Of a DNA stretch of 64,000 bases, positions 1 through 64,000 are shown one piece after another; within the stretch, counting starts at the first letter, position 1, and every line of letters begins with the position of its first letter. The stretch is from a virus. The stretch is taken from positions 20,373 through 84,372 of the IMG/VR virus record IMGVR_UViG_3300032116_000104; one strand, given 5' to 3'. The notes beneath the pieces are model-generated. The model saw only the letters and a list, made by a program, of their open reading frames with translations, was not told the DNA's origin and did no database searches. The translations under genes were made by a program, and so were the position numbers.

Positions 1-220
1 AGGCTACTCCTTGAGCAATCTGTCCAATAGTTGAGTGGCTACCAATGAGGCCTACCTTGACATCGTAATTTTTAGAAATACCAGCCCTTTTAGCGAGCGC
101 CTTGTACTCAACGATGTTCTGGTTGCGATTGATTCTCTCATTCAGGATTCTGTGGGGTCGCTCAAATGACTTGTATGAGTTAGATACAAGTGAAATGCGC
201 GTTACGGAAATGGGAATCAT
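1..220 (-). CDS. Hypothetical protein, truncated by the left window edge
   Basis: An open leftward frame begins with ATG at 218-220, 22 nt after the stop of the upstream gene, and stays open to position 1 (73 residues visible). The visible N-terminus is basic and polar (SFERPHRILNERINRNQNIV), followed by a stretch of small residues. I do not recognise a family. Same strand and close spacing put it at the end of the visible head-gene block. It is too short for the ORF-length cut-off only because it runs off the edge. The start is chosen because an overlapping ATG a few bases upstream meets a stop after two codons. Confidence 0.5.
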   Translation of the reverse strand, partial: MIPISVTRISLVSNSYKSFERPHRILNERINRNQNIVEYKALAKRAGISKNYDVKVGLIGSHSTIGQIAQGVA

Positions 221-242
221 CCCATTGCAGCAATCGGAGTAA

Positions 243-842
243 TCAGCAGCAGCCATCGCCATCCTTGCGAACGAAAGGCATGGACTTCATGGCCCCAGAC
301 CACTCGTCCTCTCCTTCAATTTCCCAGTTCTTGTCATCGTTGATGAGACTTACAAAGCCTTTCTCCATCTCAACGAAATCTGCTAGAACCTTCACTGCGT
401 GCTGCATGTCGTCAACGGTGACGACGGCGTCCTCAAAGCCCTCTTCGTCAGCCATGTTGAGCATTTTCTTGCCAGCGATTCTACGAAGACGGTCGTTGAA
501 GTCGCTGTCGCTCCAGACAGAACCACGAACAACTCCCCTCATCTTCTTGCGACAGTTCTTCATGCCAGGGTGATGACAGCCCTCGTTTGGCCAGAGACCA
601 GTTGTCTCATGGTGGAGCCAAGCGCAAATGTTGTTGAGTGGATACAACTCTGGGTGGTTTGCGAGAATCACCTTGCATCGGCGGAATCCACCAGGCTTGC
701 GCATGATGGGACGCCAGTATCTGAGAAGCCTCTCAAGGTTGCCTCTTCTTGGGCCACGACCTCTGAGAATGTCGCCAGTGAGTTGCTCCTGCGGAACATC
801 AAAGAGAACGTCCTGCGGAGCCTTAATCTCAAAATCACTCAT
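243..842 (-). CDS. Hypothetical protein in the head block
   Basis: This 199-residue protein is not a family I can name. The middle is basic (RGRGPRRGNLERLLRYWRP) and contains a His/Cys-rich patch around residues 85-105 (WLHHETTGLW, then CHHPGMKNC) that could bind a metal. The last third is acidic and ends in GDGCC. It starts 2 nt after the stop of the 134-residue gene upstream, so it is almost certainly co-transcribed with the leftward head genes. A role in nucleic-acid or metal binding is only an inference from composition. Confidence 0.75.
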   Translation of the reverse strand: MSDFEIKAPQDVLFDVPQEQLTGDILRGRGPRRGNLERLLRYWRPIMRKPGGFRRCKVILANHPELYPLNNICAWLHHETTGLWPNEGCHHPGMKNCRKKMRGVVRGSVWSDSDFNDRLRRIAGKKMLNMADEEGFEDAVVTVDDMQHAVKVLADFVEMEKGFVSLINDDKNWEIEGEDEWSGAMKSMPFVRKDGDGCC

Positions 843-844
843 TC

Positions 845-1249
845 TTATACTTCCTTGTTTTCAGCAGAACTGTTTACTGGGCTGGAGAGTTCCACCCTGA
901 AGGAGACGGCTTTTTCGTATAAGCCCTTCTGCTTCTTTCCACTCTTCATTATGTCAGACCTGATTTGTACGCCGTTGAGCATACTGTCTTTAATTTTCTG
1001 ATTTTTTCTTACGAAGATTCTATACCATCTCTCCATCTCGTCCTTGTCAGGAGTTGACCATAGATATCGGTGAAATTCCGTCTCCATGCTTTTGCGCAGA
1101 CCAATGGCAAAGCGCACCGTATCCCAGAAAGAAACAACAGTGGGTTCAGCCCCCTCTGGGACAACCACACCATCAGACAATGGGCTTTCCGAGTCCAGAA
1201 TGTAATAGAGATTGGACTTGTCAATCTTTGCTACGAATACTGCCTTCAC
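845..1249 (-). CDS. Hypothetical protein
   Basis: 134 residues, no recognised domain. The N-terminal half looks like a small beta-rich fold (MKAVFVAKIDKSNLYYILDS) and the C-terminal half is helical and basic. The ATG overlaps the stop of the 549-residue gene upstream by four bases (ATGA), which indicates translational coupling within the leftward operon. No signal peptide or membrane segment is visible. Confidence 0.75.
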   Translation of the reverse strand: MKAVFVAKIDKSNLYYILDSESPLSDGVVVPEGAEPTVVSFWDTVRFAIGLRKSMETEFHRYLWSTPDKDEMERWYRIFVRKNQKIKDSMLNGVQIRSDIMKSGKKQKGLYEKAVSFRVELSSPVNSSAENKEV

Positions 1250-2895
1250 TTCTTCTTGTCCTTCTCTTTGAGGAACTTCTTGACAGCGTCTGGCAGTGCG
1301 GCATCTACTTCCTCAATTGCCTTTTGAGACACAATGCGGTCACCAGACTCCAGAAGTTTGGTAGTCATGTCCTGAAAGGAATAAGGGTCAAAGATGTCAA
1401 CGCCTTCTGAGTTGACAAATCTAATTTCAGAAATGTTGAGCGGACTCAACTCAACCTTCACTTTGTCTGCCGCTTTCTGCTGGAGATAGATGGTGACTGC
1501 TGGGAGATTAAGCCCGCCCCCGATTGGGCCGCCGCCCTGCATGAATAGAACAGCATCCTCGTCGCTCAATTTCATCTTCTTTAGTTTCAATGCTATGACA
1601 TCTTTGCCAACAACTGGGTCGCGAGGGGGAACCTCTACCGAATTTATGTCCAGCATTGACAGTGGGTAGTGGATGACCTCAACCTCGCTCTTGTTGATTC
1701 CACCGAGAATGTAGGCCTTGAATCCAGGACTATTGGCATGTCCAATGAGTTGCGAATAATCGCCAGTAATGGCTGCCTCAATGTAAATCTCCAGAAGTTC
1801 AAGGTTCCTGGCTTCGCTATTACGGGAGTTGATGTTCCCCAGAACAGCAAGGGCAATGTTCTCAGAATCCTCTGACATGGTTGAAACGGAGTAGGCGTTA
1901 TCAAATATGCCAGTGTTTCTTGAGTATCCCGTGCGTCCAAAAACCTCTGGTTTGAGCAGGATGTGAATCTTGTCGTTCATTGAGAAGAACTCGGACTTGT
2001 AGTTCTTCTTCTTGTTATTGGGCTCGGCGGACTTGAATCCAGAGTGGTGCATCCACCCAGAGATGGGGCGAGCCTCGTCTCCCGTCTTTCTGCTGATTCC
2101 CAAAGTTAGGTCAGCATCTCTCTGGATGTCCGCTTGTGAGCCAGACGACCTATCTCTTACTATTTTCTTTCTCTCGGCTAGAAGAAATAGTGTCTCCACA
2201 GACGCATCAACAGAGACAAATCTCTCAAACCCAGCATGCAATCTGAAAGCCAATTTCTCTAGAATCTCTATAATCTCTTCGTTGGTCTTTTTTTCCACCG
2301 CTTTCTTCAGGTATTTAGATACCTCAACATCGTTTTCCCTGACAGATACGGACGGCATTCGGATATCGTCTAGAATCTTCATTACAGTGTCGGTGAAGTC
2401 GTCGTAAGCGTCGTCAATATCCGTCGCATAGTTGGTGCCGTACATCTCATCCAACTTTGAGATGTCATTCATCATGGACTTAGATGCACTGAAGTGGTCA
2501 AATGGCTTGCCGCCAGCAGCCTTAATCTCCCTGATAACAGACTCATTGCGGCGAGAAATTTCTAGGGCATTGCTTGACTTCTTGGTTGACTTGCCGCGAC
2601 GCTGTTTCTCCTCTTGACGCACATCTCTAATGGCATCAATAAGCAAGCCAGCCTCTCTCCGCTCATCGCCAGTCATTGTTGCCGAGGCTTTTTGGGCACG
2701 TCGCTCCATGTCGGACATGACCTTATCCAGGCCGTCTTGCTCAATAACTTCAAGAACCATGGTGCCATCTGGGTCAGGCTGACCCACCCTCAGTTTGGCT
2801 GGAGGTAGGACAACATCCTCTTTCTGACGGTCTTTGTTGGACTTGAATATTCCCTTGGACCCAGCAGGAAGTTTTACACGAACTTTCTTGCTCAT
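1246..2895 (-). CDS. Large hypothetical head-block protein
   Basis: 549 residues. The N-terminal 100 residues are charged and low in complexity (KKVRVKLPAGSKG, then helical RRAQKASATM). Residues about 110-260 are predicted helical. The C-terminal half contains a compact region with RPISGWMHHSGFKS, then about 100 residues on a stretch ending in AYILGGINKSEVEVIHYP, which looks like one folded domain. I have an impression of having seen this domain at the ends of large actinophage head proteins, but cannot name it. The ATG shares one base with the stop of the 1945-residue gene (TAATG), so the two are coupled. It lacks the GLRSST motif seen in its giant neighbours. Virion association is inferred from position. 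Confidence 0.8.
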   Translation of the reverse strand: MSKKVRVKLPAGSKGIFKSNKDRQKEDVVLPPAKLRVGQPDPDGTMVLEVIEQDGLDKVMSDMERRAQKASATMTGDERREAGLLIDAIRDVRQEEKQRRGKSTKKSSNALEISRRNESVIREIKAAGGKPFDHFSASKSMMNDISKLDEMYGTNYATDIDDAYDDFTDTVMKILDDIRMPSVSVRENDVEVSKYLKKAVEKKTNEEIIEILEKLAFRLHAGFERFVSVDASVETLFLLAERKKIVRDRSSGSQADIQRDADLTLGISRKTGDEARPISGWMHHSGFKSAEPNNKKKNYKSEFFSMNDKIHILLKPEVFGRTGYSRNTGIFDNAYSVSTMSEDSENIALAVLGNINSRNSEARNLELLEIYIEAAITGDYSQLIGHANSPGFKAYILGGINKSEVEVIHYPLSMLDINSVEVPPRDPVVGKDVIALKLKKMKLSDEDAVLFMQGGGPIGGGLNLPAVTIYLQQKAADKVKVELSPLNISEIRFVNSEGVDIFDPYSFQDMTTKLLESGDRIVSQKAIEEVDAALPDAVKKFLKEKDKKK

Positions 2896-5800
2896 TAGAC
2901 AACGCTTTCTTTGCGATTTGGGTCAGGTATTTGACGTGATGAAATCCATCTATCACCTACAGCGAGACGAAGTATTGCATTTTCACTCATTGTTGCCAGT
3001 TCATTAACATACAGGCGCATTTTAACATCCCGAACCCTTAATCTTTCTGTTTCCGCCTGAACGCCAGCATTGGCCATATGATTTGTTACGCCAAGTTCAT
3101 CAGCGATACCGCTAATTCTTTTTTCAGCCGTGGCAACATTCCACCCAAGTCCTGAACTGTCTCCCGATAGTTTTACTTCCCTGGGCATGCCCATTTCTTC
3201 TAGTAAATTGGCAACAATTTCTCCCCTTTTTGATTCCCTAGTTAGGCCAGCCATGGCAAAGGAGCCTTTTGGTATGACCAATCCAGAACCTGGAGCGGCA
3301 GATGCGTATGTATCAACTCCATAAAGATTATCCAAAGCATCTGGATTATGTTTTATAAATTCCCTTAGTGGTATAACTATGGCACGACTTGACTCTGGAG
3401 TTTCCCTCGCTGAATGGCCAGAAACAATATGGTTCAGGGCAAAGTGAACGGTGCCCCTATTGAGCGGAATATAGTAATATCCAGTACTTTCTGTGCCCAT
3501 AGGCATTGTCGCCCCATAATCTCCAGATGGGCGCAAAATCAAATTTCCGTCCTCGTCAACTTCTGGTTCATAGGGAGTTTCATGAACCAGGAATAAGTCG
3601 TCCACCGAAAGTCCAGAGAAGTCGCTATCTCGTGATGGGCGCAAAAGTCTTTCTTTCGTTTCGTCACTTATGTCCATCGCTTCAACTTGTTCAATCCATT
3701 TCTGTCTTTCTTCTTTTTCTTTCCTTATTCCTTCTTCTCTTTGAATTTGCAATTTTTTCCTTGATTCTTCAACCATCTGGCGGCCAATGCGTGCCATTTC
3801 CTTTAATGTTTTTTCGGCTTCTGTATCACCTCTTGATGACGCATAAAGAAGCGCTGCGACAAATGCTGATTCATCAAGACTCCCTTCACTGTTTGCATAT
3901 GTAACTGCATATATAAAGTCAGATGCAGCCTGTTTTCCTTCTTCAGATGATTCTGGAAATCCAGATATAACATAAGGATTCAGGGGCATATCTTTTATTT
4001 CTGGGTTGTTCGCAACAACTTCTGGTCGGGCACCAAACATGACTTTTTCACCAGCAAAATCCCAAACTTCTATTTCCCAAACCGTTCTAAAGCCCTCCAG
4101 ACCCTCGTCCGAAAGTATTGTAGTTTTTTCTCCCTTGAACTCTCCTGGCTGAAGTCGCTTGGGTGTACCAGACCTTAATCCCCTGCCAGTTGAACTGCGT
4201 AATCCCCTGCCGCTAAACGGGTCGCTTGGGTCAAATACCGTAGGCTCCTCATCCATCCCCATTCTTTCCCGAATTCTTCTCATCGTCCTTCTGCCTGCAT
4301 CTGCAGCCCTAGATACACCGTCGTTGGTATCTGGTGGAGGAAATGGATTACCGAACGGGTCGCTGGGGTTTTGTGTTGACTCTTCTCTAGTGAGCCTGCC
4401 TCTCGCCCTTGATGCGGCAGAAGAAACTCCTTGTCTTGCCGAGCGCGCCCTCTCCCTGTTTTTTTCTGTATCAATTCTTGCCCTTGCAAATCGCCCAGCA
4501 TTGACGGCAGCATCCTTGAGTGGGTCGGGAAGTCCTTCTGGGGCAATTCTGTCAAGGCGCGAAGTTATTGCATTGGCTTGTCTTTGACTAAGTTTTCCGT
4601 CTTCAACAAGTTTGCCGACAACATAATCTGCGACATCCCTACCGCCCCTCCGCGCAAGTTCAAGACCTAGTTTCGTAATAGCAGCCTTGGGTCCAAATTT
4701 CATCGCTAAAGCAGTATCAAGAATCATTCCCGCTACTTCTTTTTCACCCTCGTCAAGGCCCATCCTCTCGGCAATAGCGTCAAGCGCCCTACCCTTGAGT
4801 CGCTCCCCAAGTCCACCTTTTCTCTTCTTTCTTTCTCTTCTCGGGCGAGATGTGTCAACTTCTGGAGTGGTCACTTCTGGAAGAGCAAACGGGTCGGCAA
4901 ATGGGTCGCTTGAGTCATAGGTGCCAGGGGTTGTAGCAGGTGTTGTGGCAATTGTTCTTATAGGAGTTGCAAACGGGTCGGCAAATGGGTCTGCAAATGG
5001 GTCACTGCTAGACCTGAGGCCGCGAGATTCACCCCTCATTAGCCCAGTATGTGTAATTTCTGTTCCTGGAGTCATTGAGGCAATATCGCCAATATCTCCG
5101 AGGTCATCTGCATCAATCTCAACAACGGCGTCAAATAGGAGTGGATTCTCCTCCATTGCAGAAAGCATTGGGGCCATATAGTTCTTGACTTGCTCGTCAA
5201 GCAGGGATGAATCAGATGACTTCGGTGTTCCTCTGGAGCCCATCAGTCTTGTGTCGTTGAGCAGTCTTCTTATTTCAGCGCTCTCTCTCAAAGAAGAAGA
5301 AACACTTCTCAGCCCAAGGTCGCTTGACATGTATGGGGCGTTTCCAGATAGTGCGTCTTCAACAGAGCGAGCCTGCTCCCTTGACATATTGCGCTGTGTA
5401 GTTACTGCTTGTATTCTAGAACTGCTTCTGGAGCCCATACGCATGGGGACTTCATCCATTTCCTCCCTATCAAAATTTGATAGGTCAAATCCGTATTCGG
5501 GTATCACCTCAATGCCATGCTCTTTTACAGCCTGCAAGTCAGCAAGGTCATCTATTGATGACATAAAGCGCTTGAGGGCCAGAGCCTGATTGCGCTTTCT
5601 TCTCTGGAAGGTTCCCTCATCTGGCCTTTTTTCATTGCCAGATGCACGCATGGCTTCATCTGCGGCATTCTTAACAGCGGCCTTTAGTTGCATTAACTGG
5701 TCTTCATCAAGTTCCCTAAGGTCGGTCGTCCCAAAGTTCTCTTGTGAATACTCGCGGACAAAACTTAAATTCGTGGTTGGACCATATCTCCCATCATCCC

Positions 5801-8732
5801 CGCCATTAACACGGGCATTGATGTCATCAATCTCTTGTTGTATTTGTGATTTTGTAATGTTGTCCCTGGATGACGGGTCTTTTGTACTGCGCGCCTTCTT
5901 CAGGCGTTCCCAAATTCTGCTTCTTCTTTCTTTCCTTACCGTATTATTGAACTTCTTGCCGTCTGGACGCTTTGATGGCTCGGGCCCAGCAGGAGCATCA
6001 GCGGGCCGCCTCTCTGGCTGTGGCGATACTGGGCGAGGAGCGCTAGGCACAACATCCAGTTCGTCCACTATGTCTGGGTCATTGACAACAGATTCTGGGG
6101 TGTCTGGTCTTGACGCTGGCTCAACACCAGGCGACTCTCTGCGCCGTCTCTCACGACGCAGTTGAATCATCTTCCTCATATCTGAGGCAATGTCACGGAA
6201 ACTCTTCTCAAGCGTGTCGTCGCCAAAGTCTCTGTACCCATCGGCGCGGGCGTCTAGAGCCCTCGCAAGAATCTCTAATTCGCGGTCGTTGAGTTGCCCG
6301 AGGTTGTCTTTTCCGAACGATTGCTTGATGTAGAAGTCAATAAAGTCTTTGCGCTGCTGATGCACCTTTGAGCGGCTTCTGGCTCTCTTCATAATCTTTG
6401 AATAGAGTTCCTGCATCTCTTCTGGGGTCATTGACTCAAGACCGTCAATCTCCCCCATGCTGAATCCGCCTGGAGCCCAATTATCTCTGCCCCCAGATAG
6501 CGCGGCAGGTACTTGTGGTGTCGGTACTCCTAGTTCTTCGGCAAGGTCTGGAGCGACGCTCGCTGGAGGTGCTGCTGGAGATACGGGGGGTTCATAACTC
6601 TGGGCAACCCTAGGCTTCGGACGCTCCATGAACTCAATGGCATCATCAACCTGCTCGCCAGAAATCACGCCCCTTTTCTTCAGTGCAAATAGTTCTGCAG
6701 TTGTTTCAAGGTAGGCGACAGAACGAGCATCTTGAATTGTAGAGGCAGATTCACCGCCTTGAATTGCTGCCGCAATTTCCATTTGCTCCCTGTAAGACCT
6801 TTTTCCAGCAAGCAGGTCAACTTTTTGAGCAATAAGTTGCTCTATATCGCTTCCAGCGTATTTTGATGTATCAACACCGCCAGTAAGTGCATCCATAACC
6901 ATCTCGCTAATTTCGGCGTTTGTCATGTCATTAGTTATGACTCCAGCGCCTCTTAGGAAGTCCTCAACCTGCTCCATTTGCAAAACGTGACCGAATTCGT
7001 GGTACACAAAGTGAGTACCCCTCTCGGTAAATCCACCTTCTGCTGCTGCCAAGTCAATTGCGAACTTTGAGGAATAGTCTTGGAGAAGTTTTAGTTCGGC
7101 TGCAGCACGAGCAACCGCCATGGCGTTTTCCGCATCAGTGCCCTCTGTTCCTTCCTTTACCTGAAGGAGAAATGTCTCATCTGCCTGAAGTTTTTGAAGA
7201 GATGTTTCATCTACTTTAAGAATCTCAAGAGGATTGTACTCTATTGCATATAGCGTATTTCCTTGACCATCTGTTGTTCTTATTGCTTGCCCTTGGTCTC
7301 CAGCCTGGAAAAATGCAGTCCTGAGAACCATTTTTTGTGTAACTTCTGGATAGTCGTATGACACTTCGGCAAACGCTTCAAGTTGTCCATTGAGTTGGTC
7401 AAACATTCTCGTCGTTTGACGACCAACTAGGTCTTTGTCTGGATAATCCTGACCAGCGAGATGGCTTCGGGCATGCCTGAGCGCATCGGCATCGTTATAA
7501 CCAAGATTGCGTAACGCTGTATGTACGAAGACTGCTTCGTGTGCTCTCAGTTTCTCTTCAATAGAAGAATTTGCGGACAGGTTAATTCCGAGTTCTTGAA
7601 GGATTCTCTGTAGTTCTTGATGTTCAATTCCAAAACTTTTATTTTTGTCAACTTTAATTGACTCCGAAAACGGACTAAGAAGAAAATCGTCAATCCTAAA
7701 ATCTGGATTCATTCTTCCAGAATCAATCATTGCTTGAAACAGGCTTGTTAGTGCCGCTGTTCTATCGCCACTCATATCCACGCCAAGACTGTCGGCAAGA
7801 AGTTGAACTGTTTTCATTCTGCGCTCAATGGCGAGTTTCATACCCTCCTCACGCTGAGCAAGTGCAAGCACTTGTTCTGTGACTTGCGATGTTCTTTGGG
7901 CTGGCGGCACCCTGCCCATGACCTGGCGAGCCCTGTCAATAAAACTGGTTCTTGACCTGAGTCCTCTTGCTTCCGAAACAACCTCAGCGACATTGACGGC
8001 AGCAATGCCTACGCTGGAGAGCGTGGGTCTTCCAGAAAATGCTTGAGATATTTCAGAAATGATGTTGCCTATGTCAGCAACGGAAAGGGTGAAGCAGTTT
8101 GAGCCCTGGGCGTCCGTGAACTGGTTGGCCGCTGGAACTCCAGGAGGGCAACGCAATCTGCCTAACGCATCAACAACCATTCCAGCCCGCACGGCGGCAC
8201 GGTTCACGAGTTTTCCAGCAGGATTGCGCTCGCCTATGCTCCGCCCAAGAGCCTTGACCTCTATTGGAGTCTTGTTTATTTGACCAGTCTTAGGGTTGAT
8301 TTTGTGCTTTGTGATTTCAACTTGCGGACCATTGACCAGTGAATCTCTGGCTTCCATGAAACTGGTTTTCTTAGGGCTGACCCATCCGTAATTCGGCTCG
8401 GTATCAAGACCCTGGGAGGCCATGAATGCCTCCCTATCGGTAACCCAATGCTTGAAGAACTGCCCTGGCTTCCGCTTGGCACTCGGGTCCCAAATTATGC
8501 CAGTGCGTTCCTTGTTGGCATTTTCGCCCTGTGTTCTTTTCTTGCCGTCGGTATTGCCTTTTTTGGGCATGGCGGCAGCAGATACATTGGCGTTTAGGCT
8601 CGCCTGCTTAGAGAGTATTCCGCTGATGGCCTTGAAGGCGACCGCTCTTTCGTTGAAGTCAGGGCGTGTGCTTTCTGCCTCAAACACTCTGGGCGCATAA
8701 TAGCGATATTTGTTAAAACGCGCCCCCGTCAT
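2895..8732 (-). CDS. Giant putative virion polyprotein with HEFGH metallopeptidase motif
   Basis: 1945 residues. Residues about 540-620 contain the zincin motif HEFGH (578-582, positions 6987-7001) in the context FVYHEFGHVLQMEQ, typical of gluzincin/metzincin-like zinc peptidases. After it the protein is mostly low complexity: Pro-rich linkers, Arg/Lys-rich helices and repeated DPFADPF blocks (4190-5022). G-L-R-S-S/T-type motifs occur at 7947-7964, about 5302-5319, about 5004-5021 and twice near 4160-4210, with variants GSRSSS and GSRGTP nearby. The last ~240 residues look folded (LFLVHETPYEPEVDEDGN, then TVHFALNHIVSGH) but match no family I can name. It lies 17 nt after the 502-residue gene in the leftward head operon. 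I infer a structural polyprotein. The peptidase activity is a prediction from the motif only. Confidence 0.85.
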   Translation of the reverse strand: MTGARFNKYRYYAPRVFEAESTRPDFNERAVAFKAISGILSKQASLNANVSAAAMPKKGNTDGKKRTQGENANKERTGIIWDPSAKRKPGQFFKHWVTDREAFMASQGLDTEPNYGWVSPKKTSFMEARDSLVNGPQVEITKHKINPKTGQINKTPIEVKALGRSIGERNPAGKLVNRAAVRAGMVVDALGRLRCPPGVPAANQFTDAQGSNCFTLSVADIGNIISEISQAFSGRPTLSSVGIAAVNVAEVVSEARGLRSRTSFIDRARQVMGRVPPAQRTSQVTEQVLALAQREEGMKLAIERRMKTVQLLADSLGVDMSGDRTAALTSLFQAMIDSGRMNPDFRIDDFLLSPFSESIKVDKNKSFGIEHQELQRILQELGINLSANSSIEEKLRAHEAVFVHTALRNLGYNDADALRHARSHLAGQDYPDKDLVGRQTTRMFDQLNGQLEAFAEVSYDYPEVTQKMVLRTAFFQAGDQGQAIRTTDGQGNTLYAIEYNPLEILKVDETSLQKLQADETFLLQVKEGTEGTDAENAMAVARAAAELKLLQDYSSKFAIDLAAAEGGFTERGTHFVYHEFGHVLQMEQVEDFLRGAGVITNDMTNAEISEMVMDALTGGVDTSKYAGSDIEQLIAQKVDLLAGKRSYREQMEIAAAIQGGESASTIQDARSVAYLETTAELFALKKRGVISGEQVDDAIEFMERPKPRVAQSYEPPVSPAAPPASVAPDLAEELGVPTPQVPAALSGGRDNWAPGGFSMGEIDGLESMTPEEMQELYSKIMKRARSRSKVHQQRKDFIDFYIKQSFGKDNLGQLNDRELEILARALDARADGYRDFGDDTLEKSFRDIASDMRKMIQLRRERRRRESPGVEPASRPDTPESVVNDPDIVDELDVVPSAPRPVSPQPERRPADAPAGPEPSKRPDGKKFNNTVRKERRSRIWERLKKARSTKDPSSRDNITKSQIQQEIDDINARVNGGDDGRYGPTTNLSFVREYSQENFGTTDLRELDEDQLMQLKAAVKNAADEAMRASGNEKRPDEGTFQRRKRNQALALKRFMSSIDDLADLQAVKEHGIEVIPEYGFDLSNFDREEMDEVPMRMGSRSSSRIQAVTTQRNMSREQARSVEDALSGNAPYMSSDLGLRSVSSSLRESAEIRRLLNDTRLMGSRGTPKSSDSSLLDEQVKNYMAPMLSAMEENPLLFDAVVEIDADDLGDIGDIASMTPGTEITHTGLMRGESRGLRSSSDPFADPFADPFATPIRTIATTPATTPGTYDSSDPFADPFALPEVTTPEVDTSRPRRERKKRKGGLGERLKGRALDAIAERMGLDEGEKEVAGMILDTALAMKFGPKAAITKLGLELARRGGRDVADYVVGKLVEDGKLSQRQANAITSRLDRIAPEGLPDPLKDAAVNAGRFARARIDTEKNRERARSARQGVSSAASRARGRLTREESTQNPSDPFGNPFPPPDTNDGVSRAADAGRRTMRRIRERMGMDEEPTVFDPSDPFSGRGLRSSTGRGLRSGTPKRLQPGEFKGEKTTILSDEGLEGFRTVWEIEVWDFAGEKVMFGARPEVVANNPEIKDMPLNPYVISGFPESSEEGKQAASDFIYAVTYANSEGSLDESAFVAALLYASSRGDTEAEKTLKEMARIGRQMVEESRKKLQIQREEGIRKEKEERQKWIEQVEAMDISDETKERLLRPSRDSDFSGLSVDDLFLVHETPYEPEVDEDGNLILRPSGDYGATMPMGTESTGYYYIPLNRGTVHFALNHIVSGHSARETPESSRAIVIPLREFIKHNPDALDNLYGVDTYASAAPGSGLVIPKGSFAMAGLTRESKRGEIVANLLEEMGMPREVKLSGDSSGLGWNVATAEKRISGIADELGVTNHMANAGVQAETERLRVRDVKMRLYVNELATMSENAILRLAVGDRWISSRQIPDPNRKESVV
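4160..5030 (-). repeat. DPF-rich repeats and GLRSS motifs in the giant protein
   Basis: Within the coding sequence, the unit DPFADPF or a close variant recurs: three consecutive DPFA units near 4965-5010, two near 4885-4917, DPFGNPF near 4345-4375 and DPFSGRG near 4205-4230. Each block lies within a few residues of a G-L-R-S-S motif or in a Pro/Ser linker. The pattern looks like a disordered linker array and not a folded domain. Confidence 0.7.
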
Positions 8733-8749
8733 AGGGATTCACTTTCTTT

Positions 8750-10258
8750 TCAGGAAAGGTCTGACCCGTTGCCCTCAATTTCCGAGTTGAGAAGTTCAAA
8801 CTCAACAAGGGATGAGATGAACGAATCTGAACCATCGCCAGACTTCTCTTCCATCATCTTGGCTCCGCCAGTCAGCCAGTTCACTGGAATCATGCTCTCC
8901 TTGCCAAGTTCCTTGGCACGCTTCATGATGTGACGCTTTGCGGCCTCTTTGTCCTTGGCGCGACCATAGGCCTGAATGGCGTTCTGGAGGTCAGACTCAT
9001 TGGCAATCGGGAACGAACCATCAGGAAGGGCATTGCCCTCCTTGGCCATGGCGGTGCGCTGGTCCTCAGTAAAGGCGCGCTTGAGTGCAATCTCGGCAGC
9101 CTCGGCCTCAATCGCCTCGGCCTCCTCTGGCTCGTACTTGTCGTAACCGAGCACCTCACCATCAAGGGCAACAAAGACATCGTATGACTTGCCGTCAATG
9201 CCGTTAATCTCAACGGCATAGGCGTCAAAGCCCTCAAAGATGTCTGGCTCAACAGAAATAGCCTCGCCCTCAATGGACTTGACGGCAATCTCTACTGCCT
9301 CAGACATATCAATAACTAACATTGAATCAAGCGCTGACTTCTGCTCAAAAGAGTTCTCGTCAAGTTTCTTCCAGCCAAGCACCTCGGAGGTGGTGCCATC
9401 AATGAACATTTCTACAGCCCGACCATCTTTTGCCTCAACATCAACGACGAACATGTCGGCGTCAGATGAGTACCCAGAGTCAAGTACCTTGCCATCAAAC
9501 ATGGTTTCGGCAATACCCTCGGCGTGCAAAAGACCTGGCATTCCAGCCTCAGGCACGCATCCGCCTGGGCAGTCAGCGCAAACAGCGGCACCACCTGGGT
9601 ACACCTTGCGCTCAATGGAGCAAAGATAAGCGTTTCTTCCGACCTCGGCGGCCTTGACACCAAGGGACTGGAGGCGGCGCTTGCGCATCTTCTCCATATC
9701 GCCTGGGATACCCATGCCGTAGCCCTTCATGGACTCCTCGTCGTCTTCTTCCTCGTCGTCCTCCTCCTCCATGTCCATGTCCTCGTCGTCCATGTCCATT
9801 TCGGGCTTGGCCATTGCGCCCTTCATCTTCTTTTTGCGCTTGGGCATCATGTAATCGCCATCCATGCCCCAGCCCTTCTCGTCGGACTCATCCTCCATGT
9901 CCTCGTCCTCCATCTCCTCCTCGTCGGGAGCCATCATGGAGGCTTTCATCTTCTTCTTCTTGCGCTTGGGCATCATGTAGTCCTCGCCCATGCCCCAGCC
10001 CTTTTCATCGGACTCGTCTTCCATATCCTCTTCGTCGTCTTCCATGTCCATCTCGGCCATGGAAGCGGCCTTCTCGTAGAGGTCATCAAAGTCCTCATTA
10101 ATTGGAACCATCTTCATCTGAACGGGCACGGCGCCACACTTGGCGCACACCTTCGCACCAGGGACGAAACCGCACTCAGCAGCATCGGCACCCTTGGCGC
10201 ACTTAAGAACATTGCCATCGGCATCAATGCTGACTTCGGCCTTCTCGTCATATCCCAT
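8750..10258 (-). CDS. Acidic head-block protein with Cys knuckles, PepSY-like and DUF6582-like regions
   Basis: 502 residues, in the slot after the protease where many HK97-type phages carry scaffold or capsid genes. Residues 20-41 hold C-x8-C-x8-C-x2-C, a possible zinc knuckle. Residues 70-195 are extremely acidic with a duplicated unit (79-107 and 121-149). Residues 213-234 carry four more Cys. Two PepSY-like beta units follow (about 245-300 and 320-376, each ending in EVLG). Residues 397-458 contain ALPDGSFPIANESDLQNAIQ and RAKDKEAAKRHIMKRAKELG, a block seen beside actinophage proteases (I believe Pfam DUF6582). It does not read like a capsid protein. A scaffold or protease-inhibitor role is inference. 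AAGGAG lies 9 nt upstream of the ATG. Confidence 0.85.
   Translation of the reverse strand: MGYDEKAEVSIDADGNVLKCAKGADAAECGFVPGAKVCAKCGAVPVQMKMVPINEDFDDLYEKAASMAEMDMEDDEEDMEDESDEKGWGMGEDYMMPKRKKKKMKASMMAPDEEEMEDEDMEDESDEKGWGMDGDYMMPKRKKKMKGAMAKPEMDMDDEDMDMEEEDDEEEDDEESMKGYGMGIPGDMEKMRKRRLQSLGVKAAEVGRNAYLCSIERKVYPGGAAVCADCPGGCVPEAGMPGLLHAEGIAETMFDGKVLDSGYSSDADMFVVDVEAKDGRAVEMFIDGTTSEVLGWKKLDENSFEQKSALDSMLVIDMSEAVEIAVKSIEGEAISVEPDIFEGFDAYAVEINGIDGKSYDVFVALDGEVLGYDKYEPEEAEAIEAEAAEIALKRAFTEDQRTAMAKEGNALPDGSFPIANESDLQNAIQAYGRAKDKEAAKRHIMKRAKELGKESMIPVNWLTGGAKMMEEKSGDGSDSFISSLVEFELLNSEIEGNGSDLS
9812..10024 (-). repeat. Duplicated acidic/basic unit inside the 502-residue protein
   Basis: Two near-identical units of 29 residues (coding positions 9938-10024 and 9812-9898) read EDESDEKGWGM, then DYMMPKRKKK. 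A degenerate third unit follows (MKGYGMGIPGDMEKMRKRR). Each combines a strongly acidic run, a Gly-Trp-Gly turn and a Lys/Arg run. Confidence 0.85.
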
Positions 10259-10312
10259 TGGTCGGCTCCTTAATGTAAACCGTCGTAGAGTTTATCTGTA
10301 CTGTGTAAAAGT

Positions 10313-10337
10313 ATACCCTACACACACGTCGTGTAGG
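10313..10337 (-). promoter_or_regulatory. Intergenic hairpin with TATACT
   Basis: In the 95-nt gap between the 2429-residue and 502-residue genes, 10317-10323 and 10331-10337 form a perfect 7-bp stem with a 7-nt loop. On the leftward strand the stem is followed by GTATACTTTT. It could be a weak terminator or attenuator, or the TATACT could be a -10 box for the 502-residue gene. The sequence does not decide between these. Confidence 0.35.
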
Positions 10338-10353
10338 AAGGTATTACTGCGTA

Positions 10354-13300
10354 TTAGAGGTCTTGAATCTCAACTTCTCTTCCGCGCTGATTGCGTCGGT
10401 TGACCGTTCTGGAACTCAACTCCTCAACCGTTCTGTCAATGAATGTAGCCATGGCTGCTTTAGCGAGCATGTCAAGCATGGTTGCAAACTTCTGCTGACG
10501 CTCGTTGCCTCCGATGGCACCTTGACGGTCAATGACCACCATCATGGCGTCAAGGATTTCATCAACTTCATCTCTGGTCATCAGGATGCGCCCAGCGTTG
10601 GTTCTTCTGCTGCCCAACTTGGCTGCCTCTTGACGACTGATGAGGTCTTGAAGCGCCTTGAGGGCGTCTGATGTTCTCTTGTCCTGAGCCTTGTCTGCCT
10701 CACGGATTTCCTTCGGCAGTGAGTCAAGAATATCTTTGAAGAAAGTGGCTTCTGCCTTGATTTCCGTGCGGCCCTGCTTGGAGTCGGTTGACGACCTCAG
10801 GCCTCTCGTGTTCCGCGAGCGGGCGGCCACATAATCCCTAACTTCCTGGGACACCACCCTGTTGGCATTGACTGGGACACTTGAGCGGAGACCCTCACCC
10901 ATGCGTCGGGTAATGACTTCTCCTGCTGCTGGCTCCGCGTCTGGAGTTGGGACATTGTCGTCAATGTCCAGTGGGCGGCCCTCAACTCTCCTGACAACAC
11001 CGCCAGTATCGTCAAACGCATCGTCTGAAATGTCGGCAATGTCGGCAGCAGCGCGACCCCTTCTCGGTGCAACCTCTATCTCTGGTCCATCCTTAATGAA
11101 CTTGTCATTCTTGTAATAAGTGTCCAGTCCGTTAAGGGTTCTCAAGAGTGTTTCTGCTCGCTGAATAATCTTCTCTGCTGGACCATCGGTATCGTCGGCT
11201 TCCTCGGCGTCAGCGAGGTAGTTCTTAACTCTCTGGATGGCAGCCTTGATTTGGTTCCTGCTCAGGTCTTCGCTGTCCATAATGTCAGCGATTTCATCCC
11301 AGGCCTCAGCATGGAGTTCATCAATTCTGCCCCTGTCTGAAAGTCTTGAAGCGTCGTTGACGGTCTTGTCAAGGAAGTTGTTGATTCTTCTTGAGTCGTC
11401 TCTACGCTCCGTGGTTGCGTCTTCGTCATTTGCAGGACGAGGCTTGACGGCAACTTCTTTTGGCCCCTGTTGTGGCTGGCGTTGTGTCGGCTGCACTGGG
11501 CCCCTCTCGGCACGACGAGCCCCACGCTCTGCCCTTCTTTCGTCAGAAGCCTCTCTATCAAGCACTTCCTTCATAACGCGCTCATAGTCAACTTTGCGCA
11601 TTCCACTTCTCTCTGGAGAGTGGTCTGCCATCCAGTTGAACTGTTGTTCTGCCGTCATGCCATCCCAGTTATCTGGCTTCATGCTCTGGAATGTCTTGCC
11701 CTTGCTGTCTTCCTTGGCCCTAGAGCCCATCGGGCGTCCTTTGCTGCCACTGCGACCAGTATCACCGAGTCCTGTTACGCGGATTCCACCTCCGCCAGTA
11801 TCGTCATCGCTGGTTGATGAACGCATGCCACGACCACTTGACTTCTTGGGATTGGCATCGCCAGTAATATTGCTGTACAGGGTATCAAGGGCCTTCCAGT
11901 CCTTCGCAAGAAGCGTTCCGTCCCCACGCCTGTTGTACTCCTCTCGGATTCTCATTGAGACGCCGAGGCTTCCACCCCTTGCGCTGTTCATGAAGAACAC
12001 GAGTTTCTTCTGGCGGGCCTCATCAATGTCCGCAGGAGCGCCATTGTTATTATTTGAACGAAGGCCTAGGTTGCCGCGCTTGCCAGCCTGCTGGTCTTCC
12101 CAGTTGAGGCTCACATACTTTCCGCCCTCTGATTCGGCGGCCTGGTCAATTACGCCCTGAATGTCGGAGGTAACAACTGTTCTGCCGTCTCGGCGTGGCT
12201 CTTTTGCCGACTCAATGGCGTCTTCAATCTGCTCAACCTCGTCTGGGGTGAGGTCAACTTTGCCATTCCTTGCGTTTTTAAGTTTCTCGTCAAGAGCATC
12301 AAGCGCTGCACCATTGGCAGAAAAACGCTTGAGCATTGGAATCTCGTCGCGAAGTTGTGCAATCTCATCGTCGCTGAGCGTCATTGATAGATTGTTTGCA
12401 ACTCTTCTTGTTGAAGAACGCATTCCCTCATCTGAATCGGTCCGTGACTGTTGTGCCGCCTCGCGACGACGCATTGCACGCAGTTCCGCCTTGCGAACAT
12501 CTTCACGACGCATTCCGAGAGACTCGGCCACTTCCTGGAGTGATTCACCTGCCTCGCGGCGTCTCAGAATTCGGTTTTCCGTTTTTTCTCTTTTTGCCCT
12601 TTCAAGACCTTCCTTGACGGTGGGTCTTGGTTTCCTGGCGGCGCGCGCAGTTGTGACCGCCCTGTCTTTCCCAGTCCAGTCCTTGAAAATCCTTGCCCTG
12701 GTCGCAAAATCACCTATTCCTTTATCGTCCCATGCATCAAAAACTCTTTCAGTTATTCCATCACCCCATGGGCCCATCATTTCCCTAACAGACGGGTTCT
12801 GCACTGGGAAGTCATCATCTATGCCCAGAGCGCTGGCAATTTGCTCGGCAACGATTTCCCCAAAACCGTTCAATACATCAACGAATGCCGATTCTTCTCC
12901 TTCGTCCCCAAATAGTCCATCAGACATGAGCCTGACCGCATCCTCTGCGAGAGAATCCATGCGAGAACGCATATTTTCTCTGGTAAATGGGGTGTTGGCA
13001 GCCGCATCAAAGAGTTCTTCAGTCCTGCTCCGAGACGACTCATCCAGGTCACGAATCATTGACCTTCCTGACTCCCTTTTACGCACATCAGACACTCTGT
13101 CTTTTCTGTCACGAGTTGACGACATCAGACCTCTAATGCGTGCCTTTTGCTTATCGTTTGGATTTGGACGAATGGGCAATTTTTCAATATTGCGCTCCAT
13201 GCGGTCACGCCAGTCATCCAGAAGTTCAATTATCTCATCTTTGCTGAAAGAGTCCCAGTTTCGCAGCCACTCTCCCGTTGGGTCATCTGGGTCAGGGAGA

Positions 13301-16300
13301 TACTCATTATCTGGGATGTTCGCTGCCTTGACTCTTTCCTCAAGAAGGTCACGAGCAAGGTAGGCAATATCAGTGACAGCCGTTCTATCTCCGCCACCTC
13401 CAGTGTTTCTGACACCATTTGCGGCTATGTCAATTATTGACTGACGGATACGATTTAGTTCATCGCCAATGTTTTCTGGAGTTATGTCAGTGAGAACTAT
13501 TGATTCAAAAAGTTCCATCGCTCTGTCTGCTGTGGCGGCATCCCATCCACCGCCCTGCTGCCCAGGCTGCATGAACCCCCTGATGTCACGCAACTCTTTT
13601 GACGCATCAAGTCTTGCCTGACGCGCCTGTTGTGCTGCCGCAGATGCGCGCCCTGCCTCTACGTCCCTCATATTGACGACTTCTACATCGCCAGTGCTGG
13701 AACGGACTCCTGTAGTTGGAAATTTGTTATTTAACCCATTGGTCAGGGTATTGATTTCGTCTTCTGAGAATCCAAGTTCTCTGAGTTTGCCAACAATGTC
13801 TGACTCAATTTTCTGACGCGCCTCGCGAGACTCCGTTGGGTCAATCTTGCCCTTTTCATCACGCTTGACCATTCCAGAGCCGCGCTTACCGAGGTTCTCG
13901 GTCGTGGAGCGCATTCCACTACGGCGACGCGCTGGGTTCAGGTTCTCAAGTTCTTCTTTAGAAACACCTTCAACAATGACCCTTCTTGCGGTCTTGGCGA
14001 CTTCAAGTTGTCTGGCGAGCCTGGCTTCGTCTGGGCTTGGCTTGGCTCTCTCCATGTTCATATCGTCAACAGCAAGTTTGAGAACTCTATTCATGTCCTC
14101 AAAGTTGGTAGTCCCATTCTTCATGTCACGAATGAGGCCATCAACCCAATCCTTGTCAAGGCCGCCCCTTGCCGAGTAGGCGGTTGGATAGTCTTCTAGT
14201 GACTCTTCAATATCTCTCAGAAACTCTGAAATTCTTCTGCCGCGACGGTCGGTAATTGACAGCGGTGAGTCCATTGAAGAACTCCTGAGACCACGAGCAC
14301 GATTCATGCGTGGGTCTCCTCTGGTCTCTGCAATCTCCCATGCACGGAGGTCTTCCGCTCTGACGCCAAGGATTCCAGCAAGTTCACGAACTGGCGTTCC
14401 TTCAAAGCGCTTACGCAAGATGAATTCAGCAAGAGCCCTATCGGTGTCCTGGAATCGCGGCTCCTGACCTGGCTCCCCTCGTTGCGCAAGTTGTGCTGGT
14501 GTTCGTGCTGGGATGAGGTCTTTCGCCCTCTTCTTAATTTCCTGAATTTCTAGTTTCCGCACTTCTTCGCGCGACATACCATACTCTTCAGCAACATCAT
14601 CAAGTACTTTGCCAGCAAGACGAGCATCAACAATCGCCCTGTCTCTGTCAATCTCAACCTGCATATCGTCCAGCAGCGCATCAACATCGTCTCTATCGGT
14701 TGAGGAACGAAGGCCTCTTCTTGAGCCACCCGCATCTATGGAATCAGCAAGTTGCTGAATATCCTCAAACGGACCACCACGGTCTCTTCCGTATGCAGAG
14801 AGAGTGGCTATTAAAGCCAGTCTTGCGTTGTTCTTATCGTCCTCGCTAAGAGGAGACTTTGGCCTTCTTCTGCTCGGAAAGAATTTTGTAAAATCATCTC
14901 TGTCGCCGTCAGACAGTTTTATATATTGGTCTTTAAGTGTTGAAATAAGGTCGCTTAGTTCTTCTGCGCCAGGAAATTCGTCTGGAATGTCGCCTTGCAT
15001 TACTGATGCAACTGTCCAGTCTGAACCAGGCTGCGGGGGAAAGTAATCGCCCTGTTCGCTAGGCATAAACCGCGAAAGAACCTCCCCGAGGTTTTCAAGG
15101 AGAATTTCATCTACATCATCCATTGATGTATCACCGTCATTGCCAAGACTTGCGTCAAGCGCCTCTATTGCTCGCTGAAGTGCTTTTGTCTGCTCATCTA
15201 TGGTCATTTCCGCAAAGCGGTCTCCCATTGCGTCAATAATTTCTCTTTGCTCTACGCTATTGGCCTTTGCCGTTCTTGAGCGAAGCCCATCAGGGCGACC
15301 CTTGGAGTCTCCAGCACTTTGCATGCTACGCACCATGTTACGAAGCGCATCAGAGTTTTGCTTATCCGTACTACGAACTCGCTTGTTATTTACTGAGTCA
15401 AGAACTGTGCCGAGGGCAAGAAGAGACGCAATTTGGTCGTCTTCTGACACTGCTCTCTTCCCTCTGGTTTTATACATGTCACCAAAGCGACCCTTGCCGC
15501 CAAGTTTTTCATAGGCATCCTGGACTTCACTCAGAAGGTCACTGACGCTCTCTTTGTCAACGCTCTCTGAACCATCAAGAATTTTGGATGCTGAGTAATC
15601 ACCCGATGGCGCTTCCACGGATAGAAAATCACTCATTAGTTCAGACAGGTATTCTCTGTAGAAATCAATTTCATCGTCACCAGTGGCATCAAACAATTCC
15701 AACTGGTCTTTAACGATATTTCTAAAAGCCTCTTTTCTTTCAGATGGAGACATTTTTGCCATTGATTCAATTGCTGTTCCAGAACGCAGTCCACCATCAC
15801 GACGGTTCTTGGCCTCAAGTTCGGCTTGTCGCACATCCTCGCGACGCATGTTGAGCGACTGAGCAACATCCTGTAGTGACTCCCCAGCCTCGCGGCGCTT
15901 GAGAATCTCATCGTTTGTCTTGCGCTTTGCATCGCGCTGGCGGATTGCCCGAAGTTCAGCCTTTCGCACGTCTTCGCGGCGCATGCCAAGGGACTCGGCT
16001 ACGTCCTGCAAGGACTCTCCAGCCTCACGGCGCTTCAAGATGGAGGCGTCGTCGTTGCTGTCTTTTCCACCAGATGAACGGAGACCACGACCAGTGTTGA
16101 TGCCCTGCCCCTGGGCGGCCTGAATTGCCGCCTGAGTATTTACGCGACCACGCGTTGACCTGTCGTTGACGCCTGGAATCGCAGGTCTTTGGAACGGTGT
16201 CCCTTCTTGAACGATGCCATCGCCGTCACCGTCCCAAGCGTTGGGGTCAAATCTAGCGGTTAGGCCTCTTGCGAGGCGGCGTCCTTTTCCCCCTCCGCCA

Positions 16301-17643
16301 CCACCAATCGCTCGCCCGATGCGATTGCCAAGCCCCTTCTTTAGAGTTTCAACTGCATCAATGAACTCGGGAGTGACACCAGAGGTAATCACGATTCCCT
16401 TTTCAGAGACATATGAATCTACGCGGTGGTAATCCATGATTGGGTCAAGGAGTTGCTTCGTGTGGAAAGCATTATTGATGTCAACTGGGATGACATACTC
16501 TGCTGACTTCACTTCAACTTCCTTCTCTGCCGAAGCAAGGACATCTTGGAGCATTTCCATGACATTCTTCAGTTTTGCAAGGTTGCGCTTGTTGAGCGAG
16601 CGGCCAATCTTCTCCTCAATGTCATCAAGGAAGAAGTCGTCAAAGTCCAAGTCGTCGGACTTTCCTGGCATTGGCATGAAGTCGTCTGGGTCATCCCCAA
16701 GATAGGCGTCCCCCTGCGGCTTCATTGACACAGCAAAAGCCTGTGCTGGAGATGACGGTATGGCGGGAATCTCTGGCGTGTAGACAGTCTGACTCTGGAC
16801 GCGCTCAGGCTTGCCAAACATGAATTGACCATCCTGGAAGTGGAATGCCACTCTGTATGTTGACGACTCACCGTCGCTTGTCAGTCTGTCAAAAACAACA
16901 GTGTTCTCTGTTGCGGCCCTCACGATGACGTTGGAGCCAGACCGCTTGACAAGTTCCCTTCTGAGGGCAACCATCAGCGGGTTCTCTGGGGCAGATGGAC
17001 GAACTGGGCGAACGGCCTGCTGTGGCTTCGGCGCCATTGGCTTCATCATTCCAGACGGCATTCCAGGGCTGTGCGGCATGCCTGGCATGCCCATCATTCC
17101 GTGACCCTTCTCCTCATCCGCCAGAGTAGTATCTGACTTAACCGAAATCGTGCCAGTCAGTTGGTTGGCTCCATGAAGAACTGGGGAAACCTCGTAAAGT
17201 TCCACCTCTCTGAGGATGTTGGCCTGAAGATTAGGGTCAAAAGACGCCTGAATGGTCTTGTAGCCAATTGACCACTCCTGCTCCTCACCAAAGAAGGCAA
17301 CATTGGCGAAAGCCTCACGGCCCTTCTCTGAATTGAGGTTGAACTGAACGCGAGCGTAAAGACCGCCGATTCCAGCAGCCTTCATCTTTCCTGGCAGTCT
17401 TGAGTCGGTTGGGGGAACTTCGTAAATCTCCAAAACCTTGCCGATGGGGTCATTCCAGTTGTGTCCCCAGACGACTCTTGGCTTGCGTCGCTTCAGACTT
17501 GAGTTAAAAGCACCTGGGAGAAGAACATCACCGACGCTGTCCTTGTTTCCGACGCCAGCAACGAAGCACTCAACGATGCCCTGAGCCTGGTCAACATTGA
17601 ATGTTCCAGAACTCGCTTTGAACTCAATATCAGAAAAAGACAT
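10354..17643 (-). CDS. HK97-type prohead protease fused to a giant repeat-rich virion polyprotein
   Basis: 2429 residues. Residues 1-170 match the HK97-type prohead protease (peptidase S78/U35): His61 in VVWGHNW, Ser125 in EWSIGYK and Glu148 in REVELYEVSPVLHGAN are the likely catalytic positions. A Met/Pro/Gly linker follows (about 178-215). Near residue 467-480 lies a calcium-loop-like DGDGDGIVQEG. From there on, low-complexity and helical segments alternate with at least 13 copies of G-L/M/V-R-S-S/T-T-type motifs (10786-16086) and five copies of an HTH-like unit. The usual protease is about 200-250 residues, so this is a roughly ten-fold extension. GGGAG precedes the ATG. It lies between portal and the acidic protein. 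I infer self-processing of a polyprotein at the repeated motif. Confidence 0.92.
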   Translation of the reverse strand: MSFSDIEFKASSGTFNVDQAQGIVECFVAGVGNKDSVGDVLLPGAFNSSLKRRKPRVVWGHNWNDPIGKVLEIYEVPPTDSRLPGKMKAAGIGGLYARVQFNLNSEKGREAFANVAFFGEEQEWSIGYKTIQASFDPNLQANILREVELYEVSPVLHGANQLTGTISVKSDTTLADEEKGHGMMGMPGMPHSPGMPSGMMKPMAPKPQQAVRPVRPSAPENPLMVALRRELVKRSGSNVIVRAATENTVVFDRLTSDGESSTYRVAFHFQDGQFMFGKPERVQSQTVYTPEIPAIPSSPAQAFAVSMKPQGDAYLGDDPDDFMPMPGKSDDLDFDDFFLDDIEEKIGRSLNKRNLAKLKNVMEMLQDVLASAEKEVEVKSAEYVIPVDINNAFHTKQLLDPIMDYHRVDSYVSEKGIVITSGVTPEFIDAVETLKKGLGNRIGRAIGGGGGGKGRRLARGLTARFDPNAWDGDGDGIVQEGTPFQRPAIPGVNDRSTRGRVNTQAAIQAAQGQGINTGRGLRSSGGKDSNDDASILKRREAGESLQDVAESLGMRREDVRKAELRAIRQRDAKRKTNDEILKRREAGESLQDVAQSLNMRREDVRQAELEAKNRRDGGLRSGTAIESMAKMSPSERKEAFRNIVKDQLELFDATGDDEIDFYREYLSELMSDFLSVEAPSGDYSASKILDGSESVDKESVSDLLSEVQDAYEKLGGKGRFGDMYKTRGKRAVSEDDQIASLLALGTVLDSVNNKRVRSTDKQNSDALRNMVRSMQSAGDSKGRPDGLRSRTAKANSVEQREIIDAMGDRFAEMTIDEQTKALQRAIEALDASLGNDGDTSMDDVDEILLENLGEVLSRFMPSEQGDYFPPQPGSDWTVASVMQGDIPDEFPGAEELSDLISTLKDQYIKLSDGDRDDFTKFFPSRRRPKSPLSEDDKNNARLALIATLSAYGRDRGGPFEDIQQLADSIDAGGSRRGLRSSTDRDDVDALLDDMQVEIDRDRAIVDARLAGKVLDDVAEEYGMSREEVRKLEIQEIKKRAKDLIPARTPAQLAQRGEPGQEPRFQDTDRALAEFILRKRFEGTPVRELAGILGVRAEDLRAWEIAETRGDPRMNRARGLRSSSMDSPLSITDRRGRRISEFLRDIEESLEDYPTAYSARGGLDKDWVDGLIRDMKNGTTNFEDMNRVLKLAVDDMNMERAKPSPDEARLARQLEVAKTARRVIVEGVSKEELENLNPARRRSGMRSTTENLGKRGSGMVKRDEKGKIDPTESREARQKIESDIVGKLRELGFSEDEINTLTNGLNNKFPTTGVRSSTGDVEVVNMRDVEAGRASAAAQQARQARLDASKELRDIRGFMQPGQQGGGWDAATADRAMELFESIVLTDITPENIGDELNRIRQSIIDIAANGVRNTGGGGDRTAVTDIAYLARDLLEERVKAANIPDNEYLPDPDDPTGEWLRNWDSFSKDEIIELLDDWRDRMERNIEKLPIRPNPNDKQKARIRGLMSSTRDRKDRVSDVRKRESGRSMIRDLDESSRSRTEELFDAAANTPFTRENMRSRMDSLAEDAVRLMSDGLFGDEGEESAFVDVLNGFGEIVAEQIASALGIDDDFPVQNPSVREMMGPWGDGITERVFDAWDDKGIGDFATRARIFKDWTGKDRAVTTARAARKPRPTVKEGLERAKREKTENRILRRREAGESLQEVAESLGMRREDVRKAELRAMRRREAAQQSRTDSDEGMRSSTRRVANNLSMTLSDDEIAQLRDEIPMLKRFSANGAALDALDEKLKNARNGKVDLTPDEVEQIEDAIESAKEPRRDGRTVVTSDIQGVIDQAAESEGGKYVSLNWEDQQAGKRGNLGLRSNNNNGAPADIDEARQKKLVFFMNSARGGSLGVSMRIREEYNRRGDGTLLAKDWKALDTLYSNITGDANPKKSSGRGMRSSTSDDDTGGGGIRVTGLGDTGRSGSKGRPMGSRAKEDSKGKTFQSMKPDNWDGMTAEQQFNWMADHSPERSGMRKVDYERVMKEVLDREASDERRAERGARRAERGPVQPTQRQPQQGPKEVAVKPRPANDEDATTERRDDSRRINNFLDKTVNDASRLSDRGRIDELHAEAWDEIADIMDSEDLSRNQIKAAIQRVKNYLADAEEADDTDGPAEKIIQRAETLLRTLNGLDTYYKNDKFIKDGPEIEVAPRRGRAAADIADISDDAFDDTGGVVRRVEGRPLDIDDNVPTPDAEPAAGEVITRRMGEGLRSSVPVNANRVVSQEVRDYVAARSRNTRGLRSSTDSKQGRTEIKAEATFFKDILDSLPKEIREADKAQDKRTSDALKALQDLISRQEAAKLGSRRTNAGRILMTRDEVDEILDAMMVVIDRQGAIGGNERQQKFATMLDMLAKAAMATFIDRTVEELSSRTVNRRNQRGREVEIQDL
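10786..16086 (-). repeat. Array of G-[LMV]-[RM]-S-[ST]-[ST] motifs
   Basis: The hexapeptide motif is encoded at 10786-10803, 10876-10893, 11812-11829, about 12048-12065 (GLRSNN), 12409-12426, 13114-13131 (GLMSST), 13693-13710 (GVRSST), 13900-13917 (GMRSTT), 14274-14291, 14698-14715, 15271-15288 (GLRSRT), 15775-15792 (GLRSGT) and 16069-16086 (GLRSSG). A variant GSRAKE lies near 11715. Codons differ between copies, so the peptide and not the DNA is conserved. The spacing is irregular, about 90 to 990 nt. Confidence 0.9.
12460..16045 (-). repeat. Five HTH-like units in the protease polyprotein
   Basis: Units at about 15930-16045, 15800-15910 and 12462-12580 share the pattern RREAGESLQDVAESLGMRRE followed by DVRKAELRA. 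More divergent units lie at about 14527-14640 (LDDVAEEYGMSREEVRKLE) and 14311-14440 (VRELAGILGVRAEDLRAWE). The form (helix, A-x-x-L/Y-G-M turn, second helix beginning R-x-E/D-V/L-R) resembles the HTH of resolvases and sigma region 4. Three units sit immediately before a G-L/M-R-S motif. Confidence 0.85.
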
Positions 17644-17719
17644 AAGACTCCCTTGGTCTTCTTTGATAATAAACGAACGGCGGGTCCTGTTGATGCAAGT
17701 AATGACGCTTATGCGTATG

Positions 17720-17742
17720 TTTCAGTAAATTATTTACTGAAA
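17720..17742 (-). promoter_or_regulatory. Palindrome over the portal stop codon
   Basis: The sequence 17720-17742 is a perfect inverted repeat (11-nt arms, single central base) that contains the portal stop codon. A second small stem, ACGC-TTAT-GCGT, follows in the 90-nt gap. No T-run follows, so it is more likely an RNA-processing or translational control element, or a late/leaky terminator, than a strong intrinsic terminator. Confidence 0.4.
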
Positions 17743-19830
17743 TGACCCTTGGACGCCAGCGTTCCACGCACGACGGGCTTCCTGTTCAGCGATTTCTGGC
17801 CTCTTCTTGCCCAAGAGGTTAGTGAACGTAGAGACGATTGAACTCCTGAAAAGCGTGCTTCGGATGTCCTCATCTGGGGCGTTGAGGGAAGTGAACATTG
17901 ACGCACTCAGTTCACCAAATGTCTCGTCATTCACTAGATTGATGCGCTCAATCTGGGAATTCACATGAGCGATGGCATCCTCTCGGGTGAATGGGGCAAT
18001 CGGTAGACGCTTCTCCGCATAGGTTTCGCGGGCATCATTCATGATGGAAGTCAGGACTGGCCTGATGTCTTCCTCAATCTGTCTAGTCCATGTCTCCCTG
18101 TTGAAGATGGAGTCAATTTCCAAGGATGCCGTGGCGAGTTGCTTCTTCGCCTTGGCTCCGCTGGCCTTTTCCAGAACGACCCTCTGTTGCCTCTCAAAGA
18201 TTCTCTCTAGGCTTCTGTCAAGAATCTGGGTCCATCTAGTGAGGGCAATATTGGACGCTTGGTCCAATTCTTGGTCCACCTTGGTTTGAATTGGCGAGTT
18301 AGCCAACGCCGACATTTGTTGTGGTGCTGGTGGCTCTTCTGTGGTGGCCATTTCGGGTGGAGCATCGTTTGGCCCCATTGGTGCTGGCGGCTCCGCTGCT
18401 TGGGCAGCAATTTGCATGGCGCCCTGCATGGTCGTTGCATCTGGCGGTCCTTCTGGGGCGGCGTCAGTTGGCGGCATTCCTGGCATTCCTGGCATTCCTG
18501 GAGCACCTGGGGCACCTGGCATCCCTGGCATCCCTGGCATCCCTGGCATTCCTGGAGCACCTGGCATCTGTGCCTGCGGACCCTCTTCCATCTTCTTCTT
18601 GGTATTGGCGATGGGGGTGAGATTCGGGTTCATGAGAAGCGAGTCAGCAAGGTCGCTCTGAACATCCTTGCGTCCAGAATTAATTCTGTACTCGTTGGTA
18701 CTGATGAGTCCATTCTGGAACTCATCCATGAGGTAGCGCTGGCGCTCCTGCTCGTACAGAATCAGGACTGGAACATCCGATGTATCAAAGTCAATGTAAT
18801 TGTTTTCATCAAGTTCGTCAAGGGCGCGACCGAGAATTTCCAGATGCGGAAGCATTGTTTCGTTCCAGAAGACTCTGTGCTCCTCTGCGGCGTTGCTGAA
18901 TGTCCTGCCCGCAGCGTTGCCAATGACCGACTCTGGCACTCCGAATGAAGCAAGAATCTCCTCTTTTGTGATTTGCCTCATCTGCATGTAGGCCGCATCA
19001 CGGGGAGACGCAGATGTGTCAACATAATCAACACCTTCGTCCGAAGAAATAACCGTTGTCTGACCCGTTCTGCTCAGGTTTCCACGGAAACGATTCTTGA
19101 TTTCCTCTTTGTCGTCCTCGTCAATTTCCCCCCTGAGGACGATTAGTCCACCAGGACGACCGTCATTCAGCAAGTAGTTTCTGTTATAGACCTTTGCAAG
19201 ATTCTCAATCTCTACGGCGACACCAGCGGACTCAAGAGGCGTCATTGAGAGGTACGGGTCAAGCGGGTGTGGCTTGCGAATCCAGACCACATCATCTGGC
19301 TTCATGATGATTGTTCTGCCGTCTGGCATGATGACCTCATAGCCAGCGACAAAGTTCTTTGGGTCTGGAATTGGCGCGGTGGACTGCGGTGGCAAAAGGT
19401 TCAGGGCGATAACGGTTCCGTCTCTGGAACGAATCTTCTCAATGAACGCACCTCTGGTGCTCATGAGAATCTGTGAGGAAAGCCTGTATCGGAAGATGAA
19501 GGAGTTCTCTCCTATGTTCGCTTTGGTATTGAAGATTTTCAACAGGGGGCTGTCCTTAGCCGCCTTGCCGCCAAGAATCTGCCCGTCAGGTGAGTTATCC
19601 TTGCGAAGAATGACTGGAAGCCTTGCCTGGTTTCCAGCGATGGCATCAATGCATCGCGACACCCAAGTGACCTTCTGCATGCCCTCGCGATAAACGCGCT
19701 CAATGTCCCATGAGTCCTTGTAGCCACGGCCTGCATAGGCGGGGTTCATTGCGATGGGGGCGCCAGGACCTATTGCCGCCTTGGAAGAACCTGAGTTCAG
19801 TGACTTATTTTGATAACTATTCCAGGCCAT
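17734..19830 (-). CDS. HK97-family portal protein with collagen-like linker and C-terminal extension
   Basis: 698 residues. Residues about 40-410 match the HK97-type portal: WVSRCIDAIAGNQARLP, a central region with DDVVWIRKPHPLDPYLSMTPL, and the conserved ILASFGVPESVIGNAAG with a following EEHRVFWNETMLPHL. The portal forms the dodecameric ring at the packaging vertex. A Gly-Met/Ala-Pro collagen-like linker (coding 18477-18570) and a Pro/Ala-rich region then lead to a ~190-residue helical C-terminal domain with QIEEDIRPVLTSIMNDARET, not part of a minimal portal (usually about 400-500 residues). Upstream ends 3 nt away, suggesting coupling. No good SD is visible. It lacks the GLRSST motif. Confidence 0.95.
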   Translation of the reverse strand: MAWNSYQNKSLNSGSSKAAIGPGAPIAMNPAYAGRGYKDSWDIERVYREGMQKVTWVSRCIDAIAGNQARLPVILRKDNSPDGQILGGKAAKDSPLLKIFNTKANIGENSFIFRYRLSSQILMSTRGAFIEKIRSRDGTVIALNLLPPQSTAPIPDPKNFVAGYEVIMPDGRTIIMKPDDVVWIRKPHPLDPYLSMTPLESAGVAVEIENLAKVYNRNYLLNDGRPGGLIVLRGEIDEDDKEEIKNRFRGNLSRTGQTTVISSDEGVDYVDTSASPRDAAYMQMRQITKEEILASFGVPESVIGNAAGRTFSNAAEEHRVFWNETMLPHLEILGRALDELDENNYIDFDTSDVPVLILYEQERQRYLMDEFQNGLISTNEYRINSGRKDVQSDLADSLLMNPNLTPIANTKKKMEEGPQAQMPGAPGMPGMPGMPGMPGAPGAPGMPGMPGMPPTDAAPEGPPDATTMQGAMQIAAQAAEPPAPMGPNDAPPEMATTEEPPAPQQMSALANSPIQTKVDQELDQASNIALTRWTQILDRSLERIFERQQRVVLEKASGAKAKKQLATASLEIDSIFNRETWTRQIEEDIRPVLTSIMNDARETYAEKRLPIAPFTREDAIAHVNSQIERINLVNDETFGELSASMFTSLNAPDEDIRSTLFRSSIVSTFTNLLGKKRPEIAEQEARRAWNAGVQGSFQ
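18477..18570 (-). repeat. Collagen-like Gly-X-Pro repeat in the portal
   Basis: About nine tandem G-M/A-P triplets form a near-perfect 9-nt period DNA repeat. A shorter, related GMPGMP segment occurs in the protease giant around 17040-17100, suggesting shared linker vocabulary in these head proteins. Confidence 0.9.
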
Positions 19831-19833
19831 TTT

Positions 19834-20073
19834 TTACTCAAGCCCTAAAAGGAATCCGAATATTCCGCATGCCACACCAGCCACAATAAAACCAAGGGCA
19901 GGGTTGAATAATCCCGCGCCAATACTGGTCAACAGTATAAACGACAGCATAAAGAGGTTGGCGAATGTCTGCCTAGTAAGTATCGCTTTGATGTAGCGTT
20001 GAATGGAGACCCAAAACACGCGAAGGCGGGCTTTGGCTCTTTGCTGTAGTGATGGTTTTGGCTGCCTTGGCAT
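19834..20073 (-). CDS. Small membrane protein with two predicted TM segments
   Basis: 79 residues: a basic amphipathic N-terminus (PRQPKPSLQQRAKARLRVFW) and two hydrophobic segments at about 39-56 and 60-78 (LFMLSFILLTSIGAGLF, then FIVAGVACGIFGFLLGL). It is the first gene of the leftward head operon and its ATG abuts the rightward region at 20074. Function unknown. A holin-like or membrane-anchoring role is possible but nothing decides it. Confidence 0.7.
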   Translation of the reverse strand: MPRQPKPSLQQRAKARLRVFWVSIQRYIKAILTRQTFANLFMLSFILLTSIGAGLFNPALGFIVAGVACGIFGFLLGLE

Positions 20074-20121
20074 ATGAACAACATTACCTTATACGACGAA
20101 CGGCTGTCGGAGGGCATATTT
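20074..20121 (+). promoter_or_regulatory. Divergent intergenic region between head operon and terminase
   Basis: Only 48 nt separate the leftward start at 20073 from the preferred terminase start at 20122. On the leftward strand TATAAG (plus 20089-20094 region, read as CTTATA) lies about 14 nt from the ATG. No convincing -35 is visible on either strand. GGAGGG at 20109-20114 is the terminase ribosome binding site. Confidence 0.35.
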
Positions 20122-21429
20122 ATGTCAACAGATTGGAACAAAGTTTTAGAGTATCTTCAGCCGAAGATGCCTGGGTTTTGTCCAGAACAGCCATCCATAA
20201 CCCAGAAGGTATTTCTAAGAACCTATGCCATTGAGGCGCTGTTCGGGGGAGCGGCTGGTGGAGGCAAGTCATCCGCTCTTCTGATGTCAGCATTGCAGTA
20301 TGTGGATATTCCTGGCTATTCAGCCATTCTTTTCCGCCGCACCTTCGCTGACTTGTCGCTCCCAGGAGCACTCATGGACCGCTTCAAGTCATGGATTGAC
20401 AATTACGACGACGTTCATTGGAACGCCAACTCCTATGTTGCGACTTTCCCATCTGGGGCCAGAATCTCCTTCGGATACCTGAACAACACGAACGACTACC
20501 TCCGATACAAGGGTTCTGAGTTCCAGTTCATCGGCATGGATGAGGTCACTGAAATTCGTGAATCTGACTATAGGTACCTGTTCTCCCGACTGCGTCGCCC
20601 TGCTACTGGACCACTTTCCAAGGTTCCCCTCCGAATGAGGGCCGCATCCAACCCAGCACCCAACTGGGTGAGACAAAGATTTATTGTTGAGGGCATTGAT
20701 AATGGCAGAATTTTCGTGCCCTCCAAACTGACCGACAACCCTGGAATTGATGCCACCTCGTACCGTCAAGCCCTTTCTGCCCTTGACCCTATTGAGAGAA
20801 GAAGGCTGGAGGAGGGCGACTGGTTTGCCACCACCCTAGGGACGCTCTTTGACAGAACATCGGCAATCATCATTGACCACTCAGAAATACCTCAGGTCCA
20901 GTCATCGGCTCGTGTTGTCCGTTTCTGGGACTTGGCGGCTACAGAGCCAAGTTATTCAAACCCCAATCCAGACTGGACTGTCGGTACATTGATGATGTTT
21001 GACCAAGGAATCGCCTACGTTTTGGATGTCAAGAAAGCCAGAGTGCGCGGCGAGAAGGTTGAGCAGTTGATTGCCCAAACCGCCTATGAGGACGGACATG
21101 CTGTCCCCATCAGAATGGAGCAAGAACCTGGTTCTTCTGGAAAAGCCCTAGTTGACCAATACGCAAGATATGTGCTTCCTGGATACGATTTTCAGGGCAT
21201 TCGCTCTACTGGGGACAAGGTCACAAGGGCTAGACCATTTTCTGCCGCGTTTGCTAATGGCAATGTCAGGGTCGCAAGGGGGGCATGGCTGACTGATTGG
21301 CTTGATGAATTTTCGTCATTTCCTGAGGCCTGTGACCACGACGACCAAGTGGACTCCGCCGTAGGAGCATTCACATATTTGGCTGGACTTGGGTTGCCAC
21401 AGAGACGAGCAATCAGTATCATCGTCTAG
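20122..21429 (+). CDS. terL: Terminase large subunit
   Basis: 435 residues. The ATPase domain has Walker A GGAAGGGKS (42-50), Walker B FQFIGMDE (134-141) and coupling motif ASNP (175-178). The nuclease domain has the acidic residues Asp270 (FWDLAATE), Glu334 (RMEQEPGSSGK) and DHDDQVDS (405-412). It cuts and packages concatemeric DNA through the portal. Start: ATG 20122 is preferred to the in-frame ATG at 20074 because GGAGGG lies 7 nt upstream of 20122 and the alignable region begins after it. No small terminase was recognised next to it. Confidence 0.96.
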   Translation: MSTDWNKVLEYLQPKMPGFCPEQPSITQKVFLRTYAIEALFGGAAGGGKSSALLMSALQYVDIPGYSAILFRRTFADLSLPGALMDRFKSWIDNYDDVHWNANSYVATFPSGARISFGYLNNTNDYLRYKGSEFQFIGMDEVTEIRESDYRYLFSRLRRPATGPLSKVPLRMRAASNPAPNWVRQRFIVEGIDNGRIFVPSKLTDNPGIDATSYRQALSALDPIERRRLEEGDWFATTLGTLFDRTSAIIIDHSEIPQVQSSARVVRFWDLAATEPSYSNPNPDWTVGTLMMFDQGIAYVLDVKKARVRGEKVEQLIAQTAYEDGHAVPIRMEQEPGSSGKALVDQYARYVLPGYDFQGIRSTGDKVTRARPFSAAFANGNVRVARGAWLTDWLDEFSSFPEACDHDDQVDSAVGAFTYLAGLGLPQRRAISIIV

Positions 21430-21454
21430 CAAACCCGACTTACTAGGAGAATAA

Positions 21455-21970
21455 GTGGTCCCAGACGACCTCAGAGTTGCCATTGGCGCACTCAGACAAA
21501 CAATCCTTGACCTTGATGCCATGGTCTTGGAATATTCATATGCCGAGCCGACGATGGAGCATGCCTCTGAGGCACTTCTTCAACTCAATCTCGCAAAAAG
21601 GGACGTTGCCTCCGTCTACGACGGTCTTGCCGCCTTCGTGTCTCACTTGATGGAAAACTTGTCCACCAAAGACCTTGCGCTTTCCAATGGTGCCCAAATT
21701 GAGCGCAAAGTTGCTTTTGACAGAAAAGGCTGGCGTCACGCTGACCTTGCCAGGGATGTGGCGCACAGGCTTATTGAGTCTTCCGTGGATATGGACACTG
21801 GTGAGGTGTTGTTGACAAATGAAGAACTTGTCGCTAAACTCCTTGACTACGTTCAGCCCTCCTATTGGCGGGTTGGCGAACTAAATAAAATCGGCATCAA
21901 CGCCGATAATTACTGCGAAACTGGCGAAGCAAAAGCCAGCCTTGTTGTTAGAAAAGGAGAAAACCAATGA
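21455..21970 (+). CDS. Hypothetical phage protein upstream of Rad52-like gene
   Basis: 171 residues from GTG, with AGGAG at 21445-21449. Mainly helical, with a conserved-looking C-terminal part (LLDYVQPSYWRVGELNKIGI, then NADNYCETGEAKASLVVRKG). I have an impression of similar ORFs beside recombination genes in actinophages, but cannot name a function. It overlaps the next gene by four bases (ATGA). Confidence 0.8.
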   Translation: MVPDDLRVAIGALRQTILDLDAMVLEYSYAEPTMEHASEALLQLNLAKRDVASVYDGLAAFVSHLMENLSTKDLALSNGAQIERKVAFDRKGWRHADLARDVAHRLIESSVDMDTGEVLLTNEELVAKLLDYVQPSYWRVGELNKIGINADNYCETGEAKASLVVRKGENQ

Positions 21971-22635
21971 GTGATATTTACAAGCAGTTTGCCGAACCCT
22001 TCCCCAAGGAAGTTGAGCGTCAACTCAAGAAAGGTGGGGCGTACCTCACCTACATTCCCGTCAGCGAGGTCATCACCAGACTCAACAAGGTTGTTGGCGT
22101 TGGTCGCTGGAACTTCCAAATCAACAAGTGCGAGCGTGACGCTCTTGACCCTGATTTCATCGTCGCCCATGTGACCCTTGAGGCAATCATTGAGAATCCC
22201 GCTGGTCAGAACGTCCTCGTCAAGCGAGACGGTATCGGTGGGCAGAAAATCAAGCGCACTAAGCAGGACGACATTGTTGACCTCGGTGACGAGATGAAGG
22301 GCGCCGTGTCCGACGCACTCAAGAAAGCAGCACAGACTCTTGGCATTGGCCTCTACCTCGCTCGCACCGAAGAGGCGATGGAATACGATGTGGTTGAGGA
22401 GGCTCCTCAGGTTGCTCCGAAGATTTCCCAGTTGTGGGAACAGTTTGTTTCCCTCAGCAAGTCTCTCAGCGCAGACCAGCGCAATGAGTTGAACTCTTTC
22501 TGGACCAACTGGTCTGGTGGTGCCCCCAAGCCCACGAAGACCACGGCAACGGAAGAACAACTTGATGCTCTCATCACACAGTGCGTCGCTCTTTCGCTAA
22601 ACGCCACTGTTGTGGATGAAGATGCCGATTCATAA
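21967..22635 (+). CDS. Rad52/Rad22-family single-strand annealing protein
   Basis: 222 residues. Residues about 8-140 carry the Rad52_Rad22 pattern: PFPKEVERQLKKGGAYLTYI, VITRLNKVVGVGRWNFQI, then GDEMKGAVSDALKKAAQTLG with GLYLAR. These proteins anneal complementary single strands during phage recombination and repair. The C-terminal 80 residues are variable. It is followed directly by an Fe-S nuclease that could supply single-stranded ends. Overlaps of 4 and 14 nt with its neighbours indicate one operon. Confidence 0.88.
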   Translation: MSDIYKQFAEPFPKEVERQLKKGGAYLTYIPVSEVITRLNKVVGVGRWNFQINKCERDALDPDFIVAHVTLEAIIENPAGQNVLVKRDGIGGQKIKRTKQDDIVDLGDEMKGAVSDALKKAAQTLGIGLYLARTEEAMEYDVVEEAPQVAPKISQLWEQFVSLSKSLSADQRNELNSFWTNWSGGAPKPTKTTATEEQLDALITQCVALSLNATVVDEDADS

Positions 22636-23386
22636 TCCGCCTCCTCATCTCTCTGCATCATCCATAGGCACTTTCAACCAGTGTCCGCTGAAATTCAAGT
22701 TCAGCAAAATTGATGGGATAACTGACGACCCAACAGAGGCAACCCTGATGGGAAACTTCGTCCATGACATCATGGAGGAGTTCTATCGTCACGACCCAGA
22801 ACTGAGGGATATTGCCCTTGCTCGCACTCTTGCTTCCAAGATTTGGGAAGAAAAGTGGCGAGATGAGGTAACCCCATGGGTGAAGGGCGACAAGCAACTG
22901 CACATGTTCCGATGGAACTCGTGGTGGTGCGTGGAGAACCTGTGGAAACTTGAAGACCCCATGAGTATCTCACCGACTGGACTTGAGCGAGAAGTGAATG
23001 GTCTGGTTGGCGGAGTAAAAATCAAGGGGTTCATAGACAGGTTTGTCGTCAATAATGGGAAGATAACCATCTCCGACTACAAGACTGGCAAGGTGCCCAA
23101 GCCTCAGTATGCAGGCGAGAAGTTCTTCCAGTTGAACCTGTATGCCCATCTCTTGCGCTCGGAAGGCGTTGGTGAACCCGAAGAAGTTGAACTCCTGTTC
23201 CTGAAAGAGGGCAAGCGGCTTAGGGACAAGGTCACCGAAAAAAGCCTCACCAGTGCCGAGCAACTTGTTGTGTCAACAAAAGAACAGATTGACGTTTGCT
23301 GTGAAACTGGCGAGTTTGAGCCAATAAAGTCAATTCTGTGTAACTGGTGCTCTTATCAATCAATCTGTCCAGCGTGGAGAAAGTGA
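22622..23386 (+). CDS. Cas4/RecB-like PD-(D/E)XK nuclease with Fe-S cluster
   Basis: 254 residues. Motifs in order: Cys21 in TFNQCPLKF, GNFVHDIMEEF (His48), GFIDRF, DYKTGK, QLNLYAHLL, and a C-terminal LCNWCSYQSICPAW. One early Cys plus three late Cys is the AddB/Cas4-type 4Fe-4S arrangement framing a PD-(D/E)XK core. The likely role is an exonuclease paired with the Rad52-like annealing protein. The start could be ATG 22622 or 22616, or TTG 22610. 22622 is preferred for spacing to GGA. The gene overlaps the previous stop. Confidence 0.88.
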   Translation: MPIHNPPPHLSASSIGTFNQCPLKFKFSKIDGITDDPTEATLMGNFVHDIMEEFYRHDPELRDIALARTLASKIWEEKWRDEVTPWVKGDKQLHMFRWNSWWCVENLWKLEDPMSISPTGLEREVNGLVGGVKIKGFIDRFVVNNGKITISDYKTGKVPKPQYAGEKFFQLNLYAHLLRSEGVGEPEEVELLFLKEGKRLRDKVTEKSLTSAEQLVVSTKEQIDVCCETGEFEPIKSILCNWCSYQSICPAWRK

Positions 23387-23892
23387 TGATTACCGACGAC
23401 GTTTTTGCTCGGATGGTCGCAGAAGAGGTGAAAAATCGCCTCTCGCCCAACCAAAAAATAATCCTGATGGAGCCAGAAAACTGGGGCAGGTGGAAGACCG
23501 CCCTTACCTATTTGGTAGAAAACCTGGAAGAGCAGATTGACAACATCAAGGCCGACGCAATCAACGATGCCGAGCGTTATCAGAAAATGGGCCATCACGG
23601 CAAGAAGTTGCTTGTTGAGTCAGAAAAGGCTTACAAACTCAAAATCACCAAGGTGGAGCGCTTTCTATTTCATGTCCAGCGTCGTCTTGATGATGTCGTT
23701 TCAATGATTGAGACTGGCGAAGTGGCCAAGTCAGACGGCTGGCAGGAAGTCTCGTTTCTCAAGAGGGCAATAACAAAACACCGCGCCATGCTTAGGGACT
23801 ACGACCTTGAGGAAACGGCTATTGATAGGTCTCTCTGGGATGCCCTTGACAACAGGTGGACTTTTGACGACATTGACCCTGGGAGCATCTAA
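23386..23892 (+). CDS. Hypothetical helical protein
   Basis: 168 residues from the ATG overlapping the previous stop (TGATG), with GGAG at 23375-23378. The protein is mostly helical and charged (NLEEQIDNIKADAINDAERY, then LKITKVERFLFHVQRRLDDV). No catalytic motif seen. Its place between a nuclease and an HNH gene suggests a recombination or replication accessory role, which is inference only. Confidence 0.78.
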   Translation: MITDDVFARMVAEEVKNRLSPNQKIILMEPENWGRWKTALTYLVENLEEQIDNIKADAINDAERYQKMGHHGKKLLVESEKAYKLKITKVERFLFHVQRRLDDVVSMIETGEVAKSDGWQEVSFLKRAITKHRAMLRDYDLEETAIDRSLWDALDNRWTFDDIDPGSI

Positions 23893-23893
23893 A

Positions 23894-24193
23894 TTGCGCC
23901 ACAGGTCAAAGAAGAAGGAAGCGGAGTACAGGCTACGCCGACCGCTGGTTGAGAGGCTTCTCAGCGAAAACCCAATGTGCCAAGCCTGTCCAGTGTTCGC
24001 TGAACATGATGGTGTGGCCACCTACACGCGCAAGCGTTCAGTAGATGTTCACGAGATAGTGAGACGCTCTCAGGGTGGCTCTATCCTTGATGAGAACAAT
24101 CTCATGTGCGTCTGTCGTGACTGCCATAGGCGGATTGGAAACTATCCGCAACTGGCTTTTGAACTAGGCCTAGCGAAGCATAACTGGCAATAA
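23894..24193 (+). CDS. HNH endonuclease
   Basis: About 100 residues from TTG 23894 (GGGAG at 23880-23884). CQAC near the N-terminus and CVCRDC near the C-terminus form the zinc ribbon around the core VDVHEIVRRSQGGSILDENN, ending in CHRRIGNY. This is a free-standing HNH nuclease. In phages such proteins often assist terminase cleavage or act as homing nucleases. The distance to terminase (about 2.5 kb) allows either. Longer starts upstream would overlap the previous gene by up to 86 nt and were not used. Confidence 0.88.
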   Translation: MRHRSKKKEAEYRLRRPLVERLLSENPMCQACPVFAEHDGVATYTRKRSVDVHEIVRRSQGGSILDENNLMCVCRDCHRRIGNYPQLAFELGLAKHNWQ

Positions 24194-24203
24194 TTTGGGC
24201 AAC

Positions 24204-24229
24204 AAAAAAGCGCCCCCGAAGGGACGCTT
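24204..24229 (-). terminator. Intrinsic terminator of the leftward gene 24251-24601
   Basis: Read leftward: AAGCG, a further CCC, tetraloop TTCG, GGG, then CGCTT followed by a T-run (plus-strand A-run 24204-24209). It is a UUCG-capped GC stem with a U-tail, a textbook rho-independent terminator, placed 21 nt after the gene's stop. Confidence 0.85.
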
Positions 24230-24250
24230 CTCTGCAGTTTTGAAAACTGA

Positions 24251-24601
24251 TTACTTGTTGTAGACGGTGAAGGCGCACACGATGTTGGCACCAGCAGTGC
24301 CCGAGCCGATACCCGAGATGTCCAGGGTCACGATGTCGCCAGCGGCGAAATCGCAGTTGGCAGCAGTGAGGGTGCCGTCATCAGATGTGCCAGCAGCCGC
24401 GATTGAGAAGGCGGCAGCAACATCCGAACCAACCTTGAGGTCGGCGGTGAGGGCGGAACCTACTGGGGCGGTGGTAACTGCTACCGTGGCCGACGTGATA
24501 ACGCCAGCGAAAGGCATACGAACCTTGACCTCGCTCGTGGTTGCCAGGGTGCCTGGAATACCAAGCGTCATGGTAATTGGGGCTGAAATTCCTGTTGACA
24601 T
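24251..24601 (-). CDS. Isolated leftward gene for a small beta-rich, secreted-like or virion-surface protein
   Basis: 116 residues, rich in Thr, Ala, Gly and Val with alternating hydrophobicity (EVKVRMPFAGVITSATVAVT, then GSALTADLKVG), typical of beta-sandwich phage decoration or fibre-tip proteins. There is no signal peptide. GGAGAA lies 5 nt upstream of the ATG. It sits alone on the opposite strand, inside a rightward DNA-metabolism block, with its own candidate promoter (24636-24644) and terminator (24204-24229), a moron-like layout. I infer a separately regulated, probably late and abundant product. The function is not known. Confidence 0.82.
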   Translation of the reverse strand: MSTGISAPITMTLGIPGTLATTSEVKVRMPFAGVITSATVAVTTAPVGSALTADLKVGSDVAAAFSIAAAGTSDDGTLTAANCDFAAGDIVTLDISGIGSGTAGANIVCAFTVYNK

Positions 24602-24614
24602 TAATGTTCTCCAT

Positions 24615-24643
24615 TTGACTCAGGGGGACGCATTCAATATACC
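24615..24643 (+). promoter_or_regulatory. Candidate sigma70-type promoter for the RuvC-like gene
   Basis: TTGACT (24615-24620), 17-nt spacer, TATACC (24638-24643), on the plus strand 45 nt ahead of ATG 24688. The -35 matches the consensus at five of six positions and the -10 at four of six. Confidence 0.55.
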
Positions 24644-24644
24644 A
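24636..24644 (-). promoter_or_regulatory. Candidate extended -10 promoter for the leftward gene
   Basis: On the minus strand 24644-24636 reads TGGTATATT, an extended -10 (TG-n-TATATT), about 35 nt before the ATG. It overlaps the rightward -10 at 24638-24643, so the two promoters should exclude one another. Confidence 0.5.
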
Positions 24645-24687
24645 TCTCAACCTTGTGCCGATTGTTAAGTAAGATGATTTTTACATT

Positions 24688-25233
24688 ATGAGCAACATCA
24701 ACATCATCGCCCTGGACCTATCCCTGACCTCAAGTGGGGTTAGTTTCGGTTCACAACTCAACCTCATTACGACCAACAAACGTGGTGCAGAAAGACTGTT
24801 TCATATCTCCTCAGAGATTATGAAACTTGTTGTTGCCCAAAACATCACCCACGCTGTTATTGAGGGCTACTCATTTGCCTCTCGCAATAGTCAAGCCCAC
24901 AGTATTGGGGAACTTGGTGGTTGCGTCAGAATGAGGCTCTGGGAAAACGGCATCCCATATGTGGAGGTACCGCCAACATCAAGGGCAAAGTTTGCAACTG
25001 GCAAGGGGAACGCCTCTAAGGGAGAAGTTATTTCTGCCATATCTGCCAAAACTGGAATTGTCTTTGCTGGCTCTGGGGGGAACGACATGTGCGATGCATG
25101 GGTTCTGATGGAAATGGCCCAAGCCAGGCTCGGACTGTCCGAATGGTCATGGTCAAAAACCCAACTGGAAGCACTGGACAAAGTTGACTGGTCCCCGCTA
25201 GAATCGGGGACCACTACAACAAACGGAGAATAA
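24688..25233 (+). CDS. RuvC-like Holliday junction resolvase
   Basis: 181 residues. RNase H-fold acidic residues: Asp10 in IIALDLSLTSSGV, Glu in AVIEGYSF, and the C-terminal NDMCDAWVLMEMA. The FATGKGNASKGEV segment is typical of RuvC-type resolvases. It would cut branched DNA before packaging, alongside the Rad52-like and nuclease proteins. A perfect 9-bp inverted repeat lies inside its 3' end (25189-25213). Confidence 0.88.
   Translation: MSNINIIALDLSLTSSGVSFGSQLNLITTNKRGAERLFHISSEIMKLVVAQNITHAVIEGYSFASRNSQAHSIGELGGCVRMRLWENGIPYVEVPPTSRAKFATGKGNASKGEVISAISAKTGIVFAGSGGNDMCDAWVLMEMAQARLGLSEWSWSKTQLEALDKVDWSPLESGTTTTNGE
25189..25213 (+). repeat. Perfect inverted repeat at the 3' end of the RuvC-like gene
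   Basis: TGGTCCCCG (25189-25197) and CGGGGACCA (25205-25213) flank a 7-nt loop. It lies inside coding sequence without a U-tail, 20 nt before the stop. It could form an RNA stem protecting or processing the operon message, or be an operator. Confidence 0.6.
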
Positions 25234-25234
25234 A

Positions 25235-25582
25235 TTGATTTCCAGGAATGCTCCAATTAGTCAAGTTGACATTGAGCACGAATTGCTCCGACTGATTGAC
25301 GAACTTGAGGAAGAGACTGAGGCTTTTGAGAAGTTGGCTGAAGATGCCTCCAAGAAAGAGTCTCTCTACAAGTCCAACTGGGCAAAGGAGTACCTGTCAG
25401 CCAAGGGTTCAATCAAAGAGCGCGAGGCATGGGCCGACTACAAGATGGCTGACGAGAACTTTGACTACAAAATTTCAGAAGCACTTGTCAAGGCAAAACG
25501 CGAGAAACTGCTTTCTCTGCGAACTGCCATTGATGCCATGCGAACACTGAACGCCAATGTGAGAGTACAGGTGAATAATTGA
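25235..25582 (+). CDS. Hypothetical coiled-coil protein
   Basis: 115 residues from TTG with GGAGAA 4 nt upstream. Nearly all helical with heptad-like acidic/basic pattern (LLRLIDELEEETEAFEKLAE, then EREAWADYKMADENFDYKIS). No enzymatic motif. It overlaps the ParB-like gene by four bases, so it is translationally coupled to it. Similar small helical ORFs occur near phage recombination genes, but I cannot assign a function. Confidence 0.75.
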   Translation: MISRNAPISQVDIEHELLRLIDELEEETEAFEKLAEDASKKESLYKSNWAKEYLSAKGSIKEREAWADYKMADENFDYKISEALVKAKREKLLSLRTAIDAMRTLNANVRVQVNN

Positions 25583-26382
25583 AACACAATGTTGCGCAGG
25601 CACTTGAGGGATTGCTGGTTCCAATTGAAACCCTTATCCCACTTGAGAACAATCCTCGTCGTGGCGACATAGGCGCGATTATGGCCTCCTATGCAGAGTT
25701 TGGTCAGGTGAAGCCGATTGTCGTGCGCCCCAATGAAGACGGCACATCAACTGTTATTGCTGGTAACCACCAACTAGAGGCAGCCAGGCGTCTTGGGTGG
25801 AGCCACATTGCCGCCGTCGGCTATGAAGTGGACGACAGCAGGGCTATTGCTTTTGCTCTTGCTGACAACCGCACGATGGAACTTGGACACACTGAGGCAT
25901 CAGCACTCAATGAGATGTTGGTTGAGGTGGCGGATATTTATCCAGAGTTGTTTGAAGGTCTTGGCTGGGATGAATTTGAAATTGCCGAGATGGAAGAGCA
26001 GGTTGAGCGAAAGACCTGGAACGACGAGCAGACATCGTCCTACACGACCCCAGTGATTCAACCCATCATCAATGCTGCCGCAGAAATGGCTGGTAGGGCA
26101 ATATCCGCCCTGGTTAGCGAAGATGAGGATGGTGAACTGCGCATCAATGCCCCTAAGGATGCTGACCATCGGGAAATCGCCACACAGGGCAGCACTGTCA
26201 CTCAGGGCGGTGCGGCAACTGCTCCACAGGCGGTTGTTCAATACACAATCGTGTTTGACAACCCTCAACAGCAGCGTCGTTGGTATGAATTCATCAAGTG
26301 GCTTCGTAACGACCCAGCGGTTGCTGGGAACACGGTTGCGGAGAAATTGATTGACTTCATTGACCAACACATAGAGGTCTAG
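25579..26382 (+). CDS. ParB/Srx-superfamily nuclease-like protein
   Basis: 267 residues from TTG (AGGTGA 5 nt upstream). The ParB N-terminal fold covers residues about 13-110: VPIETLIPLENNPRRGD, QVKPIVVRP, then the signature AGNHQLEAARRLGW (61-74) and ALADNRTMELGHTE. This domain can bind or hydrolyse nucleotides and recognise DNA. The C-terminal half is a low-complexity linker plus a small segment (IVFDNPQQQRRWYEFIKWLR) sometimes seen behind phage ParB domains. It precedes a PAPS-reductase-like gene by 2 nt, the IbrB/IbrA order. Confidence 0.85.
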   Translation: MKHNVAQALEGLLVPIETLIPLENNPRRGDIGAIMASYAEFGQVKPIVVRPNEDGTSTVIAGNHQLEAARRLGWSHIAAVGYEVDDSRAIAFALADNRTMELGHTEASALNEMLVEVADIYPELFEGLGWDEFEIAEMEEQVERKTWNDEQTSSYTTPVIQPIINAAAEMAGRAISALVSEDEDGELRINAPKDADHREIATQGSTVTQGGAATAPQAVVQYTIVFDNPQQQRRWYEFIKWLRNDPAVAGNTVAEKLIDFIDQHIEV

Positions 26383-26384
26383 TA

Positions 26385-27539
26385 ATGACGCGACAGCGGA
26401 TGTTTCTTGACATAGATGTGGTTGAGGCCGCGAGACAGAGGATTAGACATGTCTATGATACTTTTGATACTGTTTGCGTTCAGTTTTCTGGAGGAAAAGA
26501 CAGCACAGCGGTTCTTTACCTTGCTAAAGAAATTCATGAGGAGAGGGGACTCGGACCTGTAAAGGTCATCTTCCGTGACGAAGAGATGGTCAGCCCGCTT
26601 GTTGCCAACTACGCGATGAAGATTCGCGAATACGACTGGGTTGACATGGAGTGGTACTGCCTAACATCTGGCAGCGAGGTGTGGACTCTTGGCACTAGAG
26701 ACCCAGTTGTGCTCTGGGGTCATGAGAGGCGAGATACTGGTCGTTGGGTGCGTCCAATGCCACCTTTCGCAATCACTCCAGCGCACTTCGGAATCCCAGA
26801 TGGGCAAGCCCTGACGGAAGCAATTGATTACTACACAATGCAGGGCAAAAAGGGCAAAGTGGCCTTCATTACTGGCGTTAGGGCTGCTGAGTCAATGGTT
26901 CGCTATCGCTCTTGTGTGCAAAAATTGCACGAAAACTACATAGTTACCCCATACAGGCTCAAAAAGTCAATTCCGTTGAAATTTGCCAAAATTATCTACG
27001 ACTGGCAAATTGACGATGTATTCAAATTCATCACGGAAGAGCACAATGCCGAATATTGCGAGTATTACGACCTTGCGGCACTTACTGGCTCAAACACCAG
27101 AGTTGGCATTCCGCTCCACTCGGTCGCTATTCGCCGTATTGGTGACCTGATTGCTACCGAGCCAGAATTCTATGACAGGCTCGTGGAGATTTGGCCCAAT
27201 ATTGATGCCCAGAGGCGTTGGTGGCCAGAATTTGACATTGAGAAACTCATTGAGTACTACGCTAGCCAAGGCATTGACGGAGCGAAGGAGTGCATAGAGA
27301 CGCACTACTTGTCTGAGGATGATAAGCGACGGGCAAAGGCATATGTAGCCGACTTTAGACGCAAGCACGCCGCCGACCCTTATTCGTACCCCATGAACTG
27401 GCTCATCAGGAACATTTTGCATAACGAAATCTCCGTACATGCCGCCGCCCCAGTTGGGCCGAAGACAAAGGCACATACACTCAGAGTGAAGGCTGCACAA
27501 AAAGCCGCAGAAGAGGAAATAAATGAATATGAAGATTGA
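26385..27539 (+). CDS. PAPS-reductase-like PP-loop protein (IbrA/DUF3440-type)
   Basis: 384 residues. The PP-loop SGGKDS (35-40) sits in CVQFSGGKDSTAVLYLA, followed by VIFRDEEMVS and a conserved GVRAAESMVRY. The enzyme class adenylates a substrate with ATP, as PAPS reductases, DndC and tRNA thiolases do. There is no C-terminal CxxC pair typical of assimilatory reductases, so a nucleotide or DNA modification role is more likely than sulfate assimilation (inference). It is flanked by ParB-like genes on both sides and overlaps the second by 17 nt. Confidence 0.85.
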   Translation: MTRQRMFLDIDVVEAARQRIRHVYDTFDTVCVQFSGGKDSTAVLYLAKEIHEERGLGPVKVIFRDEEMVSPLVANYAMKIREYDWVDMEWYCLTSGSEVWTLGTRDPVVLWGHERRDTGRWVRPMPPFAITPAHFGIPDGQALTEAIDYYTMQGKKGKVAFITGVRAAESMVRYRSCVQKLHENYIVTPYRLKKSIPLKFAKIIYDWQIDDVFKFITEEHNAEYCEYYDLAALTGSNTRVGIPLHSVAIRRIGDLIATEPEFYDRLVEIWPNIDAQRRWWPEFDIEKLIEYYASQGIDGAKECIETHYLSEDDKRRAKAYVADFRRKHAADPYSYPMNWLIRNILHNEISVHAAAPVGPKTKAHTLRVKAAQKAAEEEINEYED

Positions 27540-28080
27540 TTACATCAATGTTGATGAACTGGTTATTGCGCCATACAAGTCAACCTATATTCTCAGGCCA
27601 GACCTGTTGACTCTTTCTTCTTCCTTGATGGACCTCGGTTTCATCGCGCCAGTCACAGTCCATGCCTCCACGATGGAAGTTATTGACGGCAATGAGCGCG
27701 TACTCCTCGCAAAGAATGTCAAGAATATTAGAGAAAAGTGCGATGGGCTGGTTCCTTGCGTCCTGATTGATTGTGGAAAGTACGACGCCATGCTCATGCA
27801 TCTTCGCCTCAATCGCGGGCGAGGCGCTCTCGTTGCCAAGCCCATGTCTGCGATTGTGCGTAAACTTGTTGCATCAGGTCACAGCGACAGACCATCGCTG
27901 GATAGGACTCTTTGCATGAAAAAGATGGAATTTGACCTAATGATGGACAACACCATCATCAAGCAACGCAAAACCTCGGAACACAAGTATTCGCGCGCAT
28001 GGGTGCCAGTTGAGGCTCCGCCTGGAGCGGTAGAGAAGGGTGGCATCTCCATTGAAACGCCACCAAACCCAGACAGATAA
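27523..28080 (+). CDS. Second ParB-like protein
   Basis: 185 residues, with GAGGAAAT just upstream of the ATG. YINVDELVIAPYKSTYILRP, LGFIAPVTVHASTMEVIDGN and ERVLLAKN form a compact ParB/Srx-type fold, shorter than the 267-residue paralogue. The C-terminal 60 residues are basic and then Pro-rich (WVPVEAPPGAVEKGG). It probably acts with the PP-loop protein it overlaps. Confidence 0.75.
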   Translation: MNMKIDYINVDELVIAPYKSTYILRPDLLTLSSSLMDLGFIAPVTVHASTMEVIDGNERVLLAKNVKNIREKCDGLVPCVLIDCGKYDAMLMHLRLNRGRGALVAKPMSAIVRKLVASGHSDRPSLDRTLCMKKMEFDLMMDNTIIKQRKTSEHKYSRAWVPVEAPPGAVEKGGISIETPPNPDR

Positions 28081-28081
28081 A

Positions 28082-28090
28082 TGCTACACT
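28082..28090 (+). promoter_or_regulatory. Candidate extended -10
   Basis: TGCTACACT (TG-n-TACACT) directly after the ParB stop and 27 nt ahead of ATG 28118. No -35 seen. The same TGCTA core precedes the endolysin gene (49769). Confidence 0.4.
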
Positions 28091-28117
28091 TGCCGTAAAC
28101 AACCCTAAGGAGTGTTT

Positions 28118-28297
28118 ATGCCAGGAGCAAGACTTACAGCGAGAGAGCGTACTGCCCGTTCATTGGGCCTGCTGCGTCGCCTTGGCCGCTCAGTCACGCA
28201 GAATGTCCGTCGTCGCGTCGGTGGTGGTGAGGTTGAGGCGGAGCGTCCAGTAGACGTAATCCGCGAGGGCGCCCGCAGACTTCGCCGTCGTCGCTGA
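28118..28297 (+). CDS. Small arginine-rich protein
   Basis: 59 residues from ATG 28118 (AAGGAG 5 nt upstream; an in-frame GTG at 28112 is inside the SD). About a third Arg: RERTARSLGLLRRLGR, QNVRRRV, and a C-terminal RRLRRRR. The composition is that of a nucleic-acid-binding or DNA-condensing protein. Position at the head of the structural operon, and a terminator-like hairpin 5 nt after the stop, suggest its level is uncoupled from the downstream tail genes. Confidence 0.75.
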   Translation: MPGARLTARERTARSLGLLRRLGRSVTQNVRRRVGGGEVEAERPVDVIREGARRLRRRR

Positions 28298-28301
28298 ATC
28301 T

Positions 28302-28324
28302 ACGTGTCTATTCGGACACGTTTT
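28302..28324 (+). terminator. Short intrinsic terminator or attenuator
   Basis: ACGTGTC (28302-28308), loop TATTCG, GACACGT (28315-28321) and T-run to 28324. A 7-bp stem with a short U-tail, just before the head-tail connector gene. It is likely a leaky terminator setting the ratio between the Arg-rich protein and the tail genes. Confidence 0.6.
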
Positions 28325-28335
28325 CATAGGAGAAG

Positions 28336-28989
28336 ATGATGCTTGTTTCAGTGTCTGAATTAGTCACGTACATGGACATCTCTTTCTCGCTGCGCCAGCA
28401 AGATGCGGCAGAAATCGTTCTTGAAGGACTGCAGAGCGAACTTGAGGCTTACCTGAATAGACCCATTGAGTTACAAGAGTTTACGGAGACCTATGTTGTT
28501 CCTGGGGTCAACGACCCGATGCCGATGACATCGTTCTTCTACAACACCAGCACCGAGAGTTCTTTTTACACATATCCAGGCAATACAGCAAACTCAATCG
28601 TCAACTACTCAATGCCTCCAGAAACCATCTATTTGAGAAACAGTCCTGTAGTTGAGGTTGAGGAAGTCAAACTTACCCCATTTAACGGGGTAGAGAGAAC
28701 TTTGGAGACAACCGAGTACATCGTCAGAAGATTTGGCATTGACATTGCTAATCTCATTGGAAACGACACGGTAGAGGTCACGTACACCGCTGGTCTTGAT
28801 GGAACGCAAATTCCTATGTTCAGAAGTCTTATTCTCAGAGCAGCAACCCGTGAGATGCAAAACATGCATGATGACGTTGTGGGTGTCAAAGACCTAAATA
28901 CAAGAAATGTCGCTCCATTGGAGACTGGGTTTTCCGAGCGCGAACTCATGTCGGTCAGGAAATACAGAAGACGCAAGGTCGTTGGCTGA
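28336..28989 (+). CDS. Head-tail connector (gp6-like)
   Basis: 217 residues (AGGAGA upstream; ATG 28336 or 28339). The fold pattern is the phage head-tail adaptor type: an N-terminal helix bundle (ADIVLEGLQSELEAYLNRP-like at residues 25-45), a beta-rich middle, and the closing VEVTYTAGLDGTQIPMFRSL followed by LRAATREMQNM. It would dock under the portal. It overlaps the next gene by one base. Confidence 0.8.
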   Translation: MMLVSVSELVTYMDISFSLRQQDAAEIVLEGLQSELEAYLNRPIELQEFTETYVVPGVNDPMPMTSFFYNTSTESSFYTYPGNTANSIVNYSMPPETIYLRNSPVVEVEEVKLTPFNGVERTLETTEYIVRRFGIDIANLIGNDTVEVTYTAGLDGTQIPMFRSLILRAATREMQNMHDDVVGVKDLNTRNVAPLETGFSERELMSVRKYRRRKVVG

Positions 28990-29483
28990 TGGCTAGAAAC
29001 AATAGAGATGTCTACGTCATAATGATTGGCGAAGATGATGTCTACGACCTGATGGACGACATGCAGGAAAGAGCCAAAAATCTCAAGCCAGTTTTCAATT
29101 GGGCTAAGAGAAAACTTGAACTCGCTAACGCCGAGAACTTCGCCCAGGCTGGCCTACCGTCTGGCGGATGGAAGCCATTGTCCCCACGCTATGGGGCATG
29201 GAAATCAAGAAACTTTCCTGGGGCACCCATTCTTTTTAGAAGCGGCAAACTGTTCAGGTCGGTCACTTCTTTTGCAGCAGCAGACACTACAATAAATGAC
29301 ACAAGTGCTTCATTTAGCACTTCGGTTGAGTTCGCCAAATTTCATCAGTACGGCACCTCTCGTATGCCAGCGAGAAAAGTCATTTTTGAGCCACCTAGAT
29401 TCGCCAGAGAACTGGGAGAAGAGGTCGCTCAGTATGTCGTTGGTGGCGAGAAGGAAATCGGCGCACTGGGTGGTGGCTCATGA
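28989..29483 (+). CDS. Tail-completion / virion morphogenesis protein
   Basis: 164 residues. WKPLSPRYGAWKSRNFPGAP followed by ILFRSGKLFRSVTS and HQYGTSRMPARKVIF is the pattern of the phage virion morphogenesis family (P2 gpS / Mu gpG type, Pfam PF05069). It completes the tail or joins it to the head. It overlaps the tail-terminator gene by four bases. Confidence 0.8.
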   Translation: MARNNRDVYVIMIGEDDVYDLMDDMQERAKNLKPVFNWAKRKLELANAENFAQAGLPSGGWKPLSPRYGAWKSRNFPGAPILFRSGKLFRSVTSFAAADTTINDTSASFSTSVEFAKFHQYGTSRMPARKVIFEPPRFARELGEEVAQYVVGGEKEIGALGGGS

Positions 29484-30064
29484 CAACTCCATACCTAATG
29501 CATGGTCCACAGTTTGCCAAGCAATATGTCAACGACTACCTTCAACGAGACATCCCAACACGACTCGTTGATTACCGCAATGGCTGGAATGTGGACGACA
29601 TCACTCTTCCTACTCCAGTTTCGTTTTTTACCTATGAGCCGCTGGCTCTGGACAGTTGGCCCACCATTATCACCGTGGCCATATCAACCAATGGCATGGA
29701 GAGAATTGACTTCTCTGGTTCTGACCCCCTCTACAACGTGACTTATTCAATGAGAACTTATGTTTGGGTAAGGACAGAGGGGTCGTATGAGTCAACGCTC
29801 ATGAGGGACAGGTTGACAACAGTGCTTCGCTCAGCCCTGCTTGACTATCCATGCCTTCAGGCCCAGGACCCAAGAAACACATTCAAGGCCGTAATTGACG
29901 AGTCGTCACTCAGAGAAGAATTCTCTGACCTCACGCTGCTCAAGGGCGACAGGGTTCTCGCTGGTTCCTACCTCTCATACACTCTTTCAATCCATGAAAT
30001 TGTCTCAAGAAGAACTCTTGGGCAAATTCAAGAGATTGATGTAACTTATGGGATGATTACCTGA
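29480..30064 (+). CDS. Putative tail terminator
   Basis: 194 residues. Position between the morphogenesis protein and the sheath gene, with an alpha/beta pattern (LPTPVSFFTYEPLALDSWPT, then SMRTYVWVRTEGSYESTLMR) matches tail-terminator proteins that cap the tube. No single diagnostic motif exists for the family, so the call leans on gene order. Confidence 0.65.
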   Translation: MTTPYLMHGPQFAKQYVNDYLQRDIPTRLVDYRNGWNVDDITLPTPVSFFTYEPLALDSWPTIITVAISTNGMERIDFSGSDPLYNVTYSMRTYVWVRTEGSYESTLMRDRLTTVLRSALLDYPCLQAQDPRNTFKAVIDESSLREEFSDLTLLKGDRVLAGSYLSYTLSIHEIVSRRTLGQIQEIDVTYGMIT

Positions 30065-30125
30065 ATTGGGCACACGAAACCTTTGCGTGTTGTACAATCT
30101 AGACATTCGGAGCATGGAGTAGTCA

Positions 30126-30521
30126 ATGCAGAATAAAGTCGTCAACGTCAAGGTCAAGAAGGGTGATTCCCTATCGGGGTTCCCTGCTGGTTCTGTCGTA
30201 GTTAAAAACGTCGCTGGAAGAACTATTGAGGTTGGTGAGCCAAGACTTGCTCTCTTCCCAGGGGAAATTGCTGTTTTCGCTGGCTCCGCCAGGGGCGTTG
30301 CCGAGGGGCTTGCCAACAAGACGCTCAAGTCTGTTCAGGTCGTTGATGCCTATGAAGAGCCTAAGTCGTATATCTCTAGCAAGAAAAAGAAGAATGATGT
30401 TCCAGCGCCAGATGAGGAAACTGTTTCTGAAACAGTTGCATCGGAGGAGCCAGAGTCATCTGTACAATTGGGGCTTGTAGACACCGAGTCTTCCCCCTCT
30501 GACCAGCAGGAAGGTAACTAA
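30126..30521 (+). CDS. Hypothetical protein before the sheath
   Basis: 131 residues. Residues 1-80 form a small beta-rich domain (KVVNVKVKKGDSLSGFPAGS, PGEIAVFAGSARGVAEGL). The last 50 residues are an acidic, Ser/Glu-rich tail (PAPDEETVSETVASEEPES). It overlaps the sheath gene by one base (TAATG). Gene order and fold suggest a small virion or neck protein, which I cannot name. Confidence 0.7.
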   Translation: MQNKVVNVKVKKGDSLSGFPAGSVVVKNVAGRTIEVGEPRLALFPGEIAVFAGSARGVAEGLANKTLKSVQVVDAYEEPKSYISSKKKKNDVPAPDEETVSETVASEEPESSVQLGLVDTESSPSDQQEGN

Positions 30522-31984
30522 TGCCAGGCATTGTAATTGAAACAGCAGTAAGAACTGGTCCCTCAACCGCGACTGTTCGTGCGTCTTCACAGTTCTTTGT
30601 TGTTGGTCTCGCTGAGCGCGGCACCACCACTGCTCCAGTCAAGGTTGAGAGCCTTGAGCAGTTTGAGACCTACTTCGGCGGTTATCAGTCCTACTCATAC
30701 CTCCACCCGACAGTCCAGACCTTCTTTGAGGAGGGCGGTACTCGCGCCTATGTCGCAAGAGTGGTTGGTTCGGCTGCTGACTCTGGTTCGTTGACTCTTG
30801 ATGACGGCGACGACGATAACACCATCACTATCACTGCTGTTGGCGAGGGCAACTGGTCAACCAGAATCAAGGTTCAGGTTGTTGATGCCTCTGGTGACAG
30901 AAACGTCAAGATTCTTCTTGACGATGTGGAGATTTTCGCAACTGGCGCCCAGTCAACCGTGACTGGCATTATCAACGCCATCAACACCAGCGTTGAGGCT
31001 TCTCCGTATGTGGTTGCGAGCAACGATAACTCAACCAACAACAACCCACTCCCAGCGGTTCTCGCTGCTACGGCGCTTTCTGCTGGTGACGATGATAGGG
31101 CTGCAGTTGTTGCTGCTGACTATGTCAATGCTCTTGAACTGTTCAATGACTCATACGGCGATGGCGCCGTGGCGGTTGTGGAGAATACCTCCGACACGGT
31201 AAAAGAGGGTCTGGTTGAGCACGCCAACACTCACAGCAGAATCGCCCTTCTCCACTCAGCCTCTGGCACTTCTGTGTCAACGGTAATTGCTGATGCTGAG
31301 GAAATCACCGACCTTGAGCATGCCGAGCACGCGGCCTACTACTTCCCGTGGGTGTATGTGCCGACTAGCGTGAATGGCGTGAATCGCCTGATTCCTCCGA
31401 CTGGCTATGTGGCTGCCAAGCGTGCGCAGGCTCACAACCAGACTGGACCTCACGCTCCTGCTGCTGGCCTGATGTCACGCTCGCGCTTCGTCAATGGAGT
31501 TGAGACAGATATTGACCGCACCAACGGCGACCTTCTTGACAACGGCAAGGTCAACGCTATCCGCGTTCTGAGCAACACCATCCGTATCTACGGTGCACGC
31601 TCATGCTCGTCTGATGTCGCCAACTTCCGCTTCTACACTGCTCAGGATGTTCTGAACTCAGTGGTGACGCAAGCCTTCACCTCGCTTGAGGACCTGGTGT
31701 TCTCTGTCATTGACGGCAGAAACATCGTCCTGGCTTCGGTGGAGTCGCGCCTTGTGAGTCTCCTTGAGGGTCTCAAGAACCTCGGCGCCCTGTACCCATC
31801 GTTTGATGCCTTTGGTGTTCAGGTTGACCCTGGCTACACGGTCAAGTGCAACCCATCCATCAACCCACTCACCCAACTAGCCGATGGCACCATCAAGGCC
31901 GAGGTTGGAATCAGGGTGTCCAGCATTGGCGACAAGATTAACGTCACAATCGTCAAGTCCAACCTGACTACATCTATTGTCTAG
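30521..31984 (+). CDS. Tail sheath protein
   Basis: 487 residues. The N-terminus MPGIVIETAVRTGPSTATVR with SSQFFVVGLAERG, then GGYQSYSYLHPTVQTFFEEG followed by GTRAYVARVVG, is diagnostic of phage contractile sheath proteins. The C-terminal domain (residues about 360-487) has the sheath beta pattern and VDPGYTVKCNPSINPL. It surrounds the tube and contracts at infection, so the phage has a myovirus-type tail. Confidence 0.96.
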   Translation: MPGIVIETAVRTGPSTATVRASSQFFVVGLAERGTTTAPVKVESLEQFETYFGGYQSYSYLHPTVQTFFEEGGTRAYVARVVGSAADSGSLTLDDGDDDNTITITAVGEGNWSTRIKVQVVDASGDRNVKILLDDVEIFATGAQSTVTGIINAINTSVEASPYVVASNDNSTNNNPLPAVLAATALSAGDDDRAAVVAADYVNALELFNDSYGDGAVAVVENTSDTVKEGLVEHANTHSRIALLHSASGTSVSTVIADAEEITDLEHAEHAAYYFPWVYVPTSVNGVNRLIPPTGYVAAKRAQAHNQTGPHAPAAGLMSRSRFVNGVETDIDRTNGDLLDNGKVNAIRVLSNTIRIYGARSCSSDVANFRFYTAQDVLNSVVTQAFTSLEDLVFSVIDGRNIVLASVESRLVSLLEGLKNLGALYPSFDAFGVQVDPGYTVKCNPSINPLTQLADGTIKAEVGIRVSSIGDKINVTIVKSNLTTSIV

Positions 31985-31997
31985 GAGTAGATAAACA

Positions 31998-32471
31998 ATG
32001 GCAAAAGTATCCCAGAGACAGGTCCTTGCGACAATTGACCCAGTGACCACTGGGGCCCCAAAGTGGAATGAGTTCCGCTTTGCCCAGGTGTCAGGTGGAG
32101 AAATCACCGCGTCTGTGGAGAAAATCTACGAGGGTGGTGCTCAGTTCCCGACGGTGCTGTGCGCCCCATACGAGATTGGCGACATCACGCTAACCGCCCA
32201 CTTTGACGATGACGTAACTCCGTCTGATGACTACAATGGTATTGCCTACAAACTGCGTCTACTCCGCGACAGAGTTGGCAAGGCCTACTACAACATCACG
32301 GTTGCTACATACGACTGTGACCTCAAGGTGAACGGCAACGACCGCATCTACAGCAACTGCCTCCTGGTTGGCCTGACCGAGCCAGACGGCGACTCTTCAT
32401 CGGGTGCCCCAGCGACGTTTGCTCTGACCTTCTCGGTCCAGAACGTCACTGGTCCTAGCACCAACGCCTGA
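31998..32471 (+). CDS. Tail tube protein
   Basis: 157 residues, immediately after the sheath. SQRQVLATIDPVTTGAPKWN, SGGEITASVEKIYEGGAQFP and a central DITLTAHFDDDVTPSDDYNG fit the gp19-like tube fold. The protein assembles as the inner tube within the sheath. Spacing of 13 nt indicates co-expression. Confidence 0.9.
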   Translation: MAKVSQRQVLATIDPVTTGAPKWNEFRFAQVSGGEITASVEKIYEGGAQFPTVLCAPYEIGDITLTAHFDDDVTPSDDYNGIAYKLRLLRDRVGKAYYNITVATYDCDLKVNGNDRIYSNCLLVGLTEPDGDSSSGAPATFALTFSVQNVTGPSTNA

Positions 32472-32533
32472 TTAGTTAATCTCTTTACAGGGTAGTTTCC
32501 CACGGGGTGGGTGCTGTGTGCTAGGTTTCTGGC

Positions 32534-33049
32534 ATGAGCGAAAACTCCCTTTACCTAGAAGAAACCCCCGAGCCAAAGAAGGGCGCCAAGTCGGCCCCTG
32601 CGCAGCCAACTGTCCTTGACCGCCTGAAGGAGACAATCTCCAAGAAGGTTGAGCGCCAGACTGTTCACCTTGAGGTTCCAGAGCGTCCGAATGTGACCCT
32701 CATCATCTCCCCTAACATCAGTCAGCATGATATGCGTCGTTGGCGCAAGGCTGCTGGCGAGGACAGCAAGAACGGCATGGATGCCACCCGCTTTGCTTGT
32801 TCGGTAATCGGACACACCACCGTCGGAATCGCCTTTGACGGCGAAGAGGTCATGGACGAAGAGGGCTATCCGCTGAACTTTGCCTCTCCAGTAATCATGG
32901 AGATGACGGATACTAGCCGTCCAATCCCAGAGGCAGTTCGTGCATTCTTCGGAATTGACCCACATATTGAGGCTGCTGCCCTCGCGATTCTTGATGCGGC
33001 TGGCTACGGGGAGACCGTAGATACCGTGGACCCTACGAAGGGGTCATAG
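32534..33049 (+). CDS. Tail assembly chaperone, upstream product
   Basis: 171 residues between tube and tape measure. It is an acidic helical protein (RPNVTLIISPNISQHDMRRW) that stops at TAG 33047-33049. A downstream -1 frame continues without its own start (33043-33219). This gene position, together with a -1 frameshift onto a short extension, is the gpG/gpGT type chaperone arrangement known across long-tailed phages. The chaperone coats the tape measure during tail assembly. SD is weak. Confidence 0.88.
   Translation: MSENSLYLEETPEPKKGAKSAPAQPTVLDRLKETISKKVERQTVHLEVPERPNVTLIISPNISQHDMRRWRKAAGEDSKNGMDATRFACSVIGHTTVGIAFDGEEVMDEEGYPLNFASPVIMEMTDTSRPIPEAVRAFFGIDPHIEAAALAILDAAGYGETVDTVDPTKGS
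33038..33046 (+). other. Programmed -1 frameshift site
   Basis: Zero frame reads AAG GGG TCA TAG. If the tRNA on GGG (33041-33043) slips back one base it still pairs with GGG (33040-33042), after which GTC ATA GAA continues an open frame of 58 codons. The run of four G with a stop two codons later fits a P-site single-tRNA slip. Confidence 0.75.
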
Positions 33050-33219
33050 AAGACTTAGCCGATGAGGCTGTAATTATCTCAGCCGCGAGGCTGGGAGAAG
33101 TCTTCGGAACTGACCCAGTCAGGATTCTTGACTCAACTGATGACGAATGGGTCATTAGGCTTGCTTGTGCTAAAGTGGTTGCCAGAGACCGCGAAGAACA
33201 GGCCAAGAAAAACAAGTAG
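33043..33219 (+). CDS. Frameshift extension of the tail assembly chaperone
   Basis: Frame -1 relative to the upstream chaperone: begins VIEDLADEAVIISAARLGEV and ends in a basic EEQAKKNK before TAG 33217-33219. There is no ATG, GTG with SD, or other good start in this stretch. Translation as a fusion (about 228 residues in total) is therefore expected. It ends 36 nt before the tape measure. Confidence 0.78.
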   Translation, partial: VIEDLADEAVIISAARLGEVFGTDPVRILDSTDDEWVIRLACAKVVARDREEQAKKNK

Positions 33220-33255
33220 TTTCTTGGTCTTCGCGTCGTTGCGCACGGAGATGGC

Positions 33256-36200
33256 ATGGCTGACGAAAAAGTCACAATCAAGATTGAAGTCAACTCTGAC
33301 GTTCGTGGCGCAAAAAGAGTCAATCGGGAACTCAAAGAAATTGCCCGCACTGCCGACCGCATCAATGCCCATTCTGGCATGCGGAGCAGTACAAAAAACC
33401 TCACTGGAATGCTCAATGGGCAGCAAGTGGTCTGGAAGAAGCACTTTGATGAACTTGACAAGTTGACCAAGATGTTCGGCAAGGGCATGCAAATGGGCAT
33501 GAAACTTGCCACCAAAGCCGTTATTGCCGAACTAGCGATTCTCAGCGTCTCGCTCGTTGGTATCCATGGACTGTTTGCCGCTGGTCAGGGGATAATGAAA
33601 GCCTACCGATGGGCCCTTGATGCCACTGGCGCTGCGGCTACTGGACTTGTTTTTGCCTTGTCAACAGTTGCTGCTGCATTGAGAGAACAACAGGCGGCAA
33701 TGTACGCCTACAAGACCAATACTCTTCCGCAGTTCGGCTCTGGGCTGAACCAGACGAGAGTTCTGATGAGGGCTCTTAGTTCCGACAGTGAGATGGCTTT
33801 CATCGGTGTTGAGAATCTCAACAAGGCATTTGCTGCAGTATCCAAGAACTCAACATGGACCGCAAATAGTCAGCAACTCCTTAGAGGACTCATGGACTTT
33901 GCGGCTGCTGGTCAGCCACTTGAGCAAGGTGTTGAGAAGGCTGGAGAACTCATCGGCTTGCTCCAGGACACCAAGTCATCCTGGGGTTCTATCAAGAAAG
34001 CAGCCGAAGCATCAAGCCCTGCAATGAAAAAGGCTCTTGAAGAAGCCAAGAAGCAGGGAATCAATACAAGAGAAGAACTCATCAATGCCATCAATAGCGG
34101 CCAGTTGTCTTCGCTAGGTGGAGTGAGTGGTCAGTTTGACGCCGTGAGCGGAACCCTCATTAACCAACTCAAGGGGTACTTCAACATTGTTCGCGGAAGA
34201 TTTGCTGACCTTGGACAGCAGTTTCTTGCGCCAGTCAAAGAGGCCATGAGCGAGTTGATGAACATCTTCAATAGAATGTTCATCAGAACAATCCCAGCCC
34301 TCTCCAAGAGGGGAATCAACTCGTTCACTGATGGAATTGTCAATGTTGCAGAAAAGATAGAAAGACTCTATTCAAAAATTATCTACCAATACACTGAAAG
34401 AACTGAGGGAGTTTTTGAGGGCATTTCCAAATGGTGGGCAAAGTTCAGACAGGGATGGGAAGACACAAAAGAAGCCCTAAGACCGTTTATTGAGGGTGCT
34501 CGCGTCATTGAGGACGCCCTAAAGGCGGCGTTCCAGCCCATCAAGGAGACTGTCTCTGGAAAGTTTGGCGACTTCAATGAATGGCTTCAGGAGAACAGGG
34601 GGGAAGTCGTTGAGTTTGGCGACAAGATGGGCAAACTTGTTTCTGCGATATTGAAACTTTTTGGGGAAATTGGCAAACTTTATAGAACCCTTCTGCCGTT
34701 CATTAACAGACTCGTTGACGGACTTACACAGGTAGTTAACCTGACATCCAGCATGTTTGGCATGTTTAGTGGCATGGGGCAATTTGGCGGTCTATTTGCC
34801 CTACTTGGAATGCGTCAACTTGGAGGAAAGTTGGCTGGCACCAGAGGTGGATTTATAGGTGTGGGTGCTGGCGCTGCTGGTTCTGCACCTGCTGGAAGTT
34901 ATGGACCATATGGTTCAAACTTCGCCACAATGCAGCAACAGGCAGCACAAAGACAAGGCATGGGGGTAAGAAGCGGTGGCCTGAGGAGCAGCACTGGCGC
35001 TGCCGCTGCCGCTGGCACTGCTGGTCGTGGTGGTTTTAGAGGATTCATGTCAAATGTCGGTACAAGATTCGGCAACTATGCATCACAGCAGTTCGGCCCC
35101 ATGGACATGGCTGAGTACAGGAGAATAGAGAAAGGGGCGCAACAGCCGACTGCATTTCAAAGAAGCAGCACCATGCAGGCCCTAAGAAGGGCAAGATACA
35201 GAAACCAGGGGCTTCAAAAATTCCAGCAAAGCGGTGGAGCAAAACTGGGAGTCGGCATGGGACTTGGAATGCTGAGTGCCGTCGCTCCAGCCGAGATGCA
35301 GGGTGCCCTTGCGCTCGGCGGCATGGCTGCCCAAATCAATCCGATGCTTGGTTTGGCAGTCGGCGGCCTTGGTGCCGCCATGAATGCCCAGGGTGGCTTG
35401 AGTGGAGCGCTGGCTGGCGCTGGCGGTGGAGCCGCACTCGGTGCCATGGTTGGAGGACCAGTTGGGGCAATGGTCGGAGCCGCTCTTGGTGGCATTGCTG
35501 GAGCAATTAGGGGCTGGACCAATAAGAGCAAAACACAAGCAAAAATGGCCAGGAAAGCAGTTACTGATACCCTAACAAGCATTACTACTGGTGCTGCAGA
35601 GTTTGCTATTGCCGAACTGATGGCTGGCCCAGGGAGGGGTGCTAACCCAATCAGGGAAGCACTGCAAAAACAAAAGTCGCAAGCACAGTCATTCGGAGAT
35701 GTTGTTCGTTCTGGAATGGGAAACAGGGCGCAAAACAAAGAACTATTGCAGGACCTTTTTGACAATCAACTAACGCTTGGCATCAAAATCACTGAGAGCC
35801 AATTGAAAGACATGATGGAAAAGCCAGATACCGCAGTATCTGAGTACATCAAGCAGACCAATGCCCAGATGGGTGCAAGCGAAATTGTCATGGACTCTTT
35901 CAATACCAAAATGCAGTTCTTGCAGAATTACACTGGTCAAACAGAAGACCAAATTCTTGCGCTAGCAAAGACCATGGGAGTAAATCTCCTTGACGGAACC
36001 CAGACAGCGATGGAAGCCCTTGAGGAAATGGGCAAATTGCAAGTCAAGACAGCGGAACAAATGAAAAACGTCTTCACAGAGGCATACGCATCTGCTGAAG
36101 GCGTGTTTGACAAAATCATCAAGCAAAAAGAAGCACCTAAAATTCTTGATGAAATGGCGAAAGCATTGTCTGGCAAACTTCAGCGTGGTGGTGGAGAGAA

Positions 36201-37251
36201 ACAAATTCTAGATTTCTTCAAAGAGTCAATGCCAGCATTGATAGCCCAATTTGGTAGTGGCGACCTTGCCATGGCTCAACTAGTTACGAGTTTTTTTGGT
36301 CCAAATGCAACCGCATTCCAGAAGGGCGGACCATTTGAGGGAATGCAAGGGCAATTTGCTTCTGTTCAAGATGAACTTATGCTTGTTATAAAAGAATTTG
36401 CTGGCGGAGCAGTTCCAGGCATCATTGACCAGATACAAAATACCCTTCCAGAAGGAAGGCAGTTGGGTGATGTTGGCGGCCTAACGACTGCACTAACTAG
36501 TCTTCTGTCAACCAATCCAGAGTTGTTTGCACAAATTACAACTGGTTCCGTTAACCAATTTGGTGGCGACCCACTAAAGTTCTTTCAAAATTTTGGCGTT
36601 GGACTCACAACAGTGGCCACAGAAGATACTACCCGTGACAATTTAGATGAACTTCCAACTGAACTCAAGACACAATATGAAGCGCTGGTCAAAGAGTTTG
36701 ACAAAGTATTTGCAAAATATACAGAAAAACCAGACTGGATGACTGATAAGTTTATTAAATTTGTTGATGAAAACAACGATACGGCAACCCCTCGCGGCGC
36801 TGGCATTGGGGACACAACATCCTCGCGCCTAGCAGTAACAATGAACCGTCACTCAGTAATGGACGACATGTTGACTGGCAAGAGAAATGTTACTTCTGCA
36901 TGGAGAAACTGGGGACTCGGCTCCATGAACTCTGACCATGTGACGGGAAGGGCCTATGACCTAACTGGGCAGAACCTTGGGGGATATCAGCAACTTGTTC
37001 AGAGCACTGGTGGATTTGCGGAGTTCCATGGGACTAACGCCAGTAGGCATCTCCACGTCGTTCCAGGCCCAGTTGGTGACACAGCCGTTCCAGCCATGAC
37101 AACTCCAGGACCAATGATGGCCACTGGCGGGTCAACCTACAATAACTACAATTTTACTGTGTCCAGCAATTCATCCGACCCAGAAGTGGTTGCTAATGTC
37201 GTGATGCGAAAGATTGAAGAAACACAAAGGGACAAGAGGGAACGCAAGTGA
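33256..37251 (+). CDS. Tape measure protein with C-terminal M15-like peptidase domain
   Basis: 1331 residues. The N-terminal 540 residues are long helices (ELKEIARTADRINAHSG, then LAKVVALATRNAQQ-like coils). A Gly/Ala/Met-rich hydrophobic middle (about 650-780) holds the membrane-inserting part typical of tape measures. G-M-R-S-S-T is at residues 41-46 and G-L-R-S-S-T at 575-580. Near the C-terminus SDHVTGRAYD (from residue 1226) and EFHGTNASRHLHVVPG (about 1256-1271) match the His/Asp...His metal site of M15 peptidases such as VanY. It sets tail length and may digest peptidoglycan at entry. It overlaps the next gene by four bases. Confidence 0.93.
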   Translation: MADEKVTIKIEVNSDVRGAKRVNRELKEIARTADRINAHSGMRSSTKNLTGMLNGQQVVWKKHFDELDKLTKMFGKGMQMGMKLATKAVIAELAILSVSLVGIHGLFAAGQGIMKAYRWALDATGAAATGLVFALSTVAAALREQQAAMYAYKTNTLPQFGSGLNQTRVLMRALSSDSEMAFIGVENLNKAFAAVSKNSTWTANSQQLLRGLMDFAAAGQPLEQGVEKAGELIGLLQDTKSSWGSIKKAAEASSPAMKKALEEAKKQGINTREELINAINSGQLSSLGGVSGQFDAVSGTLINQLKGYFNIVRGRFADLGQQFLAPVKEAMSELMNIFNRMFIRTIPALSKRGINSFTDGIVNVAEKIERLYSKIIYQYTERTEGVFEGISKWWAKFRQGWEDTKEALRPFIEGARVIEDALKAAFQPIKETVSGKFGDFNEWLQENRGEVVEFGDKMGKLVSAILKLFGEIGKLYRTLLPFINRLVDGLTQVVNLTSSMFGMFSGMGQFGGLFALLGMRQLGGKLAGTRGGFIGVGAGAAGSAPAGSYGPYGSNFATMQQQAAQRQGMGVRSGGLRSSTGAAAAAGTAGRGGFRGFMSNVGTRFGNYASQQFGPMDMAEYRRIEKGAQQPTAFQRSSTMQALRRARYRNQGLQKFQQSGGAKLGVGMGLGMLSAVAPAEMQGALALGGMAAQINPMLGLAVGGLGAAMNAQGGLSGALAGAGGGAALGAMVGGPVGAMVGAALGGIAGAIRGWTNKSKTQAKMARKAVTDTLTSITTGAAEFAIAELMAGPGRGANPIREALQKQKSQAQSFGDVVRSGMGNRAQNKELLQDLFDNQLTLGIKITESQLKDMMEKPDTAVSEYIKQTNAQMGASEIVMDSFNTKMQFLQNYTGQTEDQILALAKTMGVNLLDGTQTAMEALEEMGKLQVKTAEQMKNVFTEAYASAEGVFDKIIKQKEAPKILDEMAKALSGKLQRGGGEKQILDFFKESMPALIAQFGSGDLAMAQLVTSFFGPNATAFQKGGPFEGMQGQFASVQDELMLVIKEFAGGAVPGIIDQIQNTLPEGRQLGDVGGLTTALTSLLSTNPELFAQITTGSVNQFGGDPLKFFQNFGVGLTTVATEDTTRDNLDELPTELKTQYEALVKEFDKVFAKYTEKPDWMTDKFIKFVDENNDTATPRGAGIGDTTSSRLAVTMNRHSVMDDMLTGKRNVTSAWRNWGLGSMNSDHVTGRAYDLTGQNLGGYQQLVQSTGGFAEFHGTNASRHLHVVPGPVGDTAVPAMTTPGPMMATGGSTYNNYNFTVSSNSSDPEVVANVVMRKIEETQRDKRERK

Positions 37252-38675
37252 CAACTCAAATAACTATTCCTGATTCAGTTTATGATGGCACTCTTCCGAC
37301 AATGCAGACACGTGTTACAGGTAGGGCGGTTTTTGAGAATCTCGGTGGAGCAGGAAGATGGATTGCCGTTAATTACAAAGGACAAAAAAAATATTTCAGA
37401 GGCACTGGCGAAACAATTCTCAGAGACTTTCTGATAACTGACGGTAATAGTAATGGTTCCAATTTAGCGGGATACGACATACGCTTTCCAATATTCAGGC
37501 AACTAATTCAAAACAATGGAACATGGGCGATGTCAGTCACGAGGTTTATACCATCATTTGCTGGTGGAAGCACTGAAAAAAATAATACAAAATTGGTCAG
37601 CGCTGGCCCCAATCCAAGAATAACAATGCTAATTCTTGATAGCGCACCTTTGTCTAGAAGTTACAGTTTTGTGTACAGGGGAAGGACAATAACTGGAAAT
37701 ACAAACAGCCTGAGTGCGGTTACAACTAACTATCAATTTAGGGCTCCGACAGTTTCAGTACCTTCTTCTGCAGCGAATGCGCGGATGTTTGAGATGGGCG
37801 ACCTGCAAAGACTCGCACAAGCCGCGCGAGCAGCAGAAGCGGCTAACTCAAACGGTCGTTCCTCCTCTTCATCAAGAACGTCTAGGCGACCAGGTGCGCC
37901 AGCAGTAGCACCTCCTGCGAGATTCACTCCAAGACCACAGCCAGCACCTATTACTGTTGACTTTGGTCCAGGACTGCAGTTTGGACCGTCTCCGTCGGAA
38001 TTGGCGAATAAGCCATACCTTATGCAGAGATTTGTCATTACTGGTGCTGACGGCAATCCTCAACAGGTTACTCGCAGATTTCTCCTCAAAATTATTCCCA
38101 ACTCCTTCCAGTACAGCAATGTCAATGCTGCGTGGAACGAAGTTGATAGGCCAGGAAACTTTGCTATTACTGACTGGGCAAAATACAATCTATTAAAAGT
38201 TTCTTTCAAGTTCCTTATTGCCGCCGATGTATCACCAGACAGGTTGATAGACGATTCCCCTTCAAGTATTCCTCGTGATGGATTGCTCTCAAGCATTGAA
38301 CCAGAACTAAGAGAAATCAGGGCAATTGCTGGAGCGCCGCATCCAGTTTCACTGATTAATTTTCAGTCGTATCTTACCAATACAATGCGGTTTCCATTCA
38401 TTGAGGATAAGTCTGGAGCAAAGTTTGTTATCGCAGACATGAGCGTAACAACATCAAGATTCTTGCCAAGCGGCATAATGGATGCAAGCGCTGCTGAAGT
38501 ATCAATGACGCTAACTGAGTTTGTTGAGCCAGTCACTCAATTGGCAAAACTGCCACCCATTCAGTCACAACAGAGACCACCGAGTACTTCAACAAACAGA
38601 CCACCAGCAGCCAATAATCGCGGTCTATATAGCGATTCGTGGACAATACCTATCCCCAGGACACAGCAGCCGTAA
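37248..38675 (+). CDS. Baseplate/hub-associated protein
   Basis: 475 residues from GTG overlapping the tape-measure stop (GTGA). The N-terminal 150 residues are beta-rich. A Ser/Arg/Pro-rich linker (about 200-260) leads to a C-terminal domain with RRFLLKIIPNSFQYSNVNAA and MRFPFIEDKSGAKFVIADMS. Position directly after the tape measure suggests a distal-tail or hub adaptor (gp53/LysM-type role). No LysM motif is plain, so the name is by position. Confidence 0.7.
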   Translation: MTTQITIPDSVYDGTLPTMQTRVTGRAVFENLGGAGRWIAVNYKGQKKYFRGTGETILRDFLITDGNSNGSNLAGYDIRFPIFRQLIQNNGTWAMSVTRFIPSFAGGSTEKNNTKLVSAGPNPRITMLILDSAPLSRSYSFVYRGRTITGNTNSLSAVTTNYQFRAPTVSVPSSAANARMFEMGDLQRLAQAARAAEAANSNGRSSSSSRTSRRPGAPAVAPPARFTPRPQPAPITVDFGPGLQFGPSPSELANKPYLMQRFVITGADGNPQQVTRRFLLKIIPNSFQYSNVNAAWNEVDRPGNFAITDWAKYNLLKVSFKFLIAADVSPDRLIDDSPSSIPRDGLLSSIEPELREIRAIAGAPHPVSLINFQSYLTNTMRFPFIEDKSGAKFVIADMSVTTSRFLPSGIMDASAAEVSMTLTEFVEPVTQLAKLPPIQSQQRPPSTSTNRPPAANNRGLYSDSWTIPIPRTQQP

Positions 38676-38681
38676 TCAGCC

Positions 38682-40229
38682 ATGCTTGATAAGAACTCAA
38701 TTCAAATTGCCTCTCTATCAACACGGCAAGTTCAGGAAATAGCAGAGGCAATTACATCTCTTGATGTCAATTACTCCATTGATGAGGCCAGTCAAATCTC
38801 TTTTCAGGTCATTGACCCCCAGTTCAAGATGGCGGAAAACGGTTACTTCACCGTTGGTAGAGAAGTCATTTTTACAGCATCAACCGTCTCGCCGTTTCTC
38901 GTGAATAGTTTTGGCAAATTTATTAGCAACTATGCAGATGGTGGAGAATTCGCAAGAGCAAGCCTTTTTTACGAAATGGCATCTGTGACTGTTGGCCAGA
39001 ATGGAAGCAATTCACCGACTTGGACCATCAAGGCTCGTCCCAAGGCTGTTCAGCAGATGAAGAGAGACAGAGAACCAAAAAATATCAAAGGTTCTGGAAG
39101 TGAATTTGTTCAGAATGCTGCCAGAAGGTACGGGCTTTTTCCAGTTACACAAAACACCAACAAGAGTTACAAAATCAATAGCGCCAATGGCTCACAGCAG
39201 GCAACCTCTACATGGGACGCAATGAAGAGCATTGCTGACGAAGCAGAATTTGTGCTCTTTGAGGCAGATGGAGTTCTTTATTTTGGGCAGGAAAAATGGC
39301 TTTTGAACAAATGGGGCACACACGCCAGTGGAGGAAATCAAATTTTTGACGCGAGGGGAAGGGCGGTTCTGGATAAAAACGGTAATCCTAAATTCAGGCC
39401 ATACAAGCGCTTTATCCCAATGTCTTGGCCGCCTGGCTCATCCACTATGACCGAAGATTTCAGACTTATTGAAATACCCAGCATCACTCAGTCAGACAAT
39501 GACGCCTATATTGCTGATGGTTCTTTCAACTGCGAAAGGATGAATGGCACGAGAATGCGTCCTGGCATGACAGTGAAATTCATTAACATTCCGAACTTTG
39601 CTGGAGAATATCTTGTCACACAGGTTTCCTATCGCGAGCAGTCCACGGACCCAGTATCGGTGTCTTTTAGAACTCCAACAAAACTTAAAGATGAAAAAAT
39701 AAAAGACATTGCTATCGGCACGGTTGTAGACAACATATATAAAATCTATAGAGGAACTGAGAGAGATAGGGCAGTTCCTGTTGCTGCCGCCAACGTAGGA
39801 ACAGTAAGACCTGTTTACAGGCAGTCACCGACGCCGACCGCCGCCCGACCAATGGTTTACCCAGCGCCCAACTTTGATGAATCGTTCATCATTGAGGCTG
39901 GAAACATCTCTCTATGGGATAGACCTATCTATGTTGAAAATAGAAGAGCCGTTACAACGCGACCATTTATCCATGTAGATTCTGGAGATTATGTTGTTCT
40001 GGAGAGGGTTTGGTGCCAGAGTGGCTCACCAGCACTTCTTTCAGAAGCAGCAGCAATCACCAAATACGGGATTGATGACCAGCACCTAGGCAAATTTTCC
40101 GACGAAAGCGCAGCAAGGTCATGGGTTGAGCAACTTCTTCAGTTGGCCCCCATCGTGATACAGAAGAAGTTTCCCACCTCATATCGGAGCATTCTTGCTG
40201 GGGTTGTCCCAGTGGGATACGGTTGCTGA
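38682..40229 (+). CDS. Baseplate hub protein (gp27/gpD-like)
   Basis: 515 residues. LDVNYSIDEASQISFQVIDP, FTVGREVIFTAS, then SGSEFVQNAARRYGLFPVTQ and STWDAMKSIADEAEFVLFEA correspond to the pattern of late-control D / gp27-like hub proteins (two barrel-like domains that form a trimeric hub). The C-terminal 130 residues are an extra segment. It follows the previous gene by 6 nt and precedes an OB-fold protein, as hub precedes spike. Confidence 0.8.
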   Translation: MLDKNSIQIASLSTRQVQEIAEAITSLDVNYSIDEASQISFQVIDPQFKMAENGYFTVGREVIFTASTVSPFLVNSFGKFISNYADGGEFARASLFYEMASVTVGQNGSNSPTWTIKARPKAVQQMKRDREPKNIKGSGSEFVQNAARRYGLFPVTQNTNKSYKINSANGSQQATSTWDAMKSIADEAEFVLFEADGVLYFGQEKWLLNKWGTHASGGNQIFDARGRAVLDKNGNPKFRPYKRFIPMSWPPGSSTMTEDFRLIEIPSITQSDNDAYIADGSFNCERMNGTRMRPGMTVKFINIPNFAGEYLVTQVSYREQSTDPVSVSFRTPTKLKDEKIKDIAIGTVVDNIYKIYRGTERDRAVPVAAANVGTVRPVYRQSPTPTAARPMVYPAPNFDESFIIEAGNISLWDRPIYVENRRAVTTRPFIHVDSGDYVVLERVWCQSGSPALLSEAAAITKYGIDDQHLGKFSDESAARSWVEQLLQLAPIVIQKKFPTSYRSILAGVVPVGYGC

Positions 40230-40230
40230 C

Positions 40231-40818
40231 ATGACCAAGTTTGTTAACAGGGAAAAGGCCTCATCTCACCCGCTTGCTCCAGGGGGTCTCTACGTTGGCG
40301 TTGTCAAGTCCATGCTCTCGGATGGAAGGGTCAATGTCTTTGTCCCACGACTCAACTCTCATTATGGTCCACTGAGAATTGCTGGACAATCAGCAATAAC
40401 CCGTATTGAACCAGAGCAGCAGGTGGTGTTGGCATTTATGAACTCTGGAACATCAGAGATAATTGTCATTGCAGACTTGGACATAAATCCAAAAATCATA
40501 AAATCAACACTTGACGAAGATGATACGCCTGTTGAGATTTATCGCCATCCGATTCAGGGCAACTCGGCAACCAAGTTGTGCTTATTGCTAGAGAATGAAA
40601 CTATAGGCAAGTTGTACGAAGAACTGGTCATTCTGATTGTCGGCGGAACGCCATACGTCAAGCGAATGCAATATGATGAAGAAACTACAATATCAGTTCA
40701 CGGTAGATTGACTTTTGATGCCGTGCTAAGTGATGGTCATGTCGTTGTTTCCTGCGAGGCAAACAATGCGGGTACTTACCCATATTCCCTAACTACCACA
40801 AGGCTTATCTCGCTGTAG
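40231..40818 (+). CDS. Baseplate spike / assembly V-like OB-fold protein
   Basis: 195 residues from ATG 40231, one base after the hub stop (an in-frame start at 40195 would overlap the hub by 35 nt). GGLYVGVVKSMLSDGRVNVF and VPRLNSHYGPLRIAG followed by PEQQVVLAFMNSGTSEIIVI is the OB-fold pattern of gpV/gp5 N-terminal domains that plug the tube tip. No lysozyme domain is attached, so the tape measure's C-terminal domain may supply that activity. Confidence 0.75.
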   Translation: MTKFVNREKASSHPLAPGGLYVGVVKSMLSDGRVNVFVPRLNSHYGPLRIAGQSAITRIEPEQQVVLAFMNSGTSEIIVIADLDINPKIIKSTLDEDDTPVEIYRHPIQGNSATKLCLLLENETIGKLYEELVILIVGGTPYVKRMQYDEETTISVHGRLTFDAVLSDGHVVVSCEANNAGTYPYSLTTTRLISL

Positions 40819-40843
40819 GTCAATGATGTGGGAGAATGTTTAG

Positions 40844-41161
40844 ATGGACACCATAAAGTTTCCGATTTCTTTTGATTCCACTGGTTTCAATAAACTTGAA
40901 GAAGGAACATACGATTATTACAGACAACTATTGACAATTGCCCTGCTCACTGAGCCTGGGGACAATCCTTTGACCCCAGACTTTGGTGTTGCCGACCCTG
41001 CATTCAATGGCCTTGACGGCGGGTTGTTTATCTACAATGCTGCAAGATTTGTTCCAGAAGTCAATGTTAGGGACGTATCCTCAAGTGTTAACGAAAAGAC
41101 TGGCAAATACTCTGTAAAATTCACTTTTGACATACGAGAGGTCGCAGACGATGCCAATTGA
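40844..41161 (+). CDS. Baseplate wedge protein, gp25/GpW family
   Basis: 105 residues. LLTEPGDNPLTPDFGVADPAF and the following helix/beta pattern FDIREVADDAN identify the gp25-like wedge family (Pfam GPW_gp25). It joins the wedge to the hub and sheath baseline. It overlaps the J-like gene by 11 nt. Confidence 0.88.
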   Translation: MDTIKFPISFDSTGFNKLEEGTYDYYRQLLTIALLTEPGDNPLTPDFGVADPAFNGLDGGLFIYNAARFVPEVNVRDVSSSVNEKTGKYSVKFTFDIREVADDAN

Positions 41162-42350
41162 TTATTCTGACTACATTGACCTCACGGTCTTTAATGAGGC
41201 TCCATCGGATATTTATCTAGAATCCCTTGAGTATGCCCGTCTGTTGATGCCAGAACTGACTATTCGTCAGGGCACGCCAGAGGATGCAATTCTTCAGGCA
41301 TGTGCATATATTGGCTCTGCGAACCTGAGTGCCATCAATTCATTGCCCAACAGACTGATGAGTGGTGTTCTCAATCTTCTTGGCGTACCAAGAAATGAAG
41401 GGGAATTCCCACTCATTGAGGTTGAATTCACTGCCGCCACTCACGATGGAGCAGTTATTGAGGCTGGAACTCTCTTGAGATACGACTTTAACCTTTTGGA
41501 GCCGCCAATAACCGTATATTTTGAGACTACGGAAGAGTTGCAGATTGCAGCAATAACAAATACTGGCAATACCCCCCTTCCGACTGGAATAGTTGAGGCA
41601 AGGGGTACAGAGGCTCTTGTTCTTCTTCCAGTAGATAACGGTTCTCTTCTTGCCATTGAATCTACTAATGCTGACATTTATACGGCCACTATTGACTCAA
41701 CAACAGAACAGGGAATTGAGCCAGAATCTGATGACGAGTATCTGAACCGTGCATCAACGTACATAGGCTCTTTGTCTTCATCGTTTGGTAAGGCTTCACA
41801 GATTGAGGCGTTTATTCTGTCCACGTTTCCAGCAGTCAGTAGGGTAAAGGTTTATGACCTGACAGACCATACTGGTGGCCTTGACTTTGCCGACGCTGCC
41901 GAACCTGGACATATCACCATCTTCGTTTATGGCCGTGGAGCAACTTTGTCTTCCGCAGTCAAGTACGAGATTCTTACAGAAGTTGCCGATAGGGCAATCG
42001 CTGGCTTAACTATTGGTGTTCTTGATGTCGTGCTAGCAGATTTGGACGCCACCATTGATGCCGTCTATGACCCAGCATTTGACCCGCTCATTGTTGAAGA
42101 AAATATCAAGGAAGCGGTTGATGTTGCAGTTAATGCTTCTTCATATTCCTTCACTGACAAACTGCGCAGAAACTCCCTCATTCCAGTAATTAGTGACGTA
42201 CCTGGAGTGCTATTTGTCTCGTCAATTACGCTGAGTAATAACGATGCTAACTCCACAATAGTCAGCGGTGAAGCGGAGTTTGCACAGAAAGGCACTCTTC
42301 CAGAAATTGCATCTGTAAACATAACGGTCAACCTAACTGTCAATCAGTAG
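41151..42350 (+). CDS. Baseplate J-like wedge protein
   Basis: 399 residues from ATG 41151 (GAGG at 41138-41141). SANLSAINSLPNRLMSGVLN, GTLLRYDFNLLEPPITVYF and ESDDEYLNRASTYIGSLSSS with SRVKVYDLTDHTGG are the gpJ/gp6-type wedge pattern (Pfam Baseplate_J). Central in the baseplate wedge. Overlap with gp25-like gene supports complex formation. Confidence 0.9.
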   Translation: MPIDYSDYIDLTVFNEAPSDIYLESLEYARLLMPELTIRQGTPEDAILQACAYIGSANLSAINSLPNRLMSGVLNLLGVPRNEGEFPLIEVEFTAATHDGAVIEAGTLLRYDFNLLEPPITVYFETTEELQIAAITNTGNTPLPTGIVEARGTEALVLLPVDNGSLLAIESTNADIYTATIDSTTEQGIEPESDDEYLNRASTYIGSLSSSFGKASQIEAFILSTFPAVSRVKVYDLTDHTGGLDFADAAEPGHITIFVYGRGATLSSAVKYEILTEVADRAIAGLTIGVLDVVLADLDATIDAVYDPAFDPLIVEENIKEAVDVAVNASSYSFTDKLRRNSLIPVISDVPGVLFVSSITLSNNDANSTIVSGEAEFAQKGTLPEIASVNITVNLTVNQ

Positions 42351-42352
42351 CC

Positions 42353-43540
42353 ATGGCCAGGACGCTCCAGAGACTCACAGAGCGACAGGCTCTCTACAAC
42401 GTCAATATTATTGGCGCGCCTTTGCCTATTGCTGACTACAATCTTTCAACTTATTGGACAGTTACCAACGGCACCGCATCGCTCATCAATGATGACTTCT
42501 TTGTAAGTAATAGATATGTGATGAAGATTATTCCTTCATCCTCTGCGCCAGTAACTATTAGTACGAATGCAACAAACGGAATCCTGGAGGGAGATAGCGG
42601 ACTCAACATTGTCTTTACGTCTGTCTTTAAGTTTGGAGTCAATGCTGCACAGACAGAAACGAAAATATACAAAAACTCAGAGATAGTTGCTGGGGAGACA
42701 AAAGCACACAATGCATCCGTCTGGAGTGTTGTTCGCTCCAACAGAATGACCTATCAATACTCAGTTGGGACAACGGTTACAGCCAAGGTTGAAGTTTCAA
42801 ATCATGGCTCTCAACCGATTTACATGACGATGCCAGCCGTGGTAAATGACGACGCATTCATCAATGCTCCAGCGGTTCTGGCATCAAAGGTTTATATGCC
42901 TGACTTTTACTGGCAGTTTGATGGTCAGTCCGTCAGCCCAACTTACCCTCTCTTCAGGTTTGTGGATATCTGTACATGGCCGATTTCAGAGGCTGCACAG
43001 ATGTATGCCAACTGGTTTGAGTATGAAACTGGTGAACTGCCATACAACACTTCTCGTGATGATTTGAGAACAAGAAGCGCCCTTCTTCATCCAGACAACT
43101 TCTATCTCGCTTATAGAAACTGGATATGGCAATTCATCGGCTCTCCATTTTTAAGAAACGTCTATGACCCAGCAGATAACGCGGCTTACATTGCTGACGA
43201 AGAGGAGTACGCCAGGTGGCAGGCCAGAACTGCACACTTCGGGCATGGGGCTGGTAGCAGGAAAGCCATCAGGGAAGCAGCGGAATTCGTTTTGTCTGGA
43301 ACTAAAACTGTTGTTATTACACCCAAATTTAGCGGAGACCCTTTTCAGATTTCCGTCAAGACTCTGGTATCTGAAACACCAGACGTTGCTATGGATGGTG
43401 ATGTAAGCGCAGCCGTCCTGGCTGCCGTTGAGTCAGCGAGACCAGTAGGTTTCAAGATTGTTCATGAAGCAGTTGATGAAATCATCTTCACGCTTGACGA
43501 TATTGAGCAGGGACTGCTTGACGTTGGACAACTTGGATAA
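42353..43540 (+). CDS. Baseplate wedge/tail protein I-like with jelly-roll-type insert
   Basis: 395 residues, 2 nt after the J-like gene, the usual place of gpI-like proteins. Residues 25-160 look like a carbohydrate-binding-type beta sandwich (YWTVTNGTASLINDDFFVSN). The C-terminal half has AAEFVLSGTKTVVITPKF and ETPDVAMDGDV with ARPVGFKIVHE, which is the gpI/gp48 pattern. It links wedge to fibres. Confidence 0.75.
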   Translation: MARTLQRLTERQALYNVNIIGAPLPIADYNLSTYWTVTNGTASLINDDFFVSNRYVMKIIPSSSAPVTISTNATNGILEGDSGLNIVFTSVFKFGVNAAQTETKIYKNSEIVAGETKAHNASVWSVVRSNRMTYQYSVGTTVTAKVEVSNHGSQPIYMTMPAVVNDDAFINAPAVLASKVYMPDFYWQFDGQSVSPTYPLFRFVDICTWPISEAAQMYANWFEYETGELPYNTSRDDLRTRSALLHPDNFYLAYRNWIWQFIGSPFLRNVYDPADNAAYIADEEEYARWQARTAHFGHGAGSRKAIREAAEFVLSGTKTVVITPKFSGDPFQISVKTLVSETPDVAMDGDVSAAVLAAVESARPVGFKIVHEAVDEIIFTLDDIEQGLLDVGQLG

Positions 43541-43571
43541 TTGCCTTCTATAAGACGGAGACACAATCGTC

Positions 43572-43577
43572 TATAAT
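43572..43577 (+). promoter_or_regulatory. Candidate -10 box before the fibre module
   Basis: A perfect TATAAT, 22 nt upstream of ATG 43600, preceded by a small AGACG/CGTCT stem. No -35 consensus is seen 16-18 nt upstream. Confidence 0.35.
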
Positions 43578-43599
43578 CAAATAAAACCTTGGAGAAAAG

Positions 43600-43977
43600 A
43601 TGATTGCTGGCATCTACAACATGCTGATTGAGCAGGGGACCACTTTTGTGCGGTCCTTTAATATTCAGTACCCAGACCCAGAAGACCCCGAGGTGTACCT
43701 GAACTACGACCTGACGGGCTACACCGCCAGAATGCAGATTAGAAGAACTATTGACTCTTCAACTGCCATAGTCACATGTACGACGGAAAACGGAAGAATA
43801 AGCATTGATGACGAAAATGGGGTCGTCACGGTCAGTATGACCGATGAGGTCACTTCTGCCATCACAACAAGCGGCGTGTATGACCTAGAGATAGAGGACG
43901 CTAGCGGCAATGTGTCCAGGGTTGTTCAGGGAACGGTAACGCTTTCACCAGAGGTCACAAGAGTGGTTGCACCATGA
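43600..43977 (+). CDS. Small baseplate/fibre-network protein (BppU-like)
   Basis: 125 residues with GGAG at 43591-43594. EQGTTFVRSFNIQYPDPEDP and YDLTGYTARMQIRRTIDSST followed by TSGVYDLEIEDASG is the pattern of the small beta-sandwich proteins (BppU N-terminal-like) attached to tail-fibre clusters. It overlaps the next gene by four bases. Confidence 0.72.
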   Translation: MIAGIYNMLIEQGTTFVRSFNIQYPDPEDPEVYLNYDLTGYTARMQIRRTIDSSTAIVTCTTENGRISIDDENGVVTVSMTDEVTSAITTSGVYDLEIEDASGNVSRVVQGTVTLSPEVTRVVAP

Positions 43978-44348
43978 CAAGTGCTGTCCCAAATGTTGTC
44001 ATTGTCCAGCAGGACACCCCTAATGCAGTAAATATCAACCAAGACAGCCCCAACTGGGTAAATGTCCAGCAGGACACTCCCAGTCAAGTCATTATTGAAC
44101 AAGATGCGCCCAATCAGGTCATTGTGCGAACTGGCGGAATGGCCAGCACCACCACCGTGCGTCATGTCCACACTCAGGCCTCTCCAGCCCTGGAGTGGAC
44201 AATCAACCACACTCTTGGGGGAAAGCCGCAGGTAACTGTTGTGGATTCTGCGGATACCGTCGTCGTTGGTGATGTAACATATAACGGAACGACGCAGGTG
44301 ATTCTTTCATTTACGGCGGCATTCTCTGGGTTTGCATATCTCACGTAA
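43974..44348 (+). CDS. Short fibre protein with decapeptide repeats
   Basis: 124 residues. Residues 6-51 consist of four full ten-residue units and a partial one, P-[NS]-x-V-x-[VI]-x-Q-D-[TSA] (43989-44126), then a linker and a small beta-rich C-terminal domain (GKPQVTVVDSADTVVVGDV with YNGTTQVILSF). The repeats probably form a beta-solenoid shaft. It is coupled by ATGA overlap to its upstream neighbour and lies just before the long fibre genes. Confidence 0.75.
   Translation: MTSAVPNVVIVQQDTPNAVNINQDSPNWVNVQQDTPSQVIIEQDAPNQVIVRTGGMASTTTVRHVHTQASPALEWTINHTLGGKPQVTVVDSADTVVVGDVTYNGTTQVILSFTAAFSGFAYLT
43989..44126 (+). repeat. Tandem 30-nt/10-residue repeat in the fibre gene
   Basis: Units read PNVVIVQQDT, PNAVNINQDS, PNWVNVQQDT, PSQVIIEQDA, then PNQVIV. 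Codon use differs between units, so amino-acid pattern and not recent DNA duplication is conserved. Confidence 0.9.
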
Positions 44349-44358
44349 GGGCGAATAA

Positions 44359-45831
44359 ATGGCAACAAGATTTGTAACAAATCTAGACCTTGTTCAGAAT
44401 CAAATCCTGAATGGTCGTTTTGAGTCGGTTTCATCCGACCCTGCAACCAACAACTTTGAAGGGCGGATGATTTACAACAGCACCGAGGACACCATCAAGG
44501 TGTACACGGGCTCCGCATGGCGCAAGATGATTCACGCCGTCCAGGCGGCTGGAACATACACCGACGCCATCACTGTTACTGAGTCCAATGGAACAGTCAG
44601 CATTACGCTAAATCTCGCTGATACCGACTCCGCAGGTCTCCTGTCTTCAACTTTTTGGAACCTACTCAACGGCGCGACATCCGACGCAACGAATTCCACG
44701 CTCGTCAAGCGCGATTCCGCAGGCAATATCAAGGTTGCCGAGCCGACCGACCCAGCACATGCCGCCACAAAGGCGTATGTTGACGCCGCCCGCTCGGGCC
44801 TTGATGTCAAGCAATCTGTTCGTGCGGCCACCACCGACCCGCTCACAATTGCCTCAGACCTTGAGGCTGGAGATACGCTTGACACAACAGTCACACTCGT
44901 TGCTGGTGACCGTGTTCTCGTCAAGAACCAGTCAACCGCATCAGAAAACGGCATTTATGTTGTTCAAGCGTCTGGTGCTGCTGTTCGCGCAACTGACTTT
45001 GACTCCACAGCAGAGGTGACGCCTGGAGCGTTCACCTTCGTTGAAGAGGGAACCGTCAATGCCGATTCTGGTTGGGTGCTCACTACCAACGGCACAATTA
45101 CTGTCGGAACTACTGCTCTTGCCTTTGCCCAGTTCTCTGGTGCTGGCTCAATTACGGCTGGAAACGGTCTTACCAAGACTGGCAACACGATTGATGTTGT
45201 CGGTACGACTGACCGCATCACTGCCAATGCTGACTCCATTGACATCGCTTCTACATATGTGGGACAAAGCAGCATCACAACGCTTGGCACGATTACCACT
45301 GGTACGTGGGACGCGACTACGGTTGCCGTTACTGCTGGTGGTACTGGTGTTGAGTCGTTTACCGACAACGGCGTTGTTTACGGGGATGGCACCAACTCTC
45401 TTGATGTAACAGCCGCTGGTACTCAGTATCAGGTTCTGCAGGCTGGTTCTGGTGGCGTTCCAGAGTTTGGTGCCGTCAATATCGGTCAGGCTGCTGCCAT
45501 TACTGGAACACTACCGATTGGTAATGGCGGTACGAATGCCACCACTCAGGCTGGTGCCCGCGACAACCTTGCCGCTGGGGGAACGCAAGGTTCTGGTGTT
45601 TCTACCCCAACCCTTGCTCGCAAGGTCGCAAAGACTGTTGGCAACGGAGTGGACACATCGTTCACTCTTGTTCACTCTTTCAATACGAGAGATGTTCTCA
45701 TTCAGGTTTTTGATGCGAGTTCGTATGACACGGTTATTGCCGACACGATTCGCACAGATGCCGACACGGTAACAATCACATTCTCAACAGCACCATCGTC
45801 CAACGCATTCCGCGTGGTCGTAATTGGATAG
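44359..45831 (+). CDS. Tail fibre protein
   Basis: 490 residues. An N-terminal head domain (FEGRMIYNSTEDTIKVYTGS with AWRKMI) is followed by DPAHAATKAYVDAARSGLDV, a pattern common to phage fibres, and long Thr/Gly/Val-rich beta segments (TGTLPIGNGGTNATTQAGAR). The C-terminus (DTSFTLVHSFNTRDVLIQVF) resembles the small domain ending the 124-residue upstream protein. Probably a host-binding fibre or its shaft. Confidence 0.85.
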   Translation: MATRFVTNLDLVQNQILNGRFESVSSDPATNNFEGRMIYNSTEDTIKVYTGSAWRKMIHAVQAAGTYTDAITVTESNGTVSITLNLADTDSAGLLSSTFWNLLNGATSDATNSTLVKRDSAGNIKVAEPTDPAHAATKAYVDAARSGLDVKQSVRAATTDPLTIASDLEAGDTLDTTVTLVAGDRVLVKNQSTASENGIYVVQASGAAVRATDFDSTAEVTPGAFTFVEEGTVNADSGWVLTTNGTITVGTTALAFAQFSGAGSITAGNGLTKTGNTIDVVGTTDRITANADSIDIASTYVGQSSITTLGTITTGTWDATTVAVTAGGTGVESFTDNGVVYGDGTNSLDVTAAGTQYQVLQAGSGGVPEFGAVNIGQAAAITGTLPIGNGGTNATTQAGARDNLAAGGTQGSGVSTPTLARKVAKTVGNGVDTSFTLVHSFNTRDVLIQVFDASSYDTVIADTIRTDADTVTITFSTAPSSNAFRVVVIG

Positions 45832-45840
45832 GAGAAAACA

Positions 45841-46026
45841 ATGAAACTAACTAAAGAGCACAAGGCAATGCTGGCTTCATACGCTCGTAGCGTTCTTGGC
45901 GCTGGTGTGGCGGTTTACGCCTCAACTGGTGACCTCAAGGCTGCTGCCAACGCCCTCTGGGCGGCTGCACTGCCAGTTATCATGCGTTATCTCAACCCGA
46001 ACGACCAGGCTTTCGGGCGCAAGTAA
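45841..46026 (+). CDS. Small membrane-associated protein between fibre genes
   Basis: 61 residues with GGAGAAA 5 nt upstream. A charged N-terminus, then VLGAGVAVYASTGDLKAAAN and ALWAAALPVIMRYL, one or two moderately hydrophobic helices. Holin-like in size and shape, but its place between fibre genes and the weak hydrophobicity leave this open. Confidence 0.6.
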   Translation: MKLTKEHKAMLASYARSVLGAGVAVYASTGDLKAAANALWAAALPVIMRYLNPNDQAFGRK

Positions 46027-46068
46027 TCAAAGGCCCTGAGGGGCCGATAGTAAGGAGCGATTGAGGTC

Positions 46069-48747
46069 GTGACCAGGTTTGTAGGCACTCCGCTTACGGG
46101 TATTGAATTTGCCAGCGCCAGTAGCGAGGCATTTTCTGCTCGTGTTGATGAGGACAGTAATCCCCGCATTCGTATTGATGCTGGTGGACGAATCACTTGG
46201 TCATCTGGTGCTGCTTCTGGTGATGTCATTCTTGAAAGAAGTGCCGCCGACACTTTGTCTCTTGGGTCTGGGGATACATTCAAGACTCCAGTTATTTATG
46301 TAGACAATATTGAGATTGACCCGACTGGCGCCACGACTGGTCAAGTTCTCAAGTTTGATGGCGTGAAGTTTGCTCCCGCTGCCGACGCCACTGGTTCTGG
46401 TGGTTCTTCTAATCTTGACGACCTTCTTGATGTTGTCATTATCTCAGCGACCACTGGACAATTCCTTAAGTTCAATGGAACCAATTGGGTCAACAGCGCA
46501 ATCGCTCTTGACGATTTGTCGGATGTCGTTATTACTTCTCCAGAAGAGTTCCAAGGTCTTTCCTACAACGGAACATCTTGGGTGAATAGCCATATACCGC
46601 TTGTTTCTTATGTGCGCAATGCTGAGTCAACAACCATCACGACTGGAACATGCGTCTATCTTTTCGGTTCTACAGGCGACCACGCGACAGTCAAGAGAGC
46701 CGACAACGACTCCGATGCTACATCGTCCAAAACCATTGGTGTTGCTGGAGCAAACATTGCCGCTAGTCAAAATGGACCGATTATTACCCGTGGTTATGTT
46801 GATGGAATTGACCTTTCTACTGGTTATGACGCTGGCGACATTCTGTGGCTTGGTGAGGATGGCGGTTTTACAAAAACCAAGCCAACCGCACCCGAGCATA
46901 TAGTTTTCATTGGTGTAGTTGTTCGTGCAACCAGCAACGGCATCATTTATGTTGCGACACAAAACGGTTATGAACTTGACGAACTTCATGATGTTTCTAT
47001 CGCCAGTAGAACCTCTGGAGATTTTCTCAAGTACAACGGAACCCTGTGGGTTAACGACCAAATTGACCTTGGAACCGACACCGTTGGCAACTATATGGTT
47101 GATGTTTCTGCTGGTACTGGTGTAACGGTTACCCATACTCCATCAGAGGGCTCTACAGCCACTATCGCAATTGGTCAGGCTGTCGCCGCTACGGATTCTC
47201 CAACCTTTGCTGGGTTGACCATTAATGGACCAAGTATCGTTTTTGAAGGTGCTACTGCTGATTCTTTTGAGACGACACTGACTGTTGCAGACCCAACGAC
47301 TTCAGATAAAACAGTAACAATCCCCAATACAACTGGAACGCTTATCACAACTGGTGATACTGGAACCGTTACCAGCACGATGATTGCTGACAGCACAATT
47401 GTCAATGGGGACATAAGTGCTTCGGCTGCTATTGCTCTGTCAAAACTTGCTTCTGGAACATCAGGACAGATTGTTGTTGCGAATGCTTCTGGTGTCCCAA
47501 CATATACAACCGTATCTGGTGACATAACCATTAGCGACACTGGAGTGGCGGCTATTGCGGCAAACTCCGTTGCTCTTGGTACGGACACAACTGGTAACTA
47601 CGTGTCTGATGTGTCCGCTGGTACGGGCGTAACAGTCACCCATACGCCAGGAGAAGGTTCCACTGCAACTGTCGCAATTGGGCAGGCTGTCGCCGCTACG
47701 GATTCACCCACTTTTGCTGGATTAACAGCCGATAATGTCAAAATTGGCGTTACCGCTGCAGGTGAAATTGATACATCTACTGGAAACCTCACAATTGATT
47801 CCGCTGGCGGAACAGTAACGGTTGACGACAATCTAATCGTTACAGGTGACCTTACCGTCCAAGGAACAACCACGACAATTGAGACAACAAATCTCAATGT
47901 TGAAGACAACATCATTACCCTCAACTACGGCTATACGGGAACGCCAACAACACTGACTTCTGGAATAGAAGTTGAGCGTGGTACCGCTTCAAATGTTTCC
48001 ATCCGATGGAATGAACCTACTTCCACTTGGCAGTACACGGCAGACGGCACTCTATTTAACGACATCGGAAATACCAGTATAACTATCAGTGATTCTGCTC
48101 CATCGTCTCCTTCTGCTGGAGATTTGTGGTTTGAATCAGACTCTGGAAAAACATTTGTTTATTATGATTCTTTCTGGGTTGAGGTTGCTGGTGGTTCTGG
48201 TCCTATTGGTCCTCCTGGAATCATTGACGACCCTGGCAGAAAGATTGGTGAGTATTATGGCACCGTCGCAGCCAGCACCACCAGCCTTACGATGGTTGAG
48301 GACCGAACGTATTTCGCCCCCATTTACATCGGTACATCCACAACATTTGACCGCATCGGCATCCGCACACACTCCACATTCTCTGGTACTGCCACCGTCC
48401 GTCTCGGCGTCTACAATAACGGCGGCGGCGAACCCGCGACCGTGAGGTTTGACGCTGGTACCGTGTCCTGCACCGCCGCCAGCACGTTTTATCCCATCAC
48501 AATCAGCCAGACCCTCCCTGCTGGGTGGTACTGGCTGGCCTGCAATAGTCAAACAAACGCCACCACGAACACGTTTACCTCAACCTCGTTGGGAATAAAC
48601 TTCGGCATTCTAAAATACCCCTCTAATGGAGCCATCAACTTCACCGCCGCGCATTGGTACGAAGCGTCTGTTACGGGGGCTTTTGCTACGGCTGGCACCC
48701 TCGTACAGTCAGCAGAAACCCCCATTGTCGTAATGAGGACAGCATGA
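46069..48747 (+). CDS. Long tail fibre with duplicated block
   Basis: 892 residues from GTG (AAGGAG 11 nt upstream). The N-terminal 100 residues resemble a fibre attachment domain. Two copies of DDLLDVVI/DDLSDVVI with FLKFNGTNWVN modules follow, then a ~40-residue block SAGTGVTVTHT, then IGQAVAATDSPTFAGLT, present twice about 505 nt apart. A GPIGPPG hinge leads to a ~190-residue C-terminal domain (DRIGIRTHSTFSGTATVRLG) that is the likely receptor-binding tip. It overlaps the next gene by four bases. Confidence 0.85.
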   Translation: MTRFVGTPLTGIEFASASSEAFSARVDEDSNPRIRIDAGGRITWSSGAASGDVILERSAADTLSLGSGDTFKTPVIYVDNIEIDPTGATTGQVLKFDGVKFAPAADATGSGGSSNLDDLLDVVIISATTGQFLKFNGTNWVNSAIALDDLSDVVITSPEEFQGLSYNGTSWVNSHIPLVSYVRNAESTTITTGTCVYLFGSTGDHATVKRADNDSDATSSKTIGVAGANIAASQNGPIITRGYVDGIDLSTGYDAGDILWLGEDGGFTKTKPTAPEHIVFIGVVVRATSNGIIYVATQNGYELDELHDVSIASRTSGDFLKYNGTLWVNDQIDLGTDTVGNYMVDVSAGTGVTVTHTPSEGSTATIAIGQAVAATDSPTFAGLTINGPSIVFEGATADSFETTLTVADPTTSDKTVTIPNTTGTLITTGDTGTVTSTMIADSTIVNGDISASAAIALSKLASGTSGQIVVANASGVPTYTTVSGDITISDTGVAAIAANSVALGTDTTGNYVSDVSAGTGVTVTHTPGEGSTATVAIGQAVAATDSPTFAGLTADNVKIGVTAAGEIDTSTGNLTIDSAGGTVTVDDNLIVTGDLTVQGTTTTIETTNLNVEDNIITLNYGYTGTPTTLTSGIEVERGTASNVSIRWNEPTSTWQYTADGTLFNDIGNTSITISDSAPSSPSAGDLWFESDSGKTFVYYDSFWVEVAGGSGPIGPPGIIDDPGRKIGEYYGTVAASTTSLTMVEDRTYFAPIYIGTSTTFDRIGIRTHSTFSGTATVRLGVYNNGGGEPATVRFDAGTVSCTAASTFYPITISQTLPAGWYWLACNSQTNATTNTFTSTSLGINFGILKYPSNGAINFTAAHWYEASVTGAFATAGTLVQSAETPIVVMRTA

Positions 48748-49013
48748 GCCGTATTGTTACTTTTGGCCTTGGCGGGTACTGTAAAGATTGTGACCCGAGC
48801 CACGACCACCCCCTTCACAACATTGTTGAGGATGTGGTGGTTCCAGATGAGCCACAGCAGCCCCTATATGGCATTGCTCTTGTGGCTACACTGAATGCCG
48901 TGCTTGGCATATGGGGTCTTGAGGACGCAGCAAATATTGCTGGAGTTAGTCAAGATGATTTGATAGCCGAGGCGCAGGCTTGGCAAGTTGCTGGAGAGAA
49001 CAATGGCAATTGA
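48744..49013 (+). CDS. Small Cys/His-containing protein of the fibre module
   Basis: 89 residues from ATG 48744 overlapping the fibre stop (ATGA). FGLGGYCKDCDPSHDHPLHN holds CxxC plus three His, a possible metal site. The rest is helical (LEDAANIAGVSQDDLIAEAQ). Function unknown; coupled expression with fibres suggests a fibre accessory or chaperone. Confidence 0.7.
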   Translation: MSRIVTFGLGGYCKDCDPSHDHPLHNIVEDVVVPDEPQQPLYGIALVATLNAVLGIWGLEDAANIAGVSQDDLIAEAQAWQVAGENNGN

Positions 49014-49536
49014 TTTTCCCAACTCACCCACACTTAATCAAATCTTTACTGATAGTGGTAAGACATGGACATATGACGGTGAAAAATGGGTAAGCACCAA
49101 TCTTGCATCATTAGTAGGAGCAAAGGCTTACAGGTCGTCAAACCTGTCCAGAGCAAACAACTCTTTCGTCAACCTCTCCTTCAATGCTCAAGAGTACGAC
49201 ACTCATGCCTTCTTTGCTCCAACCTCAACCGACATGACAATTCCTTCTGGGCTAGATGGGTATTATCTTGTTCAGGGCTCCATTGAGTTTGCAGCCAATG
49301 CAACTGGTCTAAGAGAAGCAGGAATCCAGTTGAACGGCACAAACCTAACATATGTTTTTATACCTAGTGCTGGTTCTGTTTTTGCAACAATAGTCAATCT
49401 ATCTGCCATTGTTTATTGTGTGGCTACCGATGTCTTGACATTGGATAGTTATCAAAACTCTGGTGGTGCTTTGAACATTCTTGGGGCTTCCGTGCCTTCT
49501 CGTACTTGGTTTGCAATAACATTCTTGGGAGCGTAA
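49003..49536 (+). CDS. Short tail fibre with C1q/TNF-like head
   Basis: 177 residues. The N-terminus IDFPNSPTLNQIFTDSGKTW followed by TYDGEKWV is a repeated fibre attachment motif. The C-terminal ~120 residues read as a C1q/TNF-like jelly roll (FNAQEYDTHAFFAPTSTDMT, DGYYLVQGSIEFAANATGLR). It is likely a trimeric receptor-binding protein. The start overlaps the previous gene by 11 nt. Confidence 0.75.
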   Translation: MAIDFPNSPTLNQIFTDSGKTWTYDGEKWVSTNLASLVGAKAYRSSNLSRANNSFVNLSFNAQEYDTHAFFAPTSTDMTIPSGLDGYYLVQGSIEFAANATGLREAGIQLNGTNLTYVFIPSAGSVFATIVNLSAIVYCVATDVLTLDSYQNSGGALNILGASVPSRTWFAITFLGA

Positions 49537-49767
49537 ATGGAAGTTATTCTTTACTTTGCTGGCTTTGGTGAAGAGCCAGATGCAGATGAACTCCGCAGTC
49601 GTATGCGCAGCGAGCGTAATCGCTTGCTTGCAGAATCAGACTGGACGCAACTCCCAGACGCCACGGTAGATAAGGCAGCATGGGCTGCGTATCGTCAAGA
49701 GTTAAGGGACGCTACAGACGGCTGGGAACCAGCAGTGGTCTGGGTTGCCCCAGCCAAACCAGCCTGA
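49537..49767 (+). CDS. Tail fibre assembly-like protein
   Basis: 76 residues starting right at the previous stop. LRSRMRSERNRLLAESDWTQ with LPDATVDKAAWAAYRQELRD is the phage tail-assembly-chaperone/Caudovirales fibre-assembly motif (Pfam Phage_tail_APC-type). It would help fold or trimerise the preceding short fibre. Its stop overlaps the spacer of the endolysin promoter. Confidence 0.75.
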   Translation: MEVILYFAGFGEEPDADELRSRMRSERNRLLAESDWTQLPDATVDKAAWAAYRQELRDATDGWEPAVVWVAPAKPA

Positions 49768-49768
49768 A

Positions 49769-49777
49769 TGCTAAAAT
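49769..49777 (+). promoter_or_regulatory. Extended -10 for a probably leaderless endolysin transcript
   Basis: TGCTAAAAT (TG-n-TAAAAT) ends 6 nt before ATG 49784 and no Shine-Dalgarno exists in between. The spacing puts the transcription start at or next to the ATG. Confidence 0.55.
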
Positions 49778-49783
49778 AAGAGC

Positions 49784-50374
49784 ATGAAATACCCCTCAAT
49801 AAAACTCGTACTCCCCAAGGAACTCGCAAAGGTCCAGAACGGGAAACTCCCAGCCAATCTTCTCAAGAAGACGGCAATTGGCGGAAGGATGTACCACTGG
49901 GCGACTTTTGCCTTTGACATCATGAATGCCGAGGCAAAGAAGGCTGGCATTGAACTCGCCAACATCGGTGACTACCGCCCGTATGAGGGTCAGTTGTCCA
50001 TGTTCATGGACCGCTACTCGCAGACCGACACGGGCCGCAAGCCCACGGTGACGCGCAAGTTTGAGGGAAAGACCTGGTTCCTCAAGAAGGGGAAATCACC
50101 CTCGGGAACCCCTGGATTTTCCAATCATGGCATGGGTTTGGCGATTGATTTAGGAGTGAAAAAGAAGGGCAAGGTTGTTTCCCTTGCTTCTGACCCGAAG
50201 GTGATGCAGTGGATGTGCGACAACGCTCCCAAGTACGGCTTCTACCTGCAGGTCTCCGACCCAAAGAACCCAGAGTTTGAGGCATGGCACTGGCAGTACG
50301 CAGTTGGCGACAGCCTGCCACAGCCGTCAAAGGACCTGCTCGCTTACTTTGCAGCCGCCAAGAAGGGTAAGTAA
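49784..50374 (+). CDS. Endolysin, M15 D-Ala-D-Ala carboxypeptidase-like
   Basis: 196 residues. GFSNHGMGLAIDLG (S-x-H-x3-G-x-A-x-D) and EAWHWQY are the zinc-binding and catalytic motifs of VanY/M15B peptidases, which cut peptide cross-links in peptidoglycan. No cell-wall binding domain is present. It lies between fibre genes, near the membrane-protein genes at 52941-55065 that could act as holins. No SD: translation is probably leaderless. Confidence 0.9.
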   Translation: MKYPSIKLVLPKELAKVQNGKLPANLLKKTAIGGRMYHWATFAFDIMNAEAKKAGIELANIGDYRPYEGQLSMFMDRYSQTDTGRKPTVTRKFEGKTWFLKKGKSPSGTPGFSNHGMGLAIDLGVKKKGKVVSLASDPKVMQWMCDNAPKYGFYLQVSDPKNPEFEAWHWQYAVGDSLPQPSKDLLAYFAAAKKGK

Positions 50375-50447
50375 GCCAACTATTTACATTTGGTGAGGCA
50401 TCACTGAAGTAAAATTGGTTCAATTCTCCTAAGGAATAGAGGCTTTC

Positions 50448-51125
50448 ATGGCTGGTCTTGGTGCCAAAACATTTACACCGTCTGAGGTGCTTACAGCGGC
50501 TGATGTCAACGGCTACTTCATGGACCAGGTTATTTGTAACTTCGCAGATATTGCTGCCGCAGATACTTTTTTTACGGCCAATCCATCTAGAAAGTTTGTT
50601 GGAAGAGTCATCTTCGCAGAGGACGAAGAAGCCCTCTATATCTGGGACGGAAGCGCATGGACCGCCCAGACGGCGATTATTGCTGATGGCTCAATTACCA
50701 CAGCAAAACTTAACCAAACAGCGTCTTCTGAAGCAGTAACTACGGCAACCATCAGAAACCTCAATGTCACTACTGCCAAGATTGCTGACCAGGCGGTTAC
50801 ATCCGCCAAACTCGGTCCAGTTGAAATTACTAGCATCACCACCAATACGACGTTAGCCCTAGTTCACTATGGAAAGATGCTAAGAGTCAATTCATCATCC
50901 GCAGTTACACTGACCGTTCCAGATAATGGAACTGTTGCATTCGCTACTGGTACAGAGATTTATGTTGTTCGCTATGGCACTGGAACTGTGACTTTTGCTG
51001 AAGGGTCTGGTGTCACGATTCTATCAGACACGAGCAGAAAGAACATCAAAACCCAATACTCAAGTGCCTCGGTGGTCAAGTTAGACACCAATGAGTGGTT
51101 GCTTACTGGCAACTTGGCGGATTAA
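50448..51125 (+). CDS. Tail/fibre protein
   Basis: 225 residues with AAGGA upstream. FTPSEVLTAADVNGYFMDQV is a start shared by fibre-type proteins, followed by FVGRVIFAEDEEALYIWDGS and a repeat-like ITTAKLNQTASSEAV / VTSAKLGPVEITS region. The C-terminus is beta-rich. Likely part of the adhesion apparatus. Confidence 0.7.
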   Translation: MAGLGAKTFTPSEVLTAADVNGYFMDQVICNFADIAAADTFFTANPSRKFVGRVIFAEDEEALYIWDGSAWTAQTAIIADGSITTAKLNQTASSEAVTTATIRNLNVTTAKIADQAVTSAKLGPVEITSITTNTTLALVHYGKMLRVNSSSAVTLTVPDNGTVAFATGTEIYVVRYGTGTVTFAEGSGVTILSDTSRKNIKTQYSSASVVKLDTNEWLLTGNLAD

Positions 51126-51127
51126 TA

Positions 51128-52837
51128 ATGTTCCGCAGGCTTGGAGCCATAGCGGGTCAGTCAACAGACGCACCGCCTGGTGCCCCAACTATCACCTCTG
51201 TTACTCCTGGAGACGGCACGCTATCAATAGCGTTCACTGCTCCAGTATCAGATGGTGGAAGACCTATCACCAACTACCAATACTCACTTGATAACGGTGC
51301 AAATTGGACGACAAGGTCCCCTGCTGCAACGTCGTCTCCAATACTGGTAAGCGAACTAAACAATGGCACTACATATCAAGTCATCATACGAGCCATAAAT
51401 ATTGAGGGCCTTGGCCAGAATTCCAACATGCTCAGCGGAACACCCAGGACAACCCCGTCTGCACCGCAGTCTGTTCTGGTGACTAATAGTGGCGGCGGAA
51501 TAAATCCACCAGTTGTCAACGTGTCTTTTTCTGCGCCAGCAAGCAATGGCGGAAATGAAATAACAAACTACGAATACAGCACAAACGGCGGTTCATCGTG
51601 GACTGCTCTAAGTCCTGCATCAACATCTTCTCCAATAAGTATCGCTGGCTTACTCAACTCAAGCACTTACAGTGTTGGAATACGTGCCGTCAATGGTGCT
51701 GGTTCTGGTGCGGCATCAGCATTCACCCCAATTAGACCTCTTCCGTCATTTGAAGCCACGCCCACGGCGACAACACCAGAAGTTTCTTCATATTCCGCGC
51801 AAAGCACTCAAACAGCGACATTTAGAACTGTCAACTGGACGGCAAACCTGAGTAACGACTTTGCCGCTGGCACATGGAACGTGACCCTGCACAGGGCGTC
51901 ACCAAGTTCAATTCTTATCACGAGCAGCAACTACACGGCAACCAACTCCACAAATGGTTCGTTTACCCTTGACTACAACACTTACCAAACTCATTGGGGG
52001 CAGGAAGTACACGCCATATTCACGATTACCGATGTTGACGGGCAAACTTCTTCATACCAGACCCCGAACTTCACATTGCCAGCGCTACAGACAACAACAG
52101 TCACTACATGGGACGATAGGTCAAGAACCTACAACGCCCCTTCATACATAAGCCCGCTATACAATGCCACCGAGAACGGATACCAGAAACCATCGGAGGC
52201 GGTTTTCCAATCATCGGCTTCAAGGGCTTTTGATAACGACTCGGATACTTCTTGGTCTATTGGTAGTGTTGTAACCACAAAATACTGTGAAGTATGGGCG
52301 CGATTTTTTGTAAGTGAAGGAATAATTGCAAACATTGTCTACGCTGGAAATACTGGGAATAACTTCAACAGCATGGTTACTCTTGGTCAAGAGCAAAGTG
52401 GTTTAATTATCAATACAGCAGTTCTTAATATGCGTGACTTTAGAAGCCGTCATACTTTTAGAACTGATAACTGGCTTTTTATGTACGACAATGTTGCTGA
52501 TGCATACAGGAATGGCAGCGGAACACAAAGAGGGACATTTCCCTCTGGCACAAACCTCTCTAGCCACAATAGTGAGCCCTTCATTTCAAGAAGGCTGTCT
52601 GATTCAACAGATATTCCGTCGGTCAATGGCGTGACATGGAACGAGACATGGTCAATGTCAAGTCTTGATGACTGGACAAGAGGAACTGTTTTTGGTATGC
52701 CTTATTTTGACGTGAATGTTTCTTTGGTGCAAAGAGGTAGTACTGGCGGCAACCTATGTGCCATTACCGATGTGCAGGTGTTGTGGGGGGCAACATTCCA
52801 GGAAATGTATTCATACAACACGACCACTTACAAGTGA
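51128..52837 (+). CDS. Adhesin-like tail protein with two fibronectin III domains
   Basis: 569 residues from ATG 51128 (an in-frame start at 51095 would overlap the previous gene). Two FN3 domains: about 17-110 (PITNYQYSLDNGANWTTRSP) and about 115-210 (EITNYEYSTNGGSSWTALSP). A beta-rich region (210-330) and a C-terminal domain (WSIGSVVTTKYCEVWARFFV) follow. FN3 domains are frequent on phage surface proteins and bind glycans or other proteins weakly. Confidence 0.85.
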   Translation: MFRRLGAIAGQSTDAPPGAPTITSVTPGDGTLSIAFTAPVSDGGRPITNYQYSLDNGANWTTRSPAATSSPILVSELNNGTTYQVIIRAINIEGLGQNSNMLSGTPRTTPSAPQSVLVTNSGGGINPPVVNVSFSAPASNGGNEITNYEYSTNGGSSWTALSPASTSSPISIAGLLNSSTYSVGIRAVNGAGSGAASAFTPIRPLPSFEATPTATTPEVSSYSAQSTQTATFRTVNWTANLSNDFAAGTWNVTLHRASPSSILITSSNYTATNSTNGSFTLDYNTYQTHWGQEVHAIFTITDVDGQTSSYQTPNFTLPALQTTTVTTWDDRSRTYNAPSYISPLYNATENGYQKPSEAVFQSSASRAFDNDSDTSWSIGSVVTTKYCEVWARFFVSEGIIANIVYAGNTGNNFNSMVTLGQEQSGLIINTAVLNMRDFRSRHTFRTDNWLFMYDNVADAYRNGSGTQRGTFPSGTNLSSHNSEPFISRRLSDSTDIPSVNGVTWNETWSMSSLDDWTRGTVFGMPYFDVNVSLVQRGSTGGNLCAITDVQVLWGATFQEMYSYNTTTYK

Positions 52838-52944
52838 TGTACGAGTTTCTTGGCGAGCCACTCCCCGAGAAACGAAAGAAAGACCCCTACTTCAATCAGC
52901 GACAAAGCAAGAAAATGCGCAAAAAGCGCAGGAAATATCGTTAG
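52837..52944 (+). CDS. Very small basic protein
   Basis: 35 residues, starting with an ATG that overlaps the previous stop (TGATG). MYEFLGEPLPEKRKKDPYFN followed by a Lys/Arg-rich tail. Coupled translation and a sensible stop support it. It converges with the leftward gene 52941-53108, overlapping by 4 nt. No function can be given. Confidence 0.5.
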   Translation: MYEFLGEPLPEKRKKDPYFNQRQSKKMRKKRRKYR

Positions 52945-53108
52945 TCTTTGTCTTTACTGAGAGCCACGCCCACAAGGTGGATAGCCAGCGCAATGCCGCT
53001 AATCCATAGGGCCTGGTTTCTTGTATCCCCAGAAAGGGTAATCAGCACTAGGGCAGTGCCAGCCAGCGTCCACGCAAGGGCGTGGAATTCCTTAACAAAC
53101 TTGAACAT
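52941..53108 (-). CDS. Small two-helix membrane protein (holin candidate)
   Basis: 55 residues: basic N-terminus FKFVKEFHALAW, a first hydrophobic helix (LAGTALVLITLSG), a short loop, a second (ALWISGIALAIHLVGVAL) and a charged end SKDKD. GAGGTG lies about 9 nt upstream of the ATG. It lies between endolysin and the lectin gene and is the right size for a class II-type holin. It starts 15 nt after the lectin stop on the same strand, so it may be co-transcribed with the lectin. Confidence 0.65.
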   Translation of the reverse strand: MFKFVKEFHALAWTLAGTALVLITLSGDTRNQALWISGIALAIHLVGVALSKDKD

Positions 53109-53123
53109 GTTCTTCACACCTCA

Positions 53124-54515
53124 TTATTTTCTTTTCCCACCAGAGCCACTGGATGCATTAGATGCAGCAGTGGGCAATGAAGATAGTACAGCACCAGCAG
53201 CGACCACAGCCCTACGAGTACCAACAGACACAGCCGAACCGACTGGAACGTAGTTGTCAAACTTTCCTCCGTAGACATTCACTTCATCCTCAAAGGCCTC
53301 CTTGATTTCTTCTGGGGCATTTTGGACAGCCGCGACTATTTGCGCAGCCTCTTCCTCTGTAATTTCATCCGTGTCAATCGCGTCAAATACTTCTGCGGCT
53401 TCATCTGGGCTCAGGGACACCAGCGCAGTGGCAGACACCGCGACACTCAACGCTTCCTCTGGAGAGATGTTTTCAGTAATTTCTGGAATGGTGGTTTCTG
53501 TAATTGTTGTTGTTGTCTCTGGAGCAGTGGTCGTAGTTGGGGGAATAGTCGTCTCTGGAACGGTTGTCGTCACAGGAGGAACCGTTGTGGTTGGGGGTAG
53601 GGTGGTAGTTGGAGGAAGAGTCGTGGTTGGGGGAACGGTTGTAGTAGGCGGAATCGTCGTCGTTGTCGGGGGCAATGTCGTGGTGGGAACTGGCGCATAC
53701 AGGGCCAAAACATAGAGTTTCTTGTAAACCCCAGGGCATGGGTCACCAAAGACCCCGTTGTTCGCAAAAAGGTCAGCATTATTGTTTCCAATGATTGCGG
53801 ACGCAACTATTTCTTCGCTTGATTGTGCATTACATATACCAACGCTGTAGGAGCCAGACGCTCCGTTGGGGGAGCCATAACTGGCAAAAACTATTTCTGT
53901 AAACACATGACCCTCTGGCGCAGACAGATTTCCCATAGACCCTTCCGTGAGTTCAATCCATGCACTGTTCGGTGGTGGCGGCGGGAGAACGACTTCGTGA
54001 AAAAGTGAAGCATTGGTGAAGGACGGGCCGTAACAACCAGCCCAATAGAGACCATTATCGCTACCAGTGATAAAAACTGTCACGGTCTCATTAGGTTGCG
54101 TGGTCTCCACTGAATGGGAAAACGTCTGTGACTCCTCTGGGGCCAGAACCCATCCAGAATAAAAAGCCTCATTTGAGTCCTGCACTACGACCTGATAGGC
54201 ACCACGGGCCCACGGCTCCACGCCATCCTTGACTGTGTAACTGAAGGTAACAATTCCTGGTGTGCTTATTGTCACACTCTGGGAAACCGTGTTAGTCACG
54301 TAAGAAAACTTGAGAGCGTTCTGCTCCCAGCCACCTATGGAGGGAACTCCACCAATGCAAGATGCGTTGTTTCCTCCGCTCCAGCCTCCGCCTCCAGCGG
54401 TAAAACTTCCATTGACTAGAAGATTGGCCGCCGACACTTGAGTTGCGCAAAGCGTGAGAAAGCAAAACAGCGCAGGGAAAAATACAATCAGAAACCTAGT
54501 AAAGTTTTGGCGCAT
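53124..54515 (-). CDS. Secreted SUEL-type lectin with mucin-like linker
   Basis: 463 residues from ATG 54515 (GGGGGTG upstream). Residues 1-29 are a signal peptide ending VSA. Residues 30-175 form a CBM-like sandwich (NLLVNGSF start). Residues 185-275 match the galactose/rhamnose-binding SUEL lectin fold: AWIELTEGSMGNLSAPEGH, ASYGSPNGASGSYSVGIC, and the diagnostic FGDPCPGVYKKLYVLALY. Residues 277-347 are a Thr/Pro (TTTxPP) mucin-like linker. Residues 350-463 are a helical C-terminal domain of unknown family. It should be exported by the host Sec pathway and sit at or leave the cell surface, binding glycans. The opposite orientation and own promoter mark it as an accessory (moron) gene. Confidence 0.8.
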   Translation of the reverse strand: MRQNFTRFLIVFFPALFCFLTLCATQVSAANLLVNGSFTAGGGGWSGGNNASCIGGVPSIGGWEQNALKFSYVTNTVSQSVTISTPGIVTFSYTVKDGVEPWARGAYQVVVQDSNEAFYSGWVLAPEESQTFSHSVETTQPNETVTVFITGSDNGLYWAGCYGPSFTNASLFHEVVLPPPPPNSAWIELTEGSMGNLSAPEGHVFTEIVFASYGSPNGASGSYSVGICNAQSSEEIVASAIIGNNNADLFANNGVFGDPCPGVYKKLYVLALYAPVPTTTLPPTTTTIPPTTTVPPTTTLPPTTTLPPTTTVPPVTTTVPETTIPPTTTTAPETTTTITETTIPEITENISPEEALSVAVSATALVSLSPDEAAEVFDAIDTDEITEEEAAQIVAAVQNAPEEIKEAFEDEVNVYGGKFDNYVPVGSAVSVGTRRAVVAAGAVLSSLPTAASNASSGSGGKRK

Positions 54516-54532
54516 ACACACCCCCAGGGATA

Positions 54533-54541
54533 ATTCTACCA
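54533..54541 (-). promoter_or_regulatory. Extended -10 promoter of the lectin gene
   Basis: On the minus strand 54541-54533 reads TGGTAGAAT (TG-n-TAGAAT), 17 nt before ATG 54515. Confidence 0.5.
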
Positions 54542-54581
54542 TCCATTGTGCCTACTAATGACAGGGTGGCACTTGCCGTCG

Positions 54582-54590
54582 TGATAAAAT
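54582..54590 (+). promoter_or_regulatory. Extended -10 promoter for the membrane-protein genes
   Basis: TGATAAAAT (TG-n-TAAAAT) is 36 nt ahead of ATG 54627. A small AGCAG/CTGCT stem (from about 54595) lies at the expected start of the transcript. Confidence 0.45.
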
Positions 54591-54626
54591 CAATGAGCAG
54601 TAAAAACTGCTTCGTTACGGGTGGTG

Positions 54627-54812
54627 ATGGTGTTGACCGAGGGAATAGTGATTGCGGTAATCGCAGCAAGCGGCACAATTACCGCTGCTCTCATAAACAA
54701 GATGCGCAGAGAAAATAGAAGTGACCATGACCTTGTGGTTTCTTCACTTGACAGAATTGAGTCAAAAATTGACGAACACATCGCTGACCACGCCCGTGGT
54801 GAGTTTGAATAA
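54627..54812 (+). CDS. Single-TM coiled-coil membrane protein (DUF2746-type)
   Basis: 61 residues. An N-terminal TM (GIVIAVIAASGTITAALI) is followed by KMRRENRSDHDLVVSSLDRI and an acidic/basic heptad tail. The TM-plus-coil plan resembles small actinophage lysis-region proteins (I believe Pfam DUF2746). Probably inserted in the membrane with the coil in the cytoplasm. It may act with the next gene in lysis. Confidence 0.7.
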   Translation: MVLTEGIVIAVIAASGTITAALINKMRRENRSDHDLVVSSLDRIESKIDEHIADHARGEFE

Positions 54813-54834
54813 ATAACACACTTGGGGGTGTGAG

Positions 54835-55065
54835 ATGAAAACCATTACACTGAGAATCCTTGCCGTCTTTGCGGCGTCTGGTCTGAGCGTCGTCGGCGCT
54901 GGTGCGGTCGCTGGTGTTGAACTTTGGAAGGCTGTCCTCATGGCTGGTGTTGGCGGAGTCGCCACAGTCGTAGAGGGCCTGGCCCGCGCCTTCCTTGATG
55001 ATGGAAAACTTGACGTTGACGAAATCAACGAGGTCTTCAACAGGGTTGACAAGGGAGCCGAGTAA
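54835..55065 (+). CDS. Small holin-like membrane protein
   Basis: 76 residues. LRILAVFAASGLSVVGAGAV and WKAVLMAGVGGVATVVEGLA form two hydrophobic helices, then an acidic C-terminus with DDGKLDVDEINEVF. Size, topology and the neighbouring TM protein fit a phage holin. The preceding ATG is 23 nt after the DUF2746-like gene. Confidence 0.65.
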   Translation: MKTITLRILAVFAASGLSVVGAGAVAGVELWKAVLMAGVGGVATVVEGLARAFLDDGKLDVDEINEVFNRVDKGAE

Positions 55066-55158
55066 CTTCGTATAAAATAGGCTTAGCCACCGCCTCCTGT
55101 TTAGGGATATACTAAAAAACCTAAATCTAACTGAAGTTCGGTGGTGTAGGGTCTAGAC

Positions 55159-55494
55159 ATGGAAAACCCCAATGAGATGGTGTGGCACAACGACGGCCAT
55201 GTCGTCCACCTGAAGATTGACAGGACTGAACTCGTAGCCACCCATGTGGACTGCCCTAATATCGGGGACTGCACCTCTGAGGAGCACGGGTGCGTCGTTC
55301 AGTGGTTCGTGGACAGGTTCGGGATGGAGTGCAATGTCGGCACCTGCCCTGCATCAGAAGCCCTGACAATCTGCTGGACGCTCTCTGGGAGCAAGCGAGA
55401 CCTTGATGCCGCCCAGTTGTGGTTCATGCCCCTGACGGACGAAGTTTTTAACGCTTGGTTTGTGGGGCGGAATTCTGCTGAGCCTGCATCTTAA
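55159..55494 (+). CDS. Hypothetical Cys-containing protein
   Basis: 111 residues. HVDCPNIGDCTSEEHGCVVQ, then MECNVGTCPASEALTICWTL place six Cys within 60 residues, which suggests a zinc or disulfide site. The last 40 residues are ordinary. It converges with the leftward regulator gene, overlapping by 47 nt at the 3' ends. No family was recognised. Confidence 0.7.
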   Translation: MENPNEMVWHNDGHVVHLKIDRTELVATHVDCPNIGDCTSEEHGCVVQWFVDRFGMECNVGTCPASEALTICWTLSGSKRDLDAAQLWFMPLTDEVFNAWFVGRNSAEPAS

Positions 55495-55774
55495 TGACTT
55501 GATTCCTGGCAGCAAAATCATAAACCTGCTGGACGCCCTTAGGCGTAATCTTCCAAGAATCACTAGACACTTGTTCTAGTGAGCCATTGCTGATGAGTGT
55601 CTTGATGCTCTGCTTGATTGACCAAGCATCATCAAATCGGTAACTGAACTTCCTGACATCTTCAATGCCGAAGGCTTCACGCTTGAACTTGGCGTAGGAA
55701 AGCAGTACATACGACCTGCTGCCATACCTAAAGTTTGGTTGTGGCAATGCTGGCTTCTTGATTGCTTTCATCAC
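55448..55774 (-). CDS. Winged-helix DNA-binding protein
   Basis: 108 residues. FGIEDVRKFSYRFDDAWSIK, then LISNGSLEQVSSDSWKITPK is a helix-turn-helix followed by a wing with TPKGVQQVY, typical of small wHTH regulators. It lies 14 nt after the next leftward regulator, so the two form an operon. It probably controls phage transcription; the target is unknown. Confidence 0.75.
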   Translation of the reverse strand: MMKAIKKPALPQPNFRYGSRSYVLLSYAKFKREAFGIEDVRKFSYRFDDAWSIKQSIKTLISNGSLEQVSSDSWKITPKGVQQVYDFAARNQVIKMQAQQNSAPQTKR

Positions 55775-55788
55775 GAGATAAAGGCTAT

Positions 55789-56214
55789 CTAGAAGGGTTC
55801 TTCTTCGCTACTTTCTAGGATATTTAGTAGTGTGATAATGGTCTCAAGCCTCTGTATATCAGGGTGATTTTTGATTATTTCTTTATTGAAACTATAGACA
55901 TTTTTGCGGTCGTGTTTTGTCTTTGTAATCAGACCTTCTGTCATTAGGGATTTGAGCGTTCTCTCAATCATGTTCTCGCTCAGATTGAGGTAAACCGCCA
56001 AAGAACGCACGGTCATCGTGGGGTCGCCCATCAATGTGTAAAGAACCCTGCCAGCCGTGGAGAACAGTTGCACCTCTCCACCAGATGAGTAGTGCAGGAG
56101 TTTCTGCTGGTCCAGCATCATCATGACCTTTTCCAGTTCCCCTGGCTTGTTCTGGAATACGCCGAGGGATGAAAGCGCCTTCTTGACTTCAGAAGATTTA
56201 TTGTCATTCTTCAC
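55789..56214 (-). CDS. Winged-helix regulator
   Basis: 141 residues from GTG with a perfect GGAGGA 7 nt upstream (a longer frame to 56406 would run through the divergent gene). FSTAGRVLYTLMGDPTMTVR, YLNLSENMIERTLKSLMTEG and LITKTKHDRKNVYSFN are a MarR/IclR-type winged helix. It is divergent to 56305, and the 90-nt gap between them is the natural place for its operator. Confidence 0.8.
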   Translation of the reverse strand: MKNDNKSSEVKKALSSLGVFQNKPGELEKVMMMLDQQKLLHYSSGGEVQLFSTAGRVLYTLMGDPTMTVRSLAVYLNLSENMIERTLKSLMTEGLITKTKHDRKNVYSFNKEIIKNHPDIQRLETIITLLNILESSEEEPF

Positions 56215-56304
56215 AGGCGTTCCTCCATAGGCGCACACGGTGACACTAGCATGCTTGCGCCCTGTGGATAGTGTGTGTATCCTCACGGCACACAAGGAGG
56301 ACAA
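56215..56304. promoter_or_regulatory. Divergent regulatory region
   Basis: 90 nt between the leftward winged-helix gene and the rightward 84-residue gene. It holds both SD sites (GGAGGA leftward, AGGAGG rightward) and alternating GTG/CAC runs (GTGTGTGTATCC, CACACGGTGACAC). No clear consensus promoter was found, but autoregulation here is plausible. Confidence 0.35.
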
Positions 56305-56559
56305 ATGCTGAAAGACAAGTTGATAGGACTCAATGACCAGCCTCAGGTTAAAAAGGGCTGTGTTGTGGGAAATATGATGAAAACACTTGACGAAGAGACC
56401 AAGCAAGCCTTTATTCAGGTTATGCGAAGTGACATTCAGGCAACCCAGATAGTTCGTGTACTAAAGTCCGAGGGCCATCCAGTGAGTGATACCACTCTCA
56501 GGCGGGTACGCCAGAATTGTTTTAACTCCGAGAATGGATGTGAGTGCATCAATGGCTGA
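56305..56559 (+). CDS. Small HTH-like protein
   Basis: 84 residues with AGGAGG 6 nt upstream. LDEETKQAFIQVMRSDIQAT and VRVLKSEGHPVSDTTLRRVR look like a compact helix-turn-helix that begins with a resolvase-type helix. It overlaps the phosphoesterase by 8 nt. I suspect a phage DNA-binding protein, but no domain name can be given. Confidence 0.65.
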   Translation: MLKDKLIGLNDQPQVKKGCVVGNMMKTLDEETKQAFIQVMRSDIQATQIVRVLKSEGHPVSDTTLRRVRQNCFNSENGCECING

Positions 56560-57739
56560 GAACCTGAAGGGGAAGTTCACTTCCCTGTCTGAAGAAAAAA
56601 AGAAAGAGCAGTCCAAGAAGGACGTGCTCGGCGGTATTGCCGAGATGCTCGCTCGCAAGAACATCTCCCTTGATGAGATTGGCGACATCAAGAGGGTGTC
56701 GGTCTACCAGTCCATCATCAAGAACGACCTCGGGGAGGCAGAGGTCCAAGACCTCACCGCAATCCAGTTTTCTCCCAAATGGGAGTCTGGTCCAGAGTGG
56801 CCCGTCGTCCAACAGGGCAAGCCCGTACAACTACCAAAGTCAACGACAAAACCAGTCAAGAAGACAGGTTACAAAACCTGCGTTATCGTCCCTGATATAC
56901 AGATTGGTTACTACCGTAACTTTGATGGAACCCTGGAGCCGACCCACGACGAGTCCGCTATTGACATCTGCTTGGCGATGATTCGTGACCTCAAGCCAGA
57001 GGTGATTGCCTGCGTCGGTGACAACCTTGACCTCCCAGAGATGGGCAAGTACATCACCTACCCAGCCTACGCCCAGACCACCCAGGCTTCCATTGACCGA
57101 GCCACCCTGTTCTGTGCCCAGATGCGGGAAGCCGCCCCTCACGCAAAGATTGTGTGGCTGGCTGGTAACCACGAGGAGCGCATGCCCAAGTACCTGGTCC
57201 AGAACGCCACGGCGGCCTATGGACTCAGGAAGGGCAATGCCCCAGAATCCTGGCCAGTGCTATCAGTTCCCTATCTCTGCCGAATGGACGAATTTGGCGT
57301 GGAATACAAGCCTGGATACCCAGCGGCGGATTTCTGGATTAACAAGAAACTGAAAATCATCCACGGCGACCGCGTGAAGTCTTCTGGGTCAACCGCCCAT
57401 GTATATCTCAATGCCGAGAAGGTGTCGGTTATCTACGGGCACATCCACCGCATTGAGACCGCCTTCAAGACCCGCGAGGACTACGAGGGACCAAAGACCG
57501 TCATGGCAGCATCCCCAGGGTGTCTCGCCCGTATTGACGGTGCTATCCCATCCACGAAGGGTGGCGTAGACCTTGACGGGCGCCCACTCACCAGACACGA
57601 GAACTGGCAGCAAGGCGTGGGAGTAGTCACCTTTGAGGACACAGGAGAGCATAAGTTCTCCTACGAGGTGGCTGTCATCTATGACGGTTGGACCATGTTC
57701 CGTGGTCACGAGTACGGGTCCAAAAAGCCGAAGAAGTGA
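56552..57739 (+). CDS. Calcineurin-like metallophosphoesterase
   Basis: 395 residues from ATG 56552. The N-terminal 110 residues are helical and charged. The metal-site motifs are in order: PDIQIGYY, GDNLDLPE, GNHEER, IHGDRV and YGHIHR, with a substitution of His by Gln in the first (DxQ not DxH). The family hydrolyses phosphoesters of nucleotides, DNA or RNA. It overlaps the Ntn-hydrolase gene by four bases. Confidence 0.9.
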   Translation: MAENLKGKFTSLSEEKKKEQSKKDVLGGIAEMLARKNISLDEIGDIKRVSVYQSIIKNDLGEAEVQDLTAIQFSPKWESGPEWPVVQQGKPVQLPKSTTKPVKKTGYKTCVIVPDIQIGYYRNFDGTLEPTHDESAIDICLAMIRDLKPEVIACVGDNLDLPEMGKYITYPAYAQTTQASIDRATLFCAQMREAAPHAKIVWLAGNHEERMPKYLVQNATAAYGLRKGNAPESWPVLSVPYLCRMDEFGVEYKPGYPAADFWINKKLKIIHGDRVKSSGSTAHVYLNAEKVSVIYGHIHRIETAFKTREDYEGPKTVMAASPGCLARIDGAIPSTKGGVDLDGRPLTRHENWQQGVGVVTFEDTGEHKFSYEVAVIYDGWTMFRGHEYGSKKPKK

Positions 57740-58410
57740 CAACGCTCGTCGGTATCCAAGGCGACGGATATGCCGTCGTGGGAGCCGATACCCAAATCAC
57801 CTCTTTTGACAATTCGGGCAACCCTTACCAGATATCCAATCTCGCCTCTGGTTCTGCGAAGATAGCAACCAATGGGAAGTACATCCTGGGGGCGGCGGGA
57901 GACATGCGGGCAATCAATCTGCTTCACCATGCCTTTGCTCCCCCTGCCCCACCCCAGGAGGCAAGAGGAAAGAAACTTGACTCCTTCATTACTGCTAAAT
58001 TTATCCCAGCACTAACCGAGTGCTTTGATACTTACGGGTATTCCGTCCCTGATGGGAAGGACAATAAGGACCACTCCAGCGAGCAAAACTCCACAATCAT
58101 CGTGGTCGTTAATGCGACTATCTACCTGATAGAGAATGACTACTCCTGGACCTCCGAGGCCAGTGGAATGTATGCGGCTGGCTCTGGCGCCCCCTATGCA
58201 CTGGGGGCACTGAGCGTCCTGTCCCCCAAGAAGGGCATGAATCTCCAACAGGCCAAGGCGGCGCTTCTTAAAGCCCTCTGGACGGCAGCCAAGTTGGACC
58301 CAAACACGGGGAGCCCTTTCCATACCCTCTCCCAGGAGACTGGCACCACGGAGAAGGTCGTCCCCATCAAGTCTGCCCCAGCAAGACCGAAGACTACGAG
58401 GAAGAAGTGA
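57736..58410 (+). CDS. Proteasome/HslV-like Ntn hydrolase
   Basis: 224 residues from GTG 57736, overlapping the previous stop (GTGA). The first residues are M-T-T-L-V-G-I: after Met removal Thr is N-terminal, as the nucleophile of proteasome beta subunits and HslV. GADTQIT places Asp at mature residue 17, and SGSAKIATNGKYILGAAGD supplies the Lys (mature 41, with an ~8-residue insert relative to Lys33). HslV-like peptidases need an AAA+ partner; none is visible here. The C-terminus has low-complexity Pro/Lys residues. A longer start (57688) would mask the nucleophile, so it is rejected. Confidence 0.8.
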   Translation: MTTLVGIQGDGYAVVGADTQITSFDNSGNPYQISNLASGSAKIATNGKYILGAAGDMRAINLLHHAFAPPAPPQEARGKKLDSFITAKFIPALTECFDTYGYSVPDGKDNKDHSSEQNSTIIVVVNATIYLIENDYSWTSEASGMYAAGSGAPYALGALSVLSPKKGMNLQQAKAALLKALWTAAKLDPNTGSPFHTLSQETGTTEKVVPIKSAPARPKTTRKK

Positions 58411-58503
58411 TGGGCGCGCTTAGTTCTTTCAATGTTTCTGAATCCCGTGTCATTCCCATAGAGGGAGAGAACACCATAGGGAGACAAAGACCCTGGGGGG
58501 AAG

Positions 58504-58836
58504 ATGTCAGATAAAGATACCCAGAAGAAAGTTCCCCAACCAGATAAATCTATTGATATACCAGATTCAAACTGGTTTGACTATGCAGCATGCAAGGGAC
58601 TGACCCAACTCATGTTCCCCAAGGAACACAAGGATATTACCTACATCGCACAGGCAAGAGCCATCTGTAGGGAGTGCCCAGTAAAGCCTCAGTGCCTGGA
58701 GTATGCCCTGGAGTTCCCACCTGCTGACATGCATGGGGTATGGGCTGGACTGACTAGCAGACAGTTGGCTGCGGAGCAAAGACGCAGGGGAGTAAAGCCG
58801 ATTAGACCGACGCTCAGCCAAATGTGGGGGGACTAG
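58504..58836 (+). CDS. WhiB-family Fe-S transcription regulator
   Basis: 110 residues with GGGGGGAAG upstream. Four cysteines in the WhiB pattern: AACKG, then ICRECPVKPQC, with GVWAGLTSRQ after the last Cys. WhiB proteins are confined to actinobacteria and their phages, bind 4Fe-4S clusters and act with sigma factors. It is rightward but converges on the leftward early operon, overlapping it by 4 nt. Confidence 0.93.
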   Translation: MSDKDTQKKVPQPDKSIDIPDSNWFDYAACKGLTQLMFPKEHKDITYIAQARAICRECPVKPQCLEYALEFPPADMHGVWAGLTSRQLAAEQRRRGVKPIRPTLSQMWGD

Positions 58837-59174
58837 GCGATACGGAAAGAGCAGGTCTGGCAGAACTCAGCACCATCAAAGGTGATGATTTTCATGTCGC
58901 ACTGTTCTCTTCCGCAGGGCATTATCACCCTTTCCCCCAAAAGATATTCCCTGAGGTACTGGTCAGGGGTGGGCTTTGGATGGGGTGCGGGGGCTGGGGG
59001 GAGAGACTTCTCGGAACGGATGAACTCCCAGGCGGTATAGGTGAGAAAGGCGGAAAGGGTCATGCCTTCTCGCTTGGCAGCGTCTATCAGGGCGTTTTTA
59101 TCGTGACCAGTCACCTTGATGGAGATGACATGCTCTGCCTTGGGGTTTCTTGCCCTAGTCGGTTTCCGTCCCAT
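58833..59174 (-). CDS. Ribbon-helix-helix-like protein with C-terminal Cys pairs
   Basis: 113 residues. The N-terminal 60 residues carry VISIKVTGHDKNALIDAAKR and GMTLSAFLTYTAWEFI, an RHH-type strand-helix-helix. The C-terminus has PCGREQCDMK and EFCQTCSF, a possible zinc site. Last gene of the leftward early operon. Its start overlaps the next RHH protein by 20 nt. Confidence 0.75.
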   Translation of the reverse strand: MGRKPTRARNPKAEHVISIKVTGHDKNALIDAAKREGMTLSAFLTYTAWEFIRSEKSLPPAPAPHPKPTPDQYLREYLLGERVIMPCGREQCDMKIITFDGAEFCQTCSFRIA

Positions 59175-59331
59175 CGCGCTCCACCAGTGTTATCAGGTAC
59201 TCCGTAAGGGTCATCCCTACGGCGTCTGCCTGAAACATTAGCCGACGCTTGAAGTCTGCGCTGACTCGGAGGGTCAGGGTGGTGGAGTCTTTGGTGGGAG
59301 AGACTGGGGGTCTGCCGACATTGCGCTTCAC
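59155..59331 (-). CDS. Small ribbon-helix-helix protein
   Basis: 58 residues from GTG 59331 overlapping the upstream stop (GTGA) with GGAG 5 nt upstream. TTLTLRVSADFKRRLMFQAD and GMTLTEYLITLVERDG make a classic strand plus two helices. Likely a phage repressor or DNA-binding protein. A longer frame to 59370 lacks an SD. Confidence 0.75.
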   Translation of the reverse strand: MKRNVGRPPVSPTKDSTTLTLRVSADFKRRLMFQADAVGMTLTEYLITLVERDGTETD

Positions 59332-59525
59332 TTGGTCTCCAATCCTCGGGATTCGCGGAACTCTCCGCACCAGTAGGAGTAGGAGACTATCTCAGCCTTG
59401 GGATAGCGGTGACAGACTCCGTGGTCTGCCTGGGGATTGGGGACGTAGAACCGACATCCGAGGCAGGATGGGAAGGTGGGCTGGAACTCAGGATTGGATG
59501 TTCCGAGGGTTGTGGTGACTGTCAT
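59328..59525 (-). CDS. Small Cys-rich protein
   Basis: 65 residues with AAGGAG 4 nt upstream. CLGCRFYVPNPQADHGVC HRYP and WCGEF hold four Cys in a pattern seen in small actinophage zinc-finger-like proteins. Its ATG overlaps the upstream stop (ATGA). Function unknown. Confidence 0.72.
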   Translation of the reverse strand: MTVTTTLGTSNPEFQPTFPSCLGCRFYVPNPQADHGVCHRYPKAEIVSYSYWCGEFRESRGLETK

Positions 59526-59989
59526 TCCGCTCCTTTTTCAGGAATCTCGTAGATTTGTTTTTGCATTTCGGTCACGACTTCCTCGTAGACCCGCATGAAC
59601 GCTTTCTGGTCTTCGTAGGTGTCCATACCCCAAGCAGAGTCACCCAACAATTGTATGGTCTTCTGGAGGGCCTCGGAAATGGGGGTCTTATTGATGGTCC
59701 CATTATTGACCCCTTTTATCAGCCCAACCATAGTTGCCCAAGCAACATAGGGTGAAGATTGTTGGGGAACTAAAGTGTGGAGATATTCGCGGCGAATCTC
59801 GGGGGGCTTTGGCATGTAGGTGGCTGTGGTGGCCAACCTGAGGAATGCCTTCTTGGCTCCATCGTAGGGGAGGTCGTGGAGGATGTCGTACCACGCCCTG
59901 AGGACATGCTTCCTATCCACATCAAGTAACTGCTTGTCAAAGGTTGCGAAGACTTGGAGGACAAGTTCTTCCAGTTCTGGTTTGGTCAC
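59522..59989 (-). CDS. Helicase-loader-like protein (replisome)
   Basis: 155 residues from GTG, overlapping upstream (GTGA). HVLRAWYDILHDLPYDGAKK with FLRLATTATYMPKPPEIRRE is the pattern of loader/organiser N-domains (G39P-type, Pfam PF11417). It may load or inhibit the replicative helicase. It follows a replication-initiation-like gene, which supports the role. Confidence 0.65.
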   Translation of the reverse strand: MTKPELEELVLQVFATFDKQLLDVDRKHVLRAWYDILHDLPYDGAKKAFLRLATTATYMPKPPEIRREYLHTLVPQQSSPYVAWATMVGLIKGVNNGTINKTPISEALQKTIQLLGDSAWGMDTYEDQKAFMRVYEEVVTEMQKQIYEIPEKGAE

Positions 59990-60363
59990 CAGGGCTCCTT
60001 CTCGTCTGACTGGGAGTCGTATACCCCCAGGAATCTCTCTACGTGTTCTGAGTCCCTGAGGATGAGTTCTATGTCGTCATAGCGCTTGTTCATCTTGTTC
60101 CTCCCCATGTGGAAGGGGGAGAGGGAGCAGCCTTCTATGGCTTGTTTACATTGCTCCACGCCATAGTCGTAAATTGCCGCGCCGATTGTTGCTGACCTCT
60201 TCTCATCAAGAATTGGTTTGCGCCGCGCGGACGACTTGAGAGTCCTGACCCAGAAGTCAAAGACCTCCTGCTTCTCCTCTCTTGAGACCTGTGCAGCCTT
60301 TTTGGACCTAGACAGAGACTTCTCAGACAGAGGACGACCTCGTTTCTTCGGTTCTTCCACCAC
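59986..60363 (-). CDS. Replication-initiation-like protein
   Basis: 125 residues from GTG 60363, with no SD. KRSATIGAAIYDYGVEQCKQ followed by AIEGCSLSPFHMGRNKMNKR and YDDIELILRDSEHVERFL is a domain found in phage replication initiators or organisers. A basic N-terminus (KKRGRPLSEKSLSRSKKA) could bind DNA. The promoter at 60371-60399 places the transcript start at the codon itself. It is the first gene of the leftward operon 60363-58833. Confidence 0.7.
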   Translation of the reverse strand: MVEEPKKRGRPLSEKSLSRSKKAAQVSREEKQEVFDFWVRTLKSSARRKPILDEKRSATIGAAIYDYGVEQCKQAIEGCSLSPFHMGRNKMNKRYDDIELILRDSEHVERFLGVYDSQSDEKEPW

Positions 60364-60370
60364 GGTCAGA

Positions 60371-60399
60371 ATGATATCTGTAAATCAGGAAGATTGCAA
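60371..60399 (-). promoter_or_regulatory. Promoter for a leaderless early operon
   Basis: On the minus strand: TTGCAA (60399-60394), 17-nt spacer, TATCAT (60376-60371), then seven bases to the GTG at 60363. The -10 matches five of six positions and the -35 four of six. Confidence 0.6.
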
Positions 60400-60501
60400 C
60401 CCTTGGAGGTCATATGGGTTTGAGCCATGTCACATAGACATTGACCAACTCCTTGACCTCAACCCCACTTTGGAGGGGGTTCGGGGGAACCTTTCCGAAA
60501 T

Positions 60502-60795
60502 TCACTTTTTATTTTTGCGCATGCCAGGCTCACCCCATTTTCCAAGGGTGTTTTTTCCTGGGTAGCGTCGGCATGCCGCTTGTTGTGTCGGGCACCTTAG
60601 CAGGGCCCCGCGAGTTGAGCAACTCTGTGAGCGGATTTTTTTCCGCCGCTTCGGAGAAGTTCTTGAAAGAAGACATACCGATGGTGTAGTTTCTCCACCC
60701 GACGGCGGGGCCTTTCCTCCTTTCACCCCGTTGTCAAGCCCTCCTGGGGTGAGCGCGATTGTTGTAGGTGGCGTCGGCGCTCCCCCAGGGGGCAC
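60502..60795 (-). CDS. Doubtful ORF in the 458-nt gap 60364-60821
   Basis: 97 residues from GTG with GGAAAGGA 8 nt upstream (part of a repeated element, 60804-60832). Composition is odd: Pro/Gly/Thr-rich start, Lys/Arg-rich end, no recognisable domain. Its SD and distance match those of the real gene at 61911, which favours it; the composition does not. The rest of the gap (60364-60501) holds only the early promoter and short T-rich runs near 60506-60516. I see no other gene there. Confidence 0.3.
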   Translation of the reverse strand: MPPGGAPTPPTTIALTPGGLDNGVKGGKAPPSGGETTPSVCLLSRTSPKRRKKIRSQSCSTRGALLRCPTQQAACRRYPGKNTLGKWGEPGMRKNKK

Positions 60796-60803
60796 TTCGC
60801 CAG

Positions 60804-60832
60804 TCCTTTCCGCCACCGTGGCTAGATGTAAG
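60804..60832 (-). repeat. Repeated translation-start element, copy 1
   Basis: Leftward strand: CTTACATC, five variable bases, ACGGTGGCGGAAAGGA. The same 29-nt element with the same spacing is found at 61920-61948 (24 of 29 identical). Eight bases after it lies a GTG. It overlaps the 3' end of the 57-residue gene. Confidence 0.7.
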
Positions 60833-60995
60833 GGTCCTTGAGAGGCATCACTACCAAGCCGCCATACATGGTCTCCTGGATGTGGAGGCAATCTCGGCGG
60901 CGGCCCGCGTAGACGATAGAGGAATCATACGGGTCGTATACAATCCAGGTTCTGTAACGCAGGATTTCGTAGGCCCCGATGATGAGGTTCTTCAT
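60822..60995 (-). CDS. Hypothetical 57-residue protein
   Basis: The ATG overlaps the upstream stop (ATGA), so it is coupled to the DUF1599 gene. MKNLIIGAYEILRYRTWIVY with DPYDSSIVYAGRRRD is a compact, Tyr-rich sequence with no recognised domain. The reading frame is short but the coupling and clean stop at TAG 60822-60824 support it. Confidence 0.65.
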   Translation of the reverse strand: MKNLIIGAYEILRYRTWIVYDPYDSSIVYAGRRRDCLHIQETMYGGLVVMPLKDPYI

Positions 60996-61477
60996 ACCAT
61001 CGGCAGGGGGAACTGCCCGCGCTCCAAAATCATCCCGAGCGCTGCGTACCCGAGAAGGTCCAGATATCCATCCTTGACTGATTCGTTCAGCGGGTCTTCT
61101 TCTTTCTTTTTGAGATTCTCAAGGCGGGCCACTTTGTCGTGAGTGCGGACCAGGATGCCAATTGTTCCGAATCGCATAATCGCGTCTGGGCCGTAGTCCT
61201 TTTGTTTACGTATCAGTGTGCCCGCCATCGCTGAGGAATATCCCCTGAATTCTGGGCTTGCCCTATGCGGGATGACCTTTGCTGTCTGGCCTGCGCCCAG
61301 CGAGGTTGCTCCGAAGATTCTCCAGTTCAAAGCAGCATCTTGTACTGAGTCGTTCTGGGCATCTTGAATAAATTTGTCCAAGAACTTCCTGGCATCAATC
61401 AAGGTCTGGACACCTACCACCCTGGTGAGGAAGATGTCATCCACTGCCTGGATGGCCGCCTCATTCCACGTCTTCAC
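60992..61477 (-). CDS. DUF1599 / nucleotide modification-associated domain 1 protein
   Basis: 161 residues from GTG with GGAGG 7 nt upstream. IRKQKDYGPDAIMRFGTIGI, VRTHDKVARLENLKKK and DPLNESVKDGYLDLLGYAAL match DUF1599 (PF07659), a family linked to phage modified-nucleotide pathways. The start overlaps the upstream stop (GTGA). Confidence 0.75.
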   Translation of the reverse strand: MKTWNEAAIQAVDDIFLTRVVGVQTLIDARKFLDKFIQDAQNDSVQDAALNWRIFGATSLGAGQTAKVIPHRASPEFRGYSSAMAGTLIRKQKDYGPDAIMRFGTIGILVRTHDKVARLENLKKKEEDPLNESVKDGYLDLLGYAALGMILERGQFPLPMV

Positions 61478-61911
61478 AGAATGTCCTCCACCCTGAGTTG
61501 CTTGACCTGGCCTTTGTCAATCATTTCCACCACCGTCTCCATCAGATACCCGAGGGCCTTCTGCCACATGTAATCCTGATATTCCGCTGAGTAATCTTTT
61601 TCCACTTTTTCAATCATCTTTGTGATTAATGAATCTGGAAAACCCGCGATGACTTTCCCTGGTTCGTTGCTGGGAAAAATGTTAGGAATTGTTGACATGT
61701 CCAGGGCGTCGTCTTTGTAATGCATCGCCTGGATGAGTACGTCAGGGCCAGTCGCGATAAAGAGAAGGGACCCCATTTCTTCTGGAGTTATCTCCTTGAT
61801 GGCAGCCCTGGTCTGGGGGTATTTTTCCCCGAACTTCTTCAGTTCCTCCAGGGCCTGTTCTCTGGTCCACTCCTCGGGAATACCGAAGGGTTCATCATTG
61901 ATTTCTGACAC
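61474..61911 (-). CDS. Hypothetical protein
   Basis: 145 residues from GTG 61911, with AGGAG 7 nt upstream inside a repeated element. EWTREQALEELKKFGEKYPQ and DYMWQKALGYLMETVVEMID are helical; the middle is mixed. A longer frame to 61959 lacks an SD and would ignore the strong one. No family recognised. Confidence 0.7.
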   Translation of the reverse strand: MSEINDEPFGIPEEWTREQALEELKKFGEKYPQTRAAIKEITPEEMGSLLFIATGPDVLIQAMHYKDDALDMSTIPNIFPSNEPGKVIAGFPDSLITKMIEKVEKDYSAEYQDYMWQKALGYLMETVVEMIDKGQVKQLRVEDIL

Positions 61912-61919
61912 GCACAGAC

Positions 61920-61948
61920 TCCTTTCCGCCACCGTACCATGATGTAAG
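61920..61948 (-). repeat. Repeated translation-start element, copy 2
   Basis: Leftward strand: CTTACATC, five bases, ACGGTGGCGGAAAGGA, then eight bases to the GTG at 61911. It matches copy 1 (60804-60832) in sequence and in distance to its GTG. Confidence 0.7.
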
Positions 61949-62017
61949 ACGGGTGGCAACTTCTGAGAAAATTTGTTCGCTCGCGCACGCGATATAGAGA
62001 TGTTCTAAACTCCGCCC

Positions 62018-62389
62018 ATGGACAACAACACCAGATTCAATTTGTACATCCAGGCCATTGAGCAGTTCGCTCAGCGCGAAGGCCATTCCAGGTGCCCCGC
62101 TCTCCACGTAGAGGTCGTGGGTGGCAGGGAAGTGGCGGTCGGTGCCTGGGTGGGCTACGTTCGTCAGCGTTACAAGAAGGGCGTGCTTCCTGCCGACCGT
62201 GTCGCGCGCCTTAACGCGGTGCCTGGTTGGGAGTGGGGCCCGCTGAAGCCTGGCCCTGCAACGAACTACCCACGCAACAGCGAGATTCTTCAGATGCGCC
62301 AACGCGGGATGAGCCTGCGCCAGATTGCCGATTCGTTTGACCTCAGCCGTCAGCGCGTTCATCAGATTGTGAAGCGGACGAATGCGTGA
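62018..62389 (+). CDS. Helicase-associated (HA) domain plus HTH regulator
   Basis: 123 residues. The N-terminal 65 residues carry the HA pattern: FNLYIQAIEQFAQREGHSRC, VGAWVGYVRQRYKKGVLPAD with RVARLNAVPGWEWGP. Residues about 86-120 are an HTH: MRQRGMSLRQIADSFDLSRQ with RVHQIVKR. HA-only proteins of this type are common in actinobacterial and some phage genomes. No SD upstream. It probably binds DNA as a regulator. Confidence 0.8.
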   Translation: MDNNTRFNLYIQAIEQFAQREGHSRCPALHVEVVGGREVAVGAWVGYVRQRYKKGVLPADRVARLNAVPGWEWGPLKPGPATNYPRNSEILQMRQRGMSLRQIADSFDLSRQRVHQIVKRTNA

Positions 62390-62645
62390 GCCATACGACT
62401 GGCGCCTGGACCCGCCAGACCCATCACTAGAGGGCGAAGACGTGCCACCGACTGTGGTGTTCATCGCTGGCCTCGCTTCATTTTCAATTTCAACATTGCT
62501 CTACTCATTGATTGCGTACTTCGTGATATTCGTTCTTCATGATGCTTCCATCATTGGTGGCCGTCCCTCATGGACCCAGACGTGTCTGATGGTCACGGGA
62601 TTGATGTTCGCCCGCATCTGGGATAGGGCACTACTCAAGCGTTAA
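62382..62645 (+). CDS. Membrane protein, two TM segments
   Basis: 87 residues; the ATG overlaps the previous stop by 8 nt. FIAGLASFSISTLLYSLIAY with FVIFVLHDAS and LMVTGLMFARIWDRALLKR form two or three hydrophobic stretches. It is followed by a strong hairpin. Function unknown; holin or a superinfection-related membrane protein are possibilities. Confidence 0.7.
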   Translation: MREPYDWRLDPPDPSLEGEDVPPTVVFIAGLASFSISTLLYSLIAYFVIFVLHDASIIGGRPSWTQTCLMVTGLMFARIWDRALLKR

Positions 62646-62652
62646 TCCGAAA

Positions 62653-62691
62653 CCCCAGGGAGGAAAGAAAGGAAGGAAGACCTCCCTGGGG
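62653..62691. terminator. Bidirectional hairpin between convergent genes
   Basis: CCCCAGGGAGG (62653-62663) and CCTCCCTGGGG (62681-62691) form a perfect 11-bp stem with a 17-nt purine loop. No U-tail on either strand. Location between a rightward stop (62645) and a leftward stop (62705) supports a terminator or transcript-end stabiliser. Confidence 0.6.
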
Positions 62692-62704
62692 CTCGGACAC
62701 CTTG

Positions 62705-64000
62705 TCAGACCTCGTCGTCCTGCAGACGCTCACCCATGGACATCCTGTAGGCGTCACGCAGGTAGTAGCCCCACTTACGACGAGCCCTGTTGCCAGCGCG
62801 CATACGAGCGAGTTCGGTCAACGCTTCACCCACGTTCGGAATCACGGCGATGCGATTCTTCTTGCAGTAGTTGATGCATTGCATGGCGAGCATGTTGTGG
62901 AAACCGCCCGTCGGTCCACAGACCGCACCGTCGGTGACCCACACGATGGGTTCAGAGGAACGCTTACGACGCTTGACAGCCCACTCAAGCATGGGGAAGT
63001 CCACGCCGTTGCCTGCTCCCGTGTTCGGAAGTTCCTCAACCATCTTGCCGTTCTCCGCAAGGACCCAAGCATTTGGTGCGCCTGCTCCGTTGTCCATGTC
63101 TGAGTAGGCGACGACCGTCGCTCCTGGACTCGCTTCCACGATGAGGCGGATGTGGTCCTTAGAGAAATGCATGGAGCCCGATGCGTCAATGACCACGATG
63201 CCACCCATGCCACGGGAGACCTTGTCAAAGACACGCTTCTCGGGGTCGGTCATGAGGCGATGGAGTCGTCGGGGAGAGCGACCGACGTTGGATGCCACAC
63301 GCTTCTTCCCGATGTTGCCACGAGTCTGCTTCGGCATGGGGAGTCGCTCCATGACGAGTTCGCTCCACGTCGGCACGGTCGTATCCGTGTTCATCTCTAT
63401 CTTCTTGACGGCATTGACCATGTCGGTCTCCGTCTTGCCACTACCACCAGCCTGACGAGACTCGCTGGTGGAGGATGAACCGCTGGAGGATTCGCGAGAC
63501 TCGCTCTTCTCCTTCTCCTGCTCCTCTTCCTTTTCAGGCTTGATGGAGGCGATTCGGTCCACCCATTCAGCCAGTCGCTCCGTGCAGGAGAAACCGTAGG
63601 GGTTCAGCCCAGTTCTCTTGTGAGCCTCCGTGGAGGCGAGGAAGCCAAAGCGGTAGTCATTCTCCATCTGCTTGACAGCCTTCTTGCTGATAGCGACGAG
63701 AGCCTTGCCCCACTCACGCTTGTGACGACGCACACCGTTGAGGAAGGGCTTGAGACCACCCGAATTGGAGTAGGCAATGGTTGCGTAAACCACGTCAGCC
63801 CACGTTCCGTGCTGAGCAATCTTCTCGCCCGACTCCGTCTCTGAACCATCGGAGAGGACCATGGGGTCAAAGCCAGCCTTGCCGATGAGGAGATTGACAC
63901 GCAGTTCCTCACACGCGACCATCGCTCGCTTGCTTGCCATGCCACGGGCAATCCACTTGTCCCAGTCATCTCCAGGAGAGACCTTGGCATGCATCATCTC
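62705..64000 (-). CDS. CobT-like VWA-domain protein, open at the right edge
   Basis: 430 residues from an ATG at 63997, with one further in-frame codon (GAG) before the edge, so it may continue. Residues about 265-400 form a VWA domain with MIDAS GIVVIDASGSM (D-x-S-x-S). The centre (about 150-195) is a Glu/Lys/Ser-rich linker. This plan is like CobT of cobaltochelatase-type complexes, which act with an AAA+ (CobS/MoxR-like) partner. Such pairs recur in phages. The partner, if any, is beyond the edge. Confidence 0.82.
   Translation of the reverse strand, partial: EMMHAKVSPGDDWDKWIARGMASKRAMVACEELRVNLLIGKAGFDPMVLSDGSETESGEKIAQHGTWADVVYATIAYSNSGGLKPFLNGVRRHKREWGKALVAISKKAVKQMENDYRFGFLASTEAHKRTGLNPYGFSCTERLAEWVDRIASIKPEKEEEQEKEKSESRESSSGSSSTSESRQAGGSGKTETDMVNAVKKIEMNTDTTVPTWSELVMERLPMPKQTRGNIGKKRVASNVGRSPRRLHRLMTDPEKRVFDKVSRGMGGIVVIDASGSMHFSKDHIRLIVEASPGATVVAYSDMDNGAGAPNAWVLAENGKMVEELPNTGAGNGVDFPMLEWAVKRRKRSSEPIVWVTDGAVCGPTGGFHNMLAMQCINYCKKNRIAVIPNVGEALTELARMRAGNRARRKWGYYLRDAYRMSMGERLQDDEV

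What the first reader, a model, noticed from the sequence alone, without database searches (positions are those of the whole stretch)
10786..16086. Recurrent G-[LMV]-[RM]-S-[ST]-[ST] motif in the prohead-protease giant
At least 13 copies of one short motif occur in a 2429-residue protein that begins with an HK97-type protease. They fall between linkers and small domains. Conservation is at the peptide level. The simplest reading is a processing site that lets the protease cut its own polyprotein into many pieces (inference). HK97-type proteases normally remove only a short segment of capsid protein.
Basis: partly seen in the sequence, partly recalled or inferred. Interest (0 to 1): 0.88.

Follow-up and report, generated by a model that had tools for sequence, protein, structure and literature searches.

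The report
Phage polyprotein with coded cut sites
A family of uncultured tailed phages strings many small cargo proteins into giant proteins separated by one short peptide 'word', and each phage lineage uses its own version of that word in all of its giant virion proteins, as expected if a phage protease cuts the giants into separate parts.

Summary
The repeat is real, not chance, and wider than reported. G[LMV][RM]S occurs 13 times in the 2429-aa S78 protease protein (0.3 expected) and the exact hexapeptide 8 times (0.005 expected). The word recurs in other structural proteins of the genome: the 1945-aa protein, two proteins beside the capsid gene, and the tape measure protein. Synonymous codons vary fully, so selection acts on the peptide. 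In relatives, sites at matching positions remain but the word changes as a set: GMASR, GLAS[ST], GFSSST, xFASTS, [RG][LF]SSG, SSRSxR, LRSSG. Sites delimit modules: homology-block ends cluster at them, AlphaFold2 puts all five tested copies in disordered linkers, and known domains (zeta toxin, ArdC-N/metallopeptidase, RNase_T) lie between or beyond sites. The cargo matches 'polyvalent proteins'. Best reading: a lineage-specific processing site that divides virion polyproteins, probably cut before the serine. The cutter is not proven. The fused S78 domain is the leading candidate, but the capsid protein lacks the word and a tail protein has it; a conserved HExxH domain is the rival. No cleavage data exist.

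The parts
10354..17643 (-). 2429-aa polyprotein: S78 protease (res 1-185), conserved region to about res 460, EF-hand-like tag, then 14 site-delimited segments
   Evidence: ORF; Pfam/PHROG; standalone ~440-450 aa S78 forms in L183, L185, L043
17050..17643 (-). S78 (HK97-type) head maturation protease domain; H in WGHNW and S in EWSIGYK present in all aligned relatives
16168..16254 (-). shared tag RFDPNAWDGDGDGIVQEGTPFQRPAIPG (EF-hand/dockerin-like loop) just ahead of the first site
   Evidence: same tag in the 596-aa and 1195-aa proteins and in most relatives
16069..16086 (-). site 1 GLRSSG (res 520)
15775..15792 (-). site 2 GLRSGT (res 618)
15271..15288 (-). site 3 GLRSRT (res 786)
14698..14715 (-). 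site 4 GLRSST (res 977)
14275..14292 (-). site 5 GLRSSS (res 1118)
13900..13917 (-). site 6 GMRSTT (res 1243)
13693..13710 (-). site 7 GVRSST (res 1312)
13399..13416 (-). weaker copy GVRNTG (res 1410)
13114..13131 (-). site 8 GLMSST (res 1505)
12409..12426 (-). site 9 GMRSST (res 1740); in pLDDT<50 segment
12049..12066 (-). site 10 GLRSNN (res 1860), before the NNGAP domain; matching site in relatives reads GMASRN, GLASTN, GFSSST, GFASSG; in pLDDT<50 segment
11812..11829 (-). site 11 GMRSST (res 1939); in pLDDT<50 segment
10876..10893 (-). site 12 GLRSSV (res 2251); in pLDDT<50 segment
10786..10803 (-). site 13 GLRSST (res 2281), before the conserved C-terminal domain; matching site in relatives reads GLASTS, GFASTS, GFSSST, GLRSAG; in pLDDT<50 segment
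2895..8732 (-). 1945-aa polyvalent-type protein with 5 sites: res 257 (7947-7964), 1140 (5298-5315), 1238 (5004-5021), 1510 (4188-4205), 1518 (4164-4181)
6987..7001 (-). HEFGH (res 578-582) of a zincin-like domain; H578, E579, H582 and Q585 invariant in 21 homologues; rival cutter
33256..37251 (+). tape measure protein with sites at res 41 (33376-33393), 570 (34963-34980) and 575 (34978-34995); the N-terminal site follows the dialect in relatives
17734..19830 (-). portal protein, immediately upstream of the polyprotein; no site

Best explanation
The motif is a proteolytic processing site, used across several virion polyproteins of this phage family, that divides them into separate cargo modules during virion assembly or delivery. 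Architecture: an N-terminal piece specific to each polyprotein (in the giant, an S78 protease), then a shared EF-hand-like tag or a Cys-containing counterpart, then cargo modules joined by flexible linkers. Each linker carries the word G-[LFM]-x-S-[S/T/G/R]-x. The version of the word is specific to the phage lineage and shared by the polyproteins of that genome. Inferred cut: just before the invariant Ser (GLR|SST). The inferred cutter is the phage's S78 protease, acting in cis and in trans; about 60% of the probability here is on S78, the rest mainly on the conserved HExxH domain of the 1945-aa protein. Shown by computation: the motif, its peptide-level selection, its spread over proteins, the dialects, the module boundaries and the linker location. 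Inferred: that it is cut, where, when and by what.
For: (1) Strong excess and free synonymous codons. (2) The same word in 5 polyproteins of the genome, 24 copies against 2.2 expected; unsupervised pattern search returns GLRS as top pattern (15 against 0.5) and finds a dialect word as top pattern in 11 of 16 records. (3) At matching sites position is kept while the word changes with the lineage. (4) Homology-block ends fall within 15 aa of a site in 29% of cases against 10.6% for shifted sites, max 14.7% in 500; one 142-aa module runs site to site in two unrelated parent proteins. (5) All 5 tested sites lie in pLDDT<50 linkers. (6) RNase_T (G004), ArdC-N/MPTase (G006) and zeta toxin (G000) lie between or beyond sites. 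(7) Standalone S78 relatives L183 and L185 show no enriched motif in their loci. (8) HK97 (S104) and P1 (S121; PMC9024508) mature capsid proteins begin with Ser; P1 Pro also cuts an internal antirestriction protein (PMC12810830).
Against: No direct cleavage data. The major capsid protein, the standard S78 substrate, has no dialect-matched site (permutation p=0.73). The tape measure protein, a tail component, has one, which a purely intra-head protease would not reach. The S78 domain is about 75-83% identical across dialects, so few residues could encode the specificity change. Covariation of the dialect with S78 beyond phylogeny is weak (partial Mantel 0.195, p=0.08) and other virion genes score as high.
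Confidence: 0.66

Rival explanations
1. Processing site cut by the zincin-like HExxH peptidase of the 1945-aa polyvalent protein (before packaging, in the virion or after injection) rather than by S78.
For: H578, E579, H582 and Q585 are invariant in 21 homologues. The domain is in the orthologue of 15 dialect-bearing records aligned and is not detected in the two motif-less marine loci L183 and L185. It evolves fast, like the dialect; partial Mantel 0.40, p=0.002 against 0.195 for S78. A cytoplasmic enzyme could reach the tape measure protein. Iyer et al. proposed self-processing for such domains (PMC5512222).
Against: Covariation does not single it out: baseplate genes and other regions score as high. 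The zincin fold was not confirmed (no Pfam hit; Foldseek uninformative). L183 and L185 loci are only 20 kb, so absence there is weak.
Confidence: 0.22
2. The motif is a docking or packaging tag (binding a capsid, scaffold or chaperone partner), not a cut site.
For: Fits many copies across several virion proteins and lineage-specific co-evolution with one partner.
Against: A tag needs one or a few copies per protein; here a copy sits at nearly every module junction, including both flanks of 142-aa modules. It is present in head cargo and in the tape measure protein. A separate shared element, the DGDGDG/TPFQRP loop, already looks like the common tag.
Confidence: 0.08
3. The motif is a site of another modification, such as O-glycosylation or phosphorylation of Ser/Thr in linkers.
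For: Ser/Thr-rich flexible linkers; kinase-like cargo in the family.
Against: The hydrophobic and Gly positions are also fixed, and one dialect (GMASR) has a single Ser and no Thr; no dedicated transferase was identified.
Confidence: 0.03
4. Neutral linker sequence copied by recombination at module junctions, without a function.
For: Modules are clearly shuffled between polyproteins.
Against: Copies differ at most synonymous positions, including disjoint Ser and Arg codon families, while all copies in a genome share the same word and matching sites switch together. The site is also kept in the tape measure protein, which is not a module string.
Confidence: 0.03

Closest known systems
Polyvalent proteins of phages and conjugative elements (Iyer et al. 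2017, PMC5512222)
   Same: Very long multidomain proteins among late structural genes carrying zincin MPTase, ArdC-N, zeta/AAA, nuclease and HTH domains; Iyer et al. suggest processing by MPTase or assemblin-like peptidases.
   Different: Here a genome-wide, lineage-specific junction word is present, and the HK97-type protease is N-terminal to the cargo; Iyer et al. report the assemblin-like peptidase always at the C terminus. In the passages read, no common cleavage word is described.
Multi-substrate prohead proteases with a consensus, such as SPN3US gp245 (AXE; PMC10052503)
   Same: One short consensus recurring in several virion proteins; some substrates have several sites; internal ejected proteins are processed.
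   Different: That motif ends in Glu and is used in the capsid protein; here the fixed residue is Ser, the capsid protein lacks the word, a tail protein has it, and the candidate protease is fused to the largest substrate.
Phage P1 Pro protease with DarA and gp23 (PMC9024508, PMC12810830)
   Same: A head protease removes the capsid N-terminus (mature Ser-Val-Ala...) and trims an internal antirestriction protein.
   Different: Single cuts near N termini, no site array, separate protease.
HK97 gp4/gp5 (S78 protease, delta domain)
   Same: Protease family and capsid fold; mature capsid protein starts at Ser104.
   Different: HK97 protease is a small standalone protein acting on the capsid delta domain (general knowledge).
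Cultured actinophage relatives (Gordonia phages GMA6 and DalanDe, Brevibacterium phage Cantare, Streptomyces phage Gilgamesh)
   Same: Portal and S78 domain relatives at 38-44% identity, with large proteins between portal and protease.
   Different: No enriched recurrent word in their structural regions; no EF-hand-like tag or C-terminal cargo domain of this type.

Membership tests
HK97-type S78 head maturation protease | Sequence match to the family | tested here: met
   PF04586 45 bits against cutoff 21; PHROG 80 E=4.5e-29
HK97-type S78 head maturation protease | Candidate catalytic His and Ser conserved | tested here: met
   WGHNW and EWSIGYK present in all aligned relatives; their assignment as catalytic rests on family knowledge, not tested
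HK97-type S78 head maturation protease | Removes the N-terminal delta region of an HK97-fold capsid protein in the same genome | not testable with these tools
   HK97-like capsid protein present with about 100 extra N-terminal residues; cleavage unknown
Polyvalent proteins (Iyer et al. 2017) | Multiple conflict or effector domains in one polypeptide | tested here: met
   Zeta_toxin in the 596-aa protein; ArdC-N, MPTase-PolyVal, zeta toxin and pentapeptides in the G006 protein; RNase_T in G004; several HExxH motifs per protein. For the 2429-aa giant itself only S78 and HTH-like repeats were recognised
Polyvalent proteins (Iyer et al. 2017) | Encoded with late structural genes | tested here: met
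   Located between portal and major capsid genes
Polyvalent proteins (Iyer et al. 2017) | Packaged in the virion and delivered to the host | not testable with these tools
   No proteomics
Multi-substrate prohead protease system (T4/phiKZ/SPN3US type) | One consensus shared by several virion proteins | tested here: met
   24 copies against 2.2 expected in G000
Multi-substrate prohead protease system (T4/phiKZ/SPN3US type) | Consensus present in the major capsid protein | tested here: not met
   Own-dialect scan of 16 capsid proteins, permutation p=0.73
Multi-substrate prohead protease system (T4/phiKZ/SPN3US type) | Cleavage at the consensus | not testable with these tools
   Needs mass spectrometry
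Zincin-like MPTase self-processing polyvalent protein | Conserved HExxH active-site helix | tested here: met
   Invariant H578, E579, H582 in 21 homologues
Zincin-like MPTase self-processing polyvalent protein | Zincin fold | tested here: inconclusive
   AF2 mean pLDDT 56, no PDB match at E<=0.001; no Pfam peptidase hit

The most novel reading that the evidence does not exclude
A phage polyprotein strategy comparable in logic to polyproteins of eukaryotic viruses: an HK97-type protease is translated as the N-terminal part of a giant precursor with a dozen or more of its own cut sites, and also cuts several other precursors that carry antirestriction and toxin-like cargo plus the tape measure protein. 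The cut-site word drifts as a lineage-specific code, rewritten in concert at about 15-35 sites in each genome.
Probability: 0.42. Interest if true: 0.88.

Novelty: new variant of a known kind. Interest (0 to 1): 0.76.

Why it matters
If right, dialect words allow the cargo proteins of phage polyvalent giants to be read off from sequence alone in a large uncultured phage family (548 relatives of the protease domain matched in one scan of IMG/VR). It would explain how very large proteins could be packaged and delivered as small active parts. It would also give a natural series of at least eight protease/substrate specificity pairs on a protease domain that is 75-83% identical, which suits the study of how a protease and dozens of its sites change together.

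Tried and rejected
(a) Capsid protein as carrier of the same site: the pattern K[GS]LGS near residue 92 looks similar, but scans with each genome's own dialect give p=0.73, and the resemblance is shared by homology whatever the dialect; rejected. (b) Identifying the cutter by covariation: dialect distance against S78, zincin, portal, terminase, capsid and all other shared genes; several unrelated virion genes score as high as either candidate; inconclusive. (c) EM motif search on the giant alone was captured by low-complexity Met/Pro/Gly segments and was replaced by fixed-position pattern counting. (d) Foldseek on both models gave no useful match. (e) Dialect in cultured relatives: none found in the fetched 24-40 kb regions. 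(f) A GLMSRS hit in the tail sheath (window 31466-31483) and a GLMSSS in an 88-codon reading frame at 18059 are single hits judged to be chance. (g) Literature searches found no description of such junction words; the library holds only open-licence papers.
Full report
What was checked. The window is positions 20373-84372 of an 84,372-base virus record. The genome encodes an HK97-like capsid protein left of the window, a portal protein, and a tail sheath and terminase, so it is a myovirus. The 2429-aa ORF at 10354-17643 (minus) begins with an S78 head maturation protease.

The motif is not private to the giant. The same word is in the 1945-aa protein downstream (5 copies), in a 596-aa protein just before its zeta-toxin domain (Pfam E=3e-13), in an 1195-aa protein (2 copies), and in the tape measure protein on the other strand at residues 41, 570 and 575. 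Over the genome, 24 copies stand against 2.2 expected. Codons at these copies are free: four Gly codons, TCN and AGY for Ser, CGN and AGR for Arg. This excludes a DNA-level repeat and recent copying.

Dialects. A scan of IMG/VR found 548 relatives of the protease domain and kept 80 loci. Their S78 proteins are often giants too, up to at least 4421 aa. Most lack GLRSST but each has its own recurrent word: RGMASR, GLAS[STR], G[FL][SA]S[STR], xFAS[TS]S, GLSSG, RFSSG, KLSSG, xLRSSG, GL[AR]S[ST]T, SSRSxR, and G[LF]xSxR in a marine contig. The word is shared by several polyproteins of each genome. The hand-written dialect expressions were set after looking at the data, but the unsupervised pattern count returns the dialect as top pattern in 11 of 16 records, far above shuffles; in the others collagen-like repeats rank first. 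Across 60 giant tails of 800 aa or more (partly redundant), a generic form of the word occurs 368 times against 27 expected.

Concerted change at fixed places. In aligned giants, the site before the NNGAP domain reads GLRSNN, GMASRN, GLASTN, GFSSST, GFASSG in different records, and the site before the C-terminal domain reads GLRSST, GLASTS, GFASTS, GFSSST, GLRSAG. The N-terminal site of the tape measure protein also follows the genome's dialect when scored with sites from the other proteins (none of 5000 permutations as good), whereas capsid, portal and terminase do not (p=0.73, 0.13, 0.65).

Sites mark modules. Ends of local homology blocks among 52 polyproteins lie within 15 aa of a site in 29% of cases, against 10.6% for circularly shifted sites (maximum 14.7% of 500); median distance is 33 against 96. 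A 142-aa segment of one S78 giant (G014 residues 531-672) matches, site to site, a 142-aa segment of an unrelated 3212-aa protein of another phage (G001 residues 1452-1593). An ArdC-N/MPTase module is the last segment of the S78 giant in G004 but lies between two sites of a different polyprotein in G006. A domain inside the giant in some phages is at the C terminus of a separate protein in others, including G000. An AlphaFold2 model of residues 1735-2429 (15-sequence alignment, mean pLDDT 71) shows confident domains separated by disordered stretches, and all five sites (1740, 1860, 1939, 2251, 2281) fall in stretches below pLDDT 50, 28% of the residues; if sites were placed at random this would happen about 0.2% of the time (0.28 to the fifth power).

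Architecture. In nearly all polyproteins the sites start only after a shared element: FDPNAWDGDGDGIVQEGTPFQRP (an EF-hand/dockerin-like loop) or, in the 1945-aa family, RCPPGTPAANRFT...C. Of 41 proteins with such an element 36 carry sites, against 39 of 357 without (Fisher p = 7e-25). Standalone S78 proteins of about 440-450 aa exist (L183, L185, L043). L183 and L185 show no enriched word and no HExxH protein in the fetched 20 kb. A plausible history is that cargo was added behind a tag to an ordinary S78 protein (inference).

Mechanism. A protease site explains these facts best: many copies, at junctions, in flexible linkers, with a drifting but genome-wide coherent specificity, in proteins whose modules make sense as separate parts. 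The invariant Ser suggests a cut before it; mature HK97 capsid protein starts at Ser104 and mature P1 gp23 at Ser121 (PMC9024508). P1 Pro also trims the internal protein DarA (PMC12810830), and SPN3US gp245 cuts many internal proteins at AXE (PMC10052503), so head proteases processing ejected cargo are known. The fused S78 domain is the natural cutter. Difficulties: the capsid protein lacks the word, the tape measure protein has it, and S78 is nearly constant across dialects. The HExxH domain of the 1945-aa protein (invariant H578, E579, H582, Q585) is the main rival. Covariation tests did not decide. No mass spectrometry is available, so cutting itself is inferred.

Relation to known systems. 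The cargo fits polyvalent proteins (PMC5512222): Pfam MPTase-PolyVal, ArdC-N, zeta toxin and pentapeptides in G006, RNase_T in G004, several HExxH domains per protein. Iyer and colleagues suggested processing by MPTase or assemblin-like peptidases, the latter always C-terminal; here the head protease is N-terminal and a common lineage-specific junction word exists, which I found described nowhere in the papers searched. I rate it a new variant of a known kind.

Limits. Hosts are unknown; the nearest cultured relatives infect actinobacteria at 38-44% identity for protease and portal. Several records are fragments. Related records are not independent, so counts over records overstate the evidence.

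Noticed in passing
16168-16254 (-); also 596-aa and 1195-aa proteins in the left flank (L007): An EF-hand/dockerin-like peptide FDPNAWDGDGDGIVQEGTPFQRPAIPG is shared by most motif-bearing polyproteins of the family, just ahead of the first site; it may be a common anchoring or packaging element.
   Followed up: partly
8050-8160 (-), residues 192-216 of the 1945-aa protein: An element RCPPGxPAANxFTxxxGxxCF with two invariant Cys occurs in all aligned homologues of the 1945-aa protein and seems to take the place of the EF-hand-like loop.
   Followed up: partly
about 12460-16000 (-), giant residues near 540-610, 1000-1110 and 1690-1730: At least four copies of a helix-turn-helix-like peptide (ILKRREAGESLQDVAESLGMRREDVRKAELR; Pfam Sigma70_r4/HTH-like) in different site-delimited segments, suggesting small DNA-binding modules.
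   Followed up: no
L007:12851-14638 (-), left of the window: 596-aa protein with DUF3721 Cys motifs at its N terminus, the EF-hand-like loop, one GLRSST site and a zeta-toxin kinase domain after it.
   Followed up: partly
L007:15008-18592 (-), left of the window: 1195-aa protein whose C-terminal domain is homologous to a segment inside the S78 giant of other relatives, a module moved between polyproteins.
   Followed up: partly
L183, L185 (marine metagenome-assembled contigs): S78 domain 76-77% identical but standalone (about 440 aa), without recurrent word or HExxH protein in the fetched 20 kb: a natural comparison without the cargo.
   Followed up: partly
17734-19830 (-), portal residues about 420-455: Portal C-terminal extension with collagen-like GMPGMPG repeats; several relatives also encode large GxTG-repeat proteins.
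   Followed up: no
26385-27539 (+): Phosphoadenosine phosphosulfate reductase-like gene (PHROG 2302, E=1.6e-75) between ParB-like genes.
   Followed up: no

What the first reader, a model, noticed from the sequence alone, without database searches (positions are those of the whole stretch)
53124..54541. Phage gene for a secreted SUEL-type lectin with mucin-like linker
Signal peptide, sandwich domain, a SUEL (galactose/rhamnose-binding) lectin domain with FGDPCPGVYKKLYV, TTTxPP linker and an unknown C-terminal domain in one protein. SUEL lectins are best known from eukaryotes. The gene is a moron with own extended -10 promoter. It could alter the host surface, block superinfection, or mediate aggregation or grazing interactions.
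Basis: partly seen in the sequence, partly recalled or inferred. Interest (0 to 1): 0.78.

Follow-up and report, generated by a model that had tools for sequence, protein, structure and literature searches.

The report
Phage membrane-anchored lectin with two-helix partner
A virus of actinobacteria carries a gene for a sugar-binding protein that is exported and fixed in the host cell's membrane, always together with (or fused to) a tiny two-helix membrane protein and usually beside the genes that burst the cell; this is a widespread but undescribed phage unit, probably acting on the surface of the infected cell around lysis.

Summary
The ORF at 53124-54542 (minus) encodes a signal peptide, a carbohydrate-module-like jelly roll, a true SUEL domain (Pfam PF02140, 37.1 bits against a cut-off of 31.4), a Thr/Pro linker and a helical C-terminal module with a membrane helix. 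All six sugar-contact residues known from the salmon lectin CSL3 are kept, but only one of four disulfides.

The interpretation changes in three ways. (1) SUEL is not special to eukaryotes here: 38 bacterial and 61 viral loci were found. (2) The protein is probably membrane-anchored, not free. The C-terminal module defines a large phage family (more than 80 IMG/VR loci; a 57%-identical stretch in one of 50,697 deposited phage records) with swapped ectodomains (SUEL, PA14, L-type lectin, CBM-like, fn3). (3) An unlisted 55-aa two-helix protein (52941-53108, minus) lies directly downstream; in relatives it is either the next gene or fused as the C-terminal tail, without exception where the flank is complete.

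In 49 of 55 loci the unit lies within 2.5 kb of a holin-like and/or M15 endolysin gene. A rare bacterial chromosomal copy lacks lysis genes. Best reading: a wall-spanning lectin acting with a holin-like partner on the infected cell's envelope around lysis. The role is inferred, not shown.

The parts
53124..54542 (-). lectin gene, 472 aa as listed; likely start M10 at 54515 (about 463 aa)
   Evidence: SD-like GGGGGTG at 54519-54525 before the ATG at 54515
54429..54515 (-). signal peptide (residues 10-38, MRQNFTRFLIVFFPALFCFLTLCATQVSA|AN)
   Evidence: hydrophobic segment 17-33, mean KD 2.6; AxA-like site; no lipobox (LTLC)
53982..54428 (-). N-terminal jelly-roll, carbohydrate-module-like domain (residues 39-187)
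   Evidence: AF2 model and VIA-align Z 15.1 to 2e33 (Fbs1), 13.2 to CBM61, 12.7 to CBM16; homologous domain in 24 sequences of the family set
53688..53969 (-). SUEL lectin domain (residues 192-285)
   Evidence: PF02140 37.1 bits; PDB 5h4s; fold Z 12.3 rmsd 1.8; sugar-site residues E200,Y222,N262,D267,G271,K274 conserved
53484..53687 (-). Thr/Pro-rich linker (residues 286-353)
   Evidence: sequence; pLDDT under 50 for 295-353
53223..53483 (-). conserved helical C-terminal module (residues 354-440)
   Evidence: tblastn/HMM family of more than 80 IMG/VR loci; helices 361-420, pLDDT 85-97
53160..53210 (-). membrane helix (residues 445-461) before basic tail GKRK
   Evidence: predicted helix 440-455; VGxRR-helix-basic tail pattern conserved
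52941..53108 (-). small two-TM partner protein, 55 aa (58 aa if GTG at 53117)
   Evidence: phrog_29041, unknown function, E 1.4e-13; homologous to the fused tail of DSL-LC01 (E 1e-8) and of L040 (E 1e-7)
54533..54541 (-). extended -10-like promoter TGGTAGAAT
   Evidence: sequence; not covered by the sigma-70 scan
52916..52930 (-). terminator-like hairpin followed by T-rich tail, about 10 nt after the small gene
   Evidence: pattern only: 4 such sites found against 2.0 expected
49784..50374 (+). neighbour: M15/VanY endolysin-type peptidase
   Evidence: PF02557 E 1.5e-18; same family next to the unit in relatives
54621..54812 (+). neighbour: small one-TM protein, phrog_32850; homologue directly after the fused gene in L132
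54835..55065 (+). neighbour: small TM protein with FLDDGKLD tail, holin-like (phrog_26427 labelled nuclease E 8e-22; phrog_443 holin E 0.0014)
   Evidence: homologue next to the unit in most relatives

Best explanation
The gene and the small ORF behind it form a two-protein envelope unit. Shown by sequence: the large protein carries an export signal, two carbohydrate-binding-type domains on a Thr/Pro stalk, a helical membrane-proximal module and a C-terminal membrane helix; the small protein has two membrane helices and is either the next gene or fused to the large one. Inferred: they sit together in the infected cell's membrane, the stalk spans the wall, and the SUEL and jelly-roll domains bind rhamnose/galactose-type glycans of the infected cell's own envelope (in cis). 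Because the unit lies beside holin-like and endolysin genes in most relatives, and the small partner has the shape of the short two-TM holin-like proteins of actinobacteriophage lysis cassettes, I infer that it acts around lysis: either coupling the membrane to the outer wall during disruption or setting lysis timing, with a possible side effect of masking receptor glycans on debris. The ectodomain is swapped between phages while the anchor stays constant, as expected if it follows host glycan diversity.
For: SUEL domain and fold. Six of six CSL3 sugar-contact residues (named in PMC3269628) conserved in essentially all of 41 family SUEL domains, with the C4-C7 cysteine pair kept. CBM-like N-domain. 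Signal-peptide-like segment in 102 of 104 5'-complete members. C-module and membrane helix conserved in more than 80 viral loci. Small partner directly downstream in the split loci, as the fused tail in the others; the only exceptions (L068, L152) end at the contig edge. Full-length fused orthologue L132, 42% identical over 504 aa, plus partner-tail homology. Holin-like and/or M15 endolysin gene within 2.5 kb in 49 of 55 dereplicated loci with enough flank; same-strand holin-like gene within 600 bp in 33 of 55. Two-TM holin-like proteins, predicted N-in-C-in, are standard in actinobacteriophage lysis cassettes and affect lysis (PMC9671378, PMC13056207). WhiB gene in the window points to an actinobacterial host.
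Against: In the window itself the unit points against its neighbours and has its own promoter-like and terminator-like sites, so it need not be expressed with the lysis genes. One bacterial chromosome (G106) carries the same split unit with an RCC1 ectodomain among housekeeping genes and no lysis genes, so the unit can exist without lysis. The holin-like label of the neighbour rests on weak PHROG matches, and its best PHROG is labelled 'nuclease'. The membrane helix of the window protein is short and weakly hydrophobic (mean 1.52). The AF2 model of the fused tail is poor in the 2TM part, so contact between the helices is not shown. No sugar was tested.
Confidence: 0.4

Rival explanations
1. 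Receptor masking: the anchored lectin covers rhamnose/galactose receptor glycans on the infected cell and on its debris, blocking superinfection and loss of progeny, independent of lysis itself. The 2TM protein is only an anchor or stabiliser.
For: Anchored, wall-spanning architecture with conserved sugar sites; ectodomain swapping on a constant anchor; own promoter-like and terminator-like sites in the window; bacterial copy without lysis genes.
Against: Strong lysis-gene neighbourhood in relatives suggests late expression, too late for most superinfection blocks; no domain shared with the tail proteins in the window.
Confidence: 0.3
2. Adhesion in trans: lectin-coated infected cells stick to other bacteria, particles or protist grazers, spreading progeny or changing grazing.
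For: Adhesin-like modules (SUEL, PA14, L-type lectin, fn3, RCC1, LCCL) on a mucin-like stalk; freshwater phages have been proposed to act on grazers with other proteins (PMC6802176).
Against: Does not explain the obligate two-TM partner or the lysis neighbourhood; no direct evidence.
Confidence: 0.15
3. Virion component or freely secreted lectin.
For: Borders tail genes (50448-52837); SUEL also occurs in phage proteins of another class without signal peptide (L148 type).
Against: Signal peptide, C-terminal membrane helix, obligate membrane partner, opposite strand to the tail genes.
Confidence: 0.07
4. Ordinary accessory gene: a chance capture of a bacterial surface protein with no selected function in the phage.
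For: Host-type bacteria have their own SUEL proteins with C-terminal membrane helix and basic tail (L100, L102).
Against: Conserved sugar sites, invariant pairing, and recurrence in dozens of diverged phages.
Confidence: 0.03

Closest known systems
SUEL / rhamnose-binding lectin domain (PF02140), e.g. SUL-I (5h4s), CSL3 (2zx0), latrophilin lectin domain
   Same: Fold; DPC motif; the six primary sugar-contact residues
   Different: Single domain, 2 instead of 8 cysteines, FASYG(S/T)P instead of YGR, mounted on a phage membrane anchor
Host-type membrane-anchored SUEL proteins of Ilumatobacteraceae/Actinomycetota MAGs (L100, L102)
   Same: Exported, SUEL domain, C-terminal membrane helix and Arg-rich tail
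   Different: The conserved phage C-module was not found in these genomes; small partner not recognised
Two-TM holin-like proteins of actinobacteriophage lysis cassettes (LysF1a of Girr/NBJ; Gordonia phage group resembling R21 pinholin)
   Same: Short, two TM helices, charged C-terminus, near endolysin genes (resembles the small partner)
   Different: No sequence link found; none is reported in those papers as paired with or fused to a lectin
T4 holin T with antiholin RI (from general knowledge)
   Same: A lysis membrane protein regulated by an exported domain outside the membrane
   Different: No lectin; different topology and no homology shown
Actinomycetia phage DSL-LC01 WJZ48438 (phage of PMC10611076)
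   Same: Fused member of the same family: 57% identity in the C-module; its tail matches the small partner (E 1e-8)
   Different: No SUEL; annotated only as hypothetical protein

Membership tests
SUEL lectin domain (PF02140) | Match above the curated cut-off | tested here: met
   37.1 vs 31.4 bits
SUEL lectin domain (PF02140) | Fold of solved SUEL domains | tested here: met
   Z 12.3, rmsd 1.8 A to 5h4s; Z about 12 to latrophilins
SUEL lectin domain (PF02140) | Primary sugar-site residues Glu7, Tyr27, Asn74, Asp79, Gly83, Lys86 of CSL3 | tested here: met
   E200, Y222, N262, D267, G271, K274
Classical animal rhamnose-binding lectins | Four disulfides (8 Cys) | tested here: not met
   Two Cys in 40 of 41 family domains; positions correspond to C4-C7
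Classical animal rhamnose-binding lectins | YGR motif | tested here: not met
   FASYGSP in the window, FASYGTP in relatives
Classical animal rhamnose-binding lectins | DPC motif | tested here: met
   FGDPCPGVYKKL
Classical animal rhamnose-binding lectins | Binding of L-rhamnose/D-galactose | not testable with these tools
   needs glycan array or ITC
Class II-type holin (small partner) | Two TM helices, short, charged C-terminus | tested here: met
   segments 10-26 and 34-50 of 55 aa, tail SKDKD
Class II-type holin (small partner) | Sequence match to a known holin family | tested here: not met
   phrog_29041, unknown function; no Pfam match
Class II-type holin (small partner) | Membrane permeabilisation / lysis timing | not testable with these tools
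   needs expression and lysis assays
Spanin | Outer-membrane lipoprotein signal (lipobox) | tested here: not met
   signal region reads FCFLTLCATQVSA; LTLC is not a lipobox; actinobacterial host inferred
Moron (autonomous transcription unit) | Own promoter and terminator, opposite strand to neighbours | tested here: inconclusive
   Extended -10-like and terminator-like sites flank the pair; pattern matches only; relatives mostly co-directional with lysis genes
Known anti-phage defence protein | Match in PADLOC | tested here: not met
   no match for either protein

The most novel reading that the evidence does not exclude
A lectin-gated holin: the exported lectin senses glycans (own wall, debris or neighbouring cells) and, through its membrane helix, controls the two-TM holin-like partner, so that lysis timing responds to the extracellular glycan state. 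This would be a lectin-based counterpart of T4 lysis inhibition.
Probability: 0.12. Interest if true: 0.88.

Novelty: new variant of a known kind. Interest (0 to 1): 0.6.

Why it matters
If right, many uncultured phages of actinobacteria carry a modular, exchangeable sugar-binding ectodomain on a constant membrane anchor tied to a holin-like protein next to the lysis genes. This links phage exit to envelope glycans, which is testable and would explain a set of large 'hypothetical' phage proteins with linkers and lectin domains. It also shows that SUEL lectin domains are common in bacteria and phages, so their presence in a phage needs no eukaryotic donor.

Tried and rejected
1) Eukaryote-derived lectin: rejected as the default, because closer SUEL domains exist in bacteria and other phages (up to about 52% identity). 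2) Known phage family for the large protein: none in PHROGs. 3) Relatives among deposited phages: only the metagenome-assembled DSL-LC01 in 50,697 phage records. 4) Bacterial origin of the C-module: no match in the pattern scan of 84,980 genomes; one genome (G106) in HMM searches of order samples and a phylum sample (the samples overlap). 5) Shared domain between lectin and tail proteins in the window: none. 6) Fold of the fused 2TM tail: AF2 too poor (pLDDT 61), no fold search made. 7) Defence system: no PADLOC match. 8) Literature: no paper found on phage SUEL proteins or lectins in phage lysis cassettes; the library is partial.

Full report
What was checked. The ORF at 53124-54542 (minus strand) is real, 472 aa. 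A GGGGGTG stretch just before M10 and a TGGTAGAAT extended -10-like site that overlaps the upstream ATG suggest translation from M10 (54515). Pfam assigns PF02140 above its cut-off (37.1 vs 31.4 bits), and 14 control genomes are negative. PDB sequence search returns sea-urchin SUL-I with all three domains (E 5.5e-23) and a plant SUEL domain. The AlphaFold2 model gives two well-predicted beta-rich domains: residues 38-185 match sugar-recognising Fbs1 and CBM61/CBM16/CBM4 jelly rolls (Z up to 15.1), and residues 192-285 match SUL-I (Z 12.3, rmsd 1.8 A) and latrophilin lectin domains. PMC3269628 lists the CSL3 contact residues; mapped by alignment they are E200, Y222, N262, D267, G271 and K274, and they are nearly invariant in 41 family SUEL domains although the classical eight cysteines are reduced to the C4-C7 pair. 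The protein is 100% identical, with no nucleotide change in the gene, in three other IMG/VR contigs.

The C-terminus is the key. The C-terminal module (A2) finds 83 relatives in IMG/VR (80 kept) and none in the pattern scan of bacterial genomes. The relatives share an N-terminal hydrophobic segment (102 of 104 5'-complete members), long Thr/Pro linkers, the helical module and a membrane helix between VGxRR and a basic tail. Their ectodomains differ: among 54 dereplicated members Pfam finds SUEL in 26 (inflated, since part of the set was fetched through SUEL), PA14 in 15, fn3 in 5, L-type lectin in 2, PPC in 2 and LCCL in 1. A second C-module subtype (GADMSxxEREE...VVVASVIVGAIASLSIRRM) occurs in many other SUEL-bearing phage contigs.

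The hidden partner. Directly after the lectin gene lies an unlisted ORF, 52941-53108 (minus): MFKFVKEFHALAWTLAGTALVLITLSGDTRNQALWISGIALAIHLVGVALSKDKD, phrog_29041 of unknown function. In long relatives the same sequence is the C-terminal tail of the large protein: tblastn of the small protein against 50,697 phage records hits only the C-terminus of the DSL-LC01 protein (E 1e-8), and it aligns with the tail of L040 (E 1e-7). L132 is a full-length fused orthologue (42% over 504 aa). A small two-TM ORF was found directly downstream (starting within 12 nt of the stop) for 87 entries with 49 distinct sequences; every family member without one is either fused or ends at the contig edge (L068, L152). 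The 87 entries include copies of the same contigs, so the number of independent cases is smaller. Split and fused forms of one unit argue that the two proteins work together (inference).

Neighbourhood. In 55 dereplicated loci with at least 2 kb downstream, 49 have a holin-like small TM protein and/or an M15 endolysin within 2.5 kb, and 33 have the holin-like gene on the same strand within 600 bp (clusters; endolysin naming). The holin-like label is weak: phrog_443 holin at E 0.0014 to 5e-4, while the best PHROG, 26427, is called nuclease. In the window the pair is inverted relative to these genes and is framed by an extended -10-like site and a terminator-like hairpin (pattern matches only). 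The host is probably an actinobacterium: WhiB at 58504-58836, TerL nearest to Gordonia phages at 41%, a family member in an 'Actinomycetia' phage.

Outside phages. One genome (G106) has the split unit with RCC1 repeats and a DUF4082 domain as ectodomain and a 92-aa downstream two-TM protein, among chromosomal genes with the same GC content and 0.8 kb from a tRNA-Gly. A domesticated phage piece or a native bacterial unit cannot be told apart. SUEL itself is found in 38 bacterial loci, two of which (L100, L102) encode exported SUEL proteins with a C-terminal helix and Arg-rich tail.

Mechanism. Shown: domain content, export signal, membrane segments, the conserved sugar-site signature, pairing or fusion, and neighbourhood. 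Inferred: membrane display, glycan binding, cooperation of the two proteins, action around lysis. Short two-TM proteins, predicted N-in-C-in, are typical of actinobacteriophage lysis cassettes and influence lysis timing (PMC9671378, PMC13056207). I therefore favour an envelope role at lysis (0.4) over pure receptor masking (0.3) and trans adhesion (0.15). The bacterial copy without lysis genes is the main point against a strict lysis function.

Novelty. The SUEL domain and phage SUEL proteins are not new as sequences: automatic names exist in UniProt. The unit, an exchangeable lectin ectodomain on a constant anchor with an obligate split or fused two-TM partner near lysis genes, was not found described in the papers searched.

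Noticed in passing
window 57688-58410 (+): Protein with a proteasome-subunit match (PF00227, E 7e-7, over cut-off): a phage-encoded proteasome beta-like protein; related ORFs occur in 10 of the dereplicated loci.
   Followed up: no
window 58504-58836 (+): WhiB transcription factor gene (PF02467), pointing to an actinobacterial host.
   Followed up: partly
window 49218-49332: 115 bp absent in the near-identical contig L002, and the L004 contig ends exactly at 49333: an indel or variable site inside the tail-protein ORF 48988-49536.
   Followed up: no
window 47068-47219 and a second copy within ORF 46069-48747: Internal duplication of about 152 bp, 80% identical, in the tail-fibre-like ORF.
   Followed up: no
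L130 residues about 338-398: LCCL domain (PF03815, over cut-off), another domain known mainly from eukaryotes, in the same family of phage proteins.
   Followed up: no
L148, L157-L159, L164, L171, L174, L175, L178, L185: A different class of phage SUEL proteins without signal peptide, starting MGFK/MGYK...CG with SUEL at the N-terminus.
   Followed up: no
L189 10577-13626 (genome G106): Bacterial chromosomal copy of the unit with RCC1 repeats and DUF4082, next to a tRNA-Gly and a methyltransferase-like gene.
   Followed up: partly
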